NCBI RefSeq assembly: GCF_008831285.2
Contig: NC_045150.1
Span: forward strand, 17,188,600-17,252,599
DNA from: Nymphaea colorata
Taxonomy: Eukaryota > Streptophyta > Magnoliopsida > Nymphaeales > Nymphaeaceae
Direction of reading: 5' to 3'
DNA: 64,000 nt
Shown here: positions 1 to 64,000 of the stretch, piece after piece
Layout of the letters: every line of letters starts with the position of its first letter
How positions within the stretch are numbered: the stretch's first letter is position 1
Program-made: the position numbers and the translations under genes
The notes under the pieces: model-generated
Databases searched by the model: none
What the model saw: only the letters and a program-made list of their open reading frames with translations
Told to the model about the DNA's origin: nothing

Positions 1-601
1 ACAACAGTTTTACCTATATGGCGGAGAGCTTTATTGGGTGCACAAGATCAACAAAGAAAGCAAATCCAAAATTACATTTGTATGTTTATGCAATTTAAAC
101 AATAATTCCAGTAATAAACAAAATGTGCCTACTAGAGGCACAAAAACAATGCTAGTCACTTACATAATTTAATAGATTTTCATCAGTCTCTTGTTGGATT
201 AAGGAGAAATTGTTCTTTCCCCTTATCATCTCCAGCAGCAAAATACCAAAGCTGTAAACATCTATCTTTACTAACACCCTTCCTTCAAGAAGATACTCAG
301 GTGCCATATATCCACTGCAGAAAAAGATGAAAATCTGAAAAAAAAACAAAAACTATTAAAGCTACAAGCGAATCTGCTTTCTTCTTAAGTTCACGAGCAA
401 GTTCGCTTTCAGGTAAATGCATTAGGTGCAACTTTAGTAGGGAAGAGGAGACCATTACATGATTCAGGTGTGGAAACTTTTGTAATGAGCATTGCCGAAA
501 GGATTGCTGCTCATCTATGCTAGTTGTCGATCGTTTGTTGCTCCAATAGGAATTAAATTGAAACATACAAGGAATAAGTTAGGATCCATGAGAACAAATG
601 T

Positions 602-960
602 TCAAATCAATTTTTTGGCTGGGCCATCACAGCTGGTAATATGGATAAAAAGACACTGGTAGAAGGTAAATGTATAGCAAAAAATTTATTGAGGAAACGA
701 CTTGCTCATACAAATTCTGAATGACAATTTGAGGAATCTTGTTAGTGTCCTGTATTCTAGATTATAGGCTTTTTAGGTGCCTATCTTAAGCAAAATAACA
801 AGCAGGTTGGGATCTAATGTGTATGCTTGCTCTGAGGTCAGTTACAGTTCGTGCCATCTCATGGTAACCCAATTTTTTGTTGCAATTGATTGAACAAAGT
901 GGGCACAAAATGCAGATTTCCATGATTAAGATTATCTAGCCATCCTACATGACTTGGACA
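602..960. repeat. Intronic duplicate, copy B (pair with 3411-3790)
   Basis: This stretch is clearly similar, by eye about three quarters identical, to 3411-3790 in the same orientation. Shared strings include GAGGAATCTT or AGGAATCTTA, GCAGGTTGGGATCTAAT, GTTACAGTTC and GAACAAAGTGGGC. The two copies flank the copia fragment inside the CRK intron, so the intron was duplicated or two CRK paralogues recombined around the insertion. Confidence 0.8.
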
Positions 961-1133
961 AGTTAATAGTAATGATGGGGAGATTTCCCTCATGCATACA
1001 CAAAATAAATATGCCCAAAACAGGATCATGTTCATGCTAAATCATTGAATCGAAACCTTAACTATAGCGAAAACGTACCTGAATCCATCTGAATGACACA
1101 GATGGTATATCGCAGTAGGATCTTCTAGGGTCT

Positions 1134-3410
1134 GTGTGGCGCACGGTCTCTCTCAGATAGAGAAGAGACAACCTTAGAAACCAATGTTTCAAGCAACCGT
1201 TTCACGACCCTAGGGACCACTACCATTTTATATCAAGAGCAATTACGGATTCAACCCATCAAAGAATCGTAATTATGTACAGGTATCTATACATTATATA
1301 ATACCCCATGCCATATAAAATGACGTAATATCTCAAAATGCAATCACTTAAGCGGTTATTTACATTATGACAGCCATAATATCTGAAATTTCTCATTGAC
1401 ATATGTCGGCCCACCAAATGATCCTTACAATCTCCCACTTGGGCCAAATATGTCTTTATACATTCAAACATTACATAAAACCTTAAGAGCTCATAAGTGC
1501 TATCTTATTAAACGTCATTTTTACCAATCTCGTCTATGATCATATCAACAAAGAACCAAAGCAGTTTTCGCTATATTAAAATTAGCTAAACCTTCAATGG
1601 TCACAAATATTTACACAATTAATGACCTAGATCTGATATGGATGTATTGCATGAGAATTACATGTAATGTGATTACAACATGTCTATTTTCAACTGGTCC
1701 TACTTTAAAAACCTTATGGAGATAAAAAACAAACACAAAATTGAATCAAAGATCTTTAAACTTTATTCTGCAGAAAACTGAATATGTGTCCATACATAAG
1801 AGCAAACAAAATACAAACTCCCACTAAACCAGCACATCATCCAAAGGTAAACCCCATACGAACAACATGTTCATGAAAGACCTTAGAAGTTAAACCCTTA
1901 GTAAGAAGATTTGTAATCATAAAGTTTGTCCCAATATGCTCTAAAGACACCTGACGATTCTGTATCCTATCTTTAACAGCCAAAAACTTAATGTCGATGT
2001 GCTTCGACTTTGACAAACTGCGGTTGTTATTAGAATACATGACTGCTGAATTATTGTCACACAATAACCTTAGTGGTCTCTCTACACCATTTATAATGCG
2101 CAGCCCCGTGACAAAATTCCGCAACCACAAACCATGATTGGATGCCTCGTAACGTGCTATGAATTCTGCTGCCGTGGTTGAAGTAGCTACAAGTGTCTAT
2201 TTAACACTTTTTTAGGATACCAATACAAATACATAGCCTGAAGTAGACTTGCGACTATCTTGGCACCTGGCAAAGTCAGAATCTGAATACCCAATGCTCT
2301 CCAACTGGTCTGACTTCTTATATGTGAGCATAAAATCTTTTGTTCTTTGTAAGTACCTCAATACTCATTTGGTTGCTTTCCAATGATTCATATCAGGATT
2401 ACTTAAGTATCTACCTAACATTCTAACGATAAATGTAATATCCGGACGAGTACAAACCTGAGCATACATAAGGCTTCCCACGACAGATGAATAGGGAATC
2501 CTTTCCATTTCTTTAGATTCGTGTTCACTTTTACGGTACTGTTTGAGACTAAACTTGTCCCCTTTAGCAACTGGAGTATCTCCTGCTTTACAATCTTTCA
2601 TGTCATATTGCTTAAGCACCTTATCAATGTAGGTCTTTTGTGATAATCCAAGAATACCCTGAGAATGATCTCAAAATATCTGGATCCCCAATATAAAAGA
2701 TGCATTATTAAGATCCTTCATGTCAAACTTTGTTGACAAAAATTTATTAGTTTCATGCAATATACTCACACCAGTACTTGCCAGCAATATATCATCGACA
2801 TACAAAACCAAAATGATAAATTTACCTCCACTGAACTTTTGGTATACATATTCATCAACCATATTAGTCTCGAAACCAAATGAAACTATAACTTCATGAA
2901 ATTGGGAAACTTACTTTAGCTCAAAGATGGATTTCTTGAGTTTGCAAACCATTTTCTTTGCATCCCCTAAAACAAAGTTTTCTGGTTGCACCATATATGT
3001 CATTTCATCAATGTCTCCATTTAGAAACAATGTCTTTACATCCATCTGATGCAGCTCAAAGTCAAAATGAGCCACAAGTGCCATTATGGTCCTGAACGAG
3101 TCTTTCGACGAAACTGGAGAGAAAGTCTCTATATAATCAATGCATTCCTTTTGAGTAAAGCCCTTTGTGACAAGATGTGCCTTATACCTTTCGATGTTTC
3201 CTAATGAATCCCCATTGGTTTTAAAAATTCATTTACAACCAATGGGTTTCACACTTTCAAGCAAGGGAACAACGTTGCATTCGTCATTATCCATCATGGA
3301 CTTTATTTCCTCATTCATGTCATCTATCCACTTATGAGATTTAGACTCCTTATCATTTGTTATAGGTTAATAGGATCATCCTCCATTAAGCCCATATCAA
3401 CATCATGTTC
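1134..3410 (-). mobile_element. Ty1/copia retrotransposon fragment (RT-RNase H-3' LTR)
   Basis: On the minus strand, decayed reverse transcriptase and RNase H can be read from about 3400 down to 1837: MDVKTLFLNGD near 3030, the catalytic YVDD within 2671-2862 (LVLYVDDILLAS), YSSVVGSLMYAQVCTRPDIT near 2440-2500, SDSDFARCQDSRKSTSGY near 2250, and the RNase H end CDNNSAVMYSNNNRS near 2040. A polypurine tract (AGTGGGAG, near 1820-1827) is followed by a putative 3' LTR from about 1815 down to about 1134; the LTR's outer end is uncertain. Gag, protease and integrase are missing and several stops break the frame (for example a Trp codon read as TGA near 3228). It is inserted in the CRK intron in the same orientation as the gene. 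Confidence 0.85.
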
Positions 3411-3790
3411 GAAACAATTTTTCGGCTAGGCCATTGCACCTGGTAATATGGACAACTCTGGAACTTGGGTAGAACCTACAAAACACAAGTTCTTTGAAGG
3501 TAAATGTATAAGAAAAACTTTAATGAGGATATGACTTGGGAACAAGCTCATATCAATTCCGAATGAAAAGGTTAGGAATCTTAGTATCTTGTATTATAAA
3601 TTATAGCCTTTTTAGGTGTCTATCTGAAGCAAACTAACGAGCAGGTTGGGATCTAATATGTATGCCTGTTCTCAGGTGAGTTACAGTTCAGGCCATCTCA
3701 TAGTAACCCAGTTTTTTGTTGGAACTGATTGAACAAAGTGGGCGTATGAGCACACTTCCATGATTTAGATTACCTAGCTAACCTACTATA
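3411..3790. repeat. Intronic duplicate, copy A (pair with 602-960)
   Basis: Direct repeat partner of 602-960. It starts where the copia coding homology stops (about 3411) and ends just before the CRK exon at 3851. It has an extra ~25 bases near 3450-3480 absent from the other copy, so the copies have diverged independently. Confidence 0.8.
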
Positions 3791-4194
3791 CGATCTGAAT
3801 TTTGCAAAGGCAGTAGTAGAAATTGCGGCAACAAGCAACAACCAACTTACCGAGTTCCCATAACCTCAAGTGTATCGGTTTGTGTTTGGTCTGCATCAAA
3901 GATCTTCGCAGTGCCAAAATCTGAGATCATGGGGTTCATGTCTGTATCTAATAAAATGTTGCTTGCTTTCAGATCCCTGTGAACAATTCTCAGGCGAGAA
4001 TCTTCATGAAGATACATTACTCCTCTGGCTGTGCCATTTATGAGCTTGGAACATACTGCCCATCCAACTGCATATGCTTTGTTGGTTCTCCTTTGAATGC
4101 AAAACAATGAATAAAGGCATCTTGCGCTTATCCTTTACAATAATGTTATATAACAATTAAAAAATAAAATACAAACAATTTAACGGACAACAAA

Positions 4195-4195
4195 T

Positions 4196-4234
<39 letters not shown>
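4195..4234. repeat. (TA)n(GA)n microsatellite in CRK intron
   Basis: About 11 TA units run directly into about 8 GA units. Confidence 0.95.
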
Positions 4235-5743
4235 GACCAGTGTGCTCTGTTTCTGAAGAGCAACACTTGTTACTCAATCAAATGGTGGTATAGATAGACA
4301 GCCTTTGCGGTTGTATATCATGCCTTGTCTCATTTTTTGGATGTGCAATCATGAATTTTAAAACATATAATCGGGCAGGTTGTTAGCCGTTGATTTCCCC
4401 CAATTTGATTTTCATTGCTATACATCAAAAGGAGTATGTGATAACATCCATGGAACAGTTTTGGTCATTCAAGAAAGAAGGTTTATTGGATGTGAAAATA
4501 TTCTGCTGGAAGTTGGGACCGCCACCTTTGTCAATATAGGGCTGTTCCGGAAAGATAACAGAAGCTGCAAACGGAAAGGAAAAGGGACGGTTCTCGACAA
4601 AGAGGTCCACAACAAATACTTCCCTGATAGACTCTTACTGGCTCTGTCAGTAGAGATGAAGCCTCTATAAGTTGGCTAAAGGAATGAATTCTCTATGCAA
4701 TAAATCCAGGGAATTCGCTGCAAATATGATAAAGTATAGGAATACTATCCATTGACATCCCCACACTGTAAAGGGTCATAGTTTCGGACATGCACTTCCT
4801 AGTGAAAAATATCCCTGCCACCTTCTCGTAACACCTATGCTCCCACCACTAAACCTTCAAAACCATCCCTATGGAGAAAAAACATAACAAGGAGAAAATG
4901 AAACCAGCTTACCGAAGAGAAAATTGTCCAGACTACCATTGGGCACGTATTCATAGATGAGTATCTTCTCTTCACCTTCCATAAATCCTCTTAAAAGTCG
5001 GACAAGATTTTTGTGTTGAAGTTTAGTGAGTGTCTGCACCTCATTGTCGAATTGCTTTGGGCCATGCCCAGTATTTCATGACAGCCTCTTCACAGCTATT
5101 TCTAGACCATCCAGTAGTTGGCCCTGACAAACCGATGGTTAGTGAAGGAAATTAGCAACCTTAGTAACTTGGTTTCAGTGGCAGCTCATTCTCCCTCCCT
5201 CTCATTTCCTGACTGATGCTTCCTCACATATTCATATGCTGCATTGTTCAAACAGAAGGAAAGTAAAAGGAGTTGTGAATATATACCCTGTAAACTGCAC
5301 CAAATCCTCCTTCCCCAAGCTTATTTCTGAGTGCAAAATTGTTGGTGGCAGATCTGGTAGTGGCCAGGTCGAATGTTGGTCCGTCCATCGGATCTTCTCT
5401 CCTAAAAGCTGAAGAGAAGAACTCCACATGTAAACCACAAGGTAAACTGGTTAGTGGTCTGGGTGCCAATCATCGAGCAAGACAAGGTAAATCCTGCCAT
5501 TTAGGATTATATCTATCTTCCCAAGAATCCAACATCAAAATCGAGGTCGAAATATTGAAACATTTAAGTAGTCGTCCAATCCGTTGCAGGCACATGTGAT
5601 TTTAGACCCTGTTAAGTTCAAATAGTGTAACGTGTCGATTTTGATTCTCAAAGTTTGATGGGCAATTTGCGTTCAGTTGTACGGTTGAATTTGAAGCTCA
5701 GCAAAAAAAAAAGACCAGATTAGCAAACAGCCGTTGAACTTCT

Positions 5744-5748
<5 letters not shown>

Positions 5749-5776
<28 letters not shown>
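5749..5776. repeat. (TA)n microsatellite in CRK intron
   Basis: Uninterrupted TA dinucleotides, about 14 units, between the transmembrane and glycine-loop exons of the CRK. Confidence 0.95.
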
Positions 5777-5778
<2 letters not shown>

Positions 5779-7267
5779 CCACCTATGATAACGAAAAAAG
5801 GAATTTATCATAATTTGACAACGTTGAAGCCTTCAATTTTAAAAATATTTTATGAAATCACATTAATATGTCGACTTTGGGTAGGAGGAACATAACTGTT
5901 GGAACTGTTAACAGGCTGGGAGAGAGATACCGACCATGACCATGTATTAAATTTAAGGAGAGTTTGGATGAATTTAAGGAGAGTTTGGATGATGAGAACA
6001 GTTTGTTACTGTTTCATAAATTTGTTGATTGATCACAAAAGAGTTGAGACAAGCAAACGTTCTATCTCCACAAACACGGGGACCCACCGTGTAATTAATT
6101 CACCACATACATTGGCGACCACGTGTAATTAATGACGTGCAAAGAAAAGTCATTCTTGTTTCTACCAACCTTGTTGTTCCGAAGCCGCCTTTTCTCCCAT
6201 CCCCGGCAATCCACTCAACTTCTTAAGCAACAAAACTCTCTCTTCCACCAGCAAAACCCACAAATGGCACATGTAATCACGAGAACCGCAATCAAAACCA
6301 CAATTGCTTTTTGGATTATAATATTGCCGGGCCCTGTGATGCCATGAGAGTGAGAGAGAATGAGAACTTAATTATCCTGGGAAGAAGATATCCCCAAAGT
6401 TATAGAACGAGAGAGGAATAGATCCCCAAAGTTAAGAGAGACGGAGAAAGAGAGAGACTAGCCTGGCATAGTGTTTGATGGCGGTGCTGGAGGAGATGGG
6501 GTTGGAGTGGTAGTGGTACCATAAAAGAGCCAGTTATCATACCTTACACGGCTACTTCCTGTGACAATTTCACAGCCTTCCGCATCGTCGCAAGCCGATT
6601 GAATCTGGGAGATTGTGCTATTCAAACATTCCTTGCAATCATTGAGGCTGGTGTCCCCCGTGCACTGCACCAGCCCGTATATCATCACTAGGTTTGTATA
6701 CGGCAACTCTCCCATAGCAAACATTGTCCCTCAAGGCTCTCTTGTCGCTTCAGAAGTGAGGTCACTCTTCAGCAGGCTTGCCAACTTGTCATACAAGGCT
6801 TTAGGATCCTTCGCTTTGCGACCGGTAGATGAATTACGAGAATTTTTGATGTTTAGGCGACCAAAGAAGTCGGTCTTGGAGTAGTGGAGCTGGCACTTTT
6901 CATACCATATGATTGCATCCAATGAGGTGCCACAGTATGGATGGATGACTTGGTCGGTGGAAGTAGAGATGCATAAGTTGCAGGTCTCCTGATCAACGTC
7001 GCCCCTGCACTGAACCAGGCCGTAAACCCTTTCCGATCCTTCACCTGCGGTGGCCTTGGCAAAACCATGGGGACTCGCTTGAGCTTTCTTCTTCATGCAT
7101 ATTTTATTGTAAATTTTTGCTTTTACTTGCAGGCTTGCTCATCTCTATTTTATGGATATCCAGTGGCCAATAATGCAACGGATATAGCTTTTCTCCAGAA
7201 CTACTTGCATGCGCCATTGTGCACGCAGCTTATATACACCTTAACAGCAGATGGAAAATATTGGTAA

Positions 7268-7574
7268 CTTTCTAAAAAGGAATATTTTACAGTTTCTTTA
7301 CTTTTTTCTATTTTCATTTTGTCTCTACAAAATTTTTTTCTTTTTCAACGTTAATAGGAGATATTTTTGTCATTAACCAAACCATACTGAAAAGCCAATA
7401 CGATGCATATAACCAAGGTCATCTTTTCTCAAGGTCTCTAACCTTGTCAACCCATTTTTGGGACCTCTCCTTCTGTAATTGAAATTTATAGTAAATGCCA
7501 CTTCTATTAATTGCAAGAATATTAATTTGCACAAAGGTTTTTTTATGCTCACATTTTTACACTACTAACTAGGA

Positions 7575-7610
<36 letters not shown>

Positions 7611-8080
7611 CGATGAACCAAAATATGAGTGCTTTTCAACTTTTTGGGCAGATTTATAAAATGGTACATAACCGTTTTATTAGCCAAATGACTCCAAAGA
7701 GTCAACTTGTTTTAACTCACTTTTCAGGACCTCTTCCCTGGCCATTGAAATTTAAGATCCACTCCACCTCCATCCATTGGAAAGAGTAATGAGCAAATGT
7801 GACCTTTTCTTACTATCGAGCATCCAATGGCCGTACCCACAAGTGGTACTGAAAACATGAGAATTACATATATCTACGGTTGGAATATCTTCCTGCAATG
7901 CTAGATATGATAAACCAATCAAGCCAACACTAACCCCTTTTTTATCATTTTAAAAACCTTCTTTTTCACTTAGACAGGGGTATTCTGGTCATTATAAGCC
8001 CATGTACACAATTTCCTTGCATATGCACATAACCAGTTTGGCACACAATTGCCTGCATGAAAGGGCTACTTTTAGCATAC
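7268..8080. other. AT-rich spacer upstream of the CRK
   Basis: No coding signal was recognised. It contains a TA microsatellite at 7573-7611 broken by a single TACA. No exon for the missing CRK signal peptide could be found here. Confidence 0.6.
7573..7611. repeat. (TA)n microsatellite
   Basis: TA dinucleotides with one C interruption near 7592. Confidence 0.95.
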
Positions 8081-8088
8081 TCTCTTCC

Positions 8089-8135
<47 letters not shown>
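8081..8135. repeat. C-run followed by (CT)n microsatellite
   Basis: A run of about 13 C residues is followed by about 18 CT units. Confidence 0.95.
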
Positions 8136-8138
<3 letters not shown>

Positions 8139-8402
8139 ACATTGTGGTATTTCTTCGCTGAAGTTTTACCACCATCAGAAAATCTCAAACATGAGGCAAG
8201 CATGTGAGAAAACCAACATAGAAACCCATTTCCCATCAAATGATACACTCAATCGCTTCTCATGACCTCATGATATTTAAAGTATTCTATCACCCTTTCT
8301 AGGGTTGGGTAGAGAAATGCTCTTTTTTATTGAACTGAAAACAGTAAAATTCATCAAAATCTAGTTTCTATGATGGACTTGGTCGCGTGGAAAAAATGTC
8401 GA

Positions 8403-8501
8403 CATCATTTTGTCTACATGCCCGTCAAACGATCAGATATCGCCCGTCAAACTGTTTTAGCATCATTTTGTCTACATGCCCGTCAAACAATCAGATATCG
8501 C
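8403..8501. repeat. 41-bp unit duplicated in tandem, period 58 bp
   Basis: The 41 bases at 8403-8443 recur at 8461-8501 with one mismatch (G/A at the position after GTCAAAC). They are separated by 17 bases that themselves repeat the CCCGTCAAAC core, so the array is really two full units plus a partial one. Confidence 0.9.
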
Positions 8502-8982
8502 AGCCCTATACATGCCTTTGGGGAAAAGCCCATTTGGTGGCCAGCAGTCGAATTGGCATGCAAAGAAAATTCCGCTAGCTGCATGCCAGGGAACGACTGA
8601 AAATGAAACTCAGGAGATGCTCATTTTTATATTAACCGAGAAGACGGTCTACCGTTTTTGTTTTTTCCTTTTTCTTTTTGAGGGCCATCTTGGCGGAAGG
8701 CCTCCTGTTGTGATTTCTCTTCCTCTATGGTGCAGATGATTTTCAGGCTATAAATAACTGTTTGCTAATTTTGAGAGGCAATGGAGGAGAGTAGCAGCTG
8801 AGTGCGTGTAGATCATAAGAAGATGCAAGAACTGGTAAAATAATGAGCCAGCTGGGTGGGTGGGTGCCCTCTGGAATACTGGAAACAACGGTAGCTAAGC
8901 GAGGAGGAGGGAGGCACCGCAGCTGTCGCCGGATCGATCGAGAAGATACGTACGGCTACGCACCTCCTTGCCTCCCAACTTT

Positions 8983-9230
8983 TATGTGTATCCCGAACCA
9001 GCAGCTGGCAACCTTCTTGTTGCTTGGGGTCTACAAATTAGTATATATGTGTGGGGATATCTGACCTTGCCCGCCCCAACACCGCCCTTGCCTTGACATC
9101 AAACACAAGGTACAAACAACCAGGCCGTGTAGCGTACGTGAAGCAACAAAGCGGACATGTTCAATTTTTAGAGAGAGACAGGGAGCTATCTGACTAAATG
9201 AAAATATATTAAGACAAAGAAAAAACAAGC
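8983..9230. repeat. Direct repeat, copy 1 (pair with 10557-10740)
   Basis: Shared blocks with 10557-10740 in the same order: TTTTATGTRTATCYCGAACC, CTGGCAACC, ACATGTTCAATTTT, and GCTGACTAAATGAAAAWATA-type sequence. Copy 1 carries an internal insertion relative to copy 2. No coding content. Confidence 0.65.
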
Positions 9231-9373
9231 ATCACTGCTAGAGCCACCCTATATACACCGTCATTACATCATAAACTATCGGCAACGTCAATATAATGAC
9301 ACAATTTTTTCTGATATTCTTTTGAAAATTTTAGTCATCTGAGAAAATATTCCACATTCATAGGATTATGTTG

Positions 9374-9375
<2 letters not shown>

Positions 9376-9418
<43 letters not shown>
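9376..9418. repeat. (TA)n microsatellite
   Basis: About 21 uninterrupted TA units. Confidence 0.95.
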
Positions 9419-9423
<5 letters not shown>

Positions 9424-10556
9424 GTATATGCAGTCTCAAATCTAAAATCCGAAGCTATCAAGCACAAGTTAAATATTGGATTTCTAATTTTTCTTTGTTG
9501 TATATATTTATTTTAGATACCAATCTACTCAAATATAGTACTCGCGATTACCCTCGAGGGAAATTTGTTCTCGGCATCTTTTGGCCCCTGTCAGAAAGGC
9601 TGACTAAACTAGAAGATTATGAATTGGATTAGTTAAGACTTGCTTTTGATAGTGTACTTATTAGTAGCGATCAGAAAACACATTGGATTTGGATTTAAGA
9701 GGTGACATCTGATTAGATTTGGATTCATATTTTAGATAAATATCAGTCTGTGTTGGGATTTAGGTTCAGCTCTAAATAAATATCATATACAAAATGTCCT
9801 TGCATTTTATATGGCAGTTCTTAACCTCCATATCTTCATATTAACTTGAAGTTATATAGGTCTTAAGTAGTATCGATGGGAGTCAAAGAGGGCCTGATAT
9901 GCAAACCAACTTTGCCACATATCTTGTGGTAAGAGAGAGAGGAGGAGACACTCGCCGACAACCTCCCTGTTCCTCTGCGACTTTAAAGAATTTCAAGCTG
10001 CTTATGATTTCTTCATCAAATTCTTTGTTTTATTTTCAATTATTTTGCCGAACGCATCCATGTTTTAGATATTTTGATTATTTTATTGCATGAATTAATC
10101 TTTTTGTAATTTGTTTTATCCAATTTACCATTAGTTGATATTAATTGGAAAGGTTGTGTGGGTAACAAAAAACTTATCCAAATACCAAATTTGGGTCTCA
10201 ATATGTTATATGGAATATATGTTAAAAAAGTTTATAGTTTGACTATTATAATCATACAATTAAGTTGATTTTCTTAATACAACTTTATATTAAGATTGTT
10301 TCAAATATTCTAGTCCTTTATTTGTATCAAGTTTGTTTTCATCAATACTAAGGTTGATAACAAAATAGTAGTGTTTATTACCAATAAGCTTTGCGTGAAA
10401 TCATGTCAACTTTCACATAAGTAATTCATGTTCATTTAACATCATAAATTTATGTCTGTGTTTTTGGTTAAAGCATCTGTGTCCACTTTGTGATGACAAC
10501 CCAACGTTGTCATGGGTTGTAGCTTCAAAACCCACAATGATGGCGGAAAAATAATG

Positions 10557-10740
10557 CAACTTTTATGTATATCTCGAACCTGCCACTGGCAACCAACTAT
10601 ACATATACATGTTCAATTTTATTGAGAAAAAGTGAGAGACATGGGAGACGCGAAGCAAGTAATTGAGAGAGATAGAGAGCTGACTAAATGAAAAAATAAT
10701 AGGAAAGGAAATGGGAGACAACTATATATATATATATATA
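10557..10740. repeat. Direct repeat, copy 2 (pair with 8983-9230)
   Basis: Shorter copy of the 8983-9230 segment with the same block order; ends in a (TA)n tract at 10723-10743. Confidence 0.65.
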
Positions 10741-11219
10741 TATTAAAAAGGGGTGAAACGCAGACACTTCAGATTTCACCACTAGCGAAAAAATATACTT
10801 GAGTGGGGAAAATTGGTCATGTTTGATTTTAACTTTTCCAGATTCCCCAATCAAATGATTAGATTGGATGACATTCAAAACCAAGTTTCCCTACTCTCAA
10901 ACATTAATTTTAAAAAACATAAGTTCCTTACGAGAGAAAACTAAAAAGGGTGCTGCTTTTTCAACTGCCCCAATTAATTCAGTTTACCCTGCATGATGCC
11001 CCGTTCTCTCCTCTACTTTGGCTCATGATTTTTGGCTCCAGATATCTAAATTCGGCACAAATATTAACTCGCGAGTTCGTATTCAGATATCTAAACTTTG
11101 GAATAGGATATCTAAGTTAAGATCTTTGTTATCTAACGGGACATTTATTTAAAACTGATCCTGAGTTTGGTAAGATGGAGTTTCTTATTTAAACCTCATG
11201 AATTCCGATTTCTTACTCG

Positions 11220-11358
<139 letters not shown>

Positions 11359-11534
11359 AATTCTTTAAAAGAATTTTGAATGGATATCCAATCCTGATCT
11401 GATCCATTAACATCCCCAAGCGCCAATTGTTTATAAGGCCACCACACCGGATGTACTATGTACTGTTGGTCGTTAATTGTTTGTATCATGAACGTGAATT
11501 TTAAGTTTTCCAACGTCCACACTTAGAATAATAC

Positions 11535-14500
11535 TGGCTCCAGGATATGCAATTTGGACCAAGAAATGTGCAGTATTCTGAAGTCGATCATCGTGTATCT
11601 GGACAGCCCGCGCAGTTTGCATCAGAGTATGCTCGGAGAGTCAAATCTTGGGATTTATAGAACTGGCTACCATATTTAGACATGCCTCAAACATATTGTA
11701 CAATGTGTTTCAAGATTTGAAAATGCTTCATCGTTGGGGCATGTATGAACTGACATGCAAAATTTACTGCATAGGAGAGATCTGGCCTTGTAAGGGTCAA
11801 GTATTGAAGTACACCTGCAAGACTTCGATATGCGGTAGCATTGGAATAAGGAGGATCAATTTCCTCAGGAGATTTGGAACCAACAGTAATAGGTGAGCTC
11901 ACTATTTTACATTGCTGCATTTGTGCTCTAGAAATAATGTCTTGAGCATATATAGACTGATGCATAAACAAGCCGTTGGAAGTCCTTGCAACTTGAATTC
12001 CCAAGAAGTAATTCAGATCACCTAGATCATTCATAGCAAATTGTTGTCTGACGGTGACGAGGAAGGACATTATAAATGAATGTGAATTTCCTGTAAGAAT
12101 GATATCATCAACATACAGTGATAGAATAGTGATAGATTTTTCTTGTCTACGAACAAATAGAGACGGATCGGTGACACAGGCAACAAAGTCCATAGGGAAT
12201 AGAAATTGAGCAAATCTGTCATACCAAGCCCGAGGTGCTTGTTTCAATCCATAAAGAGCTCAATTTAATCTACAAACATGATCTGGCTTGGATGGATCTT
12301 TAAATCGAGGAGGTTGCTCAATATAAACTAGCTCACGAAGATGCCCATTAAGAAACACATTTTTGACATCTAATTGTTTTAGAGGCCAATTAAATGTGAG
12401 GGGAAGACTAAGAACGATTCTTATAGTAGCAAATTTTACCACTTGTGAGAAGGTTTCCAAGAAGTCCAGACCTTGAACCTGGTTATATCCTTGTTGTACG
12501 AGACGCGTTTTGAGCCTTCCAAGCTGCCCATCTCCTTTGAGTTTACTTTTGAAGACCCAGCGGCTCCCGATCACCTGCATGTTTGGTGTACGAGGCACGA
12601 GATCCTAAGTATGGTTATCCTATAAAGCAACCATTTCATCTTTCATAGCCTGATACCAGCCTGGGTGTTTGAGGGCAAGGATGTAATGTGATGGTTCAAT
12701 TGGAATGGATGAAGTGGTAAAGGCATACTTAGGATTAGGTTTTATGATGCTGGATTTGGATCAAGTAGTCATAGAATGAGTTGAGGAGGAGGTAGTCGAT
12801 GGGACTAATGGTGAACTGGGTGGCTCGAGTTGGAGAGGTGATGTAGGGGCTGGTATAGGTGTAGGTGGCACAGGAGAAGGCTCTTCGACATTATGCATTT
12901 GGGCTAGATGTTGAGATTCAAGATGAGGCTCGTTAGACGAATCTGAAAAGGATACAAAGTCAGCATTAGAGGTTATGGGCCTAGGAGTTGGCATGGTGTT
13001 GTTGTACGAAAAATGGGTTTCATTAAACACGACATGACAGGAGATATATACACGTCCAGTGGGGGGATATAGACATCTATACCCTTTATGATGGTTGCTA
13101 TATCCAAGAAACACACAAGGTAACGACTTGGGCTGAAACTTATGATTTGTATATCCTCTAAGGTAAGGATAGCATCTAGATTCAAAAGCGCGAAGACAAG
13201 AATAATCAGGCCGTTCCTTGAAAAGCAACTCATACGGACTTTGCATGTGTAAAACTTGTGATGGAAGTCGGTTGATAAACCAAAATGCAGTGGAAAAAGC
13301 CTCAACCCAATATTGAGGTGGAAGATGACTATGAAATAACATAGTAAGACCTAATTCTATAACCGATCTATGTTTTCTTTGCACCATACGATTTTGCTCT
13401 GGCGTCTTAGGACAAGATTCTTAATGTTTGATGTTGTTCTCCTTTAAATAATTTGTAAGAACCAAACTGTTAAACTCGTCCCCTTCACCACTTTGAAAAA
13501 CTCTGAGCTTTGCATCAAATTGTGTTTGAATCATTTTGTGAAATTCAGGAAATTTGGCAAAAAAATCAGATTTCTGTTTTAGAGGATAAATCAATGAATA
13601 TTTACAGAATTGATCCATAAACAAATCATAATATTTTAGATTCTGGCAATTAGGAGCTGGTTCCCATAAGTCACAATGCGCTTTAGTAAATAAAGAATCA
13701 CAATCATCATCAATAGGAAGAAATGGAAGCCTACACGCCTTTCCCATCAGACAACTGGCACAAGTAAAAGGTTTAGGCAAATTTTTTGTCATTGTAATCA
13801 ACTTATTTGCACTCATAAACTCTAACACGTTATGATGTAGATCACCAAGTCGTCCATGCTACACTTCAAAAGGAGCTAATCGCAACCGTGTTGTAAAGAA
13901 CACATTCTTCAGTTTTGGCTTGAGAGCATATAGATCGCCTTCTCTAGACCCCATTTTAGTCACTTCGTTGGTCTCCTTGTCCTTAATAGCAAAGAAATTT
14001 GAAGAGAATTCAAACACATAAGGCACAGTAGAAGTGAGTTGACTAACTGAAATAAGATTTTTCTTGATGTCAGGCACAACAAGAACATTGTCGAGAGGAA
14101 TTGTGCAATTTCCCACATGGATATCGGCAACTCCAATATGTGTAATATCAAGATGTTGGCCATTTCCTACCATGATTTTGTCTGTTCCTTTATATGGAAT
14201 GCAACTTTTGAGTTTACCTGGATCATCGATTTTCATAGCAGAAAATGCCTGTGGCATATCACGTGGTTGATAAGCATGATCAAACCTGTGATAACATTTG
14301 AAAGCATTATGATTATTTAGGACACAAATCTGACATGGTACCTTGGATTTGTTCGTCTCTCCATTGGCTGATCCTTGCTGATTTCGAGTCTGAGTTCCTA
14401 GATTGAACCCACGTCCCTTGGAGTTGAACCCACTATTGTTGCTATTGGTATTGCGCCAACTATTGTTGTATCATTTTCTGTTGGTTTGATTGTTGGATTG

Positions 14501-15196
14501 TTGTGTGAAGAAGGCCATTTCGTTGTTCAACCTAGCCTCTCCTGCATGTAAGTCCTTCATTGTTTCATGCCCTTGAAGTAGTGACACTGCATCAAGATAT
14601 GAGGGAATCGGCGGCTTGAGGATAGAAGACATGAACGACTCATATCCTGGTCCGAGACCGTTAACAAGCCAAAAGACTTTGTCGTCATCCTCAAGAGGCT
14701 TCCCAATCACTACAAGTTCATCACATATAGCCTTGAAACCAGTAACATATTCAGTCACAGGTTTATCTTGTTTGCGGTGGAGTTGTAGTTTTCCTATCAG
14801 CATGATTTCTCTGTCCTTTGACTCACGAGCGAATGCTCTTGTCAAGGTTTTCCATACTTGTTCAAAGGTTTTAAGTCCCACGACAAGTCCAAGGAGTTCT
14901 TCTGTAAGAGACCCAATAAGCCATCCTCTTAGAAGATAGGCTGGTTTTTTCCAAGCAGAATAATCAGGGTTTGGTTGTCTCACGGTTTCACCATTTTCAA
15001 AGGATTCAATGGTAGAAGATGGCGTGAGAATCGTCCCATCAATAAACCCAAGCAGTTGGCTTTCTATGAGACCAAGAATTTGTGTTTTCCACAACAAGAA
15101 ATTCTTGTGTGATAGTTTGATTGAAACAAAAATAGCCACATTTACAGTGGAAGGATAGGGGTACTTAGCTACCGAATTTGTTGCGGATGTCAACAT
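11535..15196 (-). pseudogene. Copia Gag-Pol polyprotein, nine stop codons, no frameshift
   Basis: Gag lies at 15196-14471 (about 240 residues), then an Asn/Gly-rich linker and a CCHC knuckle (CQICVLNNHNAFKC, near 14290-14335). The protease region (14257-13859) has the flanking segments but lacks the catalytic D-S/T-G-A: SAMKIDDP runs straight into GKLKSC. The integrase has its first Asp (HCDLW), but the second motif reads FQSGEGDEF and the third QNRMVQRKH, so the other two catalytic acids are replaced. The C-terminal integrase region and RT follow (YVDD in LSLYVDDIILTG, near 12120), then RNase H (SDANCAGCPDTR, near 11600). Stops are at 14468, 13856, 13418, 12758, 12620, 12605, 12257, 11684 and 11588. 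The segments stay in one frame, so decay was by substitution. It cannot mobilise itself. Confidence 0.92.
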
Positions 15197-15465
15197 GTTG
15201 AAGACCTACGGCACTAGTAAATTTTGTATCTCTTCACATGATTGTCCAAAAAATTTGCAAATTTGTCCAAAAATAATAGACACTTGCCCGAATCCAATAA
15301 CACATAGCTCGACTGGTGAATTGCCTCTAGTAAAAAATGTGCCTCAAAGAAAGTCATGCCTGGAAAGTCTCTCTGGGGAGTTTGCATGGGGTTACCTCCT
15401 TCGATAGTAGTTGCAGCTCTTGTAAAATTCCGGCTTGTCACAATTTGCCGGTGAAAGCTTTTATA

Positions 15466-15477
15466 GTTCTAATACCA
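15466..15477 (-). promoter_or_regulatory. Primer-binding site for initiator tRNA-Met
   Basis: The minus strand reads TGGTATTAGAAC, directly adjoining the LTR. It differs at two positions, both C/G-to-T/A, from the usual plant copia TGGTATCAGAGC, complementary to the tRNA-iMet 3' end. This is where minus-strand DNA synthesis would be primed. Confidence 0.8.
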
Positions 15478-15973
15478 TAAAAGGGAAAGAATGATGAAGA
15501 TGATGAACAAAAGAAATTAATGTGGTTCAGAAGAAAATTCCTACTCCATGACTCAGTCATCAATTTCGTGATGATCTGGTTCCCTTAGCACAGTATTTAT
15601 ACATTGCTATGTCTGATTCGAATTTGAATTAGTTTCTATTGGCGTACAATTAGTTTCCTTGAATTTCTCCTTTGGTTTTGAATAGGAGAAACTGACATTC
15701 TCCCACAATCTTTCTTCATTGTGAAGAGGTGTTTTTGTTGCTCGTCCGATTGGCTTTGCTTCCATATTTATTGCTCTTAATTTGCTGGAATTCTAATTTA
15801 TTGCTGGAGCCTTATCAAGGTGCATTTTGGTCTCTTGACTCTCATGGCTGATTTGATTTCCTTCCATATTGGTTACGCCCAATTTCCTGCAGTTATGATA
15901 CATGCCTGATGTCCTGGAGTTATGAACCATTGAAGACGCACCTGATTTTCTGGAGTGAGCTGGTGCGTTATCA
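15478..15973 (-). repeat. 5' LTR of the 11.5-16 kb copia element (about 496 bp)
   Basis: The boundary next to the primer-binding site is set by the PBS at 15477. The outer end (plus-strand GCGTTATCA, 15973) is set by alignment with the solo LTR at 36980-37459, which ends GTGTTATCA. Conserved internal blocks are ACGTGGTTC/ATGTGGTTC, CCTACTCCATGACTCAGTCA and GATGATCTGGTTCCCTTA. The inner terminal dinucleotide is TA on the plus strand where the solo copy has TG. Confidence 0.82.
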
Positions 15974-16680
15974 GCCTGAAATGGCTAGAAATGAATTGCC
16001 AAGTGAGCTGTGCAAAATTTTGGAGAGAGAGAAACAGAGAGACATAGATATTCACCATCGACCCTAGGAAGATTGTCAGAGAAAATGGTCAAAGGAACAG
16101 ATCACAAGAAATGATGTTATCAAGGATGAATGGTCTTTTATAGAACAAACATACTTGAGCAAGAGATTGATTGATCGATCGATCCAAAGAAGACGATACA
16201 AACAGTGCACAAAGTTATCAGGAAAACATACCCATCGCCCAAAACCAGTGAATTCAAGAGCGAGAATCTAAAGGGAAACTTGAAAAATCCTATTGCATCA
16301 AACACAAACACACTAAACGATGTTTCCACAACTCTATCACCCAAAATAGCAATCCAATCAGAAATCCCAGAGTTCTACACCAAAACAGATGTTGGAAAGA
16401 TTTTTTTCCATGTCCAAAAACGGAGAACAAGAATGAATAGAGCACTCATGAATACATCTAATCCATGGGCATACTGAACCGCCTTCCATAAGTCCTGCCA
16501 CTAGAAGCCCAATGGATCCAAAATTACCAAACATTCTTAACCGTAGTCTCTCTACAAAGATCAAACATTAAATAATTTCACTAGGCATATCATCTCAATC
16601 ATTCAATCGTGAATGAAGAAAGACAAAGGAAAAGAAGAGGAAAACATAACTAAATTCAAATACATCAAATAACGCTTAGA
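15974..16680. other. Spacer outside the copia 5' LTR
   Basis: No recognisable coding or repeat content. Short ORFs on both strands have no family resemblance. Confidence 0.5.
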
Positions 16681-16805
16681 CGAGTTTGAGCTGCATCATT
16701 TGTTGAACAAGTCGAGCTTGAGTTCATGAGTCGACTCGTTCAAATAATCGAGTCAAGTTCGAGTTCACTGAACTCAAACTGTTAAAGCTCGACTCGGCTC
16801 AAAAA
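16680..16805. repeat. CGAGC/GAGTCGA-rich subterminal-type repeat cluster, left
   Basis: Repeated short words on both strands (CGAGTTTGAGCT, GTCGAGCTTGAG, GAGTCGACTCG, AAGTTCGAGTTCA, GCTCGACTCGGCTC). Such clusters resemble the subterminal regions of plant non-autonomous DNA transposons. A matching cluster is at 19635-19870. No terminal inverted repeat could be matched between the two. Confidence 0.5.
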
Positions 16806-19634
16806 TGTCACCGACTTGTTTTTTTAATTGAAAAAACAGTTTACCAACTTGATTTTTTCTGACTCGCTTGTCTCTGGTGGGAGACTCCGCTTTCCACTTT
16901 TCAGTTTCCTTTTGTTCTCTCTCTCGTTTCGAAACTTTTTGCCTCCAAATGCAACCTTAACTCGTAAGTTTCTCAACTTCAGCCTTCACCTTCAAGGTTC
17001 TTGTCACAGCCGGTAGCTCCGCTTCAGCCTTCAAAATTCCTTCTTGCAGCAAAGAGGGCAAGCTTCCTGCGTGCATTATGTAGTTCTCTCTCTCTCTCTC
17101 TTGCTTTCTTTCTGTTTATTTCTTCTCGGTCAGTATGTGGTGGGAGGATGGAGGGGAGGAGAAATCAGTGTGTAGCTCGTGGGAGGGCATCCAAGTTGGA
17201 GGTGGTGGGGGGTCATTGGAAATTCCAGCCTGCCAGCTGCTTGAGTCCTGACACCATCGACCAAGGGTAAGCTACAACTGGCAGGTAAGAACATAGAAAC
17301 CATTTCTCCATTTGGTGGGGGGAGGGGGGGTTAACTGTTCAGAGTTCTTGACTTAAAATTTGTAGCCCTAGCTACTGTTTAGGTTTTCTTGTTTTTCATT
17401 TCCCTTTTTCTAGCTTATTTTTTTAAAGAATATGTTTCATTCTGTTTTTCAATGGGGTCTTCGTGAAACTTTAGGTTTTTGTTTCTGGTATGTTTGGATG
17501 ACGTAACAGGATCAGCTTGTACCGGTATTTCGATGTTTACATAACTTTTTGAGTACTTAATTCTGGCAGTTTGGTGTTATTGTTTTAGATCACACCTTTT
17601 CTCCTCGGTGTTTTTATTTAGATTGTTAGATATTTGTACTTGCCAGCTTCAAAGTTATCTATTAAAAACATTGGTTGGTTTCATGTTTTTTAGTTGGAAT
17701 TATTTTTTGTATGTGCTTTTGGAAGTTTTTGGTTTGTTGATTCGTGACTTGGAATCCCAATTTTTATTGCATCAATTACCATGCCTGCAAAGAATGATGC
17801 TCGGATAAAGACACATGTTGTTCATGTTTACAGTGTTACTAATCTTTTTTTTTTCCTTCTCTAATATTGATCTTCTTAGCATGATCATCCATTCTTTACA
17901 ATTGGTTTTAAACATTTTCTAAGAGAGTCTTTTGTTTTTCCCTTCTTGACTAGGTAAGCGATTTGGCATTTGATGCCATTCGGAGTTACTTTAAGTAAAG
18001 GTAAATAAAAATGTCCGTGTTTGTTATGAAGCTCATTCTTCTATAATGGATTCTGCTCTTCTTATGCCTGAACATGTCTCCCTGTATTTTCGGTCATGTA
18101 TCACTGGCTTCAAGTGCTTTGTTGTTCTTTTCTTCAAATAGAATGTGAAGGCTTGCTGCCTTCAACTTTAATTCCTCTGTTTTATCAATGTTTTACATGT
18201 GGATGAATTCTTTGCACTGTTCTTGGTCCTTATTGTTCACTATTACCATGTGTCATGGAATGGACTATGGAGTTCCCCATAATTGAACGTATTTTTTTTG
18301 CTGCACACTTGATGCAAAATTTTTCTTTAATCTTTTTCTGCCTTTTTTGGTTTTTCTTTTCATTTTTTTTTTGTTGGGGCCACTGGTGTAAGGGGTGTGA
18401 TTTTATAAATCGATAAATCTTAAGTTACTTGATGCCAATATTAGTATCATATATTTCAGAGTCCTTTTATTTGCAACAATTCTCATAAATGGCCCTGTCC
18501 CGTCAGAAGTTTCATGGCAATATGGATCTTGTGTTTTTAAATTAGAAAGAATGTGTTCTATCATACCATTAAGGGTTTTAAGTTAGAAGGTAATAGTTTT
18601 CTTTTTTGGATCTACAGATCAGTGCGGTAGAATTTTCTTGTCCTTAATAGTTTTCCTCTGAAGCAACTGCACTAATAGAAAAAAAATTGGACCCAGATCC
18701 TGATACAGTGAGGCTTGGTAAACTGTTTTATTTGTTATTACCATGTTTTGATACAATGGTTCTTTAAATTCTTCTTCAAGTCCTTGAGAAAGGGACATAC
18801 GTTTGTTAAATTTTAGCCACTGAAGTTGACAAAATGTGCTTCTTGCTGGTTTTATTAGTGCTCACCAATTTTTTGAATTCTTACATTCAGCCACTTTAAT
18901 TGTGTAGCAGGTTGACATGAATTCTTCGAAAGTATTGGCTTGAGTGCAGATGCAGTTGCTCGAACTGGAGAAACCTTGGCCCTAATAAACTTGTCTCTCA
19001 AATTCTTCTCTCCTCTAAAGGTATGTTACATGGTGTAGTTATTTTAGCTTATCTTAAATCAGGAAAAAAAAATAGTTGTATTGTCTGTTTATTGGGCTTC
19101 CGGTTTTTGTTCGTGGTGAAACTATTATGTGCTTCTTCTTGACCATCATTTTTTCTTTTGGAGGAGGTGTATATAATTTTTTTTGTATTGGACCAAAATC
19201 TTTGAAATTTCCAGCTTCACTAAGTTTAGACCAGTTTTAATGCTTGTTCCTCTCTGCAAAAATCTTTGATAAGATTAAGTGTTGGTTGATAATGCAATTA
19301 CAGCACCATCTCTAAAGTTGTCATCAAGCTTACTTTCACTCAAAAGTATCCTCACCATTCTCAAGTGTGCACACACGTTTGATATATTGAATATAATCAA
19401 ATGATCGCAATTTGCATTTGAATATATTGGCCCATATTGTAAACAAGTTATGCTTGGCAGCCAAAAAACATTCATTTTTGGAATTTTTGCAGGCAATAGC
19501 TGCCAATAGGTGACACAGGTAGACGATGATTCTTGTTCCTCATTCATTAATCCATTCTCAACTACAAACTATTCCTAGTAGGTACGTCAATCCTGTAAAA
19601 CAAGTCAGTTTTCATTTAGTTTTCTTAATAGCAT
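16806..19634. other. T-rich, probably non-coding stretch; one weak exon candidate
   Basis: The plus strand is strongly T-rich with intron-like pyrimidine tracts. ORFs at 16828-17016 and 17001-17270 have no family resemblance. Small in-frame snippets with splice-like borders exist (17949-17999, reading VSDLAFDAIRSYFK; 18919-19020, listed separately), but no gene could be assembled. Confidence 0.4.
18919..19020 (+). pseudogene. Possible single exon remnant, weakly mTERF-like
   Basis: A 34-codon open stretch reads [16 protein letters not shown] and ends at a good donor (CTAAAG/GTATGT). The FF-SIGLS pattern recalls the helical repeats of plant mitochondrial/plastid transcription terminator (mTERF) proteins, but this is only a similarity of spacing and a few residues. 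A TGA lies in frame just upstream at 18913-18915, and no neighbouring exons were found. The identification is speculative. Confidence 0.2.
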
Positions 19635-19870
19635 TAGTTTGAATTTGTCGAGTTTGTCAAGCCTAAATAAAGTTGATATATTCAAACGAGTTTGTCGAGC
19701 CTTAATCAAGTCGAGCTCCAACTCAACACGTAACTATCGGGTCGAGCACGAGCTGCTGCCATCAAGTTACTCTCGAGCTCAAGCGGAGACAAGCTCGAGG
19801 CTTCATTAGTCGACCCGAGATCGAGCTAACTGAAGTCCGGCTTGACTCAGCTCGTGTTCACCTCTACCAT
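19635..19870. repeat. CGAGC-rich subterminal-type repeat cluster, right
   Basis: Dense CGAGC/GCTCG words (GTCGAGCACGAGCTGCTG, CTCGAGCTCAAGCGG, GACCCGAGATCGAGCTAAC), ending in CAGCTCGTGTTCACCTCTA near 19852-19870. That end looks like the right end of a widespread type of plant non-autonomous DNA transposon. The left terminus was not identified. Confidence 0.5.
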
Positions 19871-20943
19871 AAGTCCTCAAATATTTGATTCTTTTTTGTT
19901 ACCATTTGCATCCTAGTCAGTTCTGCACATAAGGCAGAACATGAATAGCGGATGCAGTCTCACAATCCAGAGGTGAGTCTTTCTCTTATTCATTGGGCCT
20001 CTTTTCCATTTAAAAAAAAAATCTCAGTCAGCTTCTTTTGCAGCTCGTTGATGCTGAGGTTTTGAACCAAATAGTTCTCTTTCATTGATGTTATTATCTA
20101 TTGTTCTAATTGTGTCTCTTTTTGTTCTTCACTCACCATGTGTCCTCTTCAAGCAACTATAGATACTTGAAAAAAGTTATTTTTTTCGAATTTTGTTGCA
20201 AAATAAGAACCAACTTTTCAAGGTAACAAGTTTTATGCATAGTTTTGCTCAAATCATTTAATATTCACAACCATTTCTCATTGCAGATGTAATGACCATG
20301 TGTCCTCAAATCCTAGTTTTTGTATCTGATCATGTCAGGCATGATCACAACAGTTACTTTGCTCACCGTCTGTACTCAAATCCTAGTTTTTGTATCTGAA
20401 AATGTGTTGGAAATCCTTGTTTCTTTATCTAACAATTCACTTTTAGCTTTTATATTGTTTGCTCATGAGAATTCAAGACAAATTGATCTAGACATTCTTT
20501 TCTTCGTGATCATTGCCTACCCCATCATGATCAAATTTTGTGTTGTTAAGCTGCGTGTTGCACAAAACATGCATGATACAGCGGCCATGGCCAGTACGCA
20601 AGCTGCAGCCAAGTTTTATGGCCTCCATGTCATTTCAGACTAGCTGCAAAATAATCCTTGGAATGTTAGTCGGTTGTCATCCTCTCTAAGAAGCCAAAGC
20701 AGGTCAGAATCAGGTAGACAGAGAAGACCATCGGAAGACCACCATGGCCGTCACAGCTCACCAGGCTATCCTTCAACCACTCCATGAAGTTTATGTTGCC
20801 TGGAGGTTAAAGAAGTCTGTGGATGATGAGCATTACGTGCATGTCTGTCAATTGGTTTTCATGTCAATTGTGTAACTCAATTTCCATTTTGTAGATAATA
20901 TTATTGGGATAATACGAAATTTTGTTTGTATATATTAATGATG
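19871..20943. other. Spacer without recognised genes
   Basis: T-rich sequence. CTCACCATGTGTCCTC/GACCATGTGTCCTCAAAT and TCAAATCCTAGTTTTTGTAT recur at 20131-20405, a small local duplication. The 20320-20643 ORF is hydrophobic and low in information; I do not call it a gene. Confidence 0.45.
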
Positions 20944-20944
20944 T

Positions 20945-20977
<33 letters not shown>

Positions 20978-21003
20978 GCGTGTGTATGTCTGAGTGTGTG
21001 TGC

Positions 21004-21087
<84 letters not shown>

Positions 21088-21088
21088 C
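20944..21088. repeat. Compound (GT)n/(AT)n microsatellite
   Basis: GT units, then AT, then GTGTATGTC-type interruptions, then more than 25 TA units with one C interruption. It produces Tyr-Ile repeat ORFs that are not genes. Confidence 0.95.
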
Positions 21089-21481
21089 TATTATGAGGAC
21101 ACAGTGGCAGGATTCATATCCTGGGTGAGAAAACATGGATTTCATCATTATAAATTGGTGTGTAGTCATAGTACCAAGTTAAAAATACGAAGGCATTACT
21201 TGCATGAACTATTTTGCCTTGTCATACTGGGTCAACTGCGGTAGAAAAGAGTTTGAAGCAGTTGGGAACTGTGGAGGTAATCATCTATGTTCCATTTTGA
21301 TGAAAGAAAATGATTCCTCAAGAAGAAAGAAGAAATTCAAAAATTACTCTATTGTACTGCACAAGCACCAAGCAAATGAATCAATAGGAAAATAGAAGGG
21401 AAAGTTGCAACAAAAGCATCTGTTTATCTACTGTGAAACGTTTTTCTGTGTCATCTCCAAATACCATCAAGTCGTTCCCCT

Positions 21482-21841
21482 TTAGAGTATGGTGCCACTT
21501 TTCCTTAGTCGCTTGCTCTGGCGACACCCAATTAGCAATTTCCCCTTAATCTCTTGTTCTCCGCCTTCTGCCTCTTCACTGTCTTCAGAATTCTCGGATT
21601 CGTTAGAATCAGTGGTGTCCTCTGTTTCATCCACCTTTTCTTCCTCGTCTTCCAAGTCATTGCTGCATTCAGATTCATCAGAGTCGAGGGCCTTTTTCTG
21701 CTTCTTATTCCTCTTATAAACGGTCGACACCATAAGATTCTCTAGAATCATCCATTCCCCTCTTGGGTCGCTTCTTCTAACTCCTTCTTCCTCCTTCTCT
21801 CCCTTCTCACCCTCCTCATCCTGGTGGTGGAGGTTACGCAC
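21482..21841 (-). CDS. Unidentified acidic, Ser/Glu-rich ORF (119 codons)
   Basis: Open from Met at 21841 to a stop at 21482. Composition is strongly biased: an N-terminal Glu/Gly/Lys-rich segment, a basic patch (KRNKKQKKAL), a long acidic stretch of Asp/Glu/Ser, and a basic end (SKRLRKS). It looks like a disordered acidic region of a nuclear protein or a low-complexity by-product. No domain is recognisable and no splice partners were found. It sits head to head, with a 17-base overlap, with the ORF at 21824-22150. Confidence 0.22.
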   Translation of the reverse strand: MRNLHHQDEEGEKGEKEEEGVRRSDPRGEWMILENLMVSTVYKRNKKQKKALDSDESECSNDLEDEEEKVDETEDTTDSNESENSEDSEEAEGGEQEIKGKLLIGCRQSKRLRKSGTIL

Positions 21842-22150
21842 AATTCTTATGTAAGCTCTGCAATGGATGATTCACTGGTTCATATACATGTGTTAAAGCA
21901 CATTTCTTACACATTTGTGCCCAAGGAATCAGACCATGCCCAAAAATTGACAAACCTACTTGAGAAAATTGAAAAAGAAAAACAGGAGACAGCTAAATTG
22001 AAGAAAAATTTAGGTAAGTCAAGTGAACTTTTTGTTCCTTTGACTATTGAACAAAGTATTGGTATGTGGAAGAAACGAAAAATGTGTTTGGAAGGTAACA
22101 AAACAATAGAAGAATCATTCAGAATTATGAGTAGAGATGAAAAGGATTAA
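21824..22150 (+). CDS. Unidentified ORF with coiled-coil-like segment (108 codons)
   Basis: Runs from ATG at 21824 to TAA at 22148. Residues 40-65 are charged with heptad-like spacing (KLTNLLEKIEKEKQETAKLK), and the C-terminal part reads EQSIGMWKKRKMCLEGNKT. No family recognised. It ends about 110 bases before a transposon-like terminus (22258-22311), so it may be part of a decayed DNA element rather than a host gene. Confidence 0.25.
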   Translation: MVEVTHNSYVSSAMDDSLVHIHVLKHISYTFVPKESDHAQKLTNLLEKIEKEKQETAKLKKNLGKSSELFVPLTIEQSIGMWKKRKMCLEGNKTIEESFRIMSRDEKD

Positions 22151-22257
22151 AAAAATAGCTAGATTCTTTAATGCAAGTTCCCTTCCATTTAATTTAGCTA
22201 GAAGTCCTTATTAAAGATAAATATTTAAGATTTCCATTTTAAAATAAAAAACGTTAA

Positions 22258-22311
22258 GAGGCTGGTGTGGGCAACTGTCCACACCAGCCACAATGTGGCT
22301 ACGCCACTGTT
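22258..22311. repeat. Hairpin plus transposon-like terminus
   Basis: GGCTGGTGTGG (from 22260) pairs perfectly with CCACACCAGCC across an 8-base loop, followed by GTGGCTACGCCACTG. The final words resemble the TGGCTCCGCC terminus seen at 55167-55396 and in many plant non-autonomous DNA elements. The other end was not identified. Confidence 0.4.
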
Positions 22312-24840
22312 TTTGGGGATTAAGATTCGACCAACTCATCCACATTCTCTATTTCCACAAATCGACCCATGTTTGCCTTCATAGGTTTCGAAGAACTGTT
22401 TTCAGTGATTCCTAAAACCGTAAAATCGGTTACCAAACAACTGAATAAGATAGATGATTCAATGCTTGATTTCCCCAATATAAAAAACAATGTGGAGTGA
22501 ACAAAAAAATAAATATGAGAGATTTCATCTCCTAACACAATTTCTCATGTTATTTTAGAAGGTGGCTGATGGTTTTTCAGTTAATTCTTTATATATGAAC
22601 AGAAAAAGGAAACATATCTTAGCCTATCCTTTCTTAGTCGATATGTGCCTTTTTAAATGTCTAAAATATTTAAAGAAAATGCACTTTCTTATTTCACCAC
22701 AAAATAAGCCGTGAAGTTATCCAACGTTGAGAAAGTAGACACACCAGACACATCGAATTCTGATTTTTTCTACTTTTACAATTTTCAGGGTCGAGGCAAA
22801 CACAAATTTAGCAGGTATATATGCACCATTTTGGCATTTCAATGCCAATGCATTTAAATAAAATTTGATAAAAAGGTGTCATATATATGTGTGTTTGATT
22901 ACCACATAAGATCATCAAGTTTGACACATTTTGTAAGCCAAATAGACTTTGCTAAAGAATGACACACATTACAGTAGGGCATGGACAGATTCTTTTATAT
23001 AATTCCAATTTCTCTATGTTACTGGCTCACGCGCCCAGCTGCCAAATATTTTCATAAAAAATTTGGATGGCAAAATTTTCTTGCATTTTCCTATTTTAGT
23101 TTAAAGATAAGGTGCTTGTTGGATGTGTACAGTTGAACAAATTAATGAGATTTACACATCCAACCATAATCAAATGCATTTCTAAATTTTGAGAAATGAT
23201 AGACTAAAAACCTACGAGCTTAAAGAGTTGAAAGGAGGCGATGGCCATGATAAGAAAGGGAATGAGAAAAAGAGAAAGAGGTAAAAATATTTGCAATCCA
23301 CCCGTTTTGTTTATTTAGATCAACATAAGGAAATTAATATAACAAATCCTTAACGCACAATCGTCCTTGTGCAAGACTTTCCTACATGTTAAATAATTTA
23401 TTTACAATAAACTCACATATATGTTAACAAAATATTGTGTATCTAATTAAAAGGTCTTAATCGGAGACGATTTTTTTTCCATTTGTCGCTACAAAGATTT
23501 TAACTATGAATATTCAACTACAATGGGTTAGTCTACATCCCCAGGAGGCTGTTTTGGTTGGCCTTTTGATCAGATTCCATATTGTTCACGCTCCTAACCA
23601 TATTATAACAAGATTTCCAACGCCTTATGGTTTCGAAATGCAAATGTTTTAAAATATAATGACAAAATCAAATCTTCTAAGATCACAAAAATCATCAGCA
23701 TTAAGTAGGTTTATACCAGAAGTGTTTTCTTGTGGGATGTAAATTTCATTTGTTGGACTTTAAGATGACATATGTATGTATAACTTGCTGCAGCGGTGGT
23801 GATGATAACTGTTACAGAACTATATCGGTGGTTCACACACTTGCTATAGAGCTATAGCGGGGATGATACACAAAGATCTAAACTGGTGCGTTGTTTCGCC
23901 CCTAATGCTACCGGCATAGAGGCAGGTAGGCATGCGCATCAAAGGCCCTCTCCCTCCGGTAAGCTCGTCTCTTTCTCCCTCTTTGATTCCTTTGTATATT
24001 TTTCTATGTTTTATCACATATCTTTTCTGTTTCTATTTTTTCACATGGTTATACATTTTTATTTCCTCAATTGACACCGATAGCAGCAACTGCTGAATCT
24101 TTGACTGAAATCAATGCCAAATTAGAAATTTGGGTGCCTAATGGAAACAAGCCTTTCATTTGAACATGAAACCATCCACTAATGAAAGCAAAGCTACTGT
24201 AACCTGAAATTGAGGCCAAATTTGAAATTGGACATACAAACGACAAGCAGAGAGGTGGAGGCGGAACACAGGCATCGAACTCGCACCTAATCATTCCCCA
24301 AAATATTCAGGTGAACCTGAATTTTTATGTGAGAAACAATAGAATCCAGCATGTAAAGTCAGAAGAGCAACAACATTGCTTGGCAGTATCTTATCCTCCC
24401 CAATACTACCTCAAAATGAAGAAGAATTAAGCGGAAAACATGAAGCATAACAAACTTGAGTCCTAAATGATAAGAAATGTAAATAAAGAACAGTTTCATT
24501 CTACATCTAGAAGACCTTCGAACTTCACCTACCATGCGTACATTGATTCCCGACAAAAAAACAAAGAACAAAATAATCTAACATGAACCTTTAACACAAT
24601 AGTGGTGCAAACCATAACTTCTGATTCGATTAAGCACTAGAATTGAGAAAAAAAAAACTATTCAGAATCGTTGCTCAAAACAAAAAAAAATGGAAACCCA
24701 AAAGACGAAGGAAAATTAAAAATGAGTAAAAAAAAAGAAAAATAATAATAAATATACAAGTAGAAATGGAAATTTGGAAAGCTTGAACCAACAAACAAAA
24801 AATGATGAACCCAAAAAAGAAAGAAATTGAAAAATGAAAC
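22312..24840. other. AT-rich spacer without recognised genes
   Basis: Short ORFs only, none with family resemblance. There are A-rich and T-rich tracts near 24640-24830. Sequence at 23440-23530 and 23780-23880 is unremarkable. Confidence 0.5.
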
Positions 24841-24844
24841 ATAC

Positions 24845-25187
24845 CTTCCAAGAATGCCTACATCCTTAATGCGCAAGCGATTTCCACATAGACTCGTGAA
24901 AATTTCACGAATGTTTGCAGCAGAATCAAGATCAGGATAGTAACACTCTAGCGTAGTTCAATCGATGCAACTTAACAGGGAAAATTCAACATGTGGACAA
25001 AGAAAATGTTCTCATGAACCTAAGCAATCGGTTGTTCAATCGAGAGAGAGATACCATGATCATAAATCAAATGCAGAAACTAATAGAAATGGGTCAACTT
25101 CTTGATACGTTCATGATGATCTGTATCAGAGACCACACCATTGGGATTGTCGAGATCTGCAAGAATCTCTTTCAACTCGCCCTTCAT
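24845..25187 (-). CDS. Unidentified gene, two candidate exons
   Basis: Candidate first exon: ATG at 25187, preceded in frame by a stop six bases upstream, reading MKGELKEILADLDNPNGVVS and remaining open for 35 codons to TAG at 25080. Candidate second exon 24947-24845 (103 bases): acceptor CGCTAG, donor GGAAG/GTATGT, reading CYYPDLDSAANIREIF and then GNRLRIKDVGILG. Both have protein-like composition unlike the AT-rich surroundings. The join between them is unresolved, and downstream exons were not found. I do not recognise the family. The first exon may end before its stop, in which case this could be a functional gene. Confidence 0.33.
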
Positions 25188-25441
25188 TGTTCATCGATGC
25201 CCTTTCAGTTCCCCTCTCGATTTCTCCCCTTCGCGGTGATGAGAATGGTCAAATGCCCATAATTGAAAATTTAAGAACTTCATGGAGGTCTCGTCAATCA
25301 AGATGATCAAGTAGGAGTTTGCCTCATTAATTGAAAGGCAATAAGATCTACTGGCACTTGGGCACCCTCATACTTTCCTATACTTGGGACTTGAGGGTGA
25401 ATGAGTCCACATCCGGTGTTTGCAAATGCAGCAAAACTTTA

Positions 25442-26112
25442 CTAGAACACAGCTCTCAACAAGGGTATTATCAAATCCTTCAAATCATATCCCATGCTCA
25501 CTGAGCACAAATTCGTGCACCCAGAAGGCATTGGCCTCATTTGGTTAGGCTGCTGGCCACCAAGCAATGTGATATCTTGAGCATATAGCTCATGGCATGC
25601 CGTCCTAAACAACTTATAACTTGTAGAATTCCTACTAAGGTTCTTGTTCTACAAATGTCAAATAAAAAACAATGGTTGCCAAAAAGTCTACATTATGATG
25701 GACTAATTTTAAATTTCAATAGAATAACAGAATACTAACATTTTGGGAAGATGCTACAAGGAGATCCGGATCAAGTTACTGCACATCAACCACCATATAT
25801 GGAACACTTTGGCAGTCATCAACAGGCACTTTAGCCTCAACATTATGAGCCCAGCCCAAAATTTAATTGATGGGAAGGATAGAAACTGATTGTGAATTCA
25901 GTTTGACCAGATCAATCAATTTCTGCAGTGATGATAAATTGAAAAACTTAAACAGAACTTCTGCAGGTACAGCAACATTATCGCAGCTGCTTATTATGCA
26001 TCCAATGCACTAACCTATTTGTGATTGAATCATTATGTTTGTGGATGACTTGCTCAATTCTGGAACAGTTTGTTTGAAACTGATTTATCAATGCTTTCAG
26101 TCAATCTTTGAC
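25442..26112 (-). pseudogene. Unidentified spliced gene, three in-phase exons with stop codons
   Basis: Exons 26112-26015, 25986-25740 and 25648-25442 join in phase through GT-AG borders (donor ATAG/GTTAG, acceptor AAGCAG; donor AAAT/GTTAGT, acceptor TTGTAG). They read LKALINQFQTNCSRIEQV, then CDNVAVPAEVLFKFFNLSSL and ILGWAHNVEAKVPVDD, then YKLFRTACHELYAQDITLLG and VSMGYDLKDLIIPLLRAVF. Stops occur within exon 1 (TGA after VKD), twice in exon 2 (TAA after LPIN and after VDVQ) and at the end of exon 3; each can arise from a CGA, CAA or CAG codon by one C-to-T change. The exon logic is convincing; the family is unknown to me. Confidence 0.45.
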
Positions 26113-27539
26113 CTTGTAAAAATTGAGTCATTTTACCCATGCTCAAGCCAAATCAGATTTTATTCAAAGTTATTCCCCACAACTCATCTTGCTAATCTCA
26201 TTAACTAAACTTGAAATATCCAGCAATTATCTGCTGATCTCCCTCTCTCTCTCTCTTAATATCTTACTTCCAGCATTTCAGGACCCACTCTTTGTTTTAA
26301 GAAATGCTATATCAAGTGTTTTAAAAAAATACTATAAAAAATTATGACTTGACCAAGTAAGTGGTCAAGCCACCCTGGGAATCCAAGGTCAGATGATCCA
26401 CATGTTTGCCAACTATGATATATAGACTAGGACCATGAAACTACCATGCTTAATTAGTGGTTATTATTTAAACAAGTTCAACATTGATGAATACAAAAAC
26501 AAATAGTTCATTAGCATTACCTTATAAATAGATGTTGAAAGTTAGTTGCTCCTAGTGGTACTAAACAAATAGGCTTAATGTTGGGGGCACTAAACTAACA
26601 GACTTGAAGAATGTCTAATGGGAGGAGAACAGCTTTGCATCTACATTTGTCTCCCCTTGTTACTTATTTTCACTTTTGACAAGGTAGATGCACTTTGCCA
26701 AAGTGACACGTACTTTTGAGAGGATTAATGGTCCAAAAGCATACAAGAATTGTGACTAGTGACTGATTACACAAACATACATGCATACAAACGCACAGAC
26801 TCAAAATAGCAAATATCATTTTCCATGTCCTACACCCATGTTGAGCTGCATGATACATACACAGGTGTGGCACTTTTCCAGGCGAATCATTATGACATAG
26901 ATCTGTATAGTCCAAACTCATAGTCCAACATTAACATCCCATTTACATCCCTACTCCTGAAGCAACATTCTTTCCCAACTAGAAACTGCCATGGACAACA
27001 GTACCTAGACTTCCTAGATAGTTAAGTATTTACTTATGTCAATTTATTGATATTCCACTTCCAAGAGACTGGCGACTTAAAGTAGTAGTATACAATGTAT
27101 GGGGCTAACTAAATACTCCTTAAAATTGAGTTTCTTATAATTCTCTCTTTCTTGGTTTTCTTTCCAACACATGCTGATGCAAGAGCATAATAGTGAATAC
27201 AAAAGAAATCCTAAGATTGTCAAATACCTTATATGTAGTAGCCTAAAATAGCACACGTACATACATATTTGGGACAAGACTTGATCAGATTTTATTTATC
27301 AAAAGAATTGAGTAAAAACATTGAAAAATGAAAACCAAGCAAATAAGTCAACAAAGCTCCTAAACAACCCATGCTACAACAAAAGTGAGAACTAAAGATG
27401 ACAAGCCTTGTCTTGAAAACCAGTAAAACAAAAAATAAAAGAAAAAGATTGAACTACAAAATCAAACCAACAATTGCCCAACTCAACAAAACTAAAATCT
27501 AACCAACTCATAAGACACGTACAACACCTAGATATTGGA
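26113..27539. other. Spacer without recognised genes
   Basis: Nothing recognised apart from a short CT tract near 26240-26256 and scattered AT-rich ORFs. Confidence 0.5.
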
Positions 27540-28225
27540 CTGGAGTAACCCTGAGAGTGTTGCGGTTCCAACAAACCCAAGCTCGACTGGAACCGTCGCC
27601 AGAGCCAGCCAGAATCTCTAGATTTCCGACCGCCTAAACCTGTTGCAATTTCTTCTTCAGCGTGAGGAGCAGGCCAACCGACCACCATCTCACACATTCA
27701 AAAATTTGGTGTTACCTCCTCAATCATCCGTTAACCTCGGGATTGCACAGGAAGCATCGCCTGGGATTCCTCTTTCCAATGCATTGGTGCTCGACCAAAT
27801 CCAGCATCGGAGTTGGTCGAAATCTAGCGATTTCCACTCACCTATTGGCGGCCACTACTGTTGCTCAATCCTGTGCGTGAAAAAACCCGACAGTTACTGC
27901 TTGCAACTTCGAAAAATCAGTGTTGATTCCACAGACCCCCTTTCATTGGGAAATTAGACATGCAACATCACCTGGGAGTCCTGCTTCCAACGCACCGGTG
28001 CCCGACCAAAACTGATGCCAGAGACACCAGAATCGAAGCTTTTCCGGCACCTTGTTTTTGAGACTGCAGACCTTGTCGCAGCAGAACGTGTATTTGTTCA
28101 CAGGGCCATAAATTTGTATTATGGTGTTGGAAATCTGCAAGAGTGAGCTCATCATCTTGCTTACTTCCTCACGGTCCCAATGAACCATAGCACGAGGAAA
28201 TCCAAGCAGAAACCCAAAATTTGTA
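27540..28225 (+). repeat. Long direct repeat, copy 1 (with internal sub-repeats)
   Basis: Similar to 31165-31775 over its whole length; shared words include GTTCCAACAARCCCAAGCTC, CCACCATCTCACACATTCA and GTTGATTCCAYAGACCCCC. Within the copy, a unit built around CTTCCAAYGCAYYGGTGCYC occurs near 27770 and 27985, so it is itself a degenerate tandem duplication of about 210 bases. Confidence 0.82.
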
Positions 28226-28489
28226 GAGGTGTCACGCTGCACCTGTTCCTGTGCTACTATCTCTGCGACTACAGAAATCACATCCCTGATCCGCTGGACA
28301 TATCTTCAAATTCCAGTGCCGATAGATGCAAGAGTGAGATCTTCATTTCACTGATATCCGCACGATTCCAATGAGCCATAGAAGAAGCCAATCGTAGGTG
28401 TAACTACATGTTTCGAACATATGAATTGTGATGTAATCTAATTCTCTTCGGCATGCTAAGAGGATAAGAATGATGCTTATTATGTTATT

Positions 28490-28745
28490 TTGAATCTCTG
28501 ATTTCTTATTTTGGAATGTTTGTTCATATACATGAATGTTCCCTTCAATACATTTTTCTTAATTTTTTCTGATTTTTTCCTTATTTTTTCTGATTTTTTA
28601 TGTTTTTTTATACTTTTTTAATTTTAATATTTTTTAAAAATTAGAAAATTAAATATACGATACACTACACTACATTTACGATACATCACGATACAGCGTA
28701 TAGGTCGGCCCGACCGATACGCGATACGCTAAGCCTTTTACAACA
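28490..28745. repeat. T-rich tract and GATAC-rich low-complexity repeat
   Basis: 28555-28650 is T-rich with repeated TTTTTCTGATTTTTT words. 28655-28735 has repeated GATAC/ATACGATAC words around GGTCGGCCCGACC, a near-palindrome. This resembles the terminal region of some plant repeats. No element boundary could be set. Confidence 0.45.
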
Positions 28746-30207
28746 TTGGCTGGGACTCCTCGACAGAGATTATGCGCACCTCCTTGATAGAACTAAGAAA
28801 ATCCTTAAGGAGGAAGATGAGGACATGGCCATCTATGCCTTGCAGCCCTGCAGCTAAGCTGAGAACGTCGTGAGCTTAGTAATGGCCGATTCTGACCAAG
28901 AAGTAGCAGCCTCCAACAGAAGAAAAACTAGAGGAAAGGAACCAGTGTACAGGCTAAGGGAAGTGACCAGCCCACAGCTAAATGAGCAATGTCATCTCAG
29001 GCCGAGAGGAAGAAAATCATCAACCAAGGAGGACAGCTTATGCTCGGGCACCCGCAACCACCACAGTCAACGAGGTTCATTGGAGGTCATCATAGGTGGC
29101 ATCACCAACCACCAACACACATACCACTAAGCGTAGCTTCTTCCAGAAATGTGTTGCAGCAGCCTAGGAGGGGTGGCTGGACTGTTCCCACTCACAACAT
29201 ATGGTGGTGGAACCTCAGGCGTAATCAGTCCTCTATCCTTGAGCAGGAAGACAAAGGCGTTGTCCCTCCATTGGCTTTAGGTTATGCGAGGACTCCACCG
29301 GTAGGGGCAGGTTTCGGATGACCAACATGGGCCACAAGTTACAAGAAACTCAAGGCAGAAGCGTGCCATGGTGCAGTCTTCTTCCTACCAAAGAGCTATC
29401 ATGGGAGAACTTCATTGGTAAGGACAATGTTCGCTTGGTTCAAACAGGGCTGTTCCAAACTGAACCAAAGAGCTTACATCTTTGGCAGCATAGGGTGAGG
29501 CAGCATCATTACAACTGGGGCAGTTCTATCAAAAACCACCCTGCCATTGCTGAGAAGCAGAGACCTCTTCTTTGGGACCCCGGTGGGAGGAAGCTCCACT
29601 TAGGGAGTGCTCGCCGTCATGGTGACTGGTGAGACTCCAAGGACCCTGCAGGCAGGCTCCATTTTAAGAGGGGTGGATCTGATTTGACCCTACTGTCAGC
29701 CAGCCATGATGGCCTGACAGTGACGACAGTGCGGGCGTACAGAGGCATGGCTGCGAGACCCATCACTGCCAGGCCAGGAAAGGGCAGCCACTTGCTTCAT
29801 TTCCCAAAGGGCCTCTCGGTTGCTAGGGAGGTTAACAATGGGCCGGCATCAGGCCAGGCGTCCGTTTGATGCAAGAATCCAGCTACGGGTGAGCTACAGG
29901 CCTTGAGCGACCTACAACTTCGGCCAACGACAACCAAAGTCGACCTAGCACTCCACCAGGTGCAACCAAGGTGAACCCAACCTTGTTTGGTTAATGGGTT
30001 GAGTGAAGCTCATTCAGCACGAGTTCTGGGTGAGACACATTCCTCCTGTGATGCAGGACACAACCAAAACATGAGGACACAGTTGCTTGACACAGCCAAC
30101 ACGTCTCCAAGCGGGATACGTCCTTGTGTATGGTGGGACACGGCATGGAGCTGGTGATACGGCAATGGGACACTGGGCAACACAAGCCTCATGGACACAG
30201 GTCTGGA

Positions 30208-30403
30208 ACATGTACCTCGGGCCGGGTTTGGGTAGTCTATAAATCCAAAGCTCAGACCCGCACTTCCTTTTTGAGTTGGATCGATGTAAAGGGTTAGGCT
30301 TTGTCCTGGACCCGACTTATAATCTGTATCACCTGATTTTTGTATGTAACCTGGGATGAGATGCCGAGTCAAGTGATTAAATGGTCGATCGAATCGGTTC
30401 AAC
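30208..30403 (+). repeat. LTR-like arm, direct orientation (inverted copy at 35101-35271)
   Basis: Contains GGGCCGGGTTTGGGTAGTC, a TATAAA box at 30238-30243, CACTTCCTTTTTGAG and GGGTTAGGCT. The reverse complement of 35101-35271 matches it through the same landmarks, including the TATAAA. Confidence 0.78.
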
Positions 30404-31164
30404 CGTTCAACTTCCAGCGTGAGGAGGAGGATGACATATGGTAGCAGTGTGGGTTCCCGACGTGAGGGCATGGACAACTGGCAGCCAGGCGACATCATTT
30501 GGTCGGACGATAGCTTTTTTTGGTTGGCAGAACGCAGGCAGTCCTCTCCTCTACAAAACCCTCTTCTCGTTGAGTTTTCAGGCAACTTTTGATCATCTTG
30601 TATTCCTTCGAATTTCTGTAACAACAGAAGGGATTGCCGGTGCCCAAATCACCCACGATCTTGATCTTTAGCTCAATGAAGTGTTAGTTTTTCTTCTTCC
30701 CCCAATGCTCTAAAATTTCGATGTGTTTCCCATTCGTTGTGGTACATCATTCGTGTAACCCGACAGCAATATTTTCTGTGATTTCTACCAGCGTGGTTGT
30801 TCCCGGTGACCCCAACAGCTCCGAACACCCACACATCCCTTCGGGTAAGCTTAGCAGTGGCACGACAAGTTTGCTGGTGGTGATAAACACCACCTCGACC
30901 ATAAGCCTCGACCTGTTGTTCCAGCGGCAGACAGTAAACCACATAATAGTGGAGGAAAGAAGCTGCATTTCTCGCGATTCTTCCCATCTAGGTTTCTGTA
31001 TGGATCTGAGAGCCTGCCAACAGTGTTAATCATCGCCCGTCGCAATGAGGACTCCACCCTATCGACCCCTCACAGTGACAGGCCTCTTCAACAGTAGGAA
31101 GCATTGTTTGGCGGCTCGTCGATGACAGGTCCATGGGTCGTTTGTTCCCTCAGTGCTTTACCCT

Positions 31165-31775
31165 AATCCTCAACGTGCTGTGGTTCCAACAAGCCCAAGC
31201 TCGACCGGAACCATCACTGGAGCTGGCTGGAATATCTAGATTCTCGACTGCTTCCCCTAGCTGTGATTTCTTCTTCAGCATAAGGAGCAGGCCGACCAAC
31301 CACCATCTCACACATTCAAAAATTTAGAGTTATCTCCTCAATCATTCCCTCACCTTGAGATTGCACAAGAAGCATCGTCTTGGAGTCCTCTTTCCAATGC
31401 ACTAATGCTCGACCTGATCTGACATCAAAGTTGGCCAGAATCTGGTGATTTACGCTTGCCTATTGGCAGCGTTGGATGCAACTCAATCCTGCGTGTGGAA
31501 CAGCCATATAATTATTGCTTCCAACTTTGAAAGATCGGCGTTGATTCCATAGACCCCCTTTCGTCGGGAAATCGAACGTGCAGCATTGCCTGAGAGTCCC
31601 ACTTCCAATGCACCAGTGCTCGACCAGAACTAATGTCGAAGCCAGCCACCATTGAAGCTTTTTTCGATCCCCTGTTTTTGAGATTGCAGACCCTGTTGTG
31701 ACAGAATGTATCTCTATTCATAGGGCTATAGCACGAGGAAATCCGAGCACAAATCCAAAATCTATAGAGGTGAAG
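31165..31775 (+). repeat. Long direct repeat, copy 2 (with internal sub-repeats)
   Basis: Partner of 27540-28225 about 3.6 kb away. Relative to copy 1 it lacks about 75 bases at 31725 (between CATAGGG and CTATAGCACGAGG). The internal unit recurs at about 31393 and 31601, and once more at about 31909 beyond the aligned part. Confidence 0.82.
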
Positions 31776-32652
31776 CTAACCCTATCTTTTGGCGATAGTT
31801 AGGGTGACCAGACTTCCGACAGTTAATTTCAAAAATTCAGAGTTGTCTCCACCAACGTCCTCTCGTTGTAAAGTCAGATGTGTAGCAAAGTTTGGGAGTT
31901 GCGCTTCCATCGCACCAGAGCTCGACCGGAGAAGTGGCTGGAATTGGTCGGAACAACAGGTTCTATGACTGCATGTTTCTAAGACTGTTGTTCCCGCAAC
32001 AGCAGAATACAGCCCTGTTCAATTGGCCATATCTTTGGATCCCAACATTGGGTAATTGCAAGAGTATCCATGCAATTCCAACAAGCCATAGAGCAAGCAA
32101 ATCGGAGCCACGAGCGTGAATCTGTAGAGTGGCGAATTTGTCCCTGTCCTTCAACAGGCCCCTGACGCAGAACCTGCGACAGCCACGAAACAGTCCCTAT
32201 TCTGTGACCGTCGCCGCTCACCCCAGCCTCGGCTTCACTCTCTCCCTGGTTCCTTGTCGTACTTGACGCCTCCATGAATCTAACAAGCCAAGGCACGACC
32301 ATATATGAGTTCTGTGGAGGAAGATCCAGCCCTTGGAAGTCGACTCTCTTCTACGGTTGTAACAGTCACAACAGGAAGCTGAGGGGCTCCCTTATTGTAA
32401 TGAACTGTTATTGTCATGTGAACTATTATTGTCGTGTGAGGTTGGGCAAGGGAGAAATCTAAATCTATAATGCTAGGAGATGTTGTAAAGCTAGGGTCCA
32501 GTCTAGCTGGGCGTTGCTCTGTAACAGGGAATTAACCTCCCTTGTAAGAATGGTAATAGGATTCTGGTAGCCATCTTCAGAATGTTATCCAGGGCAGTAG
32601 CATCCACTCGGCAAGCGTCGCAGCACCTCGGCCTGGTGGGTCGTAGCAGTGG

Positions 32653-32665
32653 TGGTATCAGAACC
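32653..32665 (+). promoter_or_regulatory. Putative LTR-retrotransposon primer-binding site
   Basis: TGGTATCAGAACC on the plus strand is one base from the usual plant TGGTATCAGAGCC site for initiator tRNA-Met. It follows an LTR-end-like stretch (32390-32650) and precedes an untranslated leader. No gag-pol follows, which supports a non-autonomous element. Confidence 0.55.
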
Positions 32666-32865
32666 ACCTCGGAATACATCCGGCAACCGCAGTTCAGTGC
32701 CCATTTGTTCAGGTACAGTTCGGGGAAGTGATCTTAGTATTGTCTGGGGTTACAGACCTCAGTTTGGCTTGAGATTTCTCATATGGTCTCGTAACTATTG
32801 AAAAAAACTGGCATGGCGGTTTCTTCTATCGGTACGATCTGAAAGTCTCTGCATTTTCCTGATGG

Positions 32866-34313
32866 ATGCAGCTAACTGGTGCAGCAAACAGAGTAAACCG
32901 GTGTGTCGGCCGTAGCAAAAAAAAAATAACGAGCAATTATAGAAAGGAGCTGGACGAAAATAAGGTGCTACTGATCCAATGGAAAAGGGTGGTCAATCCA
33001 AGCTGGGATGATCAGACTGACCCTTGGGAGCACGAGGAACCGCAAGAGTGGAGCTCCTTGGAGTACCAGCCGCAAGAAGAGAGAAGCTGCCAACTACCGC
33101 AAGCTTGTATGGAGACCCTACACAGAGTAAGGGGGAGGGGTGGATGACAGGCCGGTTTCAGTAGACTGAAGAAAAGTTGTGCCATTCGGCGTACGGTTTC
33201 TGTGGTTGGCGAGATGAGTTCATCGCTCTCATTGAAGGCAGATCCAGTGCTGACCTGGAATTGAGTACCAAATAGGATGACCCCACGGCTGAGTCCTACA
33301 ATGGCTGTGGTCAACCAGGGGAAGGCCGCAGTCACCCTCAGCCGTATGCTCATGAGTATGAACAACTAGAAACCTCTTGGACCTAGGAGGAACCTGAAAT
33401 AAATAGAGGATGTTATAGATAGAGTGATAGTGTCAGCTATAGAAACATTCGTTATTGTCCCCATGAGAAAGGCTCGGCCTATCCTCCAACAAACCACAGG
33501 TCTGGGTCAACCCACAACATAGGAGAACCCTGGCTGGACGAAGGCCGCAGCCGCACAAACTCTACAGACTAGGGTGAAGAAGGCTAGAGCGCAGAAAATG
33601 ACCATCGCAAGGGGGATAAGATGTGCCCCAATATGCACCAGGAGTGGGGCCAGTAGGCTGAGGTCGACCAGCGCCACTTGGCCTGTGTTTCCAATGACAG
33701 GCATAGGAGCTCTGCCCGGCATGAGGGCTGGCACTGTGCTACTGAGGATTGGCAGTGCTCGGCCCAGGATGTGAAGTCAGAGGTCAGCTACGACTACTGG
33801 CGCACAAAGGAGTGGGACACAACACAAATACCAATAGGATGGCACCGCACAACTGAAGACAAGGAGGAATTTTGGTCTTGCTGGTACTCGAGCAGGGAGA
33901 GCGGAACCAACCAGGACAAAGCTATCTGCCACGACCAACATGGTGGAGCGGCTGACCATTGGGGGTCTTTCACCAACAAAGGTCTGGCCCAGTCAAATAT
34001 TGGGGGCAGCATGAAGCTACACCAACGTGGTTCCACCTTCTATAGCCAGAATGCATGGGGGAGGCAGCAAGGTGAAGTTTGGCAATCTAGACATTCCCTT
34101 GTCTGTGCACCTTTCTTGATTGATCAGCTGCAAACAGGAAGCTCCCCTACACGTGCTCTGCTAATGGAGAATGAGACCAAGGGGAAACTTTGGCCACACG
34201 CCGAGGAGGACAGCTCCAATTCCACCTCGATAACTAGATATATAGCTTGGGCAAAGGAGTGTAATATCACTATGAGTCGCCTTGAGGAGCCACTACGGGC
34301 CTTGTGGAACTAG
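32866..34313 (+). other. Open but unassigned internal region of the retroelement block
   Basis: ORFs at 32866-33147 (SWDDQTDPWEHEEPQEW, a Trp/Glu-rich segment) and 33678-34313 (211 codons) lie downstream of the primer-binding site, where gag would be expected. Neither shows a zinc knuckle or any motif I recognise. Length alone is weak evidence here because stops are scarce on both strands. Confidence 0.25.
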
Positions 34314-35100
34314 ACCACGGTGGCCAATGTGCAGTGGGGGGTCAAGCCCGCGCAATGCCTCCAGGGAGAGTACACGGACCAGGAGGCTGAATTCCCATGC
34401 GGCCAGCATTGGAGAGAACTGAACCTTGGGCAGAACTTGACGGTGGTGACGCAGTGGATTCTCTGACACACTGAAAGCATGAAGTTGTCATGACAAAGGA
34501 GGAGAACTGGACTCACGCCCGGCAAGACACTGCCTAGATTTTGAGTTGGAACAGGGAAAGAGAACCCAGGTTGGTCTTTTCAAGCAGAAAATGCAATCGA
34601 TGTTGCCCATGCTAGCCATGGCCAGCGACTGCATACCAACCGAGGAGGGCATTCCACCACCAGTGGACCCAAGGAATGCCCTCAACCAGTCATTACGACA
34701 TTGACTCCTAAGGAGTGGCAAATGTAGGTTGTGCTGTGTTAGAGCTCTACCGATTCAGCGATGGTTGGGTGATGCTGTTGGACAGGGTGGGGCAACAGAT
34801 TGCCGGTCTCCCTTACCGTTCGACGGAGAACCCCGCCATCGTTCTGTAATTGCCAGTTGTTGCTGACCGTCGCGCCTCGCCCGATGACCTGTAGTTGTCG
34901 TTTTCCAGCCGCTGTGTGTTGTTGCTATAGTTGAACACATTGCCCGATCAGCGAGGGTAGACCGTTGGTGCCGAGGTGTACCTTCCTTGGCGAAAATCAT
35001 CATAGCTGTCGTCCAATCACCTGAAAACTCCTGCAGTCCACTGAAAGTTGAAGCGTCAGGGGACAGGAGGCTAATGCCTTCCCACTAGTGCCCTTCTGGT

Positions 35101-35271
35101 CGAACCGGTTCGATAGAACATTAATGTAGCTGATTTGGTCATCTCGTCCCAAGTCTTACCAAAAACCGGCAGGGGTAAGCCTAACCCATTACAACGATCT
35201 AGCCGAAAAAGGAAGTGTTGGTCCGGGCTTTGGGTTTATAAACTACCAAAACCCGGCCCGTGGTACATGAG
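35101..35271 (-). repeat. LTR-like arm, inverted orientation (partner of 30208-30403)
   Basis: Read on the minus strand it gives GGGCCGGGTTTTGGTAGTT, TATAAA, CACTTCCTTTTTCGG and GGGTTAGGCT in the same order as 30208-30403. The similarity continues weakly into 34985-35100 opposite 30404-30530. Confidence 0.78.
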
Positions 35272-35315
35272 ATGGCCAGAAGATTTCACCTCCTCTTTCT
35301 CTCTCCCTCTATCTC

Positions 35316-35319
35316 GATA

Positions 35320-35359
<40 letters not shown>
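35316..35359. repeat. (TA)n microsatellite
   Basis: TA dinucleotides with one G interruption, about 22 units, just beyond the inverted LTR-like arm. Confidence 0.95.
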
Positions 35360-35361
<2 letters not shown>

Positions 35362-35815
35362 TATAACATACGTTTTTTTTTCCTAAATTCAAAGGAAGTA
35401 GACTTGTACGATGTGACAATAAAACATGTGAATTTATGTTTTAAAACATACTTCTTAACTTAAATTGAATCAATGGTTCTATGCAGACACGAAATTGTGA
35501 TCGTACAACTACATCTTGGAGTGCCAAATCCACGGAGCACTCTACTGTTATGGCTGTTCCTACAGCCCAATTTAATAACCCAGTTTTCAGCTGAGTTTTT
35601 TAAATATAAAACTTCTTCAAACTCGAATGCTACAAATTTATAGGTACGAAAATAAAGAGAGACTGGGTACATGAAAATTTAAAATTAGCAGTTTTCATTG
35701 TTCCGAATTTATCAGAAAATGAGGGTCATGAAATTCAATCCATGTCCAATAATTGTTTTTGGACAGCAGTTTTAGTATATTACCAGAAAGCAAAGGCATC
35801 CTGAGGCGGTTTCAA

Positions 35816-36407
35816 AGGAAATAAAGATTTTGATCACTAGTAGAAAGGTAGAAGCCTCCCAAGGGATTGGTGCTAAAATGCATAAATTACCAGAAATGAT
35901 TTCCGAAGAAAGCTGGAGCTTGTTTCTCGATGTGGCATCAAAACAAGAAAATGAATTGGTGAGTTACAATTTGAAAGGTACAAGGGAGAGGATAGTGGAC
36001 AACTGTGGTGGTTTGCCACTTGTGGTCCAGACGGTAGGGTCCTTAATGCGTACAAAAAAAATGACAAAAGCTGTTTGGGAAAGCATTGATAAGTGTGAGA
36101 TCTAGGAATCGAAGACGCCTGCCTCATGATCATCCTCTGAAATATGCAGTAGGTTGGTAGCATTCTTCTTGGTCTCATCCTGAGCTACGATGACTTGCCA
36201 TATTATTTGAAGAATTGTTTTGTATATTGCTGCATTTATCGAAAGGATTAAGTGACAGGAAGGCCTGAGTTGGTCATGCAATGGGTGGCACATGGATTGA
36301 TTGACCAAAAGAAAGGAGTTGTAGAATTGACAGCAGGCCAATGGATTGATGATTTGATAAGTCGGCGGATGATTGAAAAAACTGAAGGGGAACTAGAAAA
36401 ACAGTAA
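35816..36407 (+). pseudogene. NLR resistance-gene pseudogene, NB-ARC C-terminal part
   Basis: NLRs are intracellular immune receptors. Frame 1 reads KILITSRKVEASQGIG (sensor/RNBS-B type), EESWSLFLDVASKQ (RNBS-C), CGGLPLVVQTVGSLM (GLPL motif) and AVWESIDKCEI, then TAG at 36103-36105. In another frame the ARC2/winged-helix part follows from about 36155: LSYDDLPYYLKNCFVYCCIY, a TAA in place of Tyr in the KDY motif, then PELVMQWVAHGLID and WIDDLISRRMIEK. P-loop, kinase-2 and N-terminal domains are absent upstream. It stops about 45 bases before a copia LTR. The motif order identifies a CNL-type NLR; it is non-functional. Confidence 0.9.
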
Positions 36408-36452
36408 AAGAACAATTCCCGAAGTAGAAAAATTGTATAACTGCGAGAGAAA

Positions 36453-36656
36453 TGAAAAACTGTTTTACTGGTTACACTTGTGACTAGTCTCTTGCATTCA
36501 TATAGATAGCAGTACAGGAATAGTTACAAAGTTACGATAACTAATGTACATGAAGCACTAACACAATTACATTCACTGATAGGAGAGAATATGCAAAAGA
36601 ACAGAATTCTAAGTTGGATGTTATGTTCCGGATCATCCTCAGTACCTTCCTTAACA
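36453..36656 (-). repeat. 3' LTR of a copia fragment (about 204 bp)
   Basis: On the minus strand it starts TGTTAAGGAAGG after a G-rich polypurine tract (GGGGGTG, 36657-36665) and ends AGTTTTTCA, giving TG...CA ends. The TGTTAAGG start is shared with the LTR at 63131, so the two belong to related families. Confidence 0.65.
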
Positions 36657-37510
36657 CACCCCCAATCGAATGAACTGTATTTGGATGTCACGTCTGCTGA
36701 CAGTCTCTTACAAAATGAAAACTGATCTTTTTATGTTTTGTCCTGGAGTGCAGCACTGAGTGCTCCTTTGTTGTCGCACCAAAAATTTGGAGCCTGTTGC
36801 AATGAGAAACCAAGTTCCTTAATCAACGATTGCAGCCACAGTAATTCAACTATTCCTTCGACCCATGCCCTGTACTCTGTTTCTGTGCTAGAAAGAGCTA
36901 CAGATTTTTGTTTGCATGATGGCCATGACACCATATTTTCTCCAAGGAAAACAACGCAACCTGAATTTGACTTTCAATCTGAAAACAAGAAGAAAGGAGA
37001 AAAAGATGACTCAAAAATTAACGTGGTTCGGAAAAATCCTACTCCATGACTCAGTCATGAATTCTTCGATGATCTGGTTCCCTTACTCAATACAATTTTA
37101 TACATGGTTTGGATGAATTCAAATTTGAATTCAGTCCACCATTTTCAATCGGATTACAGCCTCTCTCCTTGATTCTCTCCATCTATTCAACGTCATCCTT
37201 AATTCTCTCATTTTTATCAAGATCCATTTTTCTCTCGTGCCCGATTTGTATCCCTGCAATATTGGTGGCACCTGATTTTATGGAATGATGAGCTGCTATG
37301 TTACCATGATCTGAGACATCGGCACTGGCTGGTGGTGCGTTATCTTCTTGCCTGATTCGTTCCCCTTTAATATTGCTGATTTCTGATTTGGTGACGTTAA
37401 TATTGTTGATTACTGATTTGGGGACGTTACCATGAGCTGGTGCATTAGATGTGTTATCACTATCATGCGCACAACCTGCCCAGTCTGCATCAGTGAAGGC
37501 ATGTAAAACT
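36657..37510 (-). mobile_element. Copia RNase H fragment split by a solo LTR
   Basis: Minus-strand RNase H begins at about 37510 (HAFTDADWAGC), is interrupted at 37464, and resumes at 36979 with KSNSGCVVFLGENMVSW, SVALSSTETEYRAW and NFWCDNKGA. The C-terminal end of RNase H is lost before the polypurine tract. The interruption is the solo LTR at 36980-37459. RT and upstream domains are missing. This insertion divides the NLR pseudogene. Confidence 0.85.
36980..37459 (-). mobile_element. Solo LTR (480 bp) with target-site duplication, same family as 15478-15973
   Basis: Plus strand starts TGAAAACAAG at 36980 and ends GTGTTATCA at 37459. It is flanked by CAATC (36975-36979) and CTATC (37460-37464), a 5-bp target-site duplication with one mismatch. 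Removing it rejoins the RNase H reading from DADWAGC to SNSGC. Similarity to the 5' LTR at 15478-15973 includes CCTACTCCATGACTCAGTCA and GATGATCTGGTTCCCTTA. A solo LTR is the expected product of LTR-LTR recombination. Confidence 0.9.
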
Positions 37511-37976
37511 TATTTTTATTGATGTTACCAATATCAAGATGGCAGAATGCATCAGAGTTGCATGGGCTGTTTGCAGCAGATGTTTAGAAGGTTTTGAGTA
37601 CAGAGTGAAGGCGGAAAAAGGGAACTCTATGGTCGATTTTGGTGTGTTCATAATGCCCATCTAAAGGAGAGGGGAAATTTATCTTGTGAAGACCAACAGC
37701 TGCTCATAGTTGGTTTTCTCTTTTTGCTCATCTGGAGGGTTTAGTCAACCCTTTGTTTTTCTGATTGTGAAAATTAGCATTTATATAAAGCTAACCCCTC
37801 CCTGTATAGGTGATCTTGTTTGAATGAAGGTAAGGGGCCTAACCCGTATAAAGCTGTTACAGCGAATGGATATGTTTTTACTTGTCATAATTCAAGAATA
37901 TGCATGTTGAATCCATTTTCAAGCTGATATAAATCCAATCCATTTCCCGTGGGTGTGGTGTCTCTCCCAACTGGAG

Positions 37977-38364
37977 GAATTGCTACTGGAAGGTTTCACC
38001 GGGGACATCACCTTGGGAGGCTACTGGAAATGCCCCCCCGAAACTAAGATACCTATGCATTTCTGACATCCCCAATCTCAAGTACTTGGCAGACATCAAT
38101 AACATTACTCTCCAACAAAATGATGCAGTTGCTGCAACATGTCCCACGGATGCAAAGAAACAGATCGCCTGCCTCTTCAAGCTTGAATTGTTGACAATTG
38201 ACAGCTGTTCTGCACTTGATCGGCGGCAGGAGTTAATGGACCATCGTCTGTTCCTGACATGCAATCTGTTTTCTCTTGTGAAGGCTGTCGACATGGATGA
38301 ACATAGCAGAGGATTATATTGTGAACTATGCAAAACAAGAAGGAGACGGTTTTCGTCAGCTTAG
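37977..38364 (+). pseudogene. NLR pseudogene, LRR part
   Basis: Reads LLLEGFTGDITLGGYWK, then (after a one-base surplus in the C7 run at 38033-38039) KLRYLCISDIPNLKYLADIN, and further FKLELLTIDSCSALD. These are leucine-rich repeats of the kind found near the C-terminus of plant CNL proteins. The open frame ends with TAG at 38362-38364. It has the same orientation as the NB-ARC piece at 35816-36407, so the two are probably one gene split by the copia sequences between 36453 and 37510, with internal loss. Confidence 0.8.
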
Positions 38365-40265
38365 ATTCACGTTCGCTGTGAATCTAGCGAAAGAGGGAGC
38401 ATGATTTCGGTATCTGCTGTTGGTGGTGTCAGTATAGATTTTTCATATTCTTTAATGTTCCCCTGACAGCCACGGTGTTTACCTTGCTTGAACCCCAGTA
38501 GGCAGGAATGCTATAACCACAGCTCCCTGAAGAGCAGTGCATGCACCCTCCCTGAAAAGGATGTACCAACTGCACACGTTTCAGATCTGCATATTTCTGT
38601 TTAGTTGCAGTTCCTTTCTCTTCTTCAGATAAATCTTTTTTCTTTTCATGTATTTGCAGTAAGAAAGATACCCAAGTTAAAAAAGAGAGAATGTAAAAGG
38701 AGGGAAAATTTACTTTGGGTGAAAAAGGTGATTATTTACTTTGTTTATAACTGTAAAAGAATTTTTAATGTTCCCGCCTGAGGTAGTATGCACACAAACT
38801 GAGTGACCACTTATTCCAAATTTTCAGGTAGAATTGGCGATGTGGCACATGGGAAATTAACTGTTGTCAAACTGATATCTGGTGTGCAGTGATGTGAGTC
38901 CTTTAAGAGGTAAAAATTTGTCCGTCCCCTTATTCAGGATGACCAAATTTGAATATCAATCAAGAACTGTATGTTGTAACTTTAATTAGGTGTACTACTC
39001 TTGGTCAAGAAAATTATTGCTAATGGATGGACAGCCATTTGACCCCAATGCTAGTTACTATTTCTCAAATTTTATGACAGTTTGATTATATATATATATA
39101 TATATATATCTGTGTCTGTGTGTAATAAAGTGGCACAACATGTGTTCAATTGTTAGAATAACGGTAATGTGTATTAAGGTTTGTTACTCCTAAAGAAATG
39201 TTTACTCTAGACTCTCAAGCAAGAGAGCAATTTCTCCTTCAAAACAATTGTGGAAACAGCTACTGAATGTAGGAATGAAGATGATGCACATCAGACTTCA
39301 CGGGATGCTGACTTCTATATTCTTTGTCCCAAGCTTACAACATGCAGATCATGGACGCATTGAAGATCATGAAGATAAAGACATCATGTAAGGGAAATTA
39401 AAAAAAGAGGGCAGTCATGTTGATAACCAACTATTTACACATGTTCCACGGGTAGACTCTTGGTGATGTAAGTTTTAGTCCAAGGTTTGGTGGTGTTGAA
39501 ACAGACATGTTGGATGTGTATACTCATTCATGCATGTCTATTGACATCTTGGCCTTGAATTTTCCATTTATATGAGATATGATGCCTGTGGCTGATGTTG
39601 GAGAACTTGTTTGGCTACCTGGCATTGTGGGCTCAAATTGTCTGGAGTTGAAGAACTTCAAAATTAATGTGGGGAAATGAGATGAAGGATTTGTTGTTTT
39701 CAGCTAGACATAGAAAGTGAAATTTTACCATCTATTATTGTCTTGGGATTTAAACCTTGCTGTTCCATTAACATTGACTATAAAACAAGTTTAAGATACA
39801 TAGAGAGGGGAAAAAAATTGAGGGGTGTCATGTCAACATGAAAAGTGTTTGGCAAAGAGTAACATGGCAGCCATATGCAAAAGCAAAGTGCAAGGTCCAT
39901 GTCATCCAGCCAGAACTTCTTGGTGGTTGGAGCCCCTGAGGCAATATCTCTTTGGTGAAGAAATCTCATTCCTCATGGGTGGACTCCTTTTTTGTCACTC
40001 AACTGTCCCGTTTTTTGCATGCATATTGACACATACAGAGTAAAGCATAAAAAACAGGAACTAGGAAATGTCAGATGGAAGATTGAAGTTTGAAGAAATA
40101 GATAGAAAGTACTGCAGTTGCTGCTTCACGTCATGCATTTGTTGTTAAGATGAGCAAACTTGCTCCATAGATTGCATACACAAACAAAAAATGGAAATTA
40201 GGCAATGTTCCAGCAATAAAAGGAGGCTATGTCACCAAATCAGTTGAAGTTACCATATGTAATGA
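38365..40265. other. Spacer downstream of the NLR remnant
   Basis: No gene recognised. It contains a (TA)n tract at 39087-39109. An ORF at 39825-40043 has no family resemblance. Confidence 0.5.
39087..39109. repeat. (TA)n microsatellite
   Basis: About 11 TA units followed by TGTG words. Confidence 0.95.
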
Positions 40266-40274
40266 ACACACACA

Positions 40275-40321
<47 letters not shown>
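40266..40321. repeat. (CA)n(GA)n compound microsatellite
   Basis: About 13 CA units run directly into about 15 GA units. It immediately precedes the 354-bp tandem array. Confidence 0.95.
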
Positions 40322-40326
<5 letters not shown>

Positions 40327-40329
40327 AGT

Positions 40330-42560
40330 GTTAAAGGGGCTTCTTCCTCAGTGAATGAGTAATGCAATCTTTTGGTGCTTAAAGCCAGTTCAAGCACCTT
40401 GCAGCCATTCTTTTGGGTCTATCATAAATAAAATTATTCTCTTATCACTGTCTTTTTTACTGCTGGATGCTTTGGATTAAATTGATTTCATAACTGTCCT
40501 TTTTTTTGCTTTAGTTTGTACGAATACCCTTTGTCTATGGTAAAGAAAATGATGTTCTCGTCACTTTGTCTCTTTTATTGGTGGATATTATGGATTAAAT
40601 TCATATCACAACTGCCCTTTTTTGCTTTAGTTTATACAAATACCCTTGGCCTATCCTAATGAAAATGATGCTGAGAAAGAAGCGTTAAAGGGTCTTCTTC
40701 CTCAATGAATGAGCAATGCAATCTTTTAGTGCTTAAAGCCAGTTCAAGCATCTTGCAGCCATTCTTTTGGGTCTGTCGTAAATAAAATTATTCTCTTATC
40801 ACCGTCTTTTTGACTGCTGGATGCTTTGGATTAAATTCATTTCATAACTGTCTTCTTTTTGCTCTAGTTTGTATGAATACCCTTTGTCTATGGTAAACAA
40901 AATGATGTTCTCGTCACTGTGTCTATTACAGGTGGATATTATGGATTAAATTCGTATCATAACTGCCTTTTTATTTGCTGTAGTTTATACGAATAGCCTT
41001 GGTCTATCCTAATTAAAATGATGCTCTTGCCACCTCTTAGATTGAGCCTGTTGATTTCTTCGTTGAAGAGTTGGCTACCAAAGAGCCATGAACTCATGAT
41101 CACCACATGGATGCTCTCTAGTTTCCTTAAGAAAAGGAAAAGGTAGAAGGGCAACCATGTGCATGGAGTCCTTTTATTCGTTTTCTTTTCTCCTTTCTTT
41201 AATGGACAGGTAGATTTGATTCTCCATTTTCAAATGGGTTGGCCCTCCATGATGAACAGATTGTTATTTTTAGAGTGAGTGGGAGTTTTTGAGTGCACCC
41301 ATCAACATCATTGAATCAAAATCATTTCGGCTATAAAGCTAAAATGCCCCATTGTACTACCTCTACCACTTAAATGGTCTAAGTGTCTTCCACTCAAGGA
41401 CTGCCTAGCTCATTGATGCCCACTTCGTGCATGTTGACAGGTTGGAGCATGGTAGGCTTTGAACTAGCAATTTCAAAAATTCTGACTTCCTATTTGTGAT
41501 TCAGCAATTCCAAAGCTAGGTGATTCAATAAAAGGTCAAATTTAAATCAGTTATCCAAGCACTTAAATCGATCAGATATATAAAAAAAAGTCAAATTTAA
41601 ATTTGCATTTGCACTTACCGCACCCTCTAAGCATATGTGTCTGCATTTTACCACATTCCAACTTAGCTTTTAACAAATATTCAATCTAATTGAGATTCCT
41701 ATATTCAATTCAAGTAAATATCTTATAAATAATATCCATATTTTTGGAATTAAAGATAGTAATATATATATATATATACATATCATAATGTGGTTCTGAT
41801 TTTAGTTGTGTATTTAAAAGTTGGATTTGGATTTAGATGTAAAAATGAAACCAGAATTTGAATTGGACTTGAATTGGAATTGAAAAATTAAATTTGAATA
41901 TGATATGAAATTTTCTTTCATTCATATTCAAATCGAAACATATAAAGATCGAATAAAGGGGGTGTGATTCACCAACGATGTGTTCCTTCAGTGTATGCCC
42001 ATTCTTGCCCGATTCTGGAATTGGCCACCTTCTATGGGCAATAGAGTAGCCTGTAGGGGATAAGCATCAAATCTTTTACTGGTGGATATTATGGATTAAA
42101 TTCATATCACAACTGCCTTTTTTTCTTTAGTTTATGGGAAGGGTTAAAGGGGCTTCTTCCTCAATGAACGAGCAATACAATCTTTAGTGCTTAATGCCAG
42201 TTCAAGCACCTTGCAGCCATTCTTTTGGGTCTATCATAAATAAAATTATTCTCTTATCACTGTCTTTTTGACTGCTGGATGCTTCGGATTAAATTCATTT
42301 CATAACTGTCTTTTTTTGCTTTAGTTTTTGCAAATACCCTTTGTCTATCGTAGAGAAAATGATGTTCTCGTCACTTTATCTCTTTTACTGGTGGATATTA
42401 TGGATTAAATTCATATCACAACTGCCTTTTTTTTCTTTCGTTTATACAAATACCCTTGGTCTATCATAATGAAAATGATGCTCTTGTCACCATGTTTTAT
42501 TAACCGATTGGTGCTTTGGATTAAATTCATTTCACAACTGTGTTTTTTGCTTTAGTTTAT
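40330..42560. repeat. Tandem array of ~105-bp units with ~354-bp higher-order repeat
   Basis: A ~354-bp unit starts with GTTAAAGGGGCTTCTTCCTC at 40330, recurs at 40684 and again at 42143. Each contains a ~140-bp part (GCTTAAAGCCAGTTCAAGCA) and two ~105-bp sub-units built on GGATTAAATTCATNTCANAA, TTTGCTTTAGTTTATAC and AATGATGYTCTYGTCAC. Further sub-units lie near 42070, 42390 and 42500. Between 41040 and 42060 is unrelated sequence, including a (TA)n at 41762-41780. No coding potential. This is a minisatellite-like array. Confidence 0.85.
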
Positions 42561-43934
42561 ATAAATACCCTTAAGAGGCCGAAGCCCCTTTCTTTTTTCT
42601 TCAAACCCAGTCCTCAGTGGAGAGCAACACACATGTCAACTAAAGTGTCACACATCTATCTTTTGCAGTCTCTAGCAGTAGTACTCATAATAAATGAACT
42701 AACAGTGAACGTTCGTTGGTTCGACCAACTACGCTACACCGCTTGGGGCTTTCTCTATATGTGGGGACACAATGAATTGCAAATGGTCAATTTTGTATAG
42801 GATTATTACAAACAGACATCAAATGCAATTTAGCTATTCTACTTTGTGGAATCAAATTTAGATTGATCTAGTTAGATTCTGTTGTAAGAAGAAGAAAAAG
42901 AGAAGAAATATTCTAGATATAAACTACATATTAGATGAATAAGAGACCATATGGACTCACTGATCTCTTAACAACTTGATTTACATTCTCATTTAAGAGA
43001 TTCAATAATACCCATCATGTACATTATATTCTAATTTCTCTTATAACACTATGACATATTTTTTAAATTAATGGTATTCGATTTTTTTAACATTTTAAAG
43101 TTGAGAAAAATAATTAATGCTGAGACAAGATTAAAAATTTAAAACAAATAATTTCTTAAGAAAATGAATGACCGTCTGAAAAAAAAAAACAAAGGGGCAA
43201 ATATCAATTTGTTCTTAATAACTCGATTGGGATTTTAAGAGGAAAAGAAAATATGAGGCATCTAAAGATTGTAGGCTGAACCACATGCAAGTGGACAAAG
43301 GTATGACAAAAATGAAAAGAAAAAAAATTGACTTTGTCTTCATTTTCACATTCTATTCGCTTACATACCTCTCCATGAATGCACTTAGCCTATAATGTTT
43401 ATTTTTCTGATGGAAGAATGATTTTTTATTTTGGAGTTATTGTTGGATTTTGCTTCTTGCATCACTTGTTTTAAACCCTCAACTGCAGCCTTTTGGAAAA
43501 ATCAAGAAAGCCCACTTGAAAGGAAATAGCTGAAAAGACTAGTAACAACACCTAGCCCTGGATACCTAATTGGTCTGAGCCAACTCGTGGCTAGTGCCAC
43601 TTGATCATTCACTCTTGCTATTGTTAGGGAGACCTTTCACATCCCCCCACCCAGAGTGGGTGACGTGCAAGTTGCAACAGCACCACCACTTCTGCAAGGA
43701 TGATGGCACGAACAAGTTGTACTTCTAGTCAATGGTCAGATCGCAAAACTAGGATGGGCTAAATAAAATTTTGGATTTCGAAAAAGAAATCATGCATCCA
43801 AGCTTTTTACATAATACAATGAAAAATCAGACAAACGTGAGGAAGTGTTGGTGATGTAGAACTTTGTGGTTCGGGAATCATGGACCTTGCCAGCCTGTAG
43901 GATTAAAAAGAATCCTACATCCACTATCTTTCAC
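42561..43934. other. Spacer without recognised genes
   Basis: AT-rich; no coding or repeat features recognised up to the hAT-type terminus at 43935. Confidence 0.5.
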
Positions 43935-44118
43935 TAGGGGTGGGTATCGGGCCGGGCCGGCCCGACCCGTTTTGACCCGGCCCGGGTCGGCCCGTAGGGC
44001 CCAAGCCCGGGCCCGGCCCGGCCCGATAATATTGACGGGCCGGGTATCGGGCCGGGCCAGGTCCACCATACCAAGGCCCAGCCCGGGCCCGTTTTGCCTG
44101 GCCCTCGGGCCGGGGTCG
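43935..44118. repeat. hAT terminus and GGGCC-rich subterminal repeats
   Basis: Dense GGGCCGGGCCGG, CCCGACCCG and CGGGCCCGG words over about 180 bases, starting at TAGGGGTGGG. This is an island of very high GC content in an AT-rich region. ORFs rich in Arg, Gly and Pro across it on both strands are composition artefacts. Such repeats serve as transposase-binding sites in hAT elements. Confidence 0.75.
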
Positions 44119-44497
44119 GCCCTTGAAAAAAATGCGTTTTAAAAAAAAATACCAAAAAATAAAGAACATGAAAAAAAACAAGTATTACTATTATACGTGT
44201 TTTTTCATATTTTGCCGTATTATACCAGAAAAATTCATCTCTATATAATACCTATACACGATATAGGTAACAATGCCTGGAACTCTAGTCCTCATGTTCT
44301 GCTAAATCACATGGAAACAAAAAAGAACCATCTTAGTCCCACTCATGTCGTACCAACTCATTGTTGATAGCTGACCATAAGGGAGAGCCACATGATATGA
44401 ACAAAAAATTGGATTTTTTTGGGTACTGTACTGTTTCAATCCACTCTATGAATGCTTGCTTGCTCTGCCTCTAAGATACCATGGATCACAATGTGTC

Positions 44498-44909
44498 TCA
44501 GGTGGACATGGGCACGTTCTCCTCAAGAGCAAGAACTCCCGAAAGCACTTTCCCTTCCAAGAGCTCTAAGGAAACACCACCCCCTGTTGATATGTGGCTC
44601 ATCTTGTCGGCAACTCCTACTTTCTCCACAGCAGCGACAGAATCACCACCACCTATGATCGTCGTCACACCCTTCCCACTGAGATCAGCAAGCTTCTTAG
44701 CAATTGCCTAAATTTCAAATACAGTGTATAATTATCAAGAAACTAATAAATCAACCAAATCAAACACACACAAACATGCACATGCATGTGTGCACACAGA
44801 GATTGAAATAACATGTGCAATAATAATACATGACAAGAAAGAAGCAATATGACAACGTTGGTGATCACCATACCTCAGTTCCTACTGCAAACTTGTGCTC
44901 AGATAAAGG
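44498..44909 (-). pseudogene. PGK: Phosphoglycerate kinase fragment, last two exons
   Basis: Phosphoglycerate kinase catalyses ATP formation from 1,3-bisphosphoglycerate. The last exon, 44707-44498 (69 codons plus TGA), reads [31 protein letters not shown] and [18 protein letters not shown]: the C-terminal nucleotide-binding part with both glycine motifs. The exon 44909-44874 ends KFAVGTE at donor GAG/GTATGG; the last exon begins after TTTAG, giving FAVGTE-AIAKKLA as in PGK. One usual Ala is Val in STGGGVSLE. The 164-base intron is retained, so the copy was made from DNA, not mRNA. All upstream exons are missing: the segment just before KFAVGTE (PLSEH) already departs from PGK. The frame is intact but encodes under a fifth of the enzyme. 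Confidence 0.87.
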
Positions 44910-45582
44910 CTTTGCAAGTAATTGCCATTACTTGTGCAAAGAGGAATGACAATAACGTTCAGAAAAATCTATTCCAAGCTCAACGAAAGAATAAAATTTG
45001 CAGCAGACCTTGCGTGGGCTTGGAGATTTAGAAGAGGATGAGGTGGACCTTGCATGTCTAGGAGGTCCTCTCCTGGCCTGCCTCTGGTTGTATTATCCAT
45101 GAGAAGAAAGTCAGCAACAGTATGGATGTGAAGGAATCAAAACAAACTCATCTACTGCACAAAACGTGTACATCATTCAAACCATCATTACATGACATCG
45201 TATCAATTTTTGTACAAAATCTGTCCCTCTCTCTCTCTTGTTAAAGGTCCTCTACAAATGTGAAGAACTGTATAATATTTACTGAACAAACCCATAATAT
45301 GATCAACTGTCATAATGACAAATACTTTTCAACATAGTTTAAGTTTGACATGAACTTCAAGACTCTGCACAAGATATTATACAAAGATGCCACACCCATA
45401 TCTGAGAGCAACAAAAAAATGCAAAGAAATGATAACGTCAATAGAAAATTCATGGTTGTAGCTTGAAATGTCCATCTGCAATTTAACATGAAAAAGAAAT
45501 GTTAATAAAAATTAACATGTGCTTGTCAACATAGGATATGAAACATTAATTACAAAAATTACCATAATAAGCATGCACTCGA

Positions 45583-46180
45583 TTAACATTCCTCGTCATA
45601 ATGGTGCTCTGCATCATGAGAACTATAACAAAGACACTTATTAATTTAAGCACACTATTAAGTTAATATGTATAAACTATGAAGCATGAACATCTTACCT
45701 TTCACACAAGTTGTTTGCATCACGAATCCAACTTTGTGTGCAGATTAATGACTCTACATTTTCGGGAGTAGTTGAACATCGATAATCATTAATAATTCTT
45801 CCCGATGTAGTGAATGCAGATTCTGAAGCAACTGTAGATACAGGAATAGCTAACACATCTCGAGCCATCCTTGCTAGAATTTTGTATTTGCTTTCATTTG
45901 CCTTCCACCAAGATAATATGTTGAACTCTACAGTAGGTGATATTTCTTTCATTGGATCAAGCAAATATTTCTCTAGACCTATGTGAACCACTACAGGAGA
46001 TACAAAGTTGACATATGCTTTAAACCCATATCTAGACACACTTTTATACTCTTCCATTGTAATCATGGTACTAGTGGATGCATTGGCTCTTCCCATATTA
46101 CACGTGTCACTATCCTCATACATATTTCTGTACTCAGCATACAATTCATGAAGAGTGTTCTCTATAATTCCACATTTCAC
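45583..46180 (-). pseudogene. hAT transposase, C-terminal dimerisation region (two exons)
   Basis: Exon 46180-45699 reads EFNILSWWKANESKYKILAR, MARDVLAIPVSTVASESAFT and PENVESLICTQSWI: the conserved hAT C-terminal dimerisation domain. It ends at a donor GAAAG/GTAAGAT. Splicing to an acceptor TATAG at 45623 gives a short acidic tail (SSHDAEHHYDEEC) and TAA at 45583, a plausible natural C-terminus. Without splicing the frame stops just inside the intron. Upstream, a TGA six bases into the preceding frame (near 46196) follows LAFEAI, where Trp would fit, so the gene is probably broken. The DDE catalytic part is not present in the window. Confidence 0.85.
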
Positions 46181-46240
46181 TATTGCATCAGGTTTATCTC
46201 GTCAAATGGCTTCGAAAGCAAGCGGTAGAGACCAACTACA

Positions 46241-47319
46241 ACTATGAGAAAATTTGATGTGATAACAGGTAGATCGGATACAACAATATTAAATATGAAG
46301 CCCTTAGTACAAAAAACCCAAACAGTTGTAAGTCTAAAAAGAAACAAAATTAACAAAGAATAGCTGGCTTGAAAAGAAACAAATATATGCAGAACAGGAG
46401 CTAAAATAATAGTAGGTAAAAGAAAAAAGAAAAGAGAATAAGAAAATCAACCATTCTCAAACCATTAAGGCAAAGTTAGATTGAAATACTGGACCCCATC
46501 CATCCCATCTATTCATTTGGGCATTTGTTATTATTTATTTATTTTCTATTTAATTGTTTTCTTTATTCATTTTTGCCAACTTATAACTAATATTTATTTA
46601 ATATGCAACCCGAGCTTGGCCATTTTATCTGCGGATCAAAACAATAAAAGAAGAGGTCCACAAGAATGTTTGCAACGGCCCGACCGTTGTGGGTTTCATT
46701 TAACATGTCGATGAATGGAGACATCGTTAAATTTGAACCACCAAAGCATGTGGAGTCGTGGAGGCAGTAACTTCTGCGAATGGTGCGACTATAGAGCCGT
46801 TGGAAGCCAAATGGAGGCCATTTACCAATTTGATCAAATGTGCACCGGGTCTCTCTCTCTTGGAGATACCAGCAGGGCTTCAATACCATCCTTGCTTCTT
46901 TTACTTTGTTCACCATTTTGGTAGGCTTCAATCTTAGCGATTTGCAGGAGACAAGGTCGGTCATCTCTTGCTCTCTTATCCATTTGGCAATGTTGCGTTC
47001 TTTGTAGATATTTTGTTATATTATTCATAATCTCGTGGGAGAATTGAGGGATCCTGAGTTAGATTTCTTTCTTGGTGTTTCTAGATGTATTTCATGGGAG
47101 ATATACCAGCAGAGCGTAATGCACATCCTTGGTTCTCTTTTACTTCGTTCGTCTTGCTCATGGGTCGACTACAATAAAAGATAGCTTCTGCCACGATCAT
47201 TCCCATGGAAAGGTCTGTGGTGGACAAAATGGTAAAAGTTGTTCCTCTTTTAGCAGAATACTTTTACAAGATAATAAGAGGAGGCAAACTCAAGGGAGAG
47301 AGAGAGGGACCGGCAATCT
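46241..47319. other. Spacer with a small imperfect duplication
   Basis: No gene recognised. A ~55-base segment near 46861 (GGAGATACCAGCAGGGCTTC) recurs in modified form near 47097 (GGAGATATACCAGCAGAGCG), followed in both by ATCCTTG-TTCTTTTACTTYGTTC. Near 47208-47285 an open stretch reads VDKMVKVVPLLAEYFYKIIR, of unknown origin. Confidence 0.4.
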
Positions 47320-47631
47320 GTGATCACCTTTCCATGCTTCTCTCGTTCTGCAGCCTTCCAATATGACGAGGTTCTTGTCAATGAGAATGAGTACAAGAGA
47401 GCCAGGACTCTTTTCCTCCACTTGATTCCCTCATCTATCGATGAAGCAGAGAGCAAACACAGGCACCTCCGTTGCCCACTCGAACGCAATCTTATCCAAG
47501 ACCACGAGATCGGAAGCAATGTCGTTTTCTCACTTGTAGAGTTCTTCTCATCCAGCCTCAAGAATGCTGGTGGATTTATGCATGGGGCAAACATTAAGGA
47601 ATGGTTGAAGAGAGAAAGTTCCTCCACTTGA
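47320..47631 (+). CDS. Unidentified ORF (103 codons)
   Basis: Runs from ATG at 47320 to a stop at 47629-47631. It has protein-like composition without low complexity: NEYKRARTLFLHLIPSSID, KHRHLRCPLERNLIQDHEIG and NVVFSLVEFFSSSLKNAGG. No domain, signal peptide or membrane segment was recognised, and I cannot assign a family. It could be an exon of a host gene, as the first codons may be intronic (a TGCAG acceptor lies near 47350). Confidence 0.3.
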   Translation: MITFPCFSRSAAFQYDEVLVNENEYKRARTLFLHLIPSSIDEAESKHRHLRCPLERNLIQDHEIGSNVVFSLVEFFSSSLKNAGGFMHGANIKEWLKRESSST

Positions 47632-47731
47632 CGATTTATGTTGGATAGCGACAGATCTCTTTTGTGTTTGTGCATTTTTTTCCACATTGTGTCGCGTAAG
47701 CCTTGCTGTTTGTTGCTTCATGAGGTTATTC

Positions 47732-50700
47732 ATACCTACTGAATTGGTTAGATATTTCGTGCATGAATATGAAGTATGTGGCTGTCTTGGTGCAATTTTT
47801 AACTCACCAAAGCAAGAAGCTTCCTACTGAAATAATGGACTTATTATTAAGCACGTGGAGTGGAGCCAGAGGTAACTTGGGAAGATCAACAGAACATCAA
47901 TATATTCAATAATCAGTTTCATGAGCTTGAGCATGACATGAAAGCCGCCACGGTGTCACCTTTTTTTTTTCTTTTCCTTTTCGACTTAGTACTTTCGGTT
48001 TACTGTTAGATTTTGGTCCTCATGTTTTTTTAGAAATTATAGAATATGATAGTTGTCCTTGGTATGTACTTCTGGATTCCGGTTGTTGGCGGGTAAATCA
48101 AAGATATCCATGTTCTCCTGCATATGTTATTTCCTGAAGCTCCAGATGTTGTTAGTGGTAGTGGACACGAATCATGTTAAGCATGAAAGTGTATGCATTT
48201 AGGATAAAGATCATCGTATTTGAGCTTTTTCAAGAGAAGTTTGCATAGTGATGAGATTGCACAAAAAATCTTCTTACCCTGCACATAAAGAATGATAGCA
48301 TCAATTATCAATTTGTGATTACAAATACGACAGATGTACACAAAGGTCATACAGTCAAGTGTCTACAATTTGGTTTTAACAGCTGAAAGCCTGAAATGCA
48401 GTTGTCACATTTTCATGTCAACCACAAATTCTGTCTATCGAGAAAAGATGAAGAACTGAAAAGTTCAACAACTGAAAAGAATAATTATTTTCAGTGGAAG
48501 GGCAAAAATTGATAAACAAATGTCCACAGGCATATCGTTATTAGCATTCCCTGTGGCCCATTTGTGCTGATATGATAATGTTAGAGTGCATTCAACTCAC
48601 AAATCAGGAGCATGGTTGATTTTATGCCTTTAGTTACATCCAAAGGGAACAGATATTAAAGACTTTGCTTTGTGCTTCGGTCGACCGTATCTAATTTTTG
48701 AAGTCTTGAACATCAAATATGAAATGTAAATGTTCCTTCAGATCTATCTGAATAGTCCATGAAATAAAGGTCAATCAGACTATGAGGACCAAGAAATGCT
48801 CATCACTGCATTTTTGTGATGCTCAAGTATCTAGTTTAGGGCCCCATACATGATGACCCAATATACCATTTTTGCCACTAGCCATGGTTGTACATTCCTA
48901 AACCTTAACAACAAATATTCCTTGGAGATTTTTCGGAAATCCAAAAATATTCTGCTATATTAGAAAACAAGGTGTAAATTAAGCAATTTTTTTTCCTTTA
49001 CATGATAAAAGATGTTTTTCTATACATCATTGTTGTAGAGTCCACAAAATTTGATCTTAGATCACTTAGATTTCAAAATCCAAAGATATGACCCTCCCTC
49101 ATCTGACCTTGCATCAGCCCATTTGACAATGGAAAATACTAAAGTGAGGATCCAGCTTTTAATTCATATTATCAATGCATGCAGTCATGTACATAATATC
49201 ATTGTATGCAGTCATGATGATATACATTCATAACTAAACCAAAATTTGAGTGTGTTATCCTACTAGGATGTAATAAAGATCAGGCATTCTTATATATAAT
49301 GTATGCTAATTGTAACCAAGTCTCTCTATGACATATCTTGTTTAGTGGTGTGATCTACACATGCCAAATATGCGCTACTCTCTGATATGTTTTGTTTATG
49401 AGCAGACACAGAGGAGTGGTGCTTCATATTTTGCATGGAACATTGGCACTTTAAAAATATGTGACGTTAGAAATTTGCCAAGCATCAAGTATGGTTCACT
49501 TTTCAGAAAGCACAGCTATCAAAGAGGTGGCTAATTATATGTGAAGGAGAAAAGGACATTAAAGTACATTTTGAATAATGTAATTGGATTCAATATCTAA
49601 AAGGGCAGCAGCTTTGATAGTGAAGGCAGTATGGAATTTCTAAATCTATGAACTTCCCTTTATCATTTCCAAGCTTGTGCAGCAATCCTTTGGTCGATAA
49701 AGCTGTGGGCGTATGGATCTATGTGGATCTTGATAATAGTTTAGTCTTGTAGTTGATTTTCTCTTTATGGTATTGATGCTTTTTCTTTCTATCTTTCTTT
49801 CCTTTTTTTTTTGTGCAGGTTGGTATTTTCTTAGTCCCAGTTCCGTAATTACTCTGAGATTACCGTTTTCATCAAACTTTTATCTGGATCAATCTGACTC
49901 AAACCAATGGTTAGCATTTGAACCAGAGGATGATTTGCCTTTGTTATGGTGATCAGCTTTCTTTTTGTCTATGTTGATCCACTGTCACAAATATCGCAAC
50001 TTATATGAAAAAGACACATTAAATACGTGAAAAATAAGTCAGGCGTAGAAAGCAATACAATGCATCTTTTTTAAAAAATGTCAGAATATAAAAAACAAAA
50101 AAAACGTGAATTATACACGTTTTTTTAATATTTTTTATTAACTTCTTATTTATTTTATTTTTTATATTTTCAGGATTTTTTAAATATTTTAATTTTTTTA
50201 AAAAATCTTGATTTCCAAAATATTTCCGAAATATAGAACTTTGCGGTGTTATCCTTGAGAAATTCATGTTCACCTCATACTCTAATAATTTAATAATTTC
50301 AGATAAATATAATAATTTCAGGTAAATATATCATATTGCACTGACATCATGTTCATATTGCACTGACATCATGTTCACCTCATGCTCTTATCCAGCATTA
50401 CCAATCAACTTCTATTTGAAAATATACCAGCTATCAAGGTTATGTTAGTGCCGAACTATATTTTGTATGTGACTATGTATCAAATATGTTGTTGTTTAGC
50501 AGGGGGTTGTGGTCTACTCTTCAATTGAAGCTTGTAATGGATCCAATAAACCAGGCATTTTAGCATACTGAAAAAAATATTGCTGATATTGGTTTCAACC
50601 AAGCATTCTTAAAGACATTTTTTGTGCATTATGTTCTTTTCTCTAGTCCTTAGTGTTTTGCAATCAGTTTCACAAGGTCTATTTTATTTCCTGACAATTG

Positions 50701-53285
50701 TGCAAGAGATATTTGCTGTTTTGGCTGACACATTTCACAAGCTTGGTTTCAACTGCAAGTTTTGGTTCTACATGGGACTAATTTTCTGGATGAACCAATT
50801 GTCTCTCTTCTTGTTTCAGTTTCCAATAAATTGAAGTATTTTATAGTAAGTTTTGTCCTACAATTATTTTCTTCTAAAACTATTTCATGGAGCCTTGATT
50901 TTGGCTATAAGTACTCATTTTTTTCATCCAATCCTCCATTTTTTGTTTTGTTTGCAGGTGATCAAGATCTTAGCTTTCTTCATGATCCATGAATTGGATT
51001 GGGAATTTAGGAACTTATTCTGAGGTGAAGATTGCTTTATCTTTCTTTTTTGTTTTCTATGACAAAAAAATAGGAGCTTTCTGAGCAGGCCAAGATTTGC
51101 TTGCCCAAAAGGTTGATCATTTACAGTATTGTATGTCTCTACTAGTTATTTGTGTATAACGTGCAATATATTTCTATTTTATTTATGAAATTTCTCTTAC
51201 TGTACCAGAGATGATATGTTCTTTCACATACCCCTGTCCATCATTCTTAAACTTTTTGACTGTTTGGATACAAGTATTGCTACACTACATGAATATGGGA
51301 GAATTAGAATTGTTTCTAGGAGAAATAAGATGCTAAGCTGCTAATATGAGAAAATTAGAATTGTTTCACCATACTAGTCTCTGGGTTAAATTTTCTAGAT
51401 GTGTATGAACCTGCTATTTTTTTATTTATTTTCTCTATTTCGACCAGAAATGGCTTGGGGAGCATTTTGATAAGAAAGAAGCAGGCATGCTCAAAGGATA
51501 CTTATTTTCTATTATTCTTATGTATTTTTTTATAATTTTCAATTGTATAAACAATATCTTTTATAGTACAATACTTATTTCTATGTTCTCTCTCTCTCTC
51601 TACATATATATATATAATAAAAAAATGTAGAATAATTAAAATGGCCATGACTTTTCCATGGCTAATGTACAAGTAACAGTGGCTGTTGCAAATAACCGTA
51701 ACAGCCAAAACCATGGCTAGTGGCCTAGGTACATCATGGCTGGTTGATAAAATTGCCAGTCACAAAAAACGTGTTTTTTAAAAGAAAACAAATGGACATG
51801 ATAAATAAACCTTTTTTTTTTTCATTTTTTCCTTTTTCTTCATTTTTTTAATGTTTTAAACAGTTTTTTTTATTTTCTAATTTTATATGTTGCAAATCTA
51901 CTTATTTGTTGATGTTTTGTTTATAGTTTCTCACTTATTTTACTTTTTCTTAATTTGAGTTTTTTTTAATTTTTAAAAATTTGTTTATTTTTCTGGTTTT
52001 TTCTCCTTTATTTTCAAGCTCACCGTATTGTAGCCGAGAAAAAACTGCGGTTTAAAACTCAAGAATTTTTTTTGTGACTATGGTCAAAACCATGACAAAA
52101 AGTTAACAGCTACAAGGGTTTTTGCCAAAGCCAGGTTAGTTAACAACCACAGGGAAGGTCACGGCTGAAAATACTTTCAGCCACAGTTTCGGGGTTCATT
52201 TCATGGAAGCTCTCTTACGGCTTCAACAATGACTTTTTGGTTTTGTAATCGGTCTCCTTTTTCTATAGCTCTTGCTTTCCGGATCGCAATAATAAGGAAC
52301 TGAAATGGGTATGTCTGCTTAGCCGCAAGAGATGAAATTCTGCTTCATCATCTCAAACCACTCTATACAAGTCGCTTCACTTATGAGACGTCTAATCAAA
52401 GAGGAGGACAAAATGAATCTTCGGCGTGTCTTACTATTGTCACAAAAACTGCAATATTTTCAAGTTATTGTGACAATATCACCAAAAAACTGGTGAAATG
52501 AAAAAATGGGAATTTATCCCACATTTGAAATGAATACTATCGTACTATGATAAATTTTGTTAGATTATTCCTTTTTTAAATCAAAACATTATCTGGTACA
52601 TCTTAAGCTTTGTTTTCATTTTTGTCTGTTTCAGAATTTGAAGAACTATTTCTGAATATCATTTTTGTATGAAAATTAGCGGAAAGTCTATCTTGGACTC
52701 CTGAGATTTTCTAGAAAAAGATCCTTTTTAGCTGATTCCAGAGAAAATCTGTTGCCGATGAAAACATGGGAAATGGTATTTGTGACAATGATGTTATCTA
52801 GTAATTCCAGCTGCAAATGCTTAATTAGTTTTTAGTTTTTCATTTAAGAATGGTCATTTATTTCCAGCCGAGTTTGATGTTGGAATTTTCAAGGCTTGTA
52901 CAATTCTTTTTCCCTTTTAAATGTCTTTTTCATATGATTTACTTACTCCTTCACTCATCGGCAGCATCTAGTTTCGTTTGTCGACTGTTTCCATTGTTCC
53001 TGGCATCGCTGTTGATCCAACATGTGCCCAAACAAGCTCTGAAAGGTCAGATGTCATAATGCTGGATTAAGTTAATTATATTGTGAATATAAGTTTGTTC
53101 CACCATTTTTCCTTTATTTGGCTCTTTTTCCTTGTAATCCCCTGTACAAATTTTTAAGCCATTTACTCTGCTACTTCCCCTCTTCTTTATTGCAAATTCT
53201 TCAGCTTGAGCCATTTAGATTATTAATCCTTATTTTATTAAATTTGTTCATTGTGGTTCATTTATAAAAAACATTGCCCTTGTAG
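47732..53285. other. Long AT-rich spacer, no gene assembled
   Basis: No recognised coding sequence. Possible isolated exon-like pieces follow good acceptors: 49819-49952 (TTGTGCAG, then LDQSDSNQWLAFEPEDDLP) and 50960-50992. They may belong to the same gene as the ligase exon at 53286, but no continuity could be shown. A (CT)n(TA)n tract lies at 51590-51616. Confidence 0.4.
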
Positions 53286-53460
53286 TTATGATGGACAACG
53301 TGCTCAATTTCACAAATTAATGGATGGTTCCATAAAAGTCTTGTCTCGAAGTGGAGAAGAAACAAATTCAAGATCTCCATATTTGGTAAAGATAATCAAG
53401 GAGTTATCAAAACAAGCAGCAGGGACTTATATTTTGGATGGGGAGATGATAAGAAGTTTT
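53286..53460 (+). pseudogene. DNA ligase exon, ATP-dependent (LIG1/LIG6-like), isolated
   Basis: After an acceptor (CTTGTAG/T) the frame reads YDGQRAQFHKLMDGSIKVLS, RSGEETNSRSPYLVKIIKEL and GTYILDGE. This matches the start of the adenylation domain of ATP-dependent DNA ligases, where motif I is K-x-D-G-x-R, followed by the SR-G-(D/E)E-TSR segment typical of eukaryotic ligase 1 and plant ligase 6. The catalytic Lys directly before Y-D-G is not supplied: read continuously the codon is AGT (Ser), and an upstream exon with it was not found. After LDGE the similarity ends without a clear donor. Probably a duplicated or relict exon. Confidence 0.7.
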
Positions 53461-53569
53461 TACAATTTGTCCTCTTCCCATCTGGTTGATAGAACAACTA
53501 GTGCTCCACGATGTCTTTGTACTTTTGTTGTTCCTCATGCAATTGTAGTGTTAAGGGGCTATTAGGCAC

Positions 53570-55160
53570 CAGTAACAAATTGTTACTATCTAGTAAAACA
53601 GTCTTAAAAATTGGGGCAGATTCATGGAACCATGTAAAGTAATGATGTATGAATCTACCCTAAATTTTAGGCAGAATCACTGGACGGTAACAATCTGTTA
53701 TTGGTGCCAAGTGGCCAGTAAAGGACTATGATTGAGACAATGGTGGCTTACACCTTTTCAAAGATGTAAGACTTTTTGCTAAATGGTTTAACTTCTGTTT
53801 GAAGTCTAAGCCGATGTAAATCCAAAATGAATCTGTCACTAATGGCCATGGGGCAATCTAGTAACCTTCTTTTTCCTTTCACTTGATAAGAAGTCTTCTA
53901 GAAGGTAGAAGGCTTGCTGATGTAAGTTTGTGTTCCCTTATCACTTGATAAAAGTCATCTAGAAGGTCAAATGCTGCTGCTGTAAGTTTGTATCACGAAA
54001 ACTTTGACAGTAAAAGAATCAAATATTTTCATAAAGCAAACTGGAACAAAGAATGTTTGTAATAGATAAGTAGTCACAACACTTGTGCTAACTAAGTAGT
54101 TATAGCACATTAGCTTGTTGAGATTATGTTATAGGTTTAATTAGATGTGTATTTTGAATAATAACACTGTTTGCTCTTATAACAAGCAAAAATTAAGATT
54201 TTCCATAAAATCAACCGGCATTGTATATGCATATTGTAAAACCAATACCGAAATGGGAATATATATATGTATATATACATAATAAATGTATAAAGAGAGA
54301 GAGAGAGGGAGAGAGAGAGAGAGAGACGTGTGTTTGAATTCTTGTGGTGGGGAGGTGTTGGATTGAGGTTGAGAGGGAAAGAGAAGCCTTCAACTTTTTC
54401 TATTATTTTCTTGAGTTGTAACAATATGCAGTTGAACATGACCATGAGAGTGGCCTTCTCATTAAATGATTTTTATACAAATCTATAGCAATTCTCATCT
54501 GACCATGAGAGTTTACGTAAGTTGAGCTTGCCAAGGTTGAACTCAACTCATTTACTTATCTTTAACCCGAACATGGCTCCTTTATTAGATGAGTTGAGAT
54601 TGATCTGAGTTGGACCAACAAAGGTCAAGAGTGCACCAGAGTTGGCTCGACTCATTGAACATCCATAATTGTGGTTAGGAATTAAAGCTGGTTTTGCCTC
54701 TTACACCAGCTAAACAAGAAGTAAGGAGCAAGACTGAGGCGGTGTCCTGCCTATGGATTTAATTGAACATCCGGGGTGTCACTGCAACCCCATTTCTCTG
54801 AAGAAGATACATCATGTCATGGGTTGTCCAAGAAATGCTGCAATACTTCATGCAGTGAACAAATAGGACCATATAAACTGAATAGGAATGCCTCAAATAA
54901 AAACCTGACATGAATTTAGCGAGCAAGTATGGTTAATGACTAAAATACCTTAGTTAACAGTGAAAAAAACTTTTTGTAAAAAGCAAAAAACTATAAATGA
55001 CATTTCTTTTTAACAAATGACCAAAATATCCTTCCATCCTTTACTAGTTAACATGTGCATGATGCACACAACTTTCTCTCTCAAGTAACAGTCACCTGGG
55101 CAGCGACTTTGGTATTTTTTGTCTAAGAAAGAGGTACCAAACCCTTTGGTGTTAGACCCA
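53570..55160. other. Spacer with a small duplication
   Basis: No gene recognised. A ~60-bp segment (CACTTGATAAGAAGTCTTCT, near 53880) recurs near 53941, and GGCCAYTAGGCACCAGTAACAAAT-like words recur near 53560 and 53700. A (GA)n tract lies at 54292-54326. Confidence 0.4.
54292..54326. repeat. (GA)n microsatellite
   Basis: About 17 GA units with one GG interruption, preceded by an ATATATGTATATA stretch. Confidence 0.95.
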
Positions 55161-55166
55161 TTTGGA

Positions 55167-55287
55167 TAGGGGCGGAGCTAGGAATTTTTCATCAAGCAGG
55201 CCAAATTAAAATTTTTAAATTTGTTTACTAGGCTGAAATATCATTTTTCAAAATTTTTATATAGAACAAGTGAAATTTTTTAAAATT

Positions 55288-55349
<62 letters not shown>

Positions 55350-55396
55350 ATGTTGGGCCAGGGCCCTTGTGAGACGTACCATGGCTCCGCCTTGCA
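55167..55396. mobile_element. Small non-autonomous DNA element (MITE-like), invaded by (TA)n
   Basis: Left end TAGGGGCGGAGCTAGG and right end CATGGCTCCGCC form a short inverted pair (GGCGGAGC/GCTCCGCC). The interior includes TTTTTCATCAAGCAGGCC and an expanded (TA)n at 55290-55347. These ends are common in plant hAT-like miniature elements. Target-site duplications could not be read with confidence. A related terminus is at 22297-22311. Confidence 0.55.
55290..55347. repeat. (TA)n microsatellite within the MITE-like element
   Basis: About 28 TA units with few interruptions. Confidence 0.95.
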
Positions 55397-55929
55397 TAAG
55401 GATGCTCCTATGTTAAGCTTGCTTTGATTAATATGATAGCCATGAGAGCTTAATGGTTTTTGTAAGCCCATCTGCAATCCGCTCTTCAAATGATGTTCGT
55501 CTCGCACCAATAGTGCCTTGAGCAACTTTGTCCCTAACAAAATGAACATCCACTTCAATGCGCTGTCTTCGATTATGAAAAAGTTGGAGTAGCTGCTAAA
55601 TATTTTGCCTTCACAATGTCACACCATATGGATGGTGGATTTTTTTTGTTCTTATTACAAGTTCAACTAGAAATATGTCTACTACGTTGCATATTCTGTT
55701 ATGTGGGCCACTGCATGGCATTCGGCCCCGAGACAGCTCCCCATTGAGATTCTACAAGATCCTAATAAATTGGCTGAACCTTGTAATTACCCCTAAATTT
55801 TTTGTTTCATATATATCTAGCGTCTCCACAATTATTTTCAACAATTTTGGGTCTCAAATACTTCAATTTATTGCAGTTCCGAATTTAAATCTAAACTTTC
55901 AACCCAACCCCTACCTCAGTCTACGCTGA

Positions 55930-56220
55930 TAATTCATGTCAAATATAGAACTAAACCCAATTCAAAATCCAAAGTCAAGATCCAATAACCAAGCTTAGAT
56001 CCAGATCTGGATCCAAATCCCAACTTTAGATTAAAAAATAGATCCCTAGATCCCAATTTGGATCTAAAACTGAGCTCTAGACCTAAAACTAAGCCTTAAA
56101 TCCAAATTCAAAGTTTTAGATCCAAATTAGAACTTTAGATATAGACCTAAATCCAAATCCAAGTACCAGATCCAAAATTCTGCTCTAGAATCAAAACGAA
56201 GGTTAAAAACTCATAGACTT
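55930..56220. repeat. Degenerate short tandem repeat, GATCCAAAT-type
   Basis: Repeated, diverged words of the form TTAGATCCAAAT, CTAGACCTAAAACT and AGATCCAGATCTGGATCC at roughly 10-25 base spacing over about 290 bases. There is no coding frame. Confidence 0.6.
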
Positions 56221-58749
56221 CAGAATGAAAGTCAGTCCCAAAATAGGAAAATAGATTCAGAAAATCGCCCAGAGATCTAGATTAGATAAAAAAACAAAAA
56301 ATCTTGATAAAAAAAATTCAAACTCAAATGTTTGAAATCGAGCTCAAGAATCAATTCCCAACATCATTTGCAAGCTCGCCCTGACTTTTTAATTTACTCA
56401 GCTTCGTAAAATCCAAATCTGGATGTACAGTTCATATTTCAAGCTTAACCACCTACCCAATCCATGATCCAACCTTTGACATGGGTCTGGGACCCTCCCA
56501 TTCAAGGAATTAGTTCCAGATCGAAAACGAACCTGGAATCATAAAAAATGGAGCCAGACCCGTTTTATAAAAGGAATATTATACCTCTTAAAAGTATTAC
56601 ATATTTTTTGTTGTTAAACTTTTATTTTTTTAGGTGGGACCTACCTGGGGACGGCAGAGGGGCAAAGGCCACCCTTAATTTGCCTCCTTACGCAAAGTTT
56701 TGGCAGCGCTTGGTGTGCTGCCTAGAGCACTTGTTGTGTTACTAAGTGCTCTGCCTAGGGTGCATGGTGCTATCGAGTGCTAAGGTTGAGAGTGCACGGC
56801 AGCACCAAGCGCAATGCACAGTCATGTGCACCCAGAACAGGGCCTGCTACATTGACAATCTCCTTTTTTGGTAAAAATTGGCCCCAAGAAAGCGGTTTTG
56901 CTCCTCTTGGGTGGGCTTTAGCCCTTCCAACCCCCTTCAAACGATGTTTCCAGAGCTAAGGGCAAATCTCCATATGTCAAAACCTATAAAGAAAAATAGA
57001 AATAAAATAAATTCAAAAACTTTAAAATTCATAAGAAATCTTGACAAATTAAAAAACTTTCAAATGCTGAATTTTAGCTGTTTTTTTTTTATAAATACCC
57101 CCACATCTTCATCATTGGGAATGAACTAAATTTTGGGGAACTCCTTGAGCCCTCTAACTAAGAGCTTTGAAGTCCTTTTTATCTTTCTTCTTCATCTATT
57201 CTTCTCTCCCACTTTCAACATTTTTTCATCTTCAAACTTGGGATTCTCCTTTTCCAACCTTCATCTTCAATGAGTAGGAAGGGGAGCACGTGGACAACCT
57301 TGGAAAGCTTCTTCAACAGGTCAGAGTTTTCATTTTGGAAGCTTCATTGTTTGATTAAAGTAAAGGACTCATCTCTTCTTCAACTCTACCATCTCGAGGT
57401 ATGTAGTATCATTTTTCTCCTAATCTTCCCTTCATCATCTCCCCATGGCCATGTAAGAGCTCTATTGAAATTTCCTCCTCAAAGCCAAGAGCCACGTTTG
57501 AGTGTACTGAAAATATGAGGAAGGTGAAGCATGTCTTGTTTGTTTAAGAAATTCAAATGGGCATGATATGTGTTTTTTTTAACCTTCAATTGATGTATGG
57601 CTTTGTTATATCATTACAGATGATATGCATGTATAGCTAGTTGAATTTTGAGGTTGGGGCTTGTCCAACCCAAAAAGAACACTATGAATATATAGATGTT
57701 AAAATGTGTTTTGACATCATTTGGATCCACATTCCCTTGATAAAATATCTATTGGTCACCCTGTTAGTAGCCTTATAAGAGTGATCCACCTTTAAAAGAG
57801 TGTCTTCCCAATCGGATTTAAGAACAAGAGGAGTACTCTTTATTGATAGTTGCTTTTTCTTTTGAAGTTAGTCTCTCGCCACACCCAATGGTGGGAGGGA
57901 CATACTTTTTTTGAAGGATTTCAAAAGATAAGTCCTCCCTAAGGAGGCTATGGAGACTTACCCTAGGCTCTCCCATGAGCCCAAGTTTCTCTATTGCCTA
58001 CATAAAATATTGAAGTTTAAATTTTCAAAATTATCTCCTAAATCTTAATTTCTATATAATAATAAAAGAGCGGTTAACATATCTTGTTATTAGATCATTT
58101 TTTCTCCCTTCTTTTCTTCGCTCGTTCTTAATTTGTCTTTTTTTTAGAATATTTATATCTCTCTGATTATTCCTTAAAATCTCTGTTTTACTAATTTCCC
58201 TTTCTCTAGTTCTTCTCTCCCTTAAAAATCTTTACATCTCTCTCTCTCCCTCTCTCTCTCTCTCTCACACACACCACACACACACACATTTTTCCTCTTA
58301 AACTCTCTTGCTCTTCTACTAGTTTTTCTCTTTATTTCTTTCCTACTTCTTATAAATCTTTATTTTTCTCTCTTAATTTCTTCTTAAAATCTCTTGCTCT
58401 TTTACTGGTTTTTCTCTGTCCATATTTTCTCTCTCATTAAAATCTTTGTATATATCTCTCTCTCTAACTGTTTTGGTAAAGGTTTATGAAATACTTTCCT
58501 TTAAAAAGAATTTCCTTCCATCGCTTTATAAAGTTTTAACTTTGTTACCAAGTATTAGACTACATATAGGTTGACGATGATGTTCTGGTGAATATGAAAT
58601 GCATTGAGAATGAGCTTAGCCATAGGATTAGTTATCCGTGGTAAATGTGCTGGGAATGGCCAAGCCTCGTACCAACAGGCCAGTCCCTTTTTTGTTTTTT
58701 TGAAAATAAAAATAATTTTTTAATACACTCCAGAAACAAAACCTAAACA
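56221..58749. other. Spacer without recognised genes
   Basis: No gene recognised. It includes a 9-bp inverted repeat (AGAGCACTT at 56724, AAGTGCTCT at 56744; 11-base loop), a CT-rich stretch ahead of an ATG at 57270 with no recognisable protein, and a (CT)n(CA)n microsatellite at 58236-58289. Confidence 0.45.
58236..58289. repeat. (CT)n(CA)n compound microsatellite
   Basis: CT units followed by CA units with a CC interruption. Confidence 0.95.
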
Positions 58750-58993
58750 ATTTTAGAATGCAAATACCCTATTTGCACATAAGGCAATATCAGGCTGGGT
58801 GAGGGTCACATATTGCAATGCTTCCACAATACTTCAATATTAAGCAGCATCCTTGAACTTTGAATTGTTACTGGCAAATAATTTTATGAATGTGGCCATC
58901 GGCGTGTTCATGGGTTTGGTTTCATACATTTTTGCATGCTTGAAAAGATTAAAGATATTACTTTCTTTGAGATAACACCAGCTTCCTCTAACA
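58750..58993 (-). pseudogene. Copia RT-RNase H linker fragment, abutting the assembly gap
   Basis: The minus strand reads GVISKESNIFNLFKHAKMYE-type sequence in broken frames, then TKPMNTPMATFIKLF and SIVEALQYVTLTQPDIAL, the conserved copia segment between RT and RNase H. Two stops replace codons near the YRS position. Its orientation is opposite to the copia element right of the gap, so the gap lies at or within a junction of two insertions. Confidence 0.8.
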
Positions 58994-59093
58994 NNNNNNN
59001 NNNNNNNNNNNNNNNNNNNNNNNNNNNNNNNNNNNNNNNNNNNNNNNNNNNNNNNNNNNNNNNNNNNNNNNNNNNNNNNNNNNNNNNNNNNNN
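58994..59093. other. Assembly gap (100 N)
   Basis: Exactly 100 N, the conventional size for a gap of unknown length. Left of it is a minus-strand copia fragment; right of it is a plus-strand gag. The missing sequence should contain at least the 5' LTR and gag start of the right-hand element. Confidence 0.99.
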
Positions 59094-59880
59094 CTCCTTC
59101 AGAAACCATTGTCAAGGATGGCAAGATTGGAGTAAATCCGGAGTTCGCGTTTGGAAGAGGTCTGATCAACTAGCATTAAGTTGGATCAAGGCCACCGTCT
59201 CCGAACCAGTTCTTAGACAAATCGTGACTAGTAAATCAGCGTTTGAGGCATGGAATACACTGAAAAAGTCGTTTAGTTCTCAATCACCTTTGAGAATAAT
59301 GCTGTTGCGAAAGGAGTTACATTTCATTCAAAAAGGCAATATGGATATGCAAACTTACTTGGAGCGAATCAAATTTCTTGCTGATACACTATCCGCGGCC
59401 GGATTAGATACAACGGATGGTGATCTTGTACATATCACAATGAATGGTTTTGCCTATTGAATATGAAAGTTTTGTGACTCTCATTAGTGCTAATTCTTCA
59501 AATGCCTCGATTACGTTTTCTGAGTTGTTTGATCTTTTGCTCACGCTAGAGAAGAGACTTAATATGTTCAAGTCAGCTAGGGTCGATCCTCACAAATCTA
59601 TCCAAGCAACCACAGGTTGAAAACCAGATTGCTTTCAACACTTTTCGAGGGTGCGGAAGAGGACGAGGTGGCTTCAGATGTCAGCAAGGAGGACGATTCC
59701 AAGGAAGAGGAAATCGACCACATATTCAAAGTCAACCACCACAAAAATGGAGACTCCAACAACAATGCAGGAAATGGAAGTAATCCTGCTCCATCATCAC
59801 ATGTCAATATTGTGGACAGAAAGGTCACTCGGCAAGGACATGTTATGATATTCCGCGTGCATTCTCTACCATGAGTCTAC
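59094..59880 (+). pseudogene. Copia Gag with CCHC zinc knuckle, frameshifted
   Basis: Gag helical region: WIKATVSEPVLRQIV, FEAWNTLKKSFSSQSPLRIM and MDMQTYLERIKFLADTLSAA. The frame then breaks at the T4 run near 59449-59452. After a further shift there is an Arg/Gly-rich segment and a perfect knuckle CQYCGQKGHSARTC (about 59797-59840). Gag packages element RNA into virus-like particles. The N-terminal part is lost in the gap. Confidence 0.85.
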
Positions 59881-59892
59881 AAGAATCCACTG

Positions 59893-60135
59893 GTGAATAT
59901 TGGTATCCCCGACTCGGGAGCAACCAATCATATTGTCAACAATGATGAGATGATGCACAACAAGACGACATATGATGGATCGGACAATATCATGACTGGT
60001 AATGGTTCAAGTCTCTCTATTAAGCATATAGGGAATTTATTAGTTAATACTGCAGGGTCTTCGTTTCATCTTAACAATGCCCTGCATGTGCCCAAAATGG
60101 CTCACAATCTTTATCGGTGGGAAAATTACATCTGA
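59893..60135 (+). pseudogene. Copia aspartic protease
   Basis: Contains the active-site motif D-S-G-A (GIPDSGATNHIVNN, near 59905) and the following NIMTGNGSSLSIKHIGN and LHVPKMAHNL segments. The run CCCC at 59907-59910 has one base too many relative to the gag frame. Protease matures the Gag-Pol polyprotein. The catalytic Asp is present, unlike in the 11.5-16 kb element. Confidence 0.85.
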
Positions 60136-60140
60136 AATGA

Positions 60141-61540
60141 TTGATTTTTCGATTTTCACCACATGATTTTGTTATTAAGGATCGACAGATGGGCAAGGTT
60201 CTACTTCAAGGACCAAAGATGCGTAACGGGCTCTATCCCATTAAGGCGACGATGTCAAACATGGATTCATCTTCAACCAAGGGAGCAGCATTTAGTTGCT
60301 GGTTTCCAGCAGGCGTCAATAAAATTTCAGCACCATTCGAACTATGGCATCGGCGTCTTGGTCATGCCAACAAGAAGATCGTTGGTTTTTTAAATTCCAG
60401 TAGATTCATATCAATAAATTCTCCTATTCCAAAAGGAGTATGTCAGTCTTGTCTTTTCGGAAAAGGCACATAAGCAACCCTTTCCAACTTCTGATTTTCA
60501 AGCCTCACGACCTCTTGAAATGCTTCACATGGATGTATGGGGACCTGCCCCATCACCTCTCGAGAGGGATTCAGGTTCTTTCTACTCATCGTTGATGATT
60601 ATTCTAAATTTTCATGGTTGTTTCCTCTCAAAGCTAAGTCTGAAGTTGTTCTATGTTTCAAGAATTTTAAGATCATGATTGAAAAGCAGTTAAATGCACA
60701 TATATGCTCCATTCATTCTGACAATGGCAAAGAATTCGTAAACTCTAACTTAGCCTCATTCTGTGATGAACATGGGATTATGCATCAATTTTCTTGCCTT
60801 ACACTCCTGAACAAAATGGAATTGTTGAACGAAAAAATCGTCATACCGTCGAAACGGGATTAAGTATGCTTTATGATGTTGGATTATCATATAGTTTCTG
60901 GGTTGACGCTTTACGCACTGCCATTGATATCATCAATCGTTTACCAACTTTCAAGTTGCAGCACAAATCGCCCTTTTATATGCTATTTCACAAGGATCCA
61001 GAATATGCACATTTGAGGGTTTTTGGAGCCACATGCTGTCCACTATTGATGCCTATGAATGATTCCAAATTTCAGCCCAAGACTACTTCATGCATTTTCT
61101 TGGGTTATGCTAGTCATCATAAAGGATATTTATGCTATGACAAGCGACATCATCGCATTCTTATATCTCGACATGTTGTCTTTGATGAAACTCATACAGA
61201 TGGATCTGATTGTTCTGCAGATTTCACAGATGAACTTGTTTCTCGTTGGCTACAAAATATGGCTGACGGCTCTCCTTCTAGTCCAGTTGATCCAATGTGT
61301 GATCCAACACAGTCCACGACAGCCTCCACTTATACTGTGTTACCTCTTCCTATGGCTACAACCTCTGCCACAACTTCACCTCGTGAGCACTCGGTCAATC
61401 GCTCAATGAGACTGAAAGTCCTACATCAGAGACACCATCTGTTCTGGATACACCAACTACGTCTGATTTGGCTATTGATGTTGCCACCACCAGTCTTGAT
61501 CCTCCCACTCGATCTCATCCAATGCTAACCCATTCTATGA
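60141..61540 (+). pseudogene. Copia integrase, frameshifted
   Basis: The HHCC zinc-binding part is intact (WHRRLGHANKK ... CQSCLFGK). Catalytic acids are all visible in different frames: MLHMDVWGP, SIHSDNGKEFVN and EQNGIVERKNR. Breaks occur at the A4 run 60461-60464, before 60570, and near CC 60797-60798. The C-terminal part reads HLRVFGATCCPLL and CIFLGYASHHKGY. Integrase inserts element cDNA into chromosomes; no catalytic residue is lost here, only reading frame. Confidence 0.87.
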
Positions 61541-61559
61541 CAGGTTCTTCAAAACCAAA

Positions 61560-63065
61560 AGTCTTTTAGCCATCACAGCACAAGAGGAACCAGGGAATTT
61601 TAAAGAAGCCATTCAATCATCGTGCTGGCGTAATGCTATGCAAAATGAGTTCTCAGCATTGCAGAAAAACAAAACCTGGCATCTTGTACCCCCACAGCCG
61701 AATCTCCATGTCATTAGTTCCAAATGGGTTTACAAAATCAAACGTCACCCTAATGGTTCCATTGCACAACATAAAGATCGACTTGTCGCTCGGTGTTTTC
61801 TTCAAACAGCTGGCATTGACTATAAAGAAACTTTTAGTCCGACTGTCAAACCCACCACTATCAGAGTGTCACTATCTCTAGCTGCCCACTTTGGTTGGTC
61901 TTTACGACAACTTGATTTTGACAATGCGTTTCTTAATGGGTATCTTTCTGAAGATGTCTATATGGCTCAACCTGAGGGTTTTCAAGATAGCACCTTTCCT
62001 CATTATGTCTGCGAATTAGATAAAGCACTCTATGGGCTCAAGCAGGCTCCACGCGCATGATATCTTCGCCTGAGTTGCTTTCTTACTGATCTTGGTTTTG
62101 TTGTGTCTCAATCTGATGCATCCTTGTTTATTTACTCTCGTGATGGGCATCAACTTTATTTGATTGTTTATGTTGATGATTTGATAATTACCGGATCTGC
62201 ACTAGCCCTCATTTCTCGTATCATTACCCAGCTTGGTTCCACTTTTTTCGGTTAAAGATCTTGTCCCTCTCACATATTTTCTAGGCATTGAAGTCAAGCG
62301 ACAACCCGGTGAGATATACCAGTGCCAAGAAAATTACAATAATAGCATTCTTCGCAAAGCTAAAATGGATAATGCCAAACCCACAACGTCTCCCATGGTG
62401 ACTACCAAAAATGTCACAGTTGCTGAAGAATCCTCCTTTTTCGATCCCACACTATATAGGAGTGTGATAGGTGCATTACATTATGTTTCGCTGACACGAC
62501 CTGATATTACTTTTGTGGTAAATCGTGCCTATCAGTTCATACACTCTCCCAAAGTGGCTCATTGGACAATGGTTAAAAGAATACTTCGGTATTTAAAAGG
62601 CACCAGTCATTATGTTCTTCGCTTGACTCAATCGCCTTCATTGCAATTAAGCATCTATGCAGACACAGACTGGGCTGGAAGTCCGGAAGACCGAAAGTCG
62701 ACTGGTGGATTTGTTGCTCTCTTAGGAAATAATGTTATCTCATGGGCCTCCAGAAAACAAAGGACTGTAGCTCGATCCAGCACTGAAGCTGAATACAAAT
62801 CTCTAGCCTGTGCTGCTGCAGAAATACTATGGTTAAAATCGTTTCTCAAAGAATTGAAGATCTCCTCACAAGATACACCAGCCCTATGGTGCGATAATAT
62901 AGGTGCTTTATACCTAGCAGCAAATCCAGTCTTTCATGCTCGTACCAAACATGTTGAAATTGATTTCACTTCGTTAGAGATCATATCAATAAGGGAGAGA
63001 TACAAGTGAACTTCATTCGAACCAAAGAAAAAATGGCAGATGGGATGACAAAGGCTCTTGGAGAC
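61560..63065 (+). pseudogene. Copia reverse transcriptase and RNase H, frameshifted
   Basis: RT: HVISSKWVYKIKRHPNGSIA, RQLDFDNAFLNGYLSEDV, ALYGLKQAPRA, then TGA at 62058-62060 where Trp fits. The catalytic YVDD is at 62169-62180 (LIVYVDDLIITG). A T6 run (62243-62248) shifts the frame. The polymerase end and RNase H follow: YADTDWAGSPEDRKSTGGF, ARSSTEAEYKSLACAAAEI and LWCDNIGALYLAANP. A base is missing near 62967 before the last ~30 codons (KEKMADGMTKAL). Everything else needed for activity is present. Confidence 0.9.
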
Positions 63066-63120
63066 GCGATGTTCATGACTTTCAGAAACAATCTCAACGT
63101 CATAGAACTGCCGTTCAGAT

Positions 63121-63130
63121 TGCGGGAGAC
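63121..63130 (+). promoter_or_regulatory. Polypurine tract
   Basis: TGCGGGAGAC immediately precedes the LTR start TGTTAAGG. It primes plus-strand DNA synthesis. Confidence 0.6.
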
Positions 63131-63400
63131 TGTTAAGGAAGGTTTTGGATAATGATTGACGAGCATATAATTGTGGATCTAATTGGCATCGTCAATCCCC
63201 TATAATTGTGGATCTGATCTCAGTCCCCTATAATTGTGGGTCTGATACGATTTGATATCTTGCCATATTGTGTTGTAACCTCCCATCTACTGTACTCTAT
63301 ATATTTGTTGTTTTCTCAATCATATACAATGTAGAAGAGATTCTAGTATTTGCTCGTGTCCTCTCTTTCTCTCTCTCTCACGATACTCTTGGGTTTTTCA
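63131..63400 (+). repeat. 3' LTR (about 270 bp) with triplicated 18-bp motif
   Basis: Starts TGTTAAGGAAGG after the polypurine tract. The likely end is GGGTTTTTCA at 63400, giving TG...CA ends and matching the LTR at 36453-36656, whose ends are also TGTTAAGG and TTTTTCA. It contains three copies of TATAATTGTGGRTCTRAT at 63166-63183, 63201-63218 and 63229-63246, and a TATATATT box near 63299-63306. No 5' partner is in the window. Confidence 0.75.
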
Positions 63401-64000
63401 AAAACGTCACCAGTTTCATAATTTGTCACGAAGTGTGAATGGTTATCATGCTTCAGTAGGCCAAGTGACAGCAGTGTTTTCTTAAGCCGTACTTCGGGCT
63501 TGTTCCTCTAAGGCACCGGCAGCAACTCCTACTTCCCGTGTGCAAACTGCGACCGCATAGGTGTGAGAATGAGCTATTAGAACCACATATCACATATGCT
63601 AGTGCAGATATAACTAAGCAAATGCATGCACACTCTACCAGTCTCCTACGAAAGAAGTGTTAAAACATGGAAAAAAAAAACAACTTACGTGGTTGTGGTT
63701 CGGCATTTTGATGCCTGCATTCACGGGAAAGGCAGCTTTCTCGTTATTCATTCTCTGATGCTCTTGAGAGAAGATGGACTCTCAATATATAGAGTATAGG
63801 CCAGACTATTTTAGGTAAGATAATCACCCAGAATCCTACATGATAAGTAAAGTGTCAAGAAAAAAGGGATCGAATCTCTTATCAAGATCAGTTATTGTTA
63901 TGCAGACTACATTTTCGGTGGTTAATGGATTGGAAAAGAAAATGTGTAATATCATGAACTTGTATACCAAAAATCTTATAAGGGATAAACATTTTTTGTA
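63401..64000. other. Flank with a probable further copia LTR piece (63670-63850, minus)
   Basis: 63686-63800 includes TTACGTGGTTGTGGTTCGGC, CACGGGAAAGGCAGC and a TATATAG box near 63787-63793, a pattern seen in plant copia LTRs read on the minus strand and related in part to the LTR family at 15478 and 36980 (ACGTGGTTCGG). Boundaries were not found. The rest shows nothing recognisable. Confidence 0.35.

Follow-up and report, generated by a model that had tools for sequence, protein, structure and literature searches.

How did a piece of a phosphoglycerate kinase (PGK) gene come to lie between the transposase and the terminus of a hAT transposon? The locus that raises this question belongs to a 64,000-nucleotide stretch of plant DNA, hereafter the window (C13:17188600-17252599), and the assembly that contains it (407.8 Mb, 783 contigs) was searched for relatives. 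An earlier note, made from the sequence alone, had proposed that the transposon captured PGK exons. Comparison across the genome points, with high probability, to a modular hAT family in which host-gene pieces have repeatedly taken the place of the DNA that separates the transposase core from the GGGCC-rich ends. The features of the window copy are collected in Table 1.

Table 1. Features of the hAT copy and its captured DNA, in window positions.
Feature	Position	Strand	Basis
Ty1-copia LTR flank, 37 bp, the last 8 being the target duplication TCTTTCAC (43927-43934)	43898..43934	.	comparison with C463
hAT 3' TIR (43935-43953) and GGGCC-rich subterminal block	43935..44133	-	genome comparison, end scan
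captured PGK piece, whole	44134..44896	-	absent from L019 and L020, which part exactly at 44897
PGK 3' UTR and/or downstream DNA (inferred)	44134..44497	-	position between PGK stop and terminus boundary
PGK last exon, 69 codons and stop	44498..44707	-	Pfam PGK; C11 PGK gene stops at the same codon
retained PGK intron, GT-AG	44708..44873	-	read from sequence
PGK penultimate exon, 3' 23 nt (ACAAG, then codons FAVGTE)	44874..44896	-	C11 PGK match
remnant of earlier captured ABC-transporter (ABC2_membrane) piece, 87 bp	44897..44983	-	96.6% to L047 587-673
hAT transposase C-terminus, cut off at 46199; predicted intron 45698-45623	45583..46199	-	Pfam Dimer_Tnp_hAT

The two hAT parts recognized at first sight were both confirmed. 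Translation of 45695-46201(-) matched the Pfam dimerisation domain Dimer_Tnp_hAT (PF05699, E 3.5e-29), and the predicted GT-AG intron leads, as read by eye, into a short last exon with its stop at 45585-45583. The terminus at 43935 reads inward as TAGGGGTGGGTATCGGGCC; the genome contains 52 exact copies of this 19-mer and none of its reversed control. On the other side, hAT homology ends at 46197-46199 in the relatives that extend that far, except in the allele-like contig C581. Among the TIR-like and duplication-like sites within the window, none was convincing as a second terminus, and the copy has a single element end. C581, apparently the other haplotype, is collinear with the window at ~98% over 42000-52000, except for ~490 additional bases. 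These bases, missing from the window at 48559-48564, represent a polymorphic insertion or deletion.

Between these two hAT parts, the translated last exon matched Pfam PGK (PF00162) with an E value of 3.1e-16 over profile positions 328-379 of 379, and PDB PGK chains matched as well. The stop-free frame of 69 codons and the kept GT-AG intron were as the earlier note had described them. Of its two exons, the last was upheld, and the upstream one was cut back to 44896-44874 (23 nt), as 44909-44897 proved to be ABC-transporter remnant. PGK homology starts at ACAAG-TTTGCAGTAGGAACTGAG, the point where the relatives L019 and L020 diverge, and a 28-bp match (92.9%) connects the region of the penultimate-exon piece with a PGK gene on C11. 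Positions 44260-44497, searched as part of a genome query, gave no separate match. Since the intron is kept, the piece was copied from genomic DNA, and since the transposase stop precedes it, a fusion protein is not expected. In the genome search, the piece was found at an identity of at least 96% only in the window, C581 and C463. The captured exons of window and C463 differ by a dN of 0.026 and a dS of 0.019, with four codons changed; these values, which have little power, give no sign of selection on the captured PGK.

The relative on C463 preserves the element from end to end. It measures 5903 bp, with TAGGCCTGGGCGTCGGGCC as its 5' end and a 3' end that the window copy also has, and its two TIRs are equal at 15 of 19 positions by eye (TAGGCCTGGGCGTCGGGCC against TAGGGGTGGGTATCGGGCC). 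The bases outside the element, tgtgaaaa and gtgaaaga, are read as a single 8-bp target duplication of which one copy is missing a base. The same PGK piece, unspliced and in transposase sense, lies between the transposase, whose frames are broken, and the 3' terminus. Its enclosure by TIRs and target duplication bears out the central claim of capture from genomic DNA, and supports the conclusion that PGK was copied into the hAT between transposase and 3' terminus in the same polarity. The element lies within one LTR of a Ty1-copia retrotransposon (the two LTRs are 93.95% identical over 430 bp), which is itself inserted in a paralog of the window's resistance-gene cluster (~37.5-43.9 kb; the window's NB-ARC lies at 35776-36102). 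The 5' module of the C463 element matches places on C3, C4, C7, C10 and C13, plus shorter ones elsewhere. The match at C13:15961958 adjoins another family terminus, at C13:15961888, so some of the matches belong to the family itself and are not donors; to the pieces matching C3 and C7, neither a gene nor a strand could be assigned.

Several features of the surrounding window were also recorded. Open frames at 11690-15205(-), 60141-63006(+) and 1840-3228(-) resemble Ty1-copia polyproteins by eye, and parts of 11540-15173 show 65-76% similarity to the copia element around the C463 hAT. An assembly gap of 100 N (58994-59093) lies beside copia-like sequence, and blocks of ~115-bp repeated units, at 40416-41034 and 42072-42572, occur in C463 too.

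The outer flank shows how the window copy arose. Over these 37 bp, target duplication included, the window is identical to C463 at 36 positions and to C581 at 35. Within the element, window and C463 differ by 0-3% per counted segment, except in the GGGCC block (8%). Outside it, the paralogous C463 sequence tracks the window to 43900 and then continues without the hAT, with TAG shared at the junction. Because the copied stretch includes 37 bp of the LTR in which the element sat, the window copy is not an independent insertion: 43898-46199 is a fragment, 2.3 kb long, that derives from a C463-like copy. The hAT 3' end seen at the outset is genuine, but the element behind it is only a fragment, and the PGK cassette is known from one insertion, that of C463, with its window/C581 derivative.

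Other members of the family suggest what may have occupied the same place before. L019 (C1:22.74 Mb) and L020 (C1:35.28 Mb) match the window at 94-95% over 44897-46199 and match again in the terminal block, and other DNA stands where the window has 44134-44896. Of the further family members, C463 and C581 carry PGK and L019 and L020 do not; in the latter two, the DNA at this place consists of two pieces of an ABC-transporter gene (donor L047, Pfam ABC2_membrane), at 94-96% and 90-92%. Identity to this ABCG donor is 90-96% overall, and a third copy of the cassette was matched in the search at C5:14.84 Mb (94%). The ABCG remnant of 87 bp is kept beside PGK in both the window and C463, and the junction between the two pieces has no clear overlap. 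The simplest order suggested by this arrangement is that ABCG was captured first and PGK later. In L019, the transposase frame is open over 614 aa, and a zinc-finger-like C-x2-C...H stretch is visible by eye in the frames of L019 and C463.

Across the family, a further 3' region recurs: eight places match more than 70% of the query, and a ninth matches half of it. The compared copies L024, L025, L032 and L033 are alike over all or most of this region, and their form is taken as the native one. The distance from transposase stop to terminus, judged unusually long in the earlier note at 1.65 kb, is indeed longer than the ~0.87 kb estimated from coordinates in native L024. Copies that part from the window between 45583 and 44909, which the earlier note had regarded as evidence against capture, do exist; they do not refute it, as other DNA lies there, in most types host-gene pieces. 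The shared cassette of L026 and L027 comprises pieces of an RRM gene (89%) and a cytochrome-b5 gene (92-94%), the latter twice, and that of L021 and L023 comprises three pieces of one HGSNAT-like locus (92-97%). L022 combines the final part of an EDR2-like frame (96%) with DNA from behind a receptor-kinase stop (88-89%) and an RPN10-like piece (90%). Pieces are nested in these cassettes, RPN10 inside the receptor-kinase piece and cytochrome b5 inside the RRM piece. In addition, the 5' side between TIR and transposase has been exchanged among copies. In L034 (C6:23857001-23867000), parting from other copies occurs at 45464, and no GGGCC terminus was found in the stretch examined.

In a tree of 15 rows over a shared 736 bp, two pairs were firm, L026/L027 and window/C581, and a third, L021/L023, had moderate support. 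C463, L019 and L020 had no resolved place within a clade of nine, and C463 was not grouped with the window; hence the evidence for the order of capture, and for kinship between window and C463, is not the tree but the PGK piece, the 87 bp and the LTR flank that these two share. Of the 52 exact 3' termini, six fall in examined loci (window, C581, C463, L019, L023 and a second one in L024). Four of the other 46 were sampled, and all four have a 5'-TIR-like site (at most 4 mismatches) within 1.3 kb and look like short non-autonomous elements. One of the four, the short two-TIR element L051 (C1:2063010-2064309), carries an acid-phosphatase piece (PF03767) interrupted by a piece matching C13:1.607 Mb, and has a second copy at C4:6.604 Mb (92%). 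Another, L054 (C10:16764785-16766084), carries a GC-rich open stretch beginning with ATG, for which the donor search returned no host donor, only three family-like copies and weak matches of low-complexity type.

Ends were scanned in 13 copies. Flank pairs agreed at 8/8 positions in L023, L024, L026 and L027 and at 7/8 in L019, with one base missing in C463; the ends of L025 do not match. A single end was found in four copies (3' in L020, L021 and L022, 5' in L034) and none in L032 and L033. A C-terminal dimerisation domain, 8-bp target duplications and short TIRs identify the family as hAT, and the host-gene DNA between the hAT ends of C463 gives that copy the form of a Pack-hAT. Pack-MULEs have long TIRs and duplications of 9-11 bp, and are excluded by the short TIRs, the 8-bp duplications and the hAT domain. 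Helitrons, which have neither TIRs nor target duplications, are excluded by the presence of both.

Whether captured DNA travels with the element can be judged from the same flanks. L026 and L027 have one cassette in common, yet each is flanked by its own 8/8 target duplication, which indicates that cassettes moved after capture; L021 and L023 likewise share a cassette, L023 with an 8/8 duplication and L021 seen at one end. For PGK itself, it could be argued that the piece entered the C463 element only after its last jump, in an immobile copy, and was never mobile cargo. The existence of one PGK insertion site and a derivative agrees with this, and the movement of two other cassettes of the same kind speaks against it. 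The entry of PGK before the split of window and C463 does not decide the matter, as that split is a copying event. We regard an entry into an immobile element as unlikely, though it keeps appreciable weight.

The way in which the pieces were joined points to repair. With the exception of PGK, the donor genes are still in place, and introns are retained. The junctions examined are not splice sites and show, by eye, 0-6 shared bp or a few extra bases. Together with the nesting, these properties fit gap filling by template switching, which is discussed for hAT and other TIR elements (PMC8277862) and suggested in work on maize elements (PMC3260210). Capture through RNA splicing was considered, as the HGSNAT, ABCG and RRM cassettes skip donor DNA, and was rejected on the HGSNAT and RRM breaks, which lack GT-AG. 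We infer the following course. The starting event would be a double-strand break, within the element or next to it, that follows excision or falls in the repeat-rich subterminal block. During its repair by synthesis-dependent strand annealing, the nascent strand would jump to an unrelated gene with little or no microhomology, copy some 40-760 bp, introns included, and return to the element. In this lineage, the ABC-transporter piece would have entered first, and the PGK piece would later have displaced it except for 87 bp. The element with PGK lies in the copia LTR within the resistance-gene cluster (C463), and a stretch of 2.3 kb, from 37 bp of LTR to mid-transposase, was later copied into the window locus.

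A route without template switching has been proposed for Pack-TYPE superfamilies including hAT, in which two neighbouring elements are mobilised jointly with the DNA between them (PMC8903248). Second terminus-like sites do exist near some copies, with 3' ends at 5390 and 6351 in L021 and at 5400 and 7837 in L024. However, nested pieces are followed by a return near the point of leaving (receptor kinase, 917 to 925; RRM, 483 to 472), and PGK replaced part of an older piece. Furthermore, no TAGGGGTG-like site (at most 1 mismatch) is present inside 44134-44896, and the identified donors of transposase-bearing copies lie on contigs other than those of the examined copies. Joint mobilisation fits the nesting less well than template switching does, and we consider it improbable.

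For PGK, a near-identical donor was not found in the assembly. The gene nearest to the captured exon, at C11:5244086-5247003, is 82.7% identical to the window and 84.2% to C463, and the C463 exon differs from it by a dN of 0.095 and a dS of 0.92. No similarity of intron or UTR was found between this gene and the captured piece, and it was rejected as donor on the dS and the unrelated intron. The genome holds six DNA matches to the PGK piece, namely the copies in the window, C581 and C463 plus three PGK genes (75-83%), and among 26 PGK profile matches no further last exon was seen. On the simplest reading of the sequence distances, PGK would have been captured between the split of C463 and L019 (~5%) and that of window and C463 (~3%). 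Timing and distance together indicate that the donor would be an old paralog that was present until recently and is now lost, unassembled or foreign. On C14, at 2140902-2142096 and 2145969-2148498, three equal-scoring PGK profile matches occur twice, 5.07 kb apart; this suggests a recent tandem duplication, of which only the second unit has C-terminal exons listed. A source outside the lineage, with the element or cassette brought in by hybridisation or horizontal transfer, would explain the missing donor and the high dS, given that donors at 88-97% exist for the other cassettes. Both are explained equally well by a PGK paralog that is lost, haplotype-specific or unassembled, and outside the PGK piece the element is native (95% to L019), so that a foreign origin appears very improbable.

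The weakest reading, a simple insertion of a hAT into or beside a host PGK gene or pseudogene, would account for the common polarity of PGK and transposase and for the kept intron, but is hardly credible, since PGK lies inside the C463 TIRs, relatives hold different host genes at the same internal place, and the adjoining PGK gene that the earlier note had named as its mark is absent, with no other PGK exon found nearby and the PF00162 matches on C13, C581 and C463 being the piece itself only.

The orientation of the captured pieces deserves separate mention. In transposase-bearing copies, all eight strand-assignable donor loci are sense to the transposase. The gene strand is firm for six (PGK, ABCG, RRM, cytochrome b5, EDR2-like and RPN10-like); for the receptor-kinase and HGSNAT-like loci, whose pieces look non-coding, sense was inferred from the neighbouring exon. 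Two-sided binomial tests gave p = 0.0078 for 8/8 and p = 0.031 for the six firm loci, counts in which pieces of one cassette may not be independent and which concern a pattern noticed after the fact. In the non-autonomous L051, the acid-phosphatase piece is antisense and the second piece cannot be placed, which brings the total to 8/9 sense (0.039, by hand). The sense-only pattern is a lead only. It could reflect a filter downstream of the transposase: a transposase transcript with antisense pieces would shut down essential host genes, or its transposase RNA would be spoilt, and elements without transposase would be free of this filter. Such a filter, combined with a PGK piece that is perhaps the only remnant of a lost paralog, is a speculative and rather doubtful proposal. 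In the literature searched, no mention was met of a rule that hAT cargo is sense-only, which is no proof of absence. If the rule held over many cassettes, selection on the transposase transcript would shape which host pieces can be kept, and captured pieces that have no donor may record genes lost from the genome.

Gene capture by hAT elements is already in print for grapevine, maize and animals, in the accounts cited here, and it is less unusual than the earlier note suggested. Likened by description and not by sequence, a close counterpart is Hatvine-6 of grapevine, in which transposase and TIRs are common, the rest is often unique or found in few copies, and host pieces are genic (exon, intron) and non-genic (Benjak et al., 2008; PMC2528002); in the present family, donors, nesting and uniform polarity were worked out. 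The maize elements Ds2 and Ds-l4 also combine hAT termini with genomic gene pieces that include introns, some with donors absent from the reference. The elements described (two Ds2, nine Ds-l4; PMC3260210) are non-autonomous and of Ds type, whereas the pieces reported here lie beside transposase genes. Pack-TYPE elements of maize and rice, including Pack-hATs, share TIRs, host coding DNA and 8-nt duplications, and L051, with two TIRs and a host piece, is Pack-hAT-like when compared by form. Pack-hATs are defined there (PMC8903248) as non-autonomous, whereas L019 keeps its 614-aa frame, the frames of C463 being broken. Animal Pack-TIRs, 208 of 370 of which belong to hAT (PMC8277862), are alike in gap filling and in brief microhomologies, whose median in the animal elements that have them is 2 bp. 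They are described as mostly single-copy, whereas several cassettes here are multicopy and one was replaced by another. Against these systems, the present family is documented in unusual detail, in a plant genome that allows hAT capture to be followed stepwise through donors, nesting, replacement and movement after capture.
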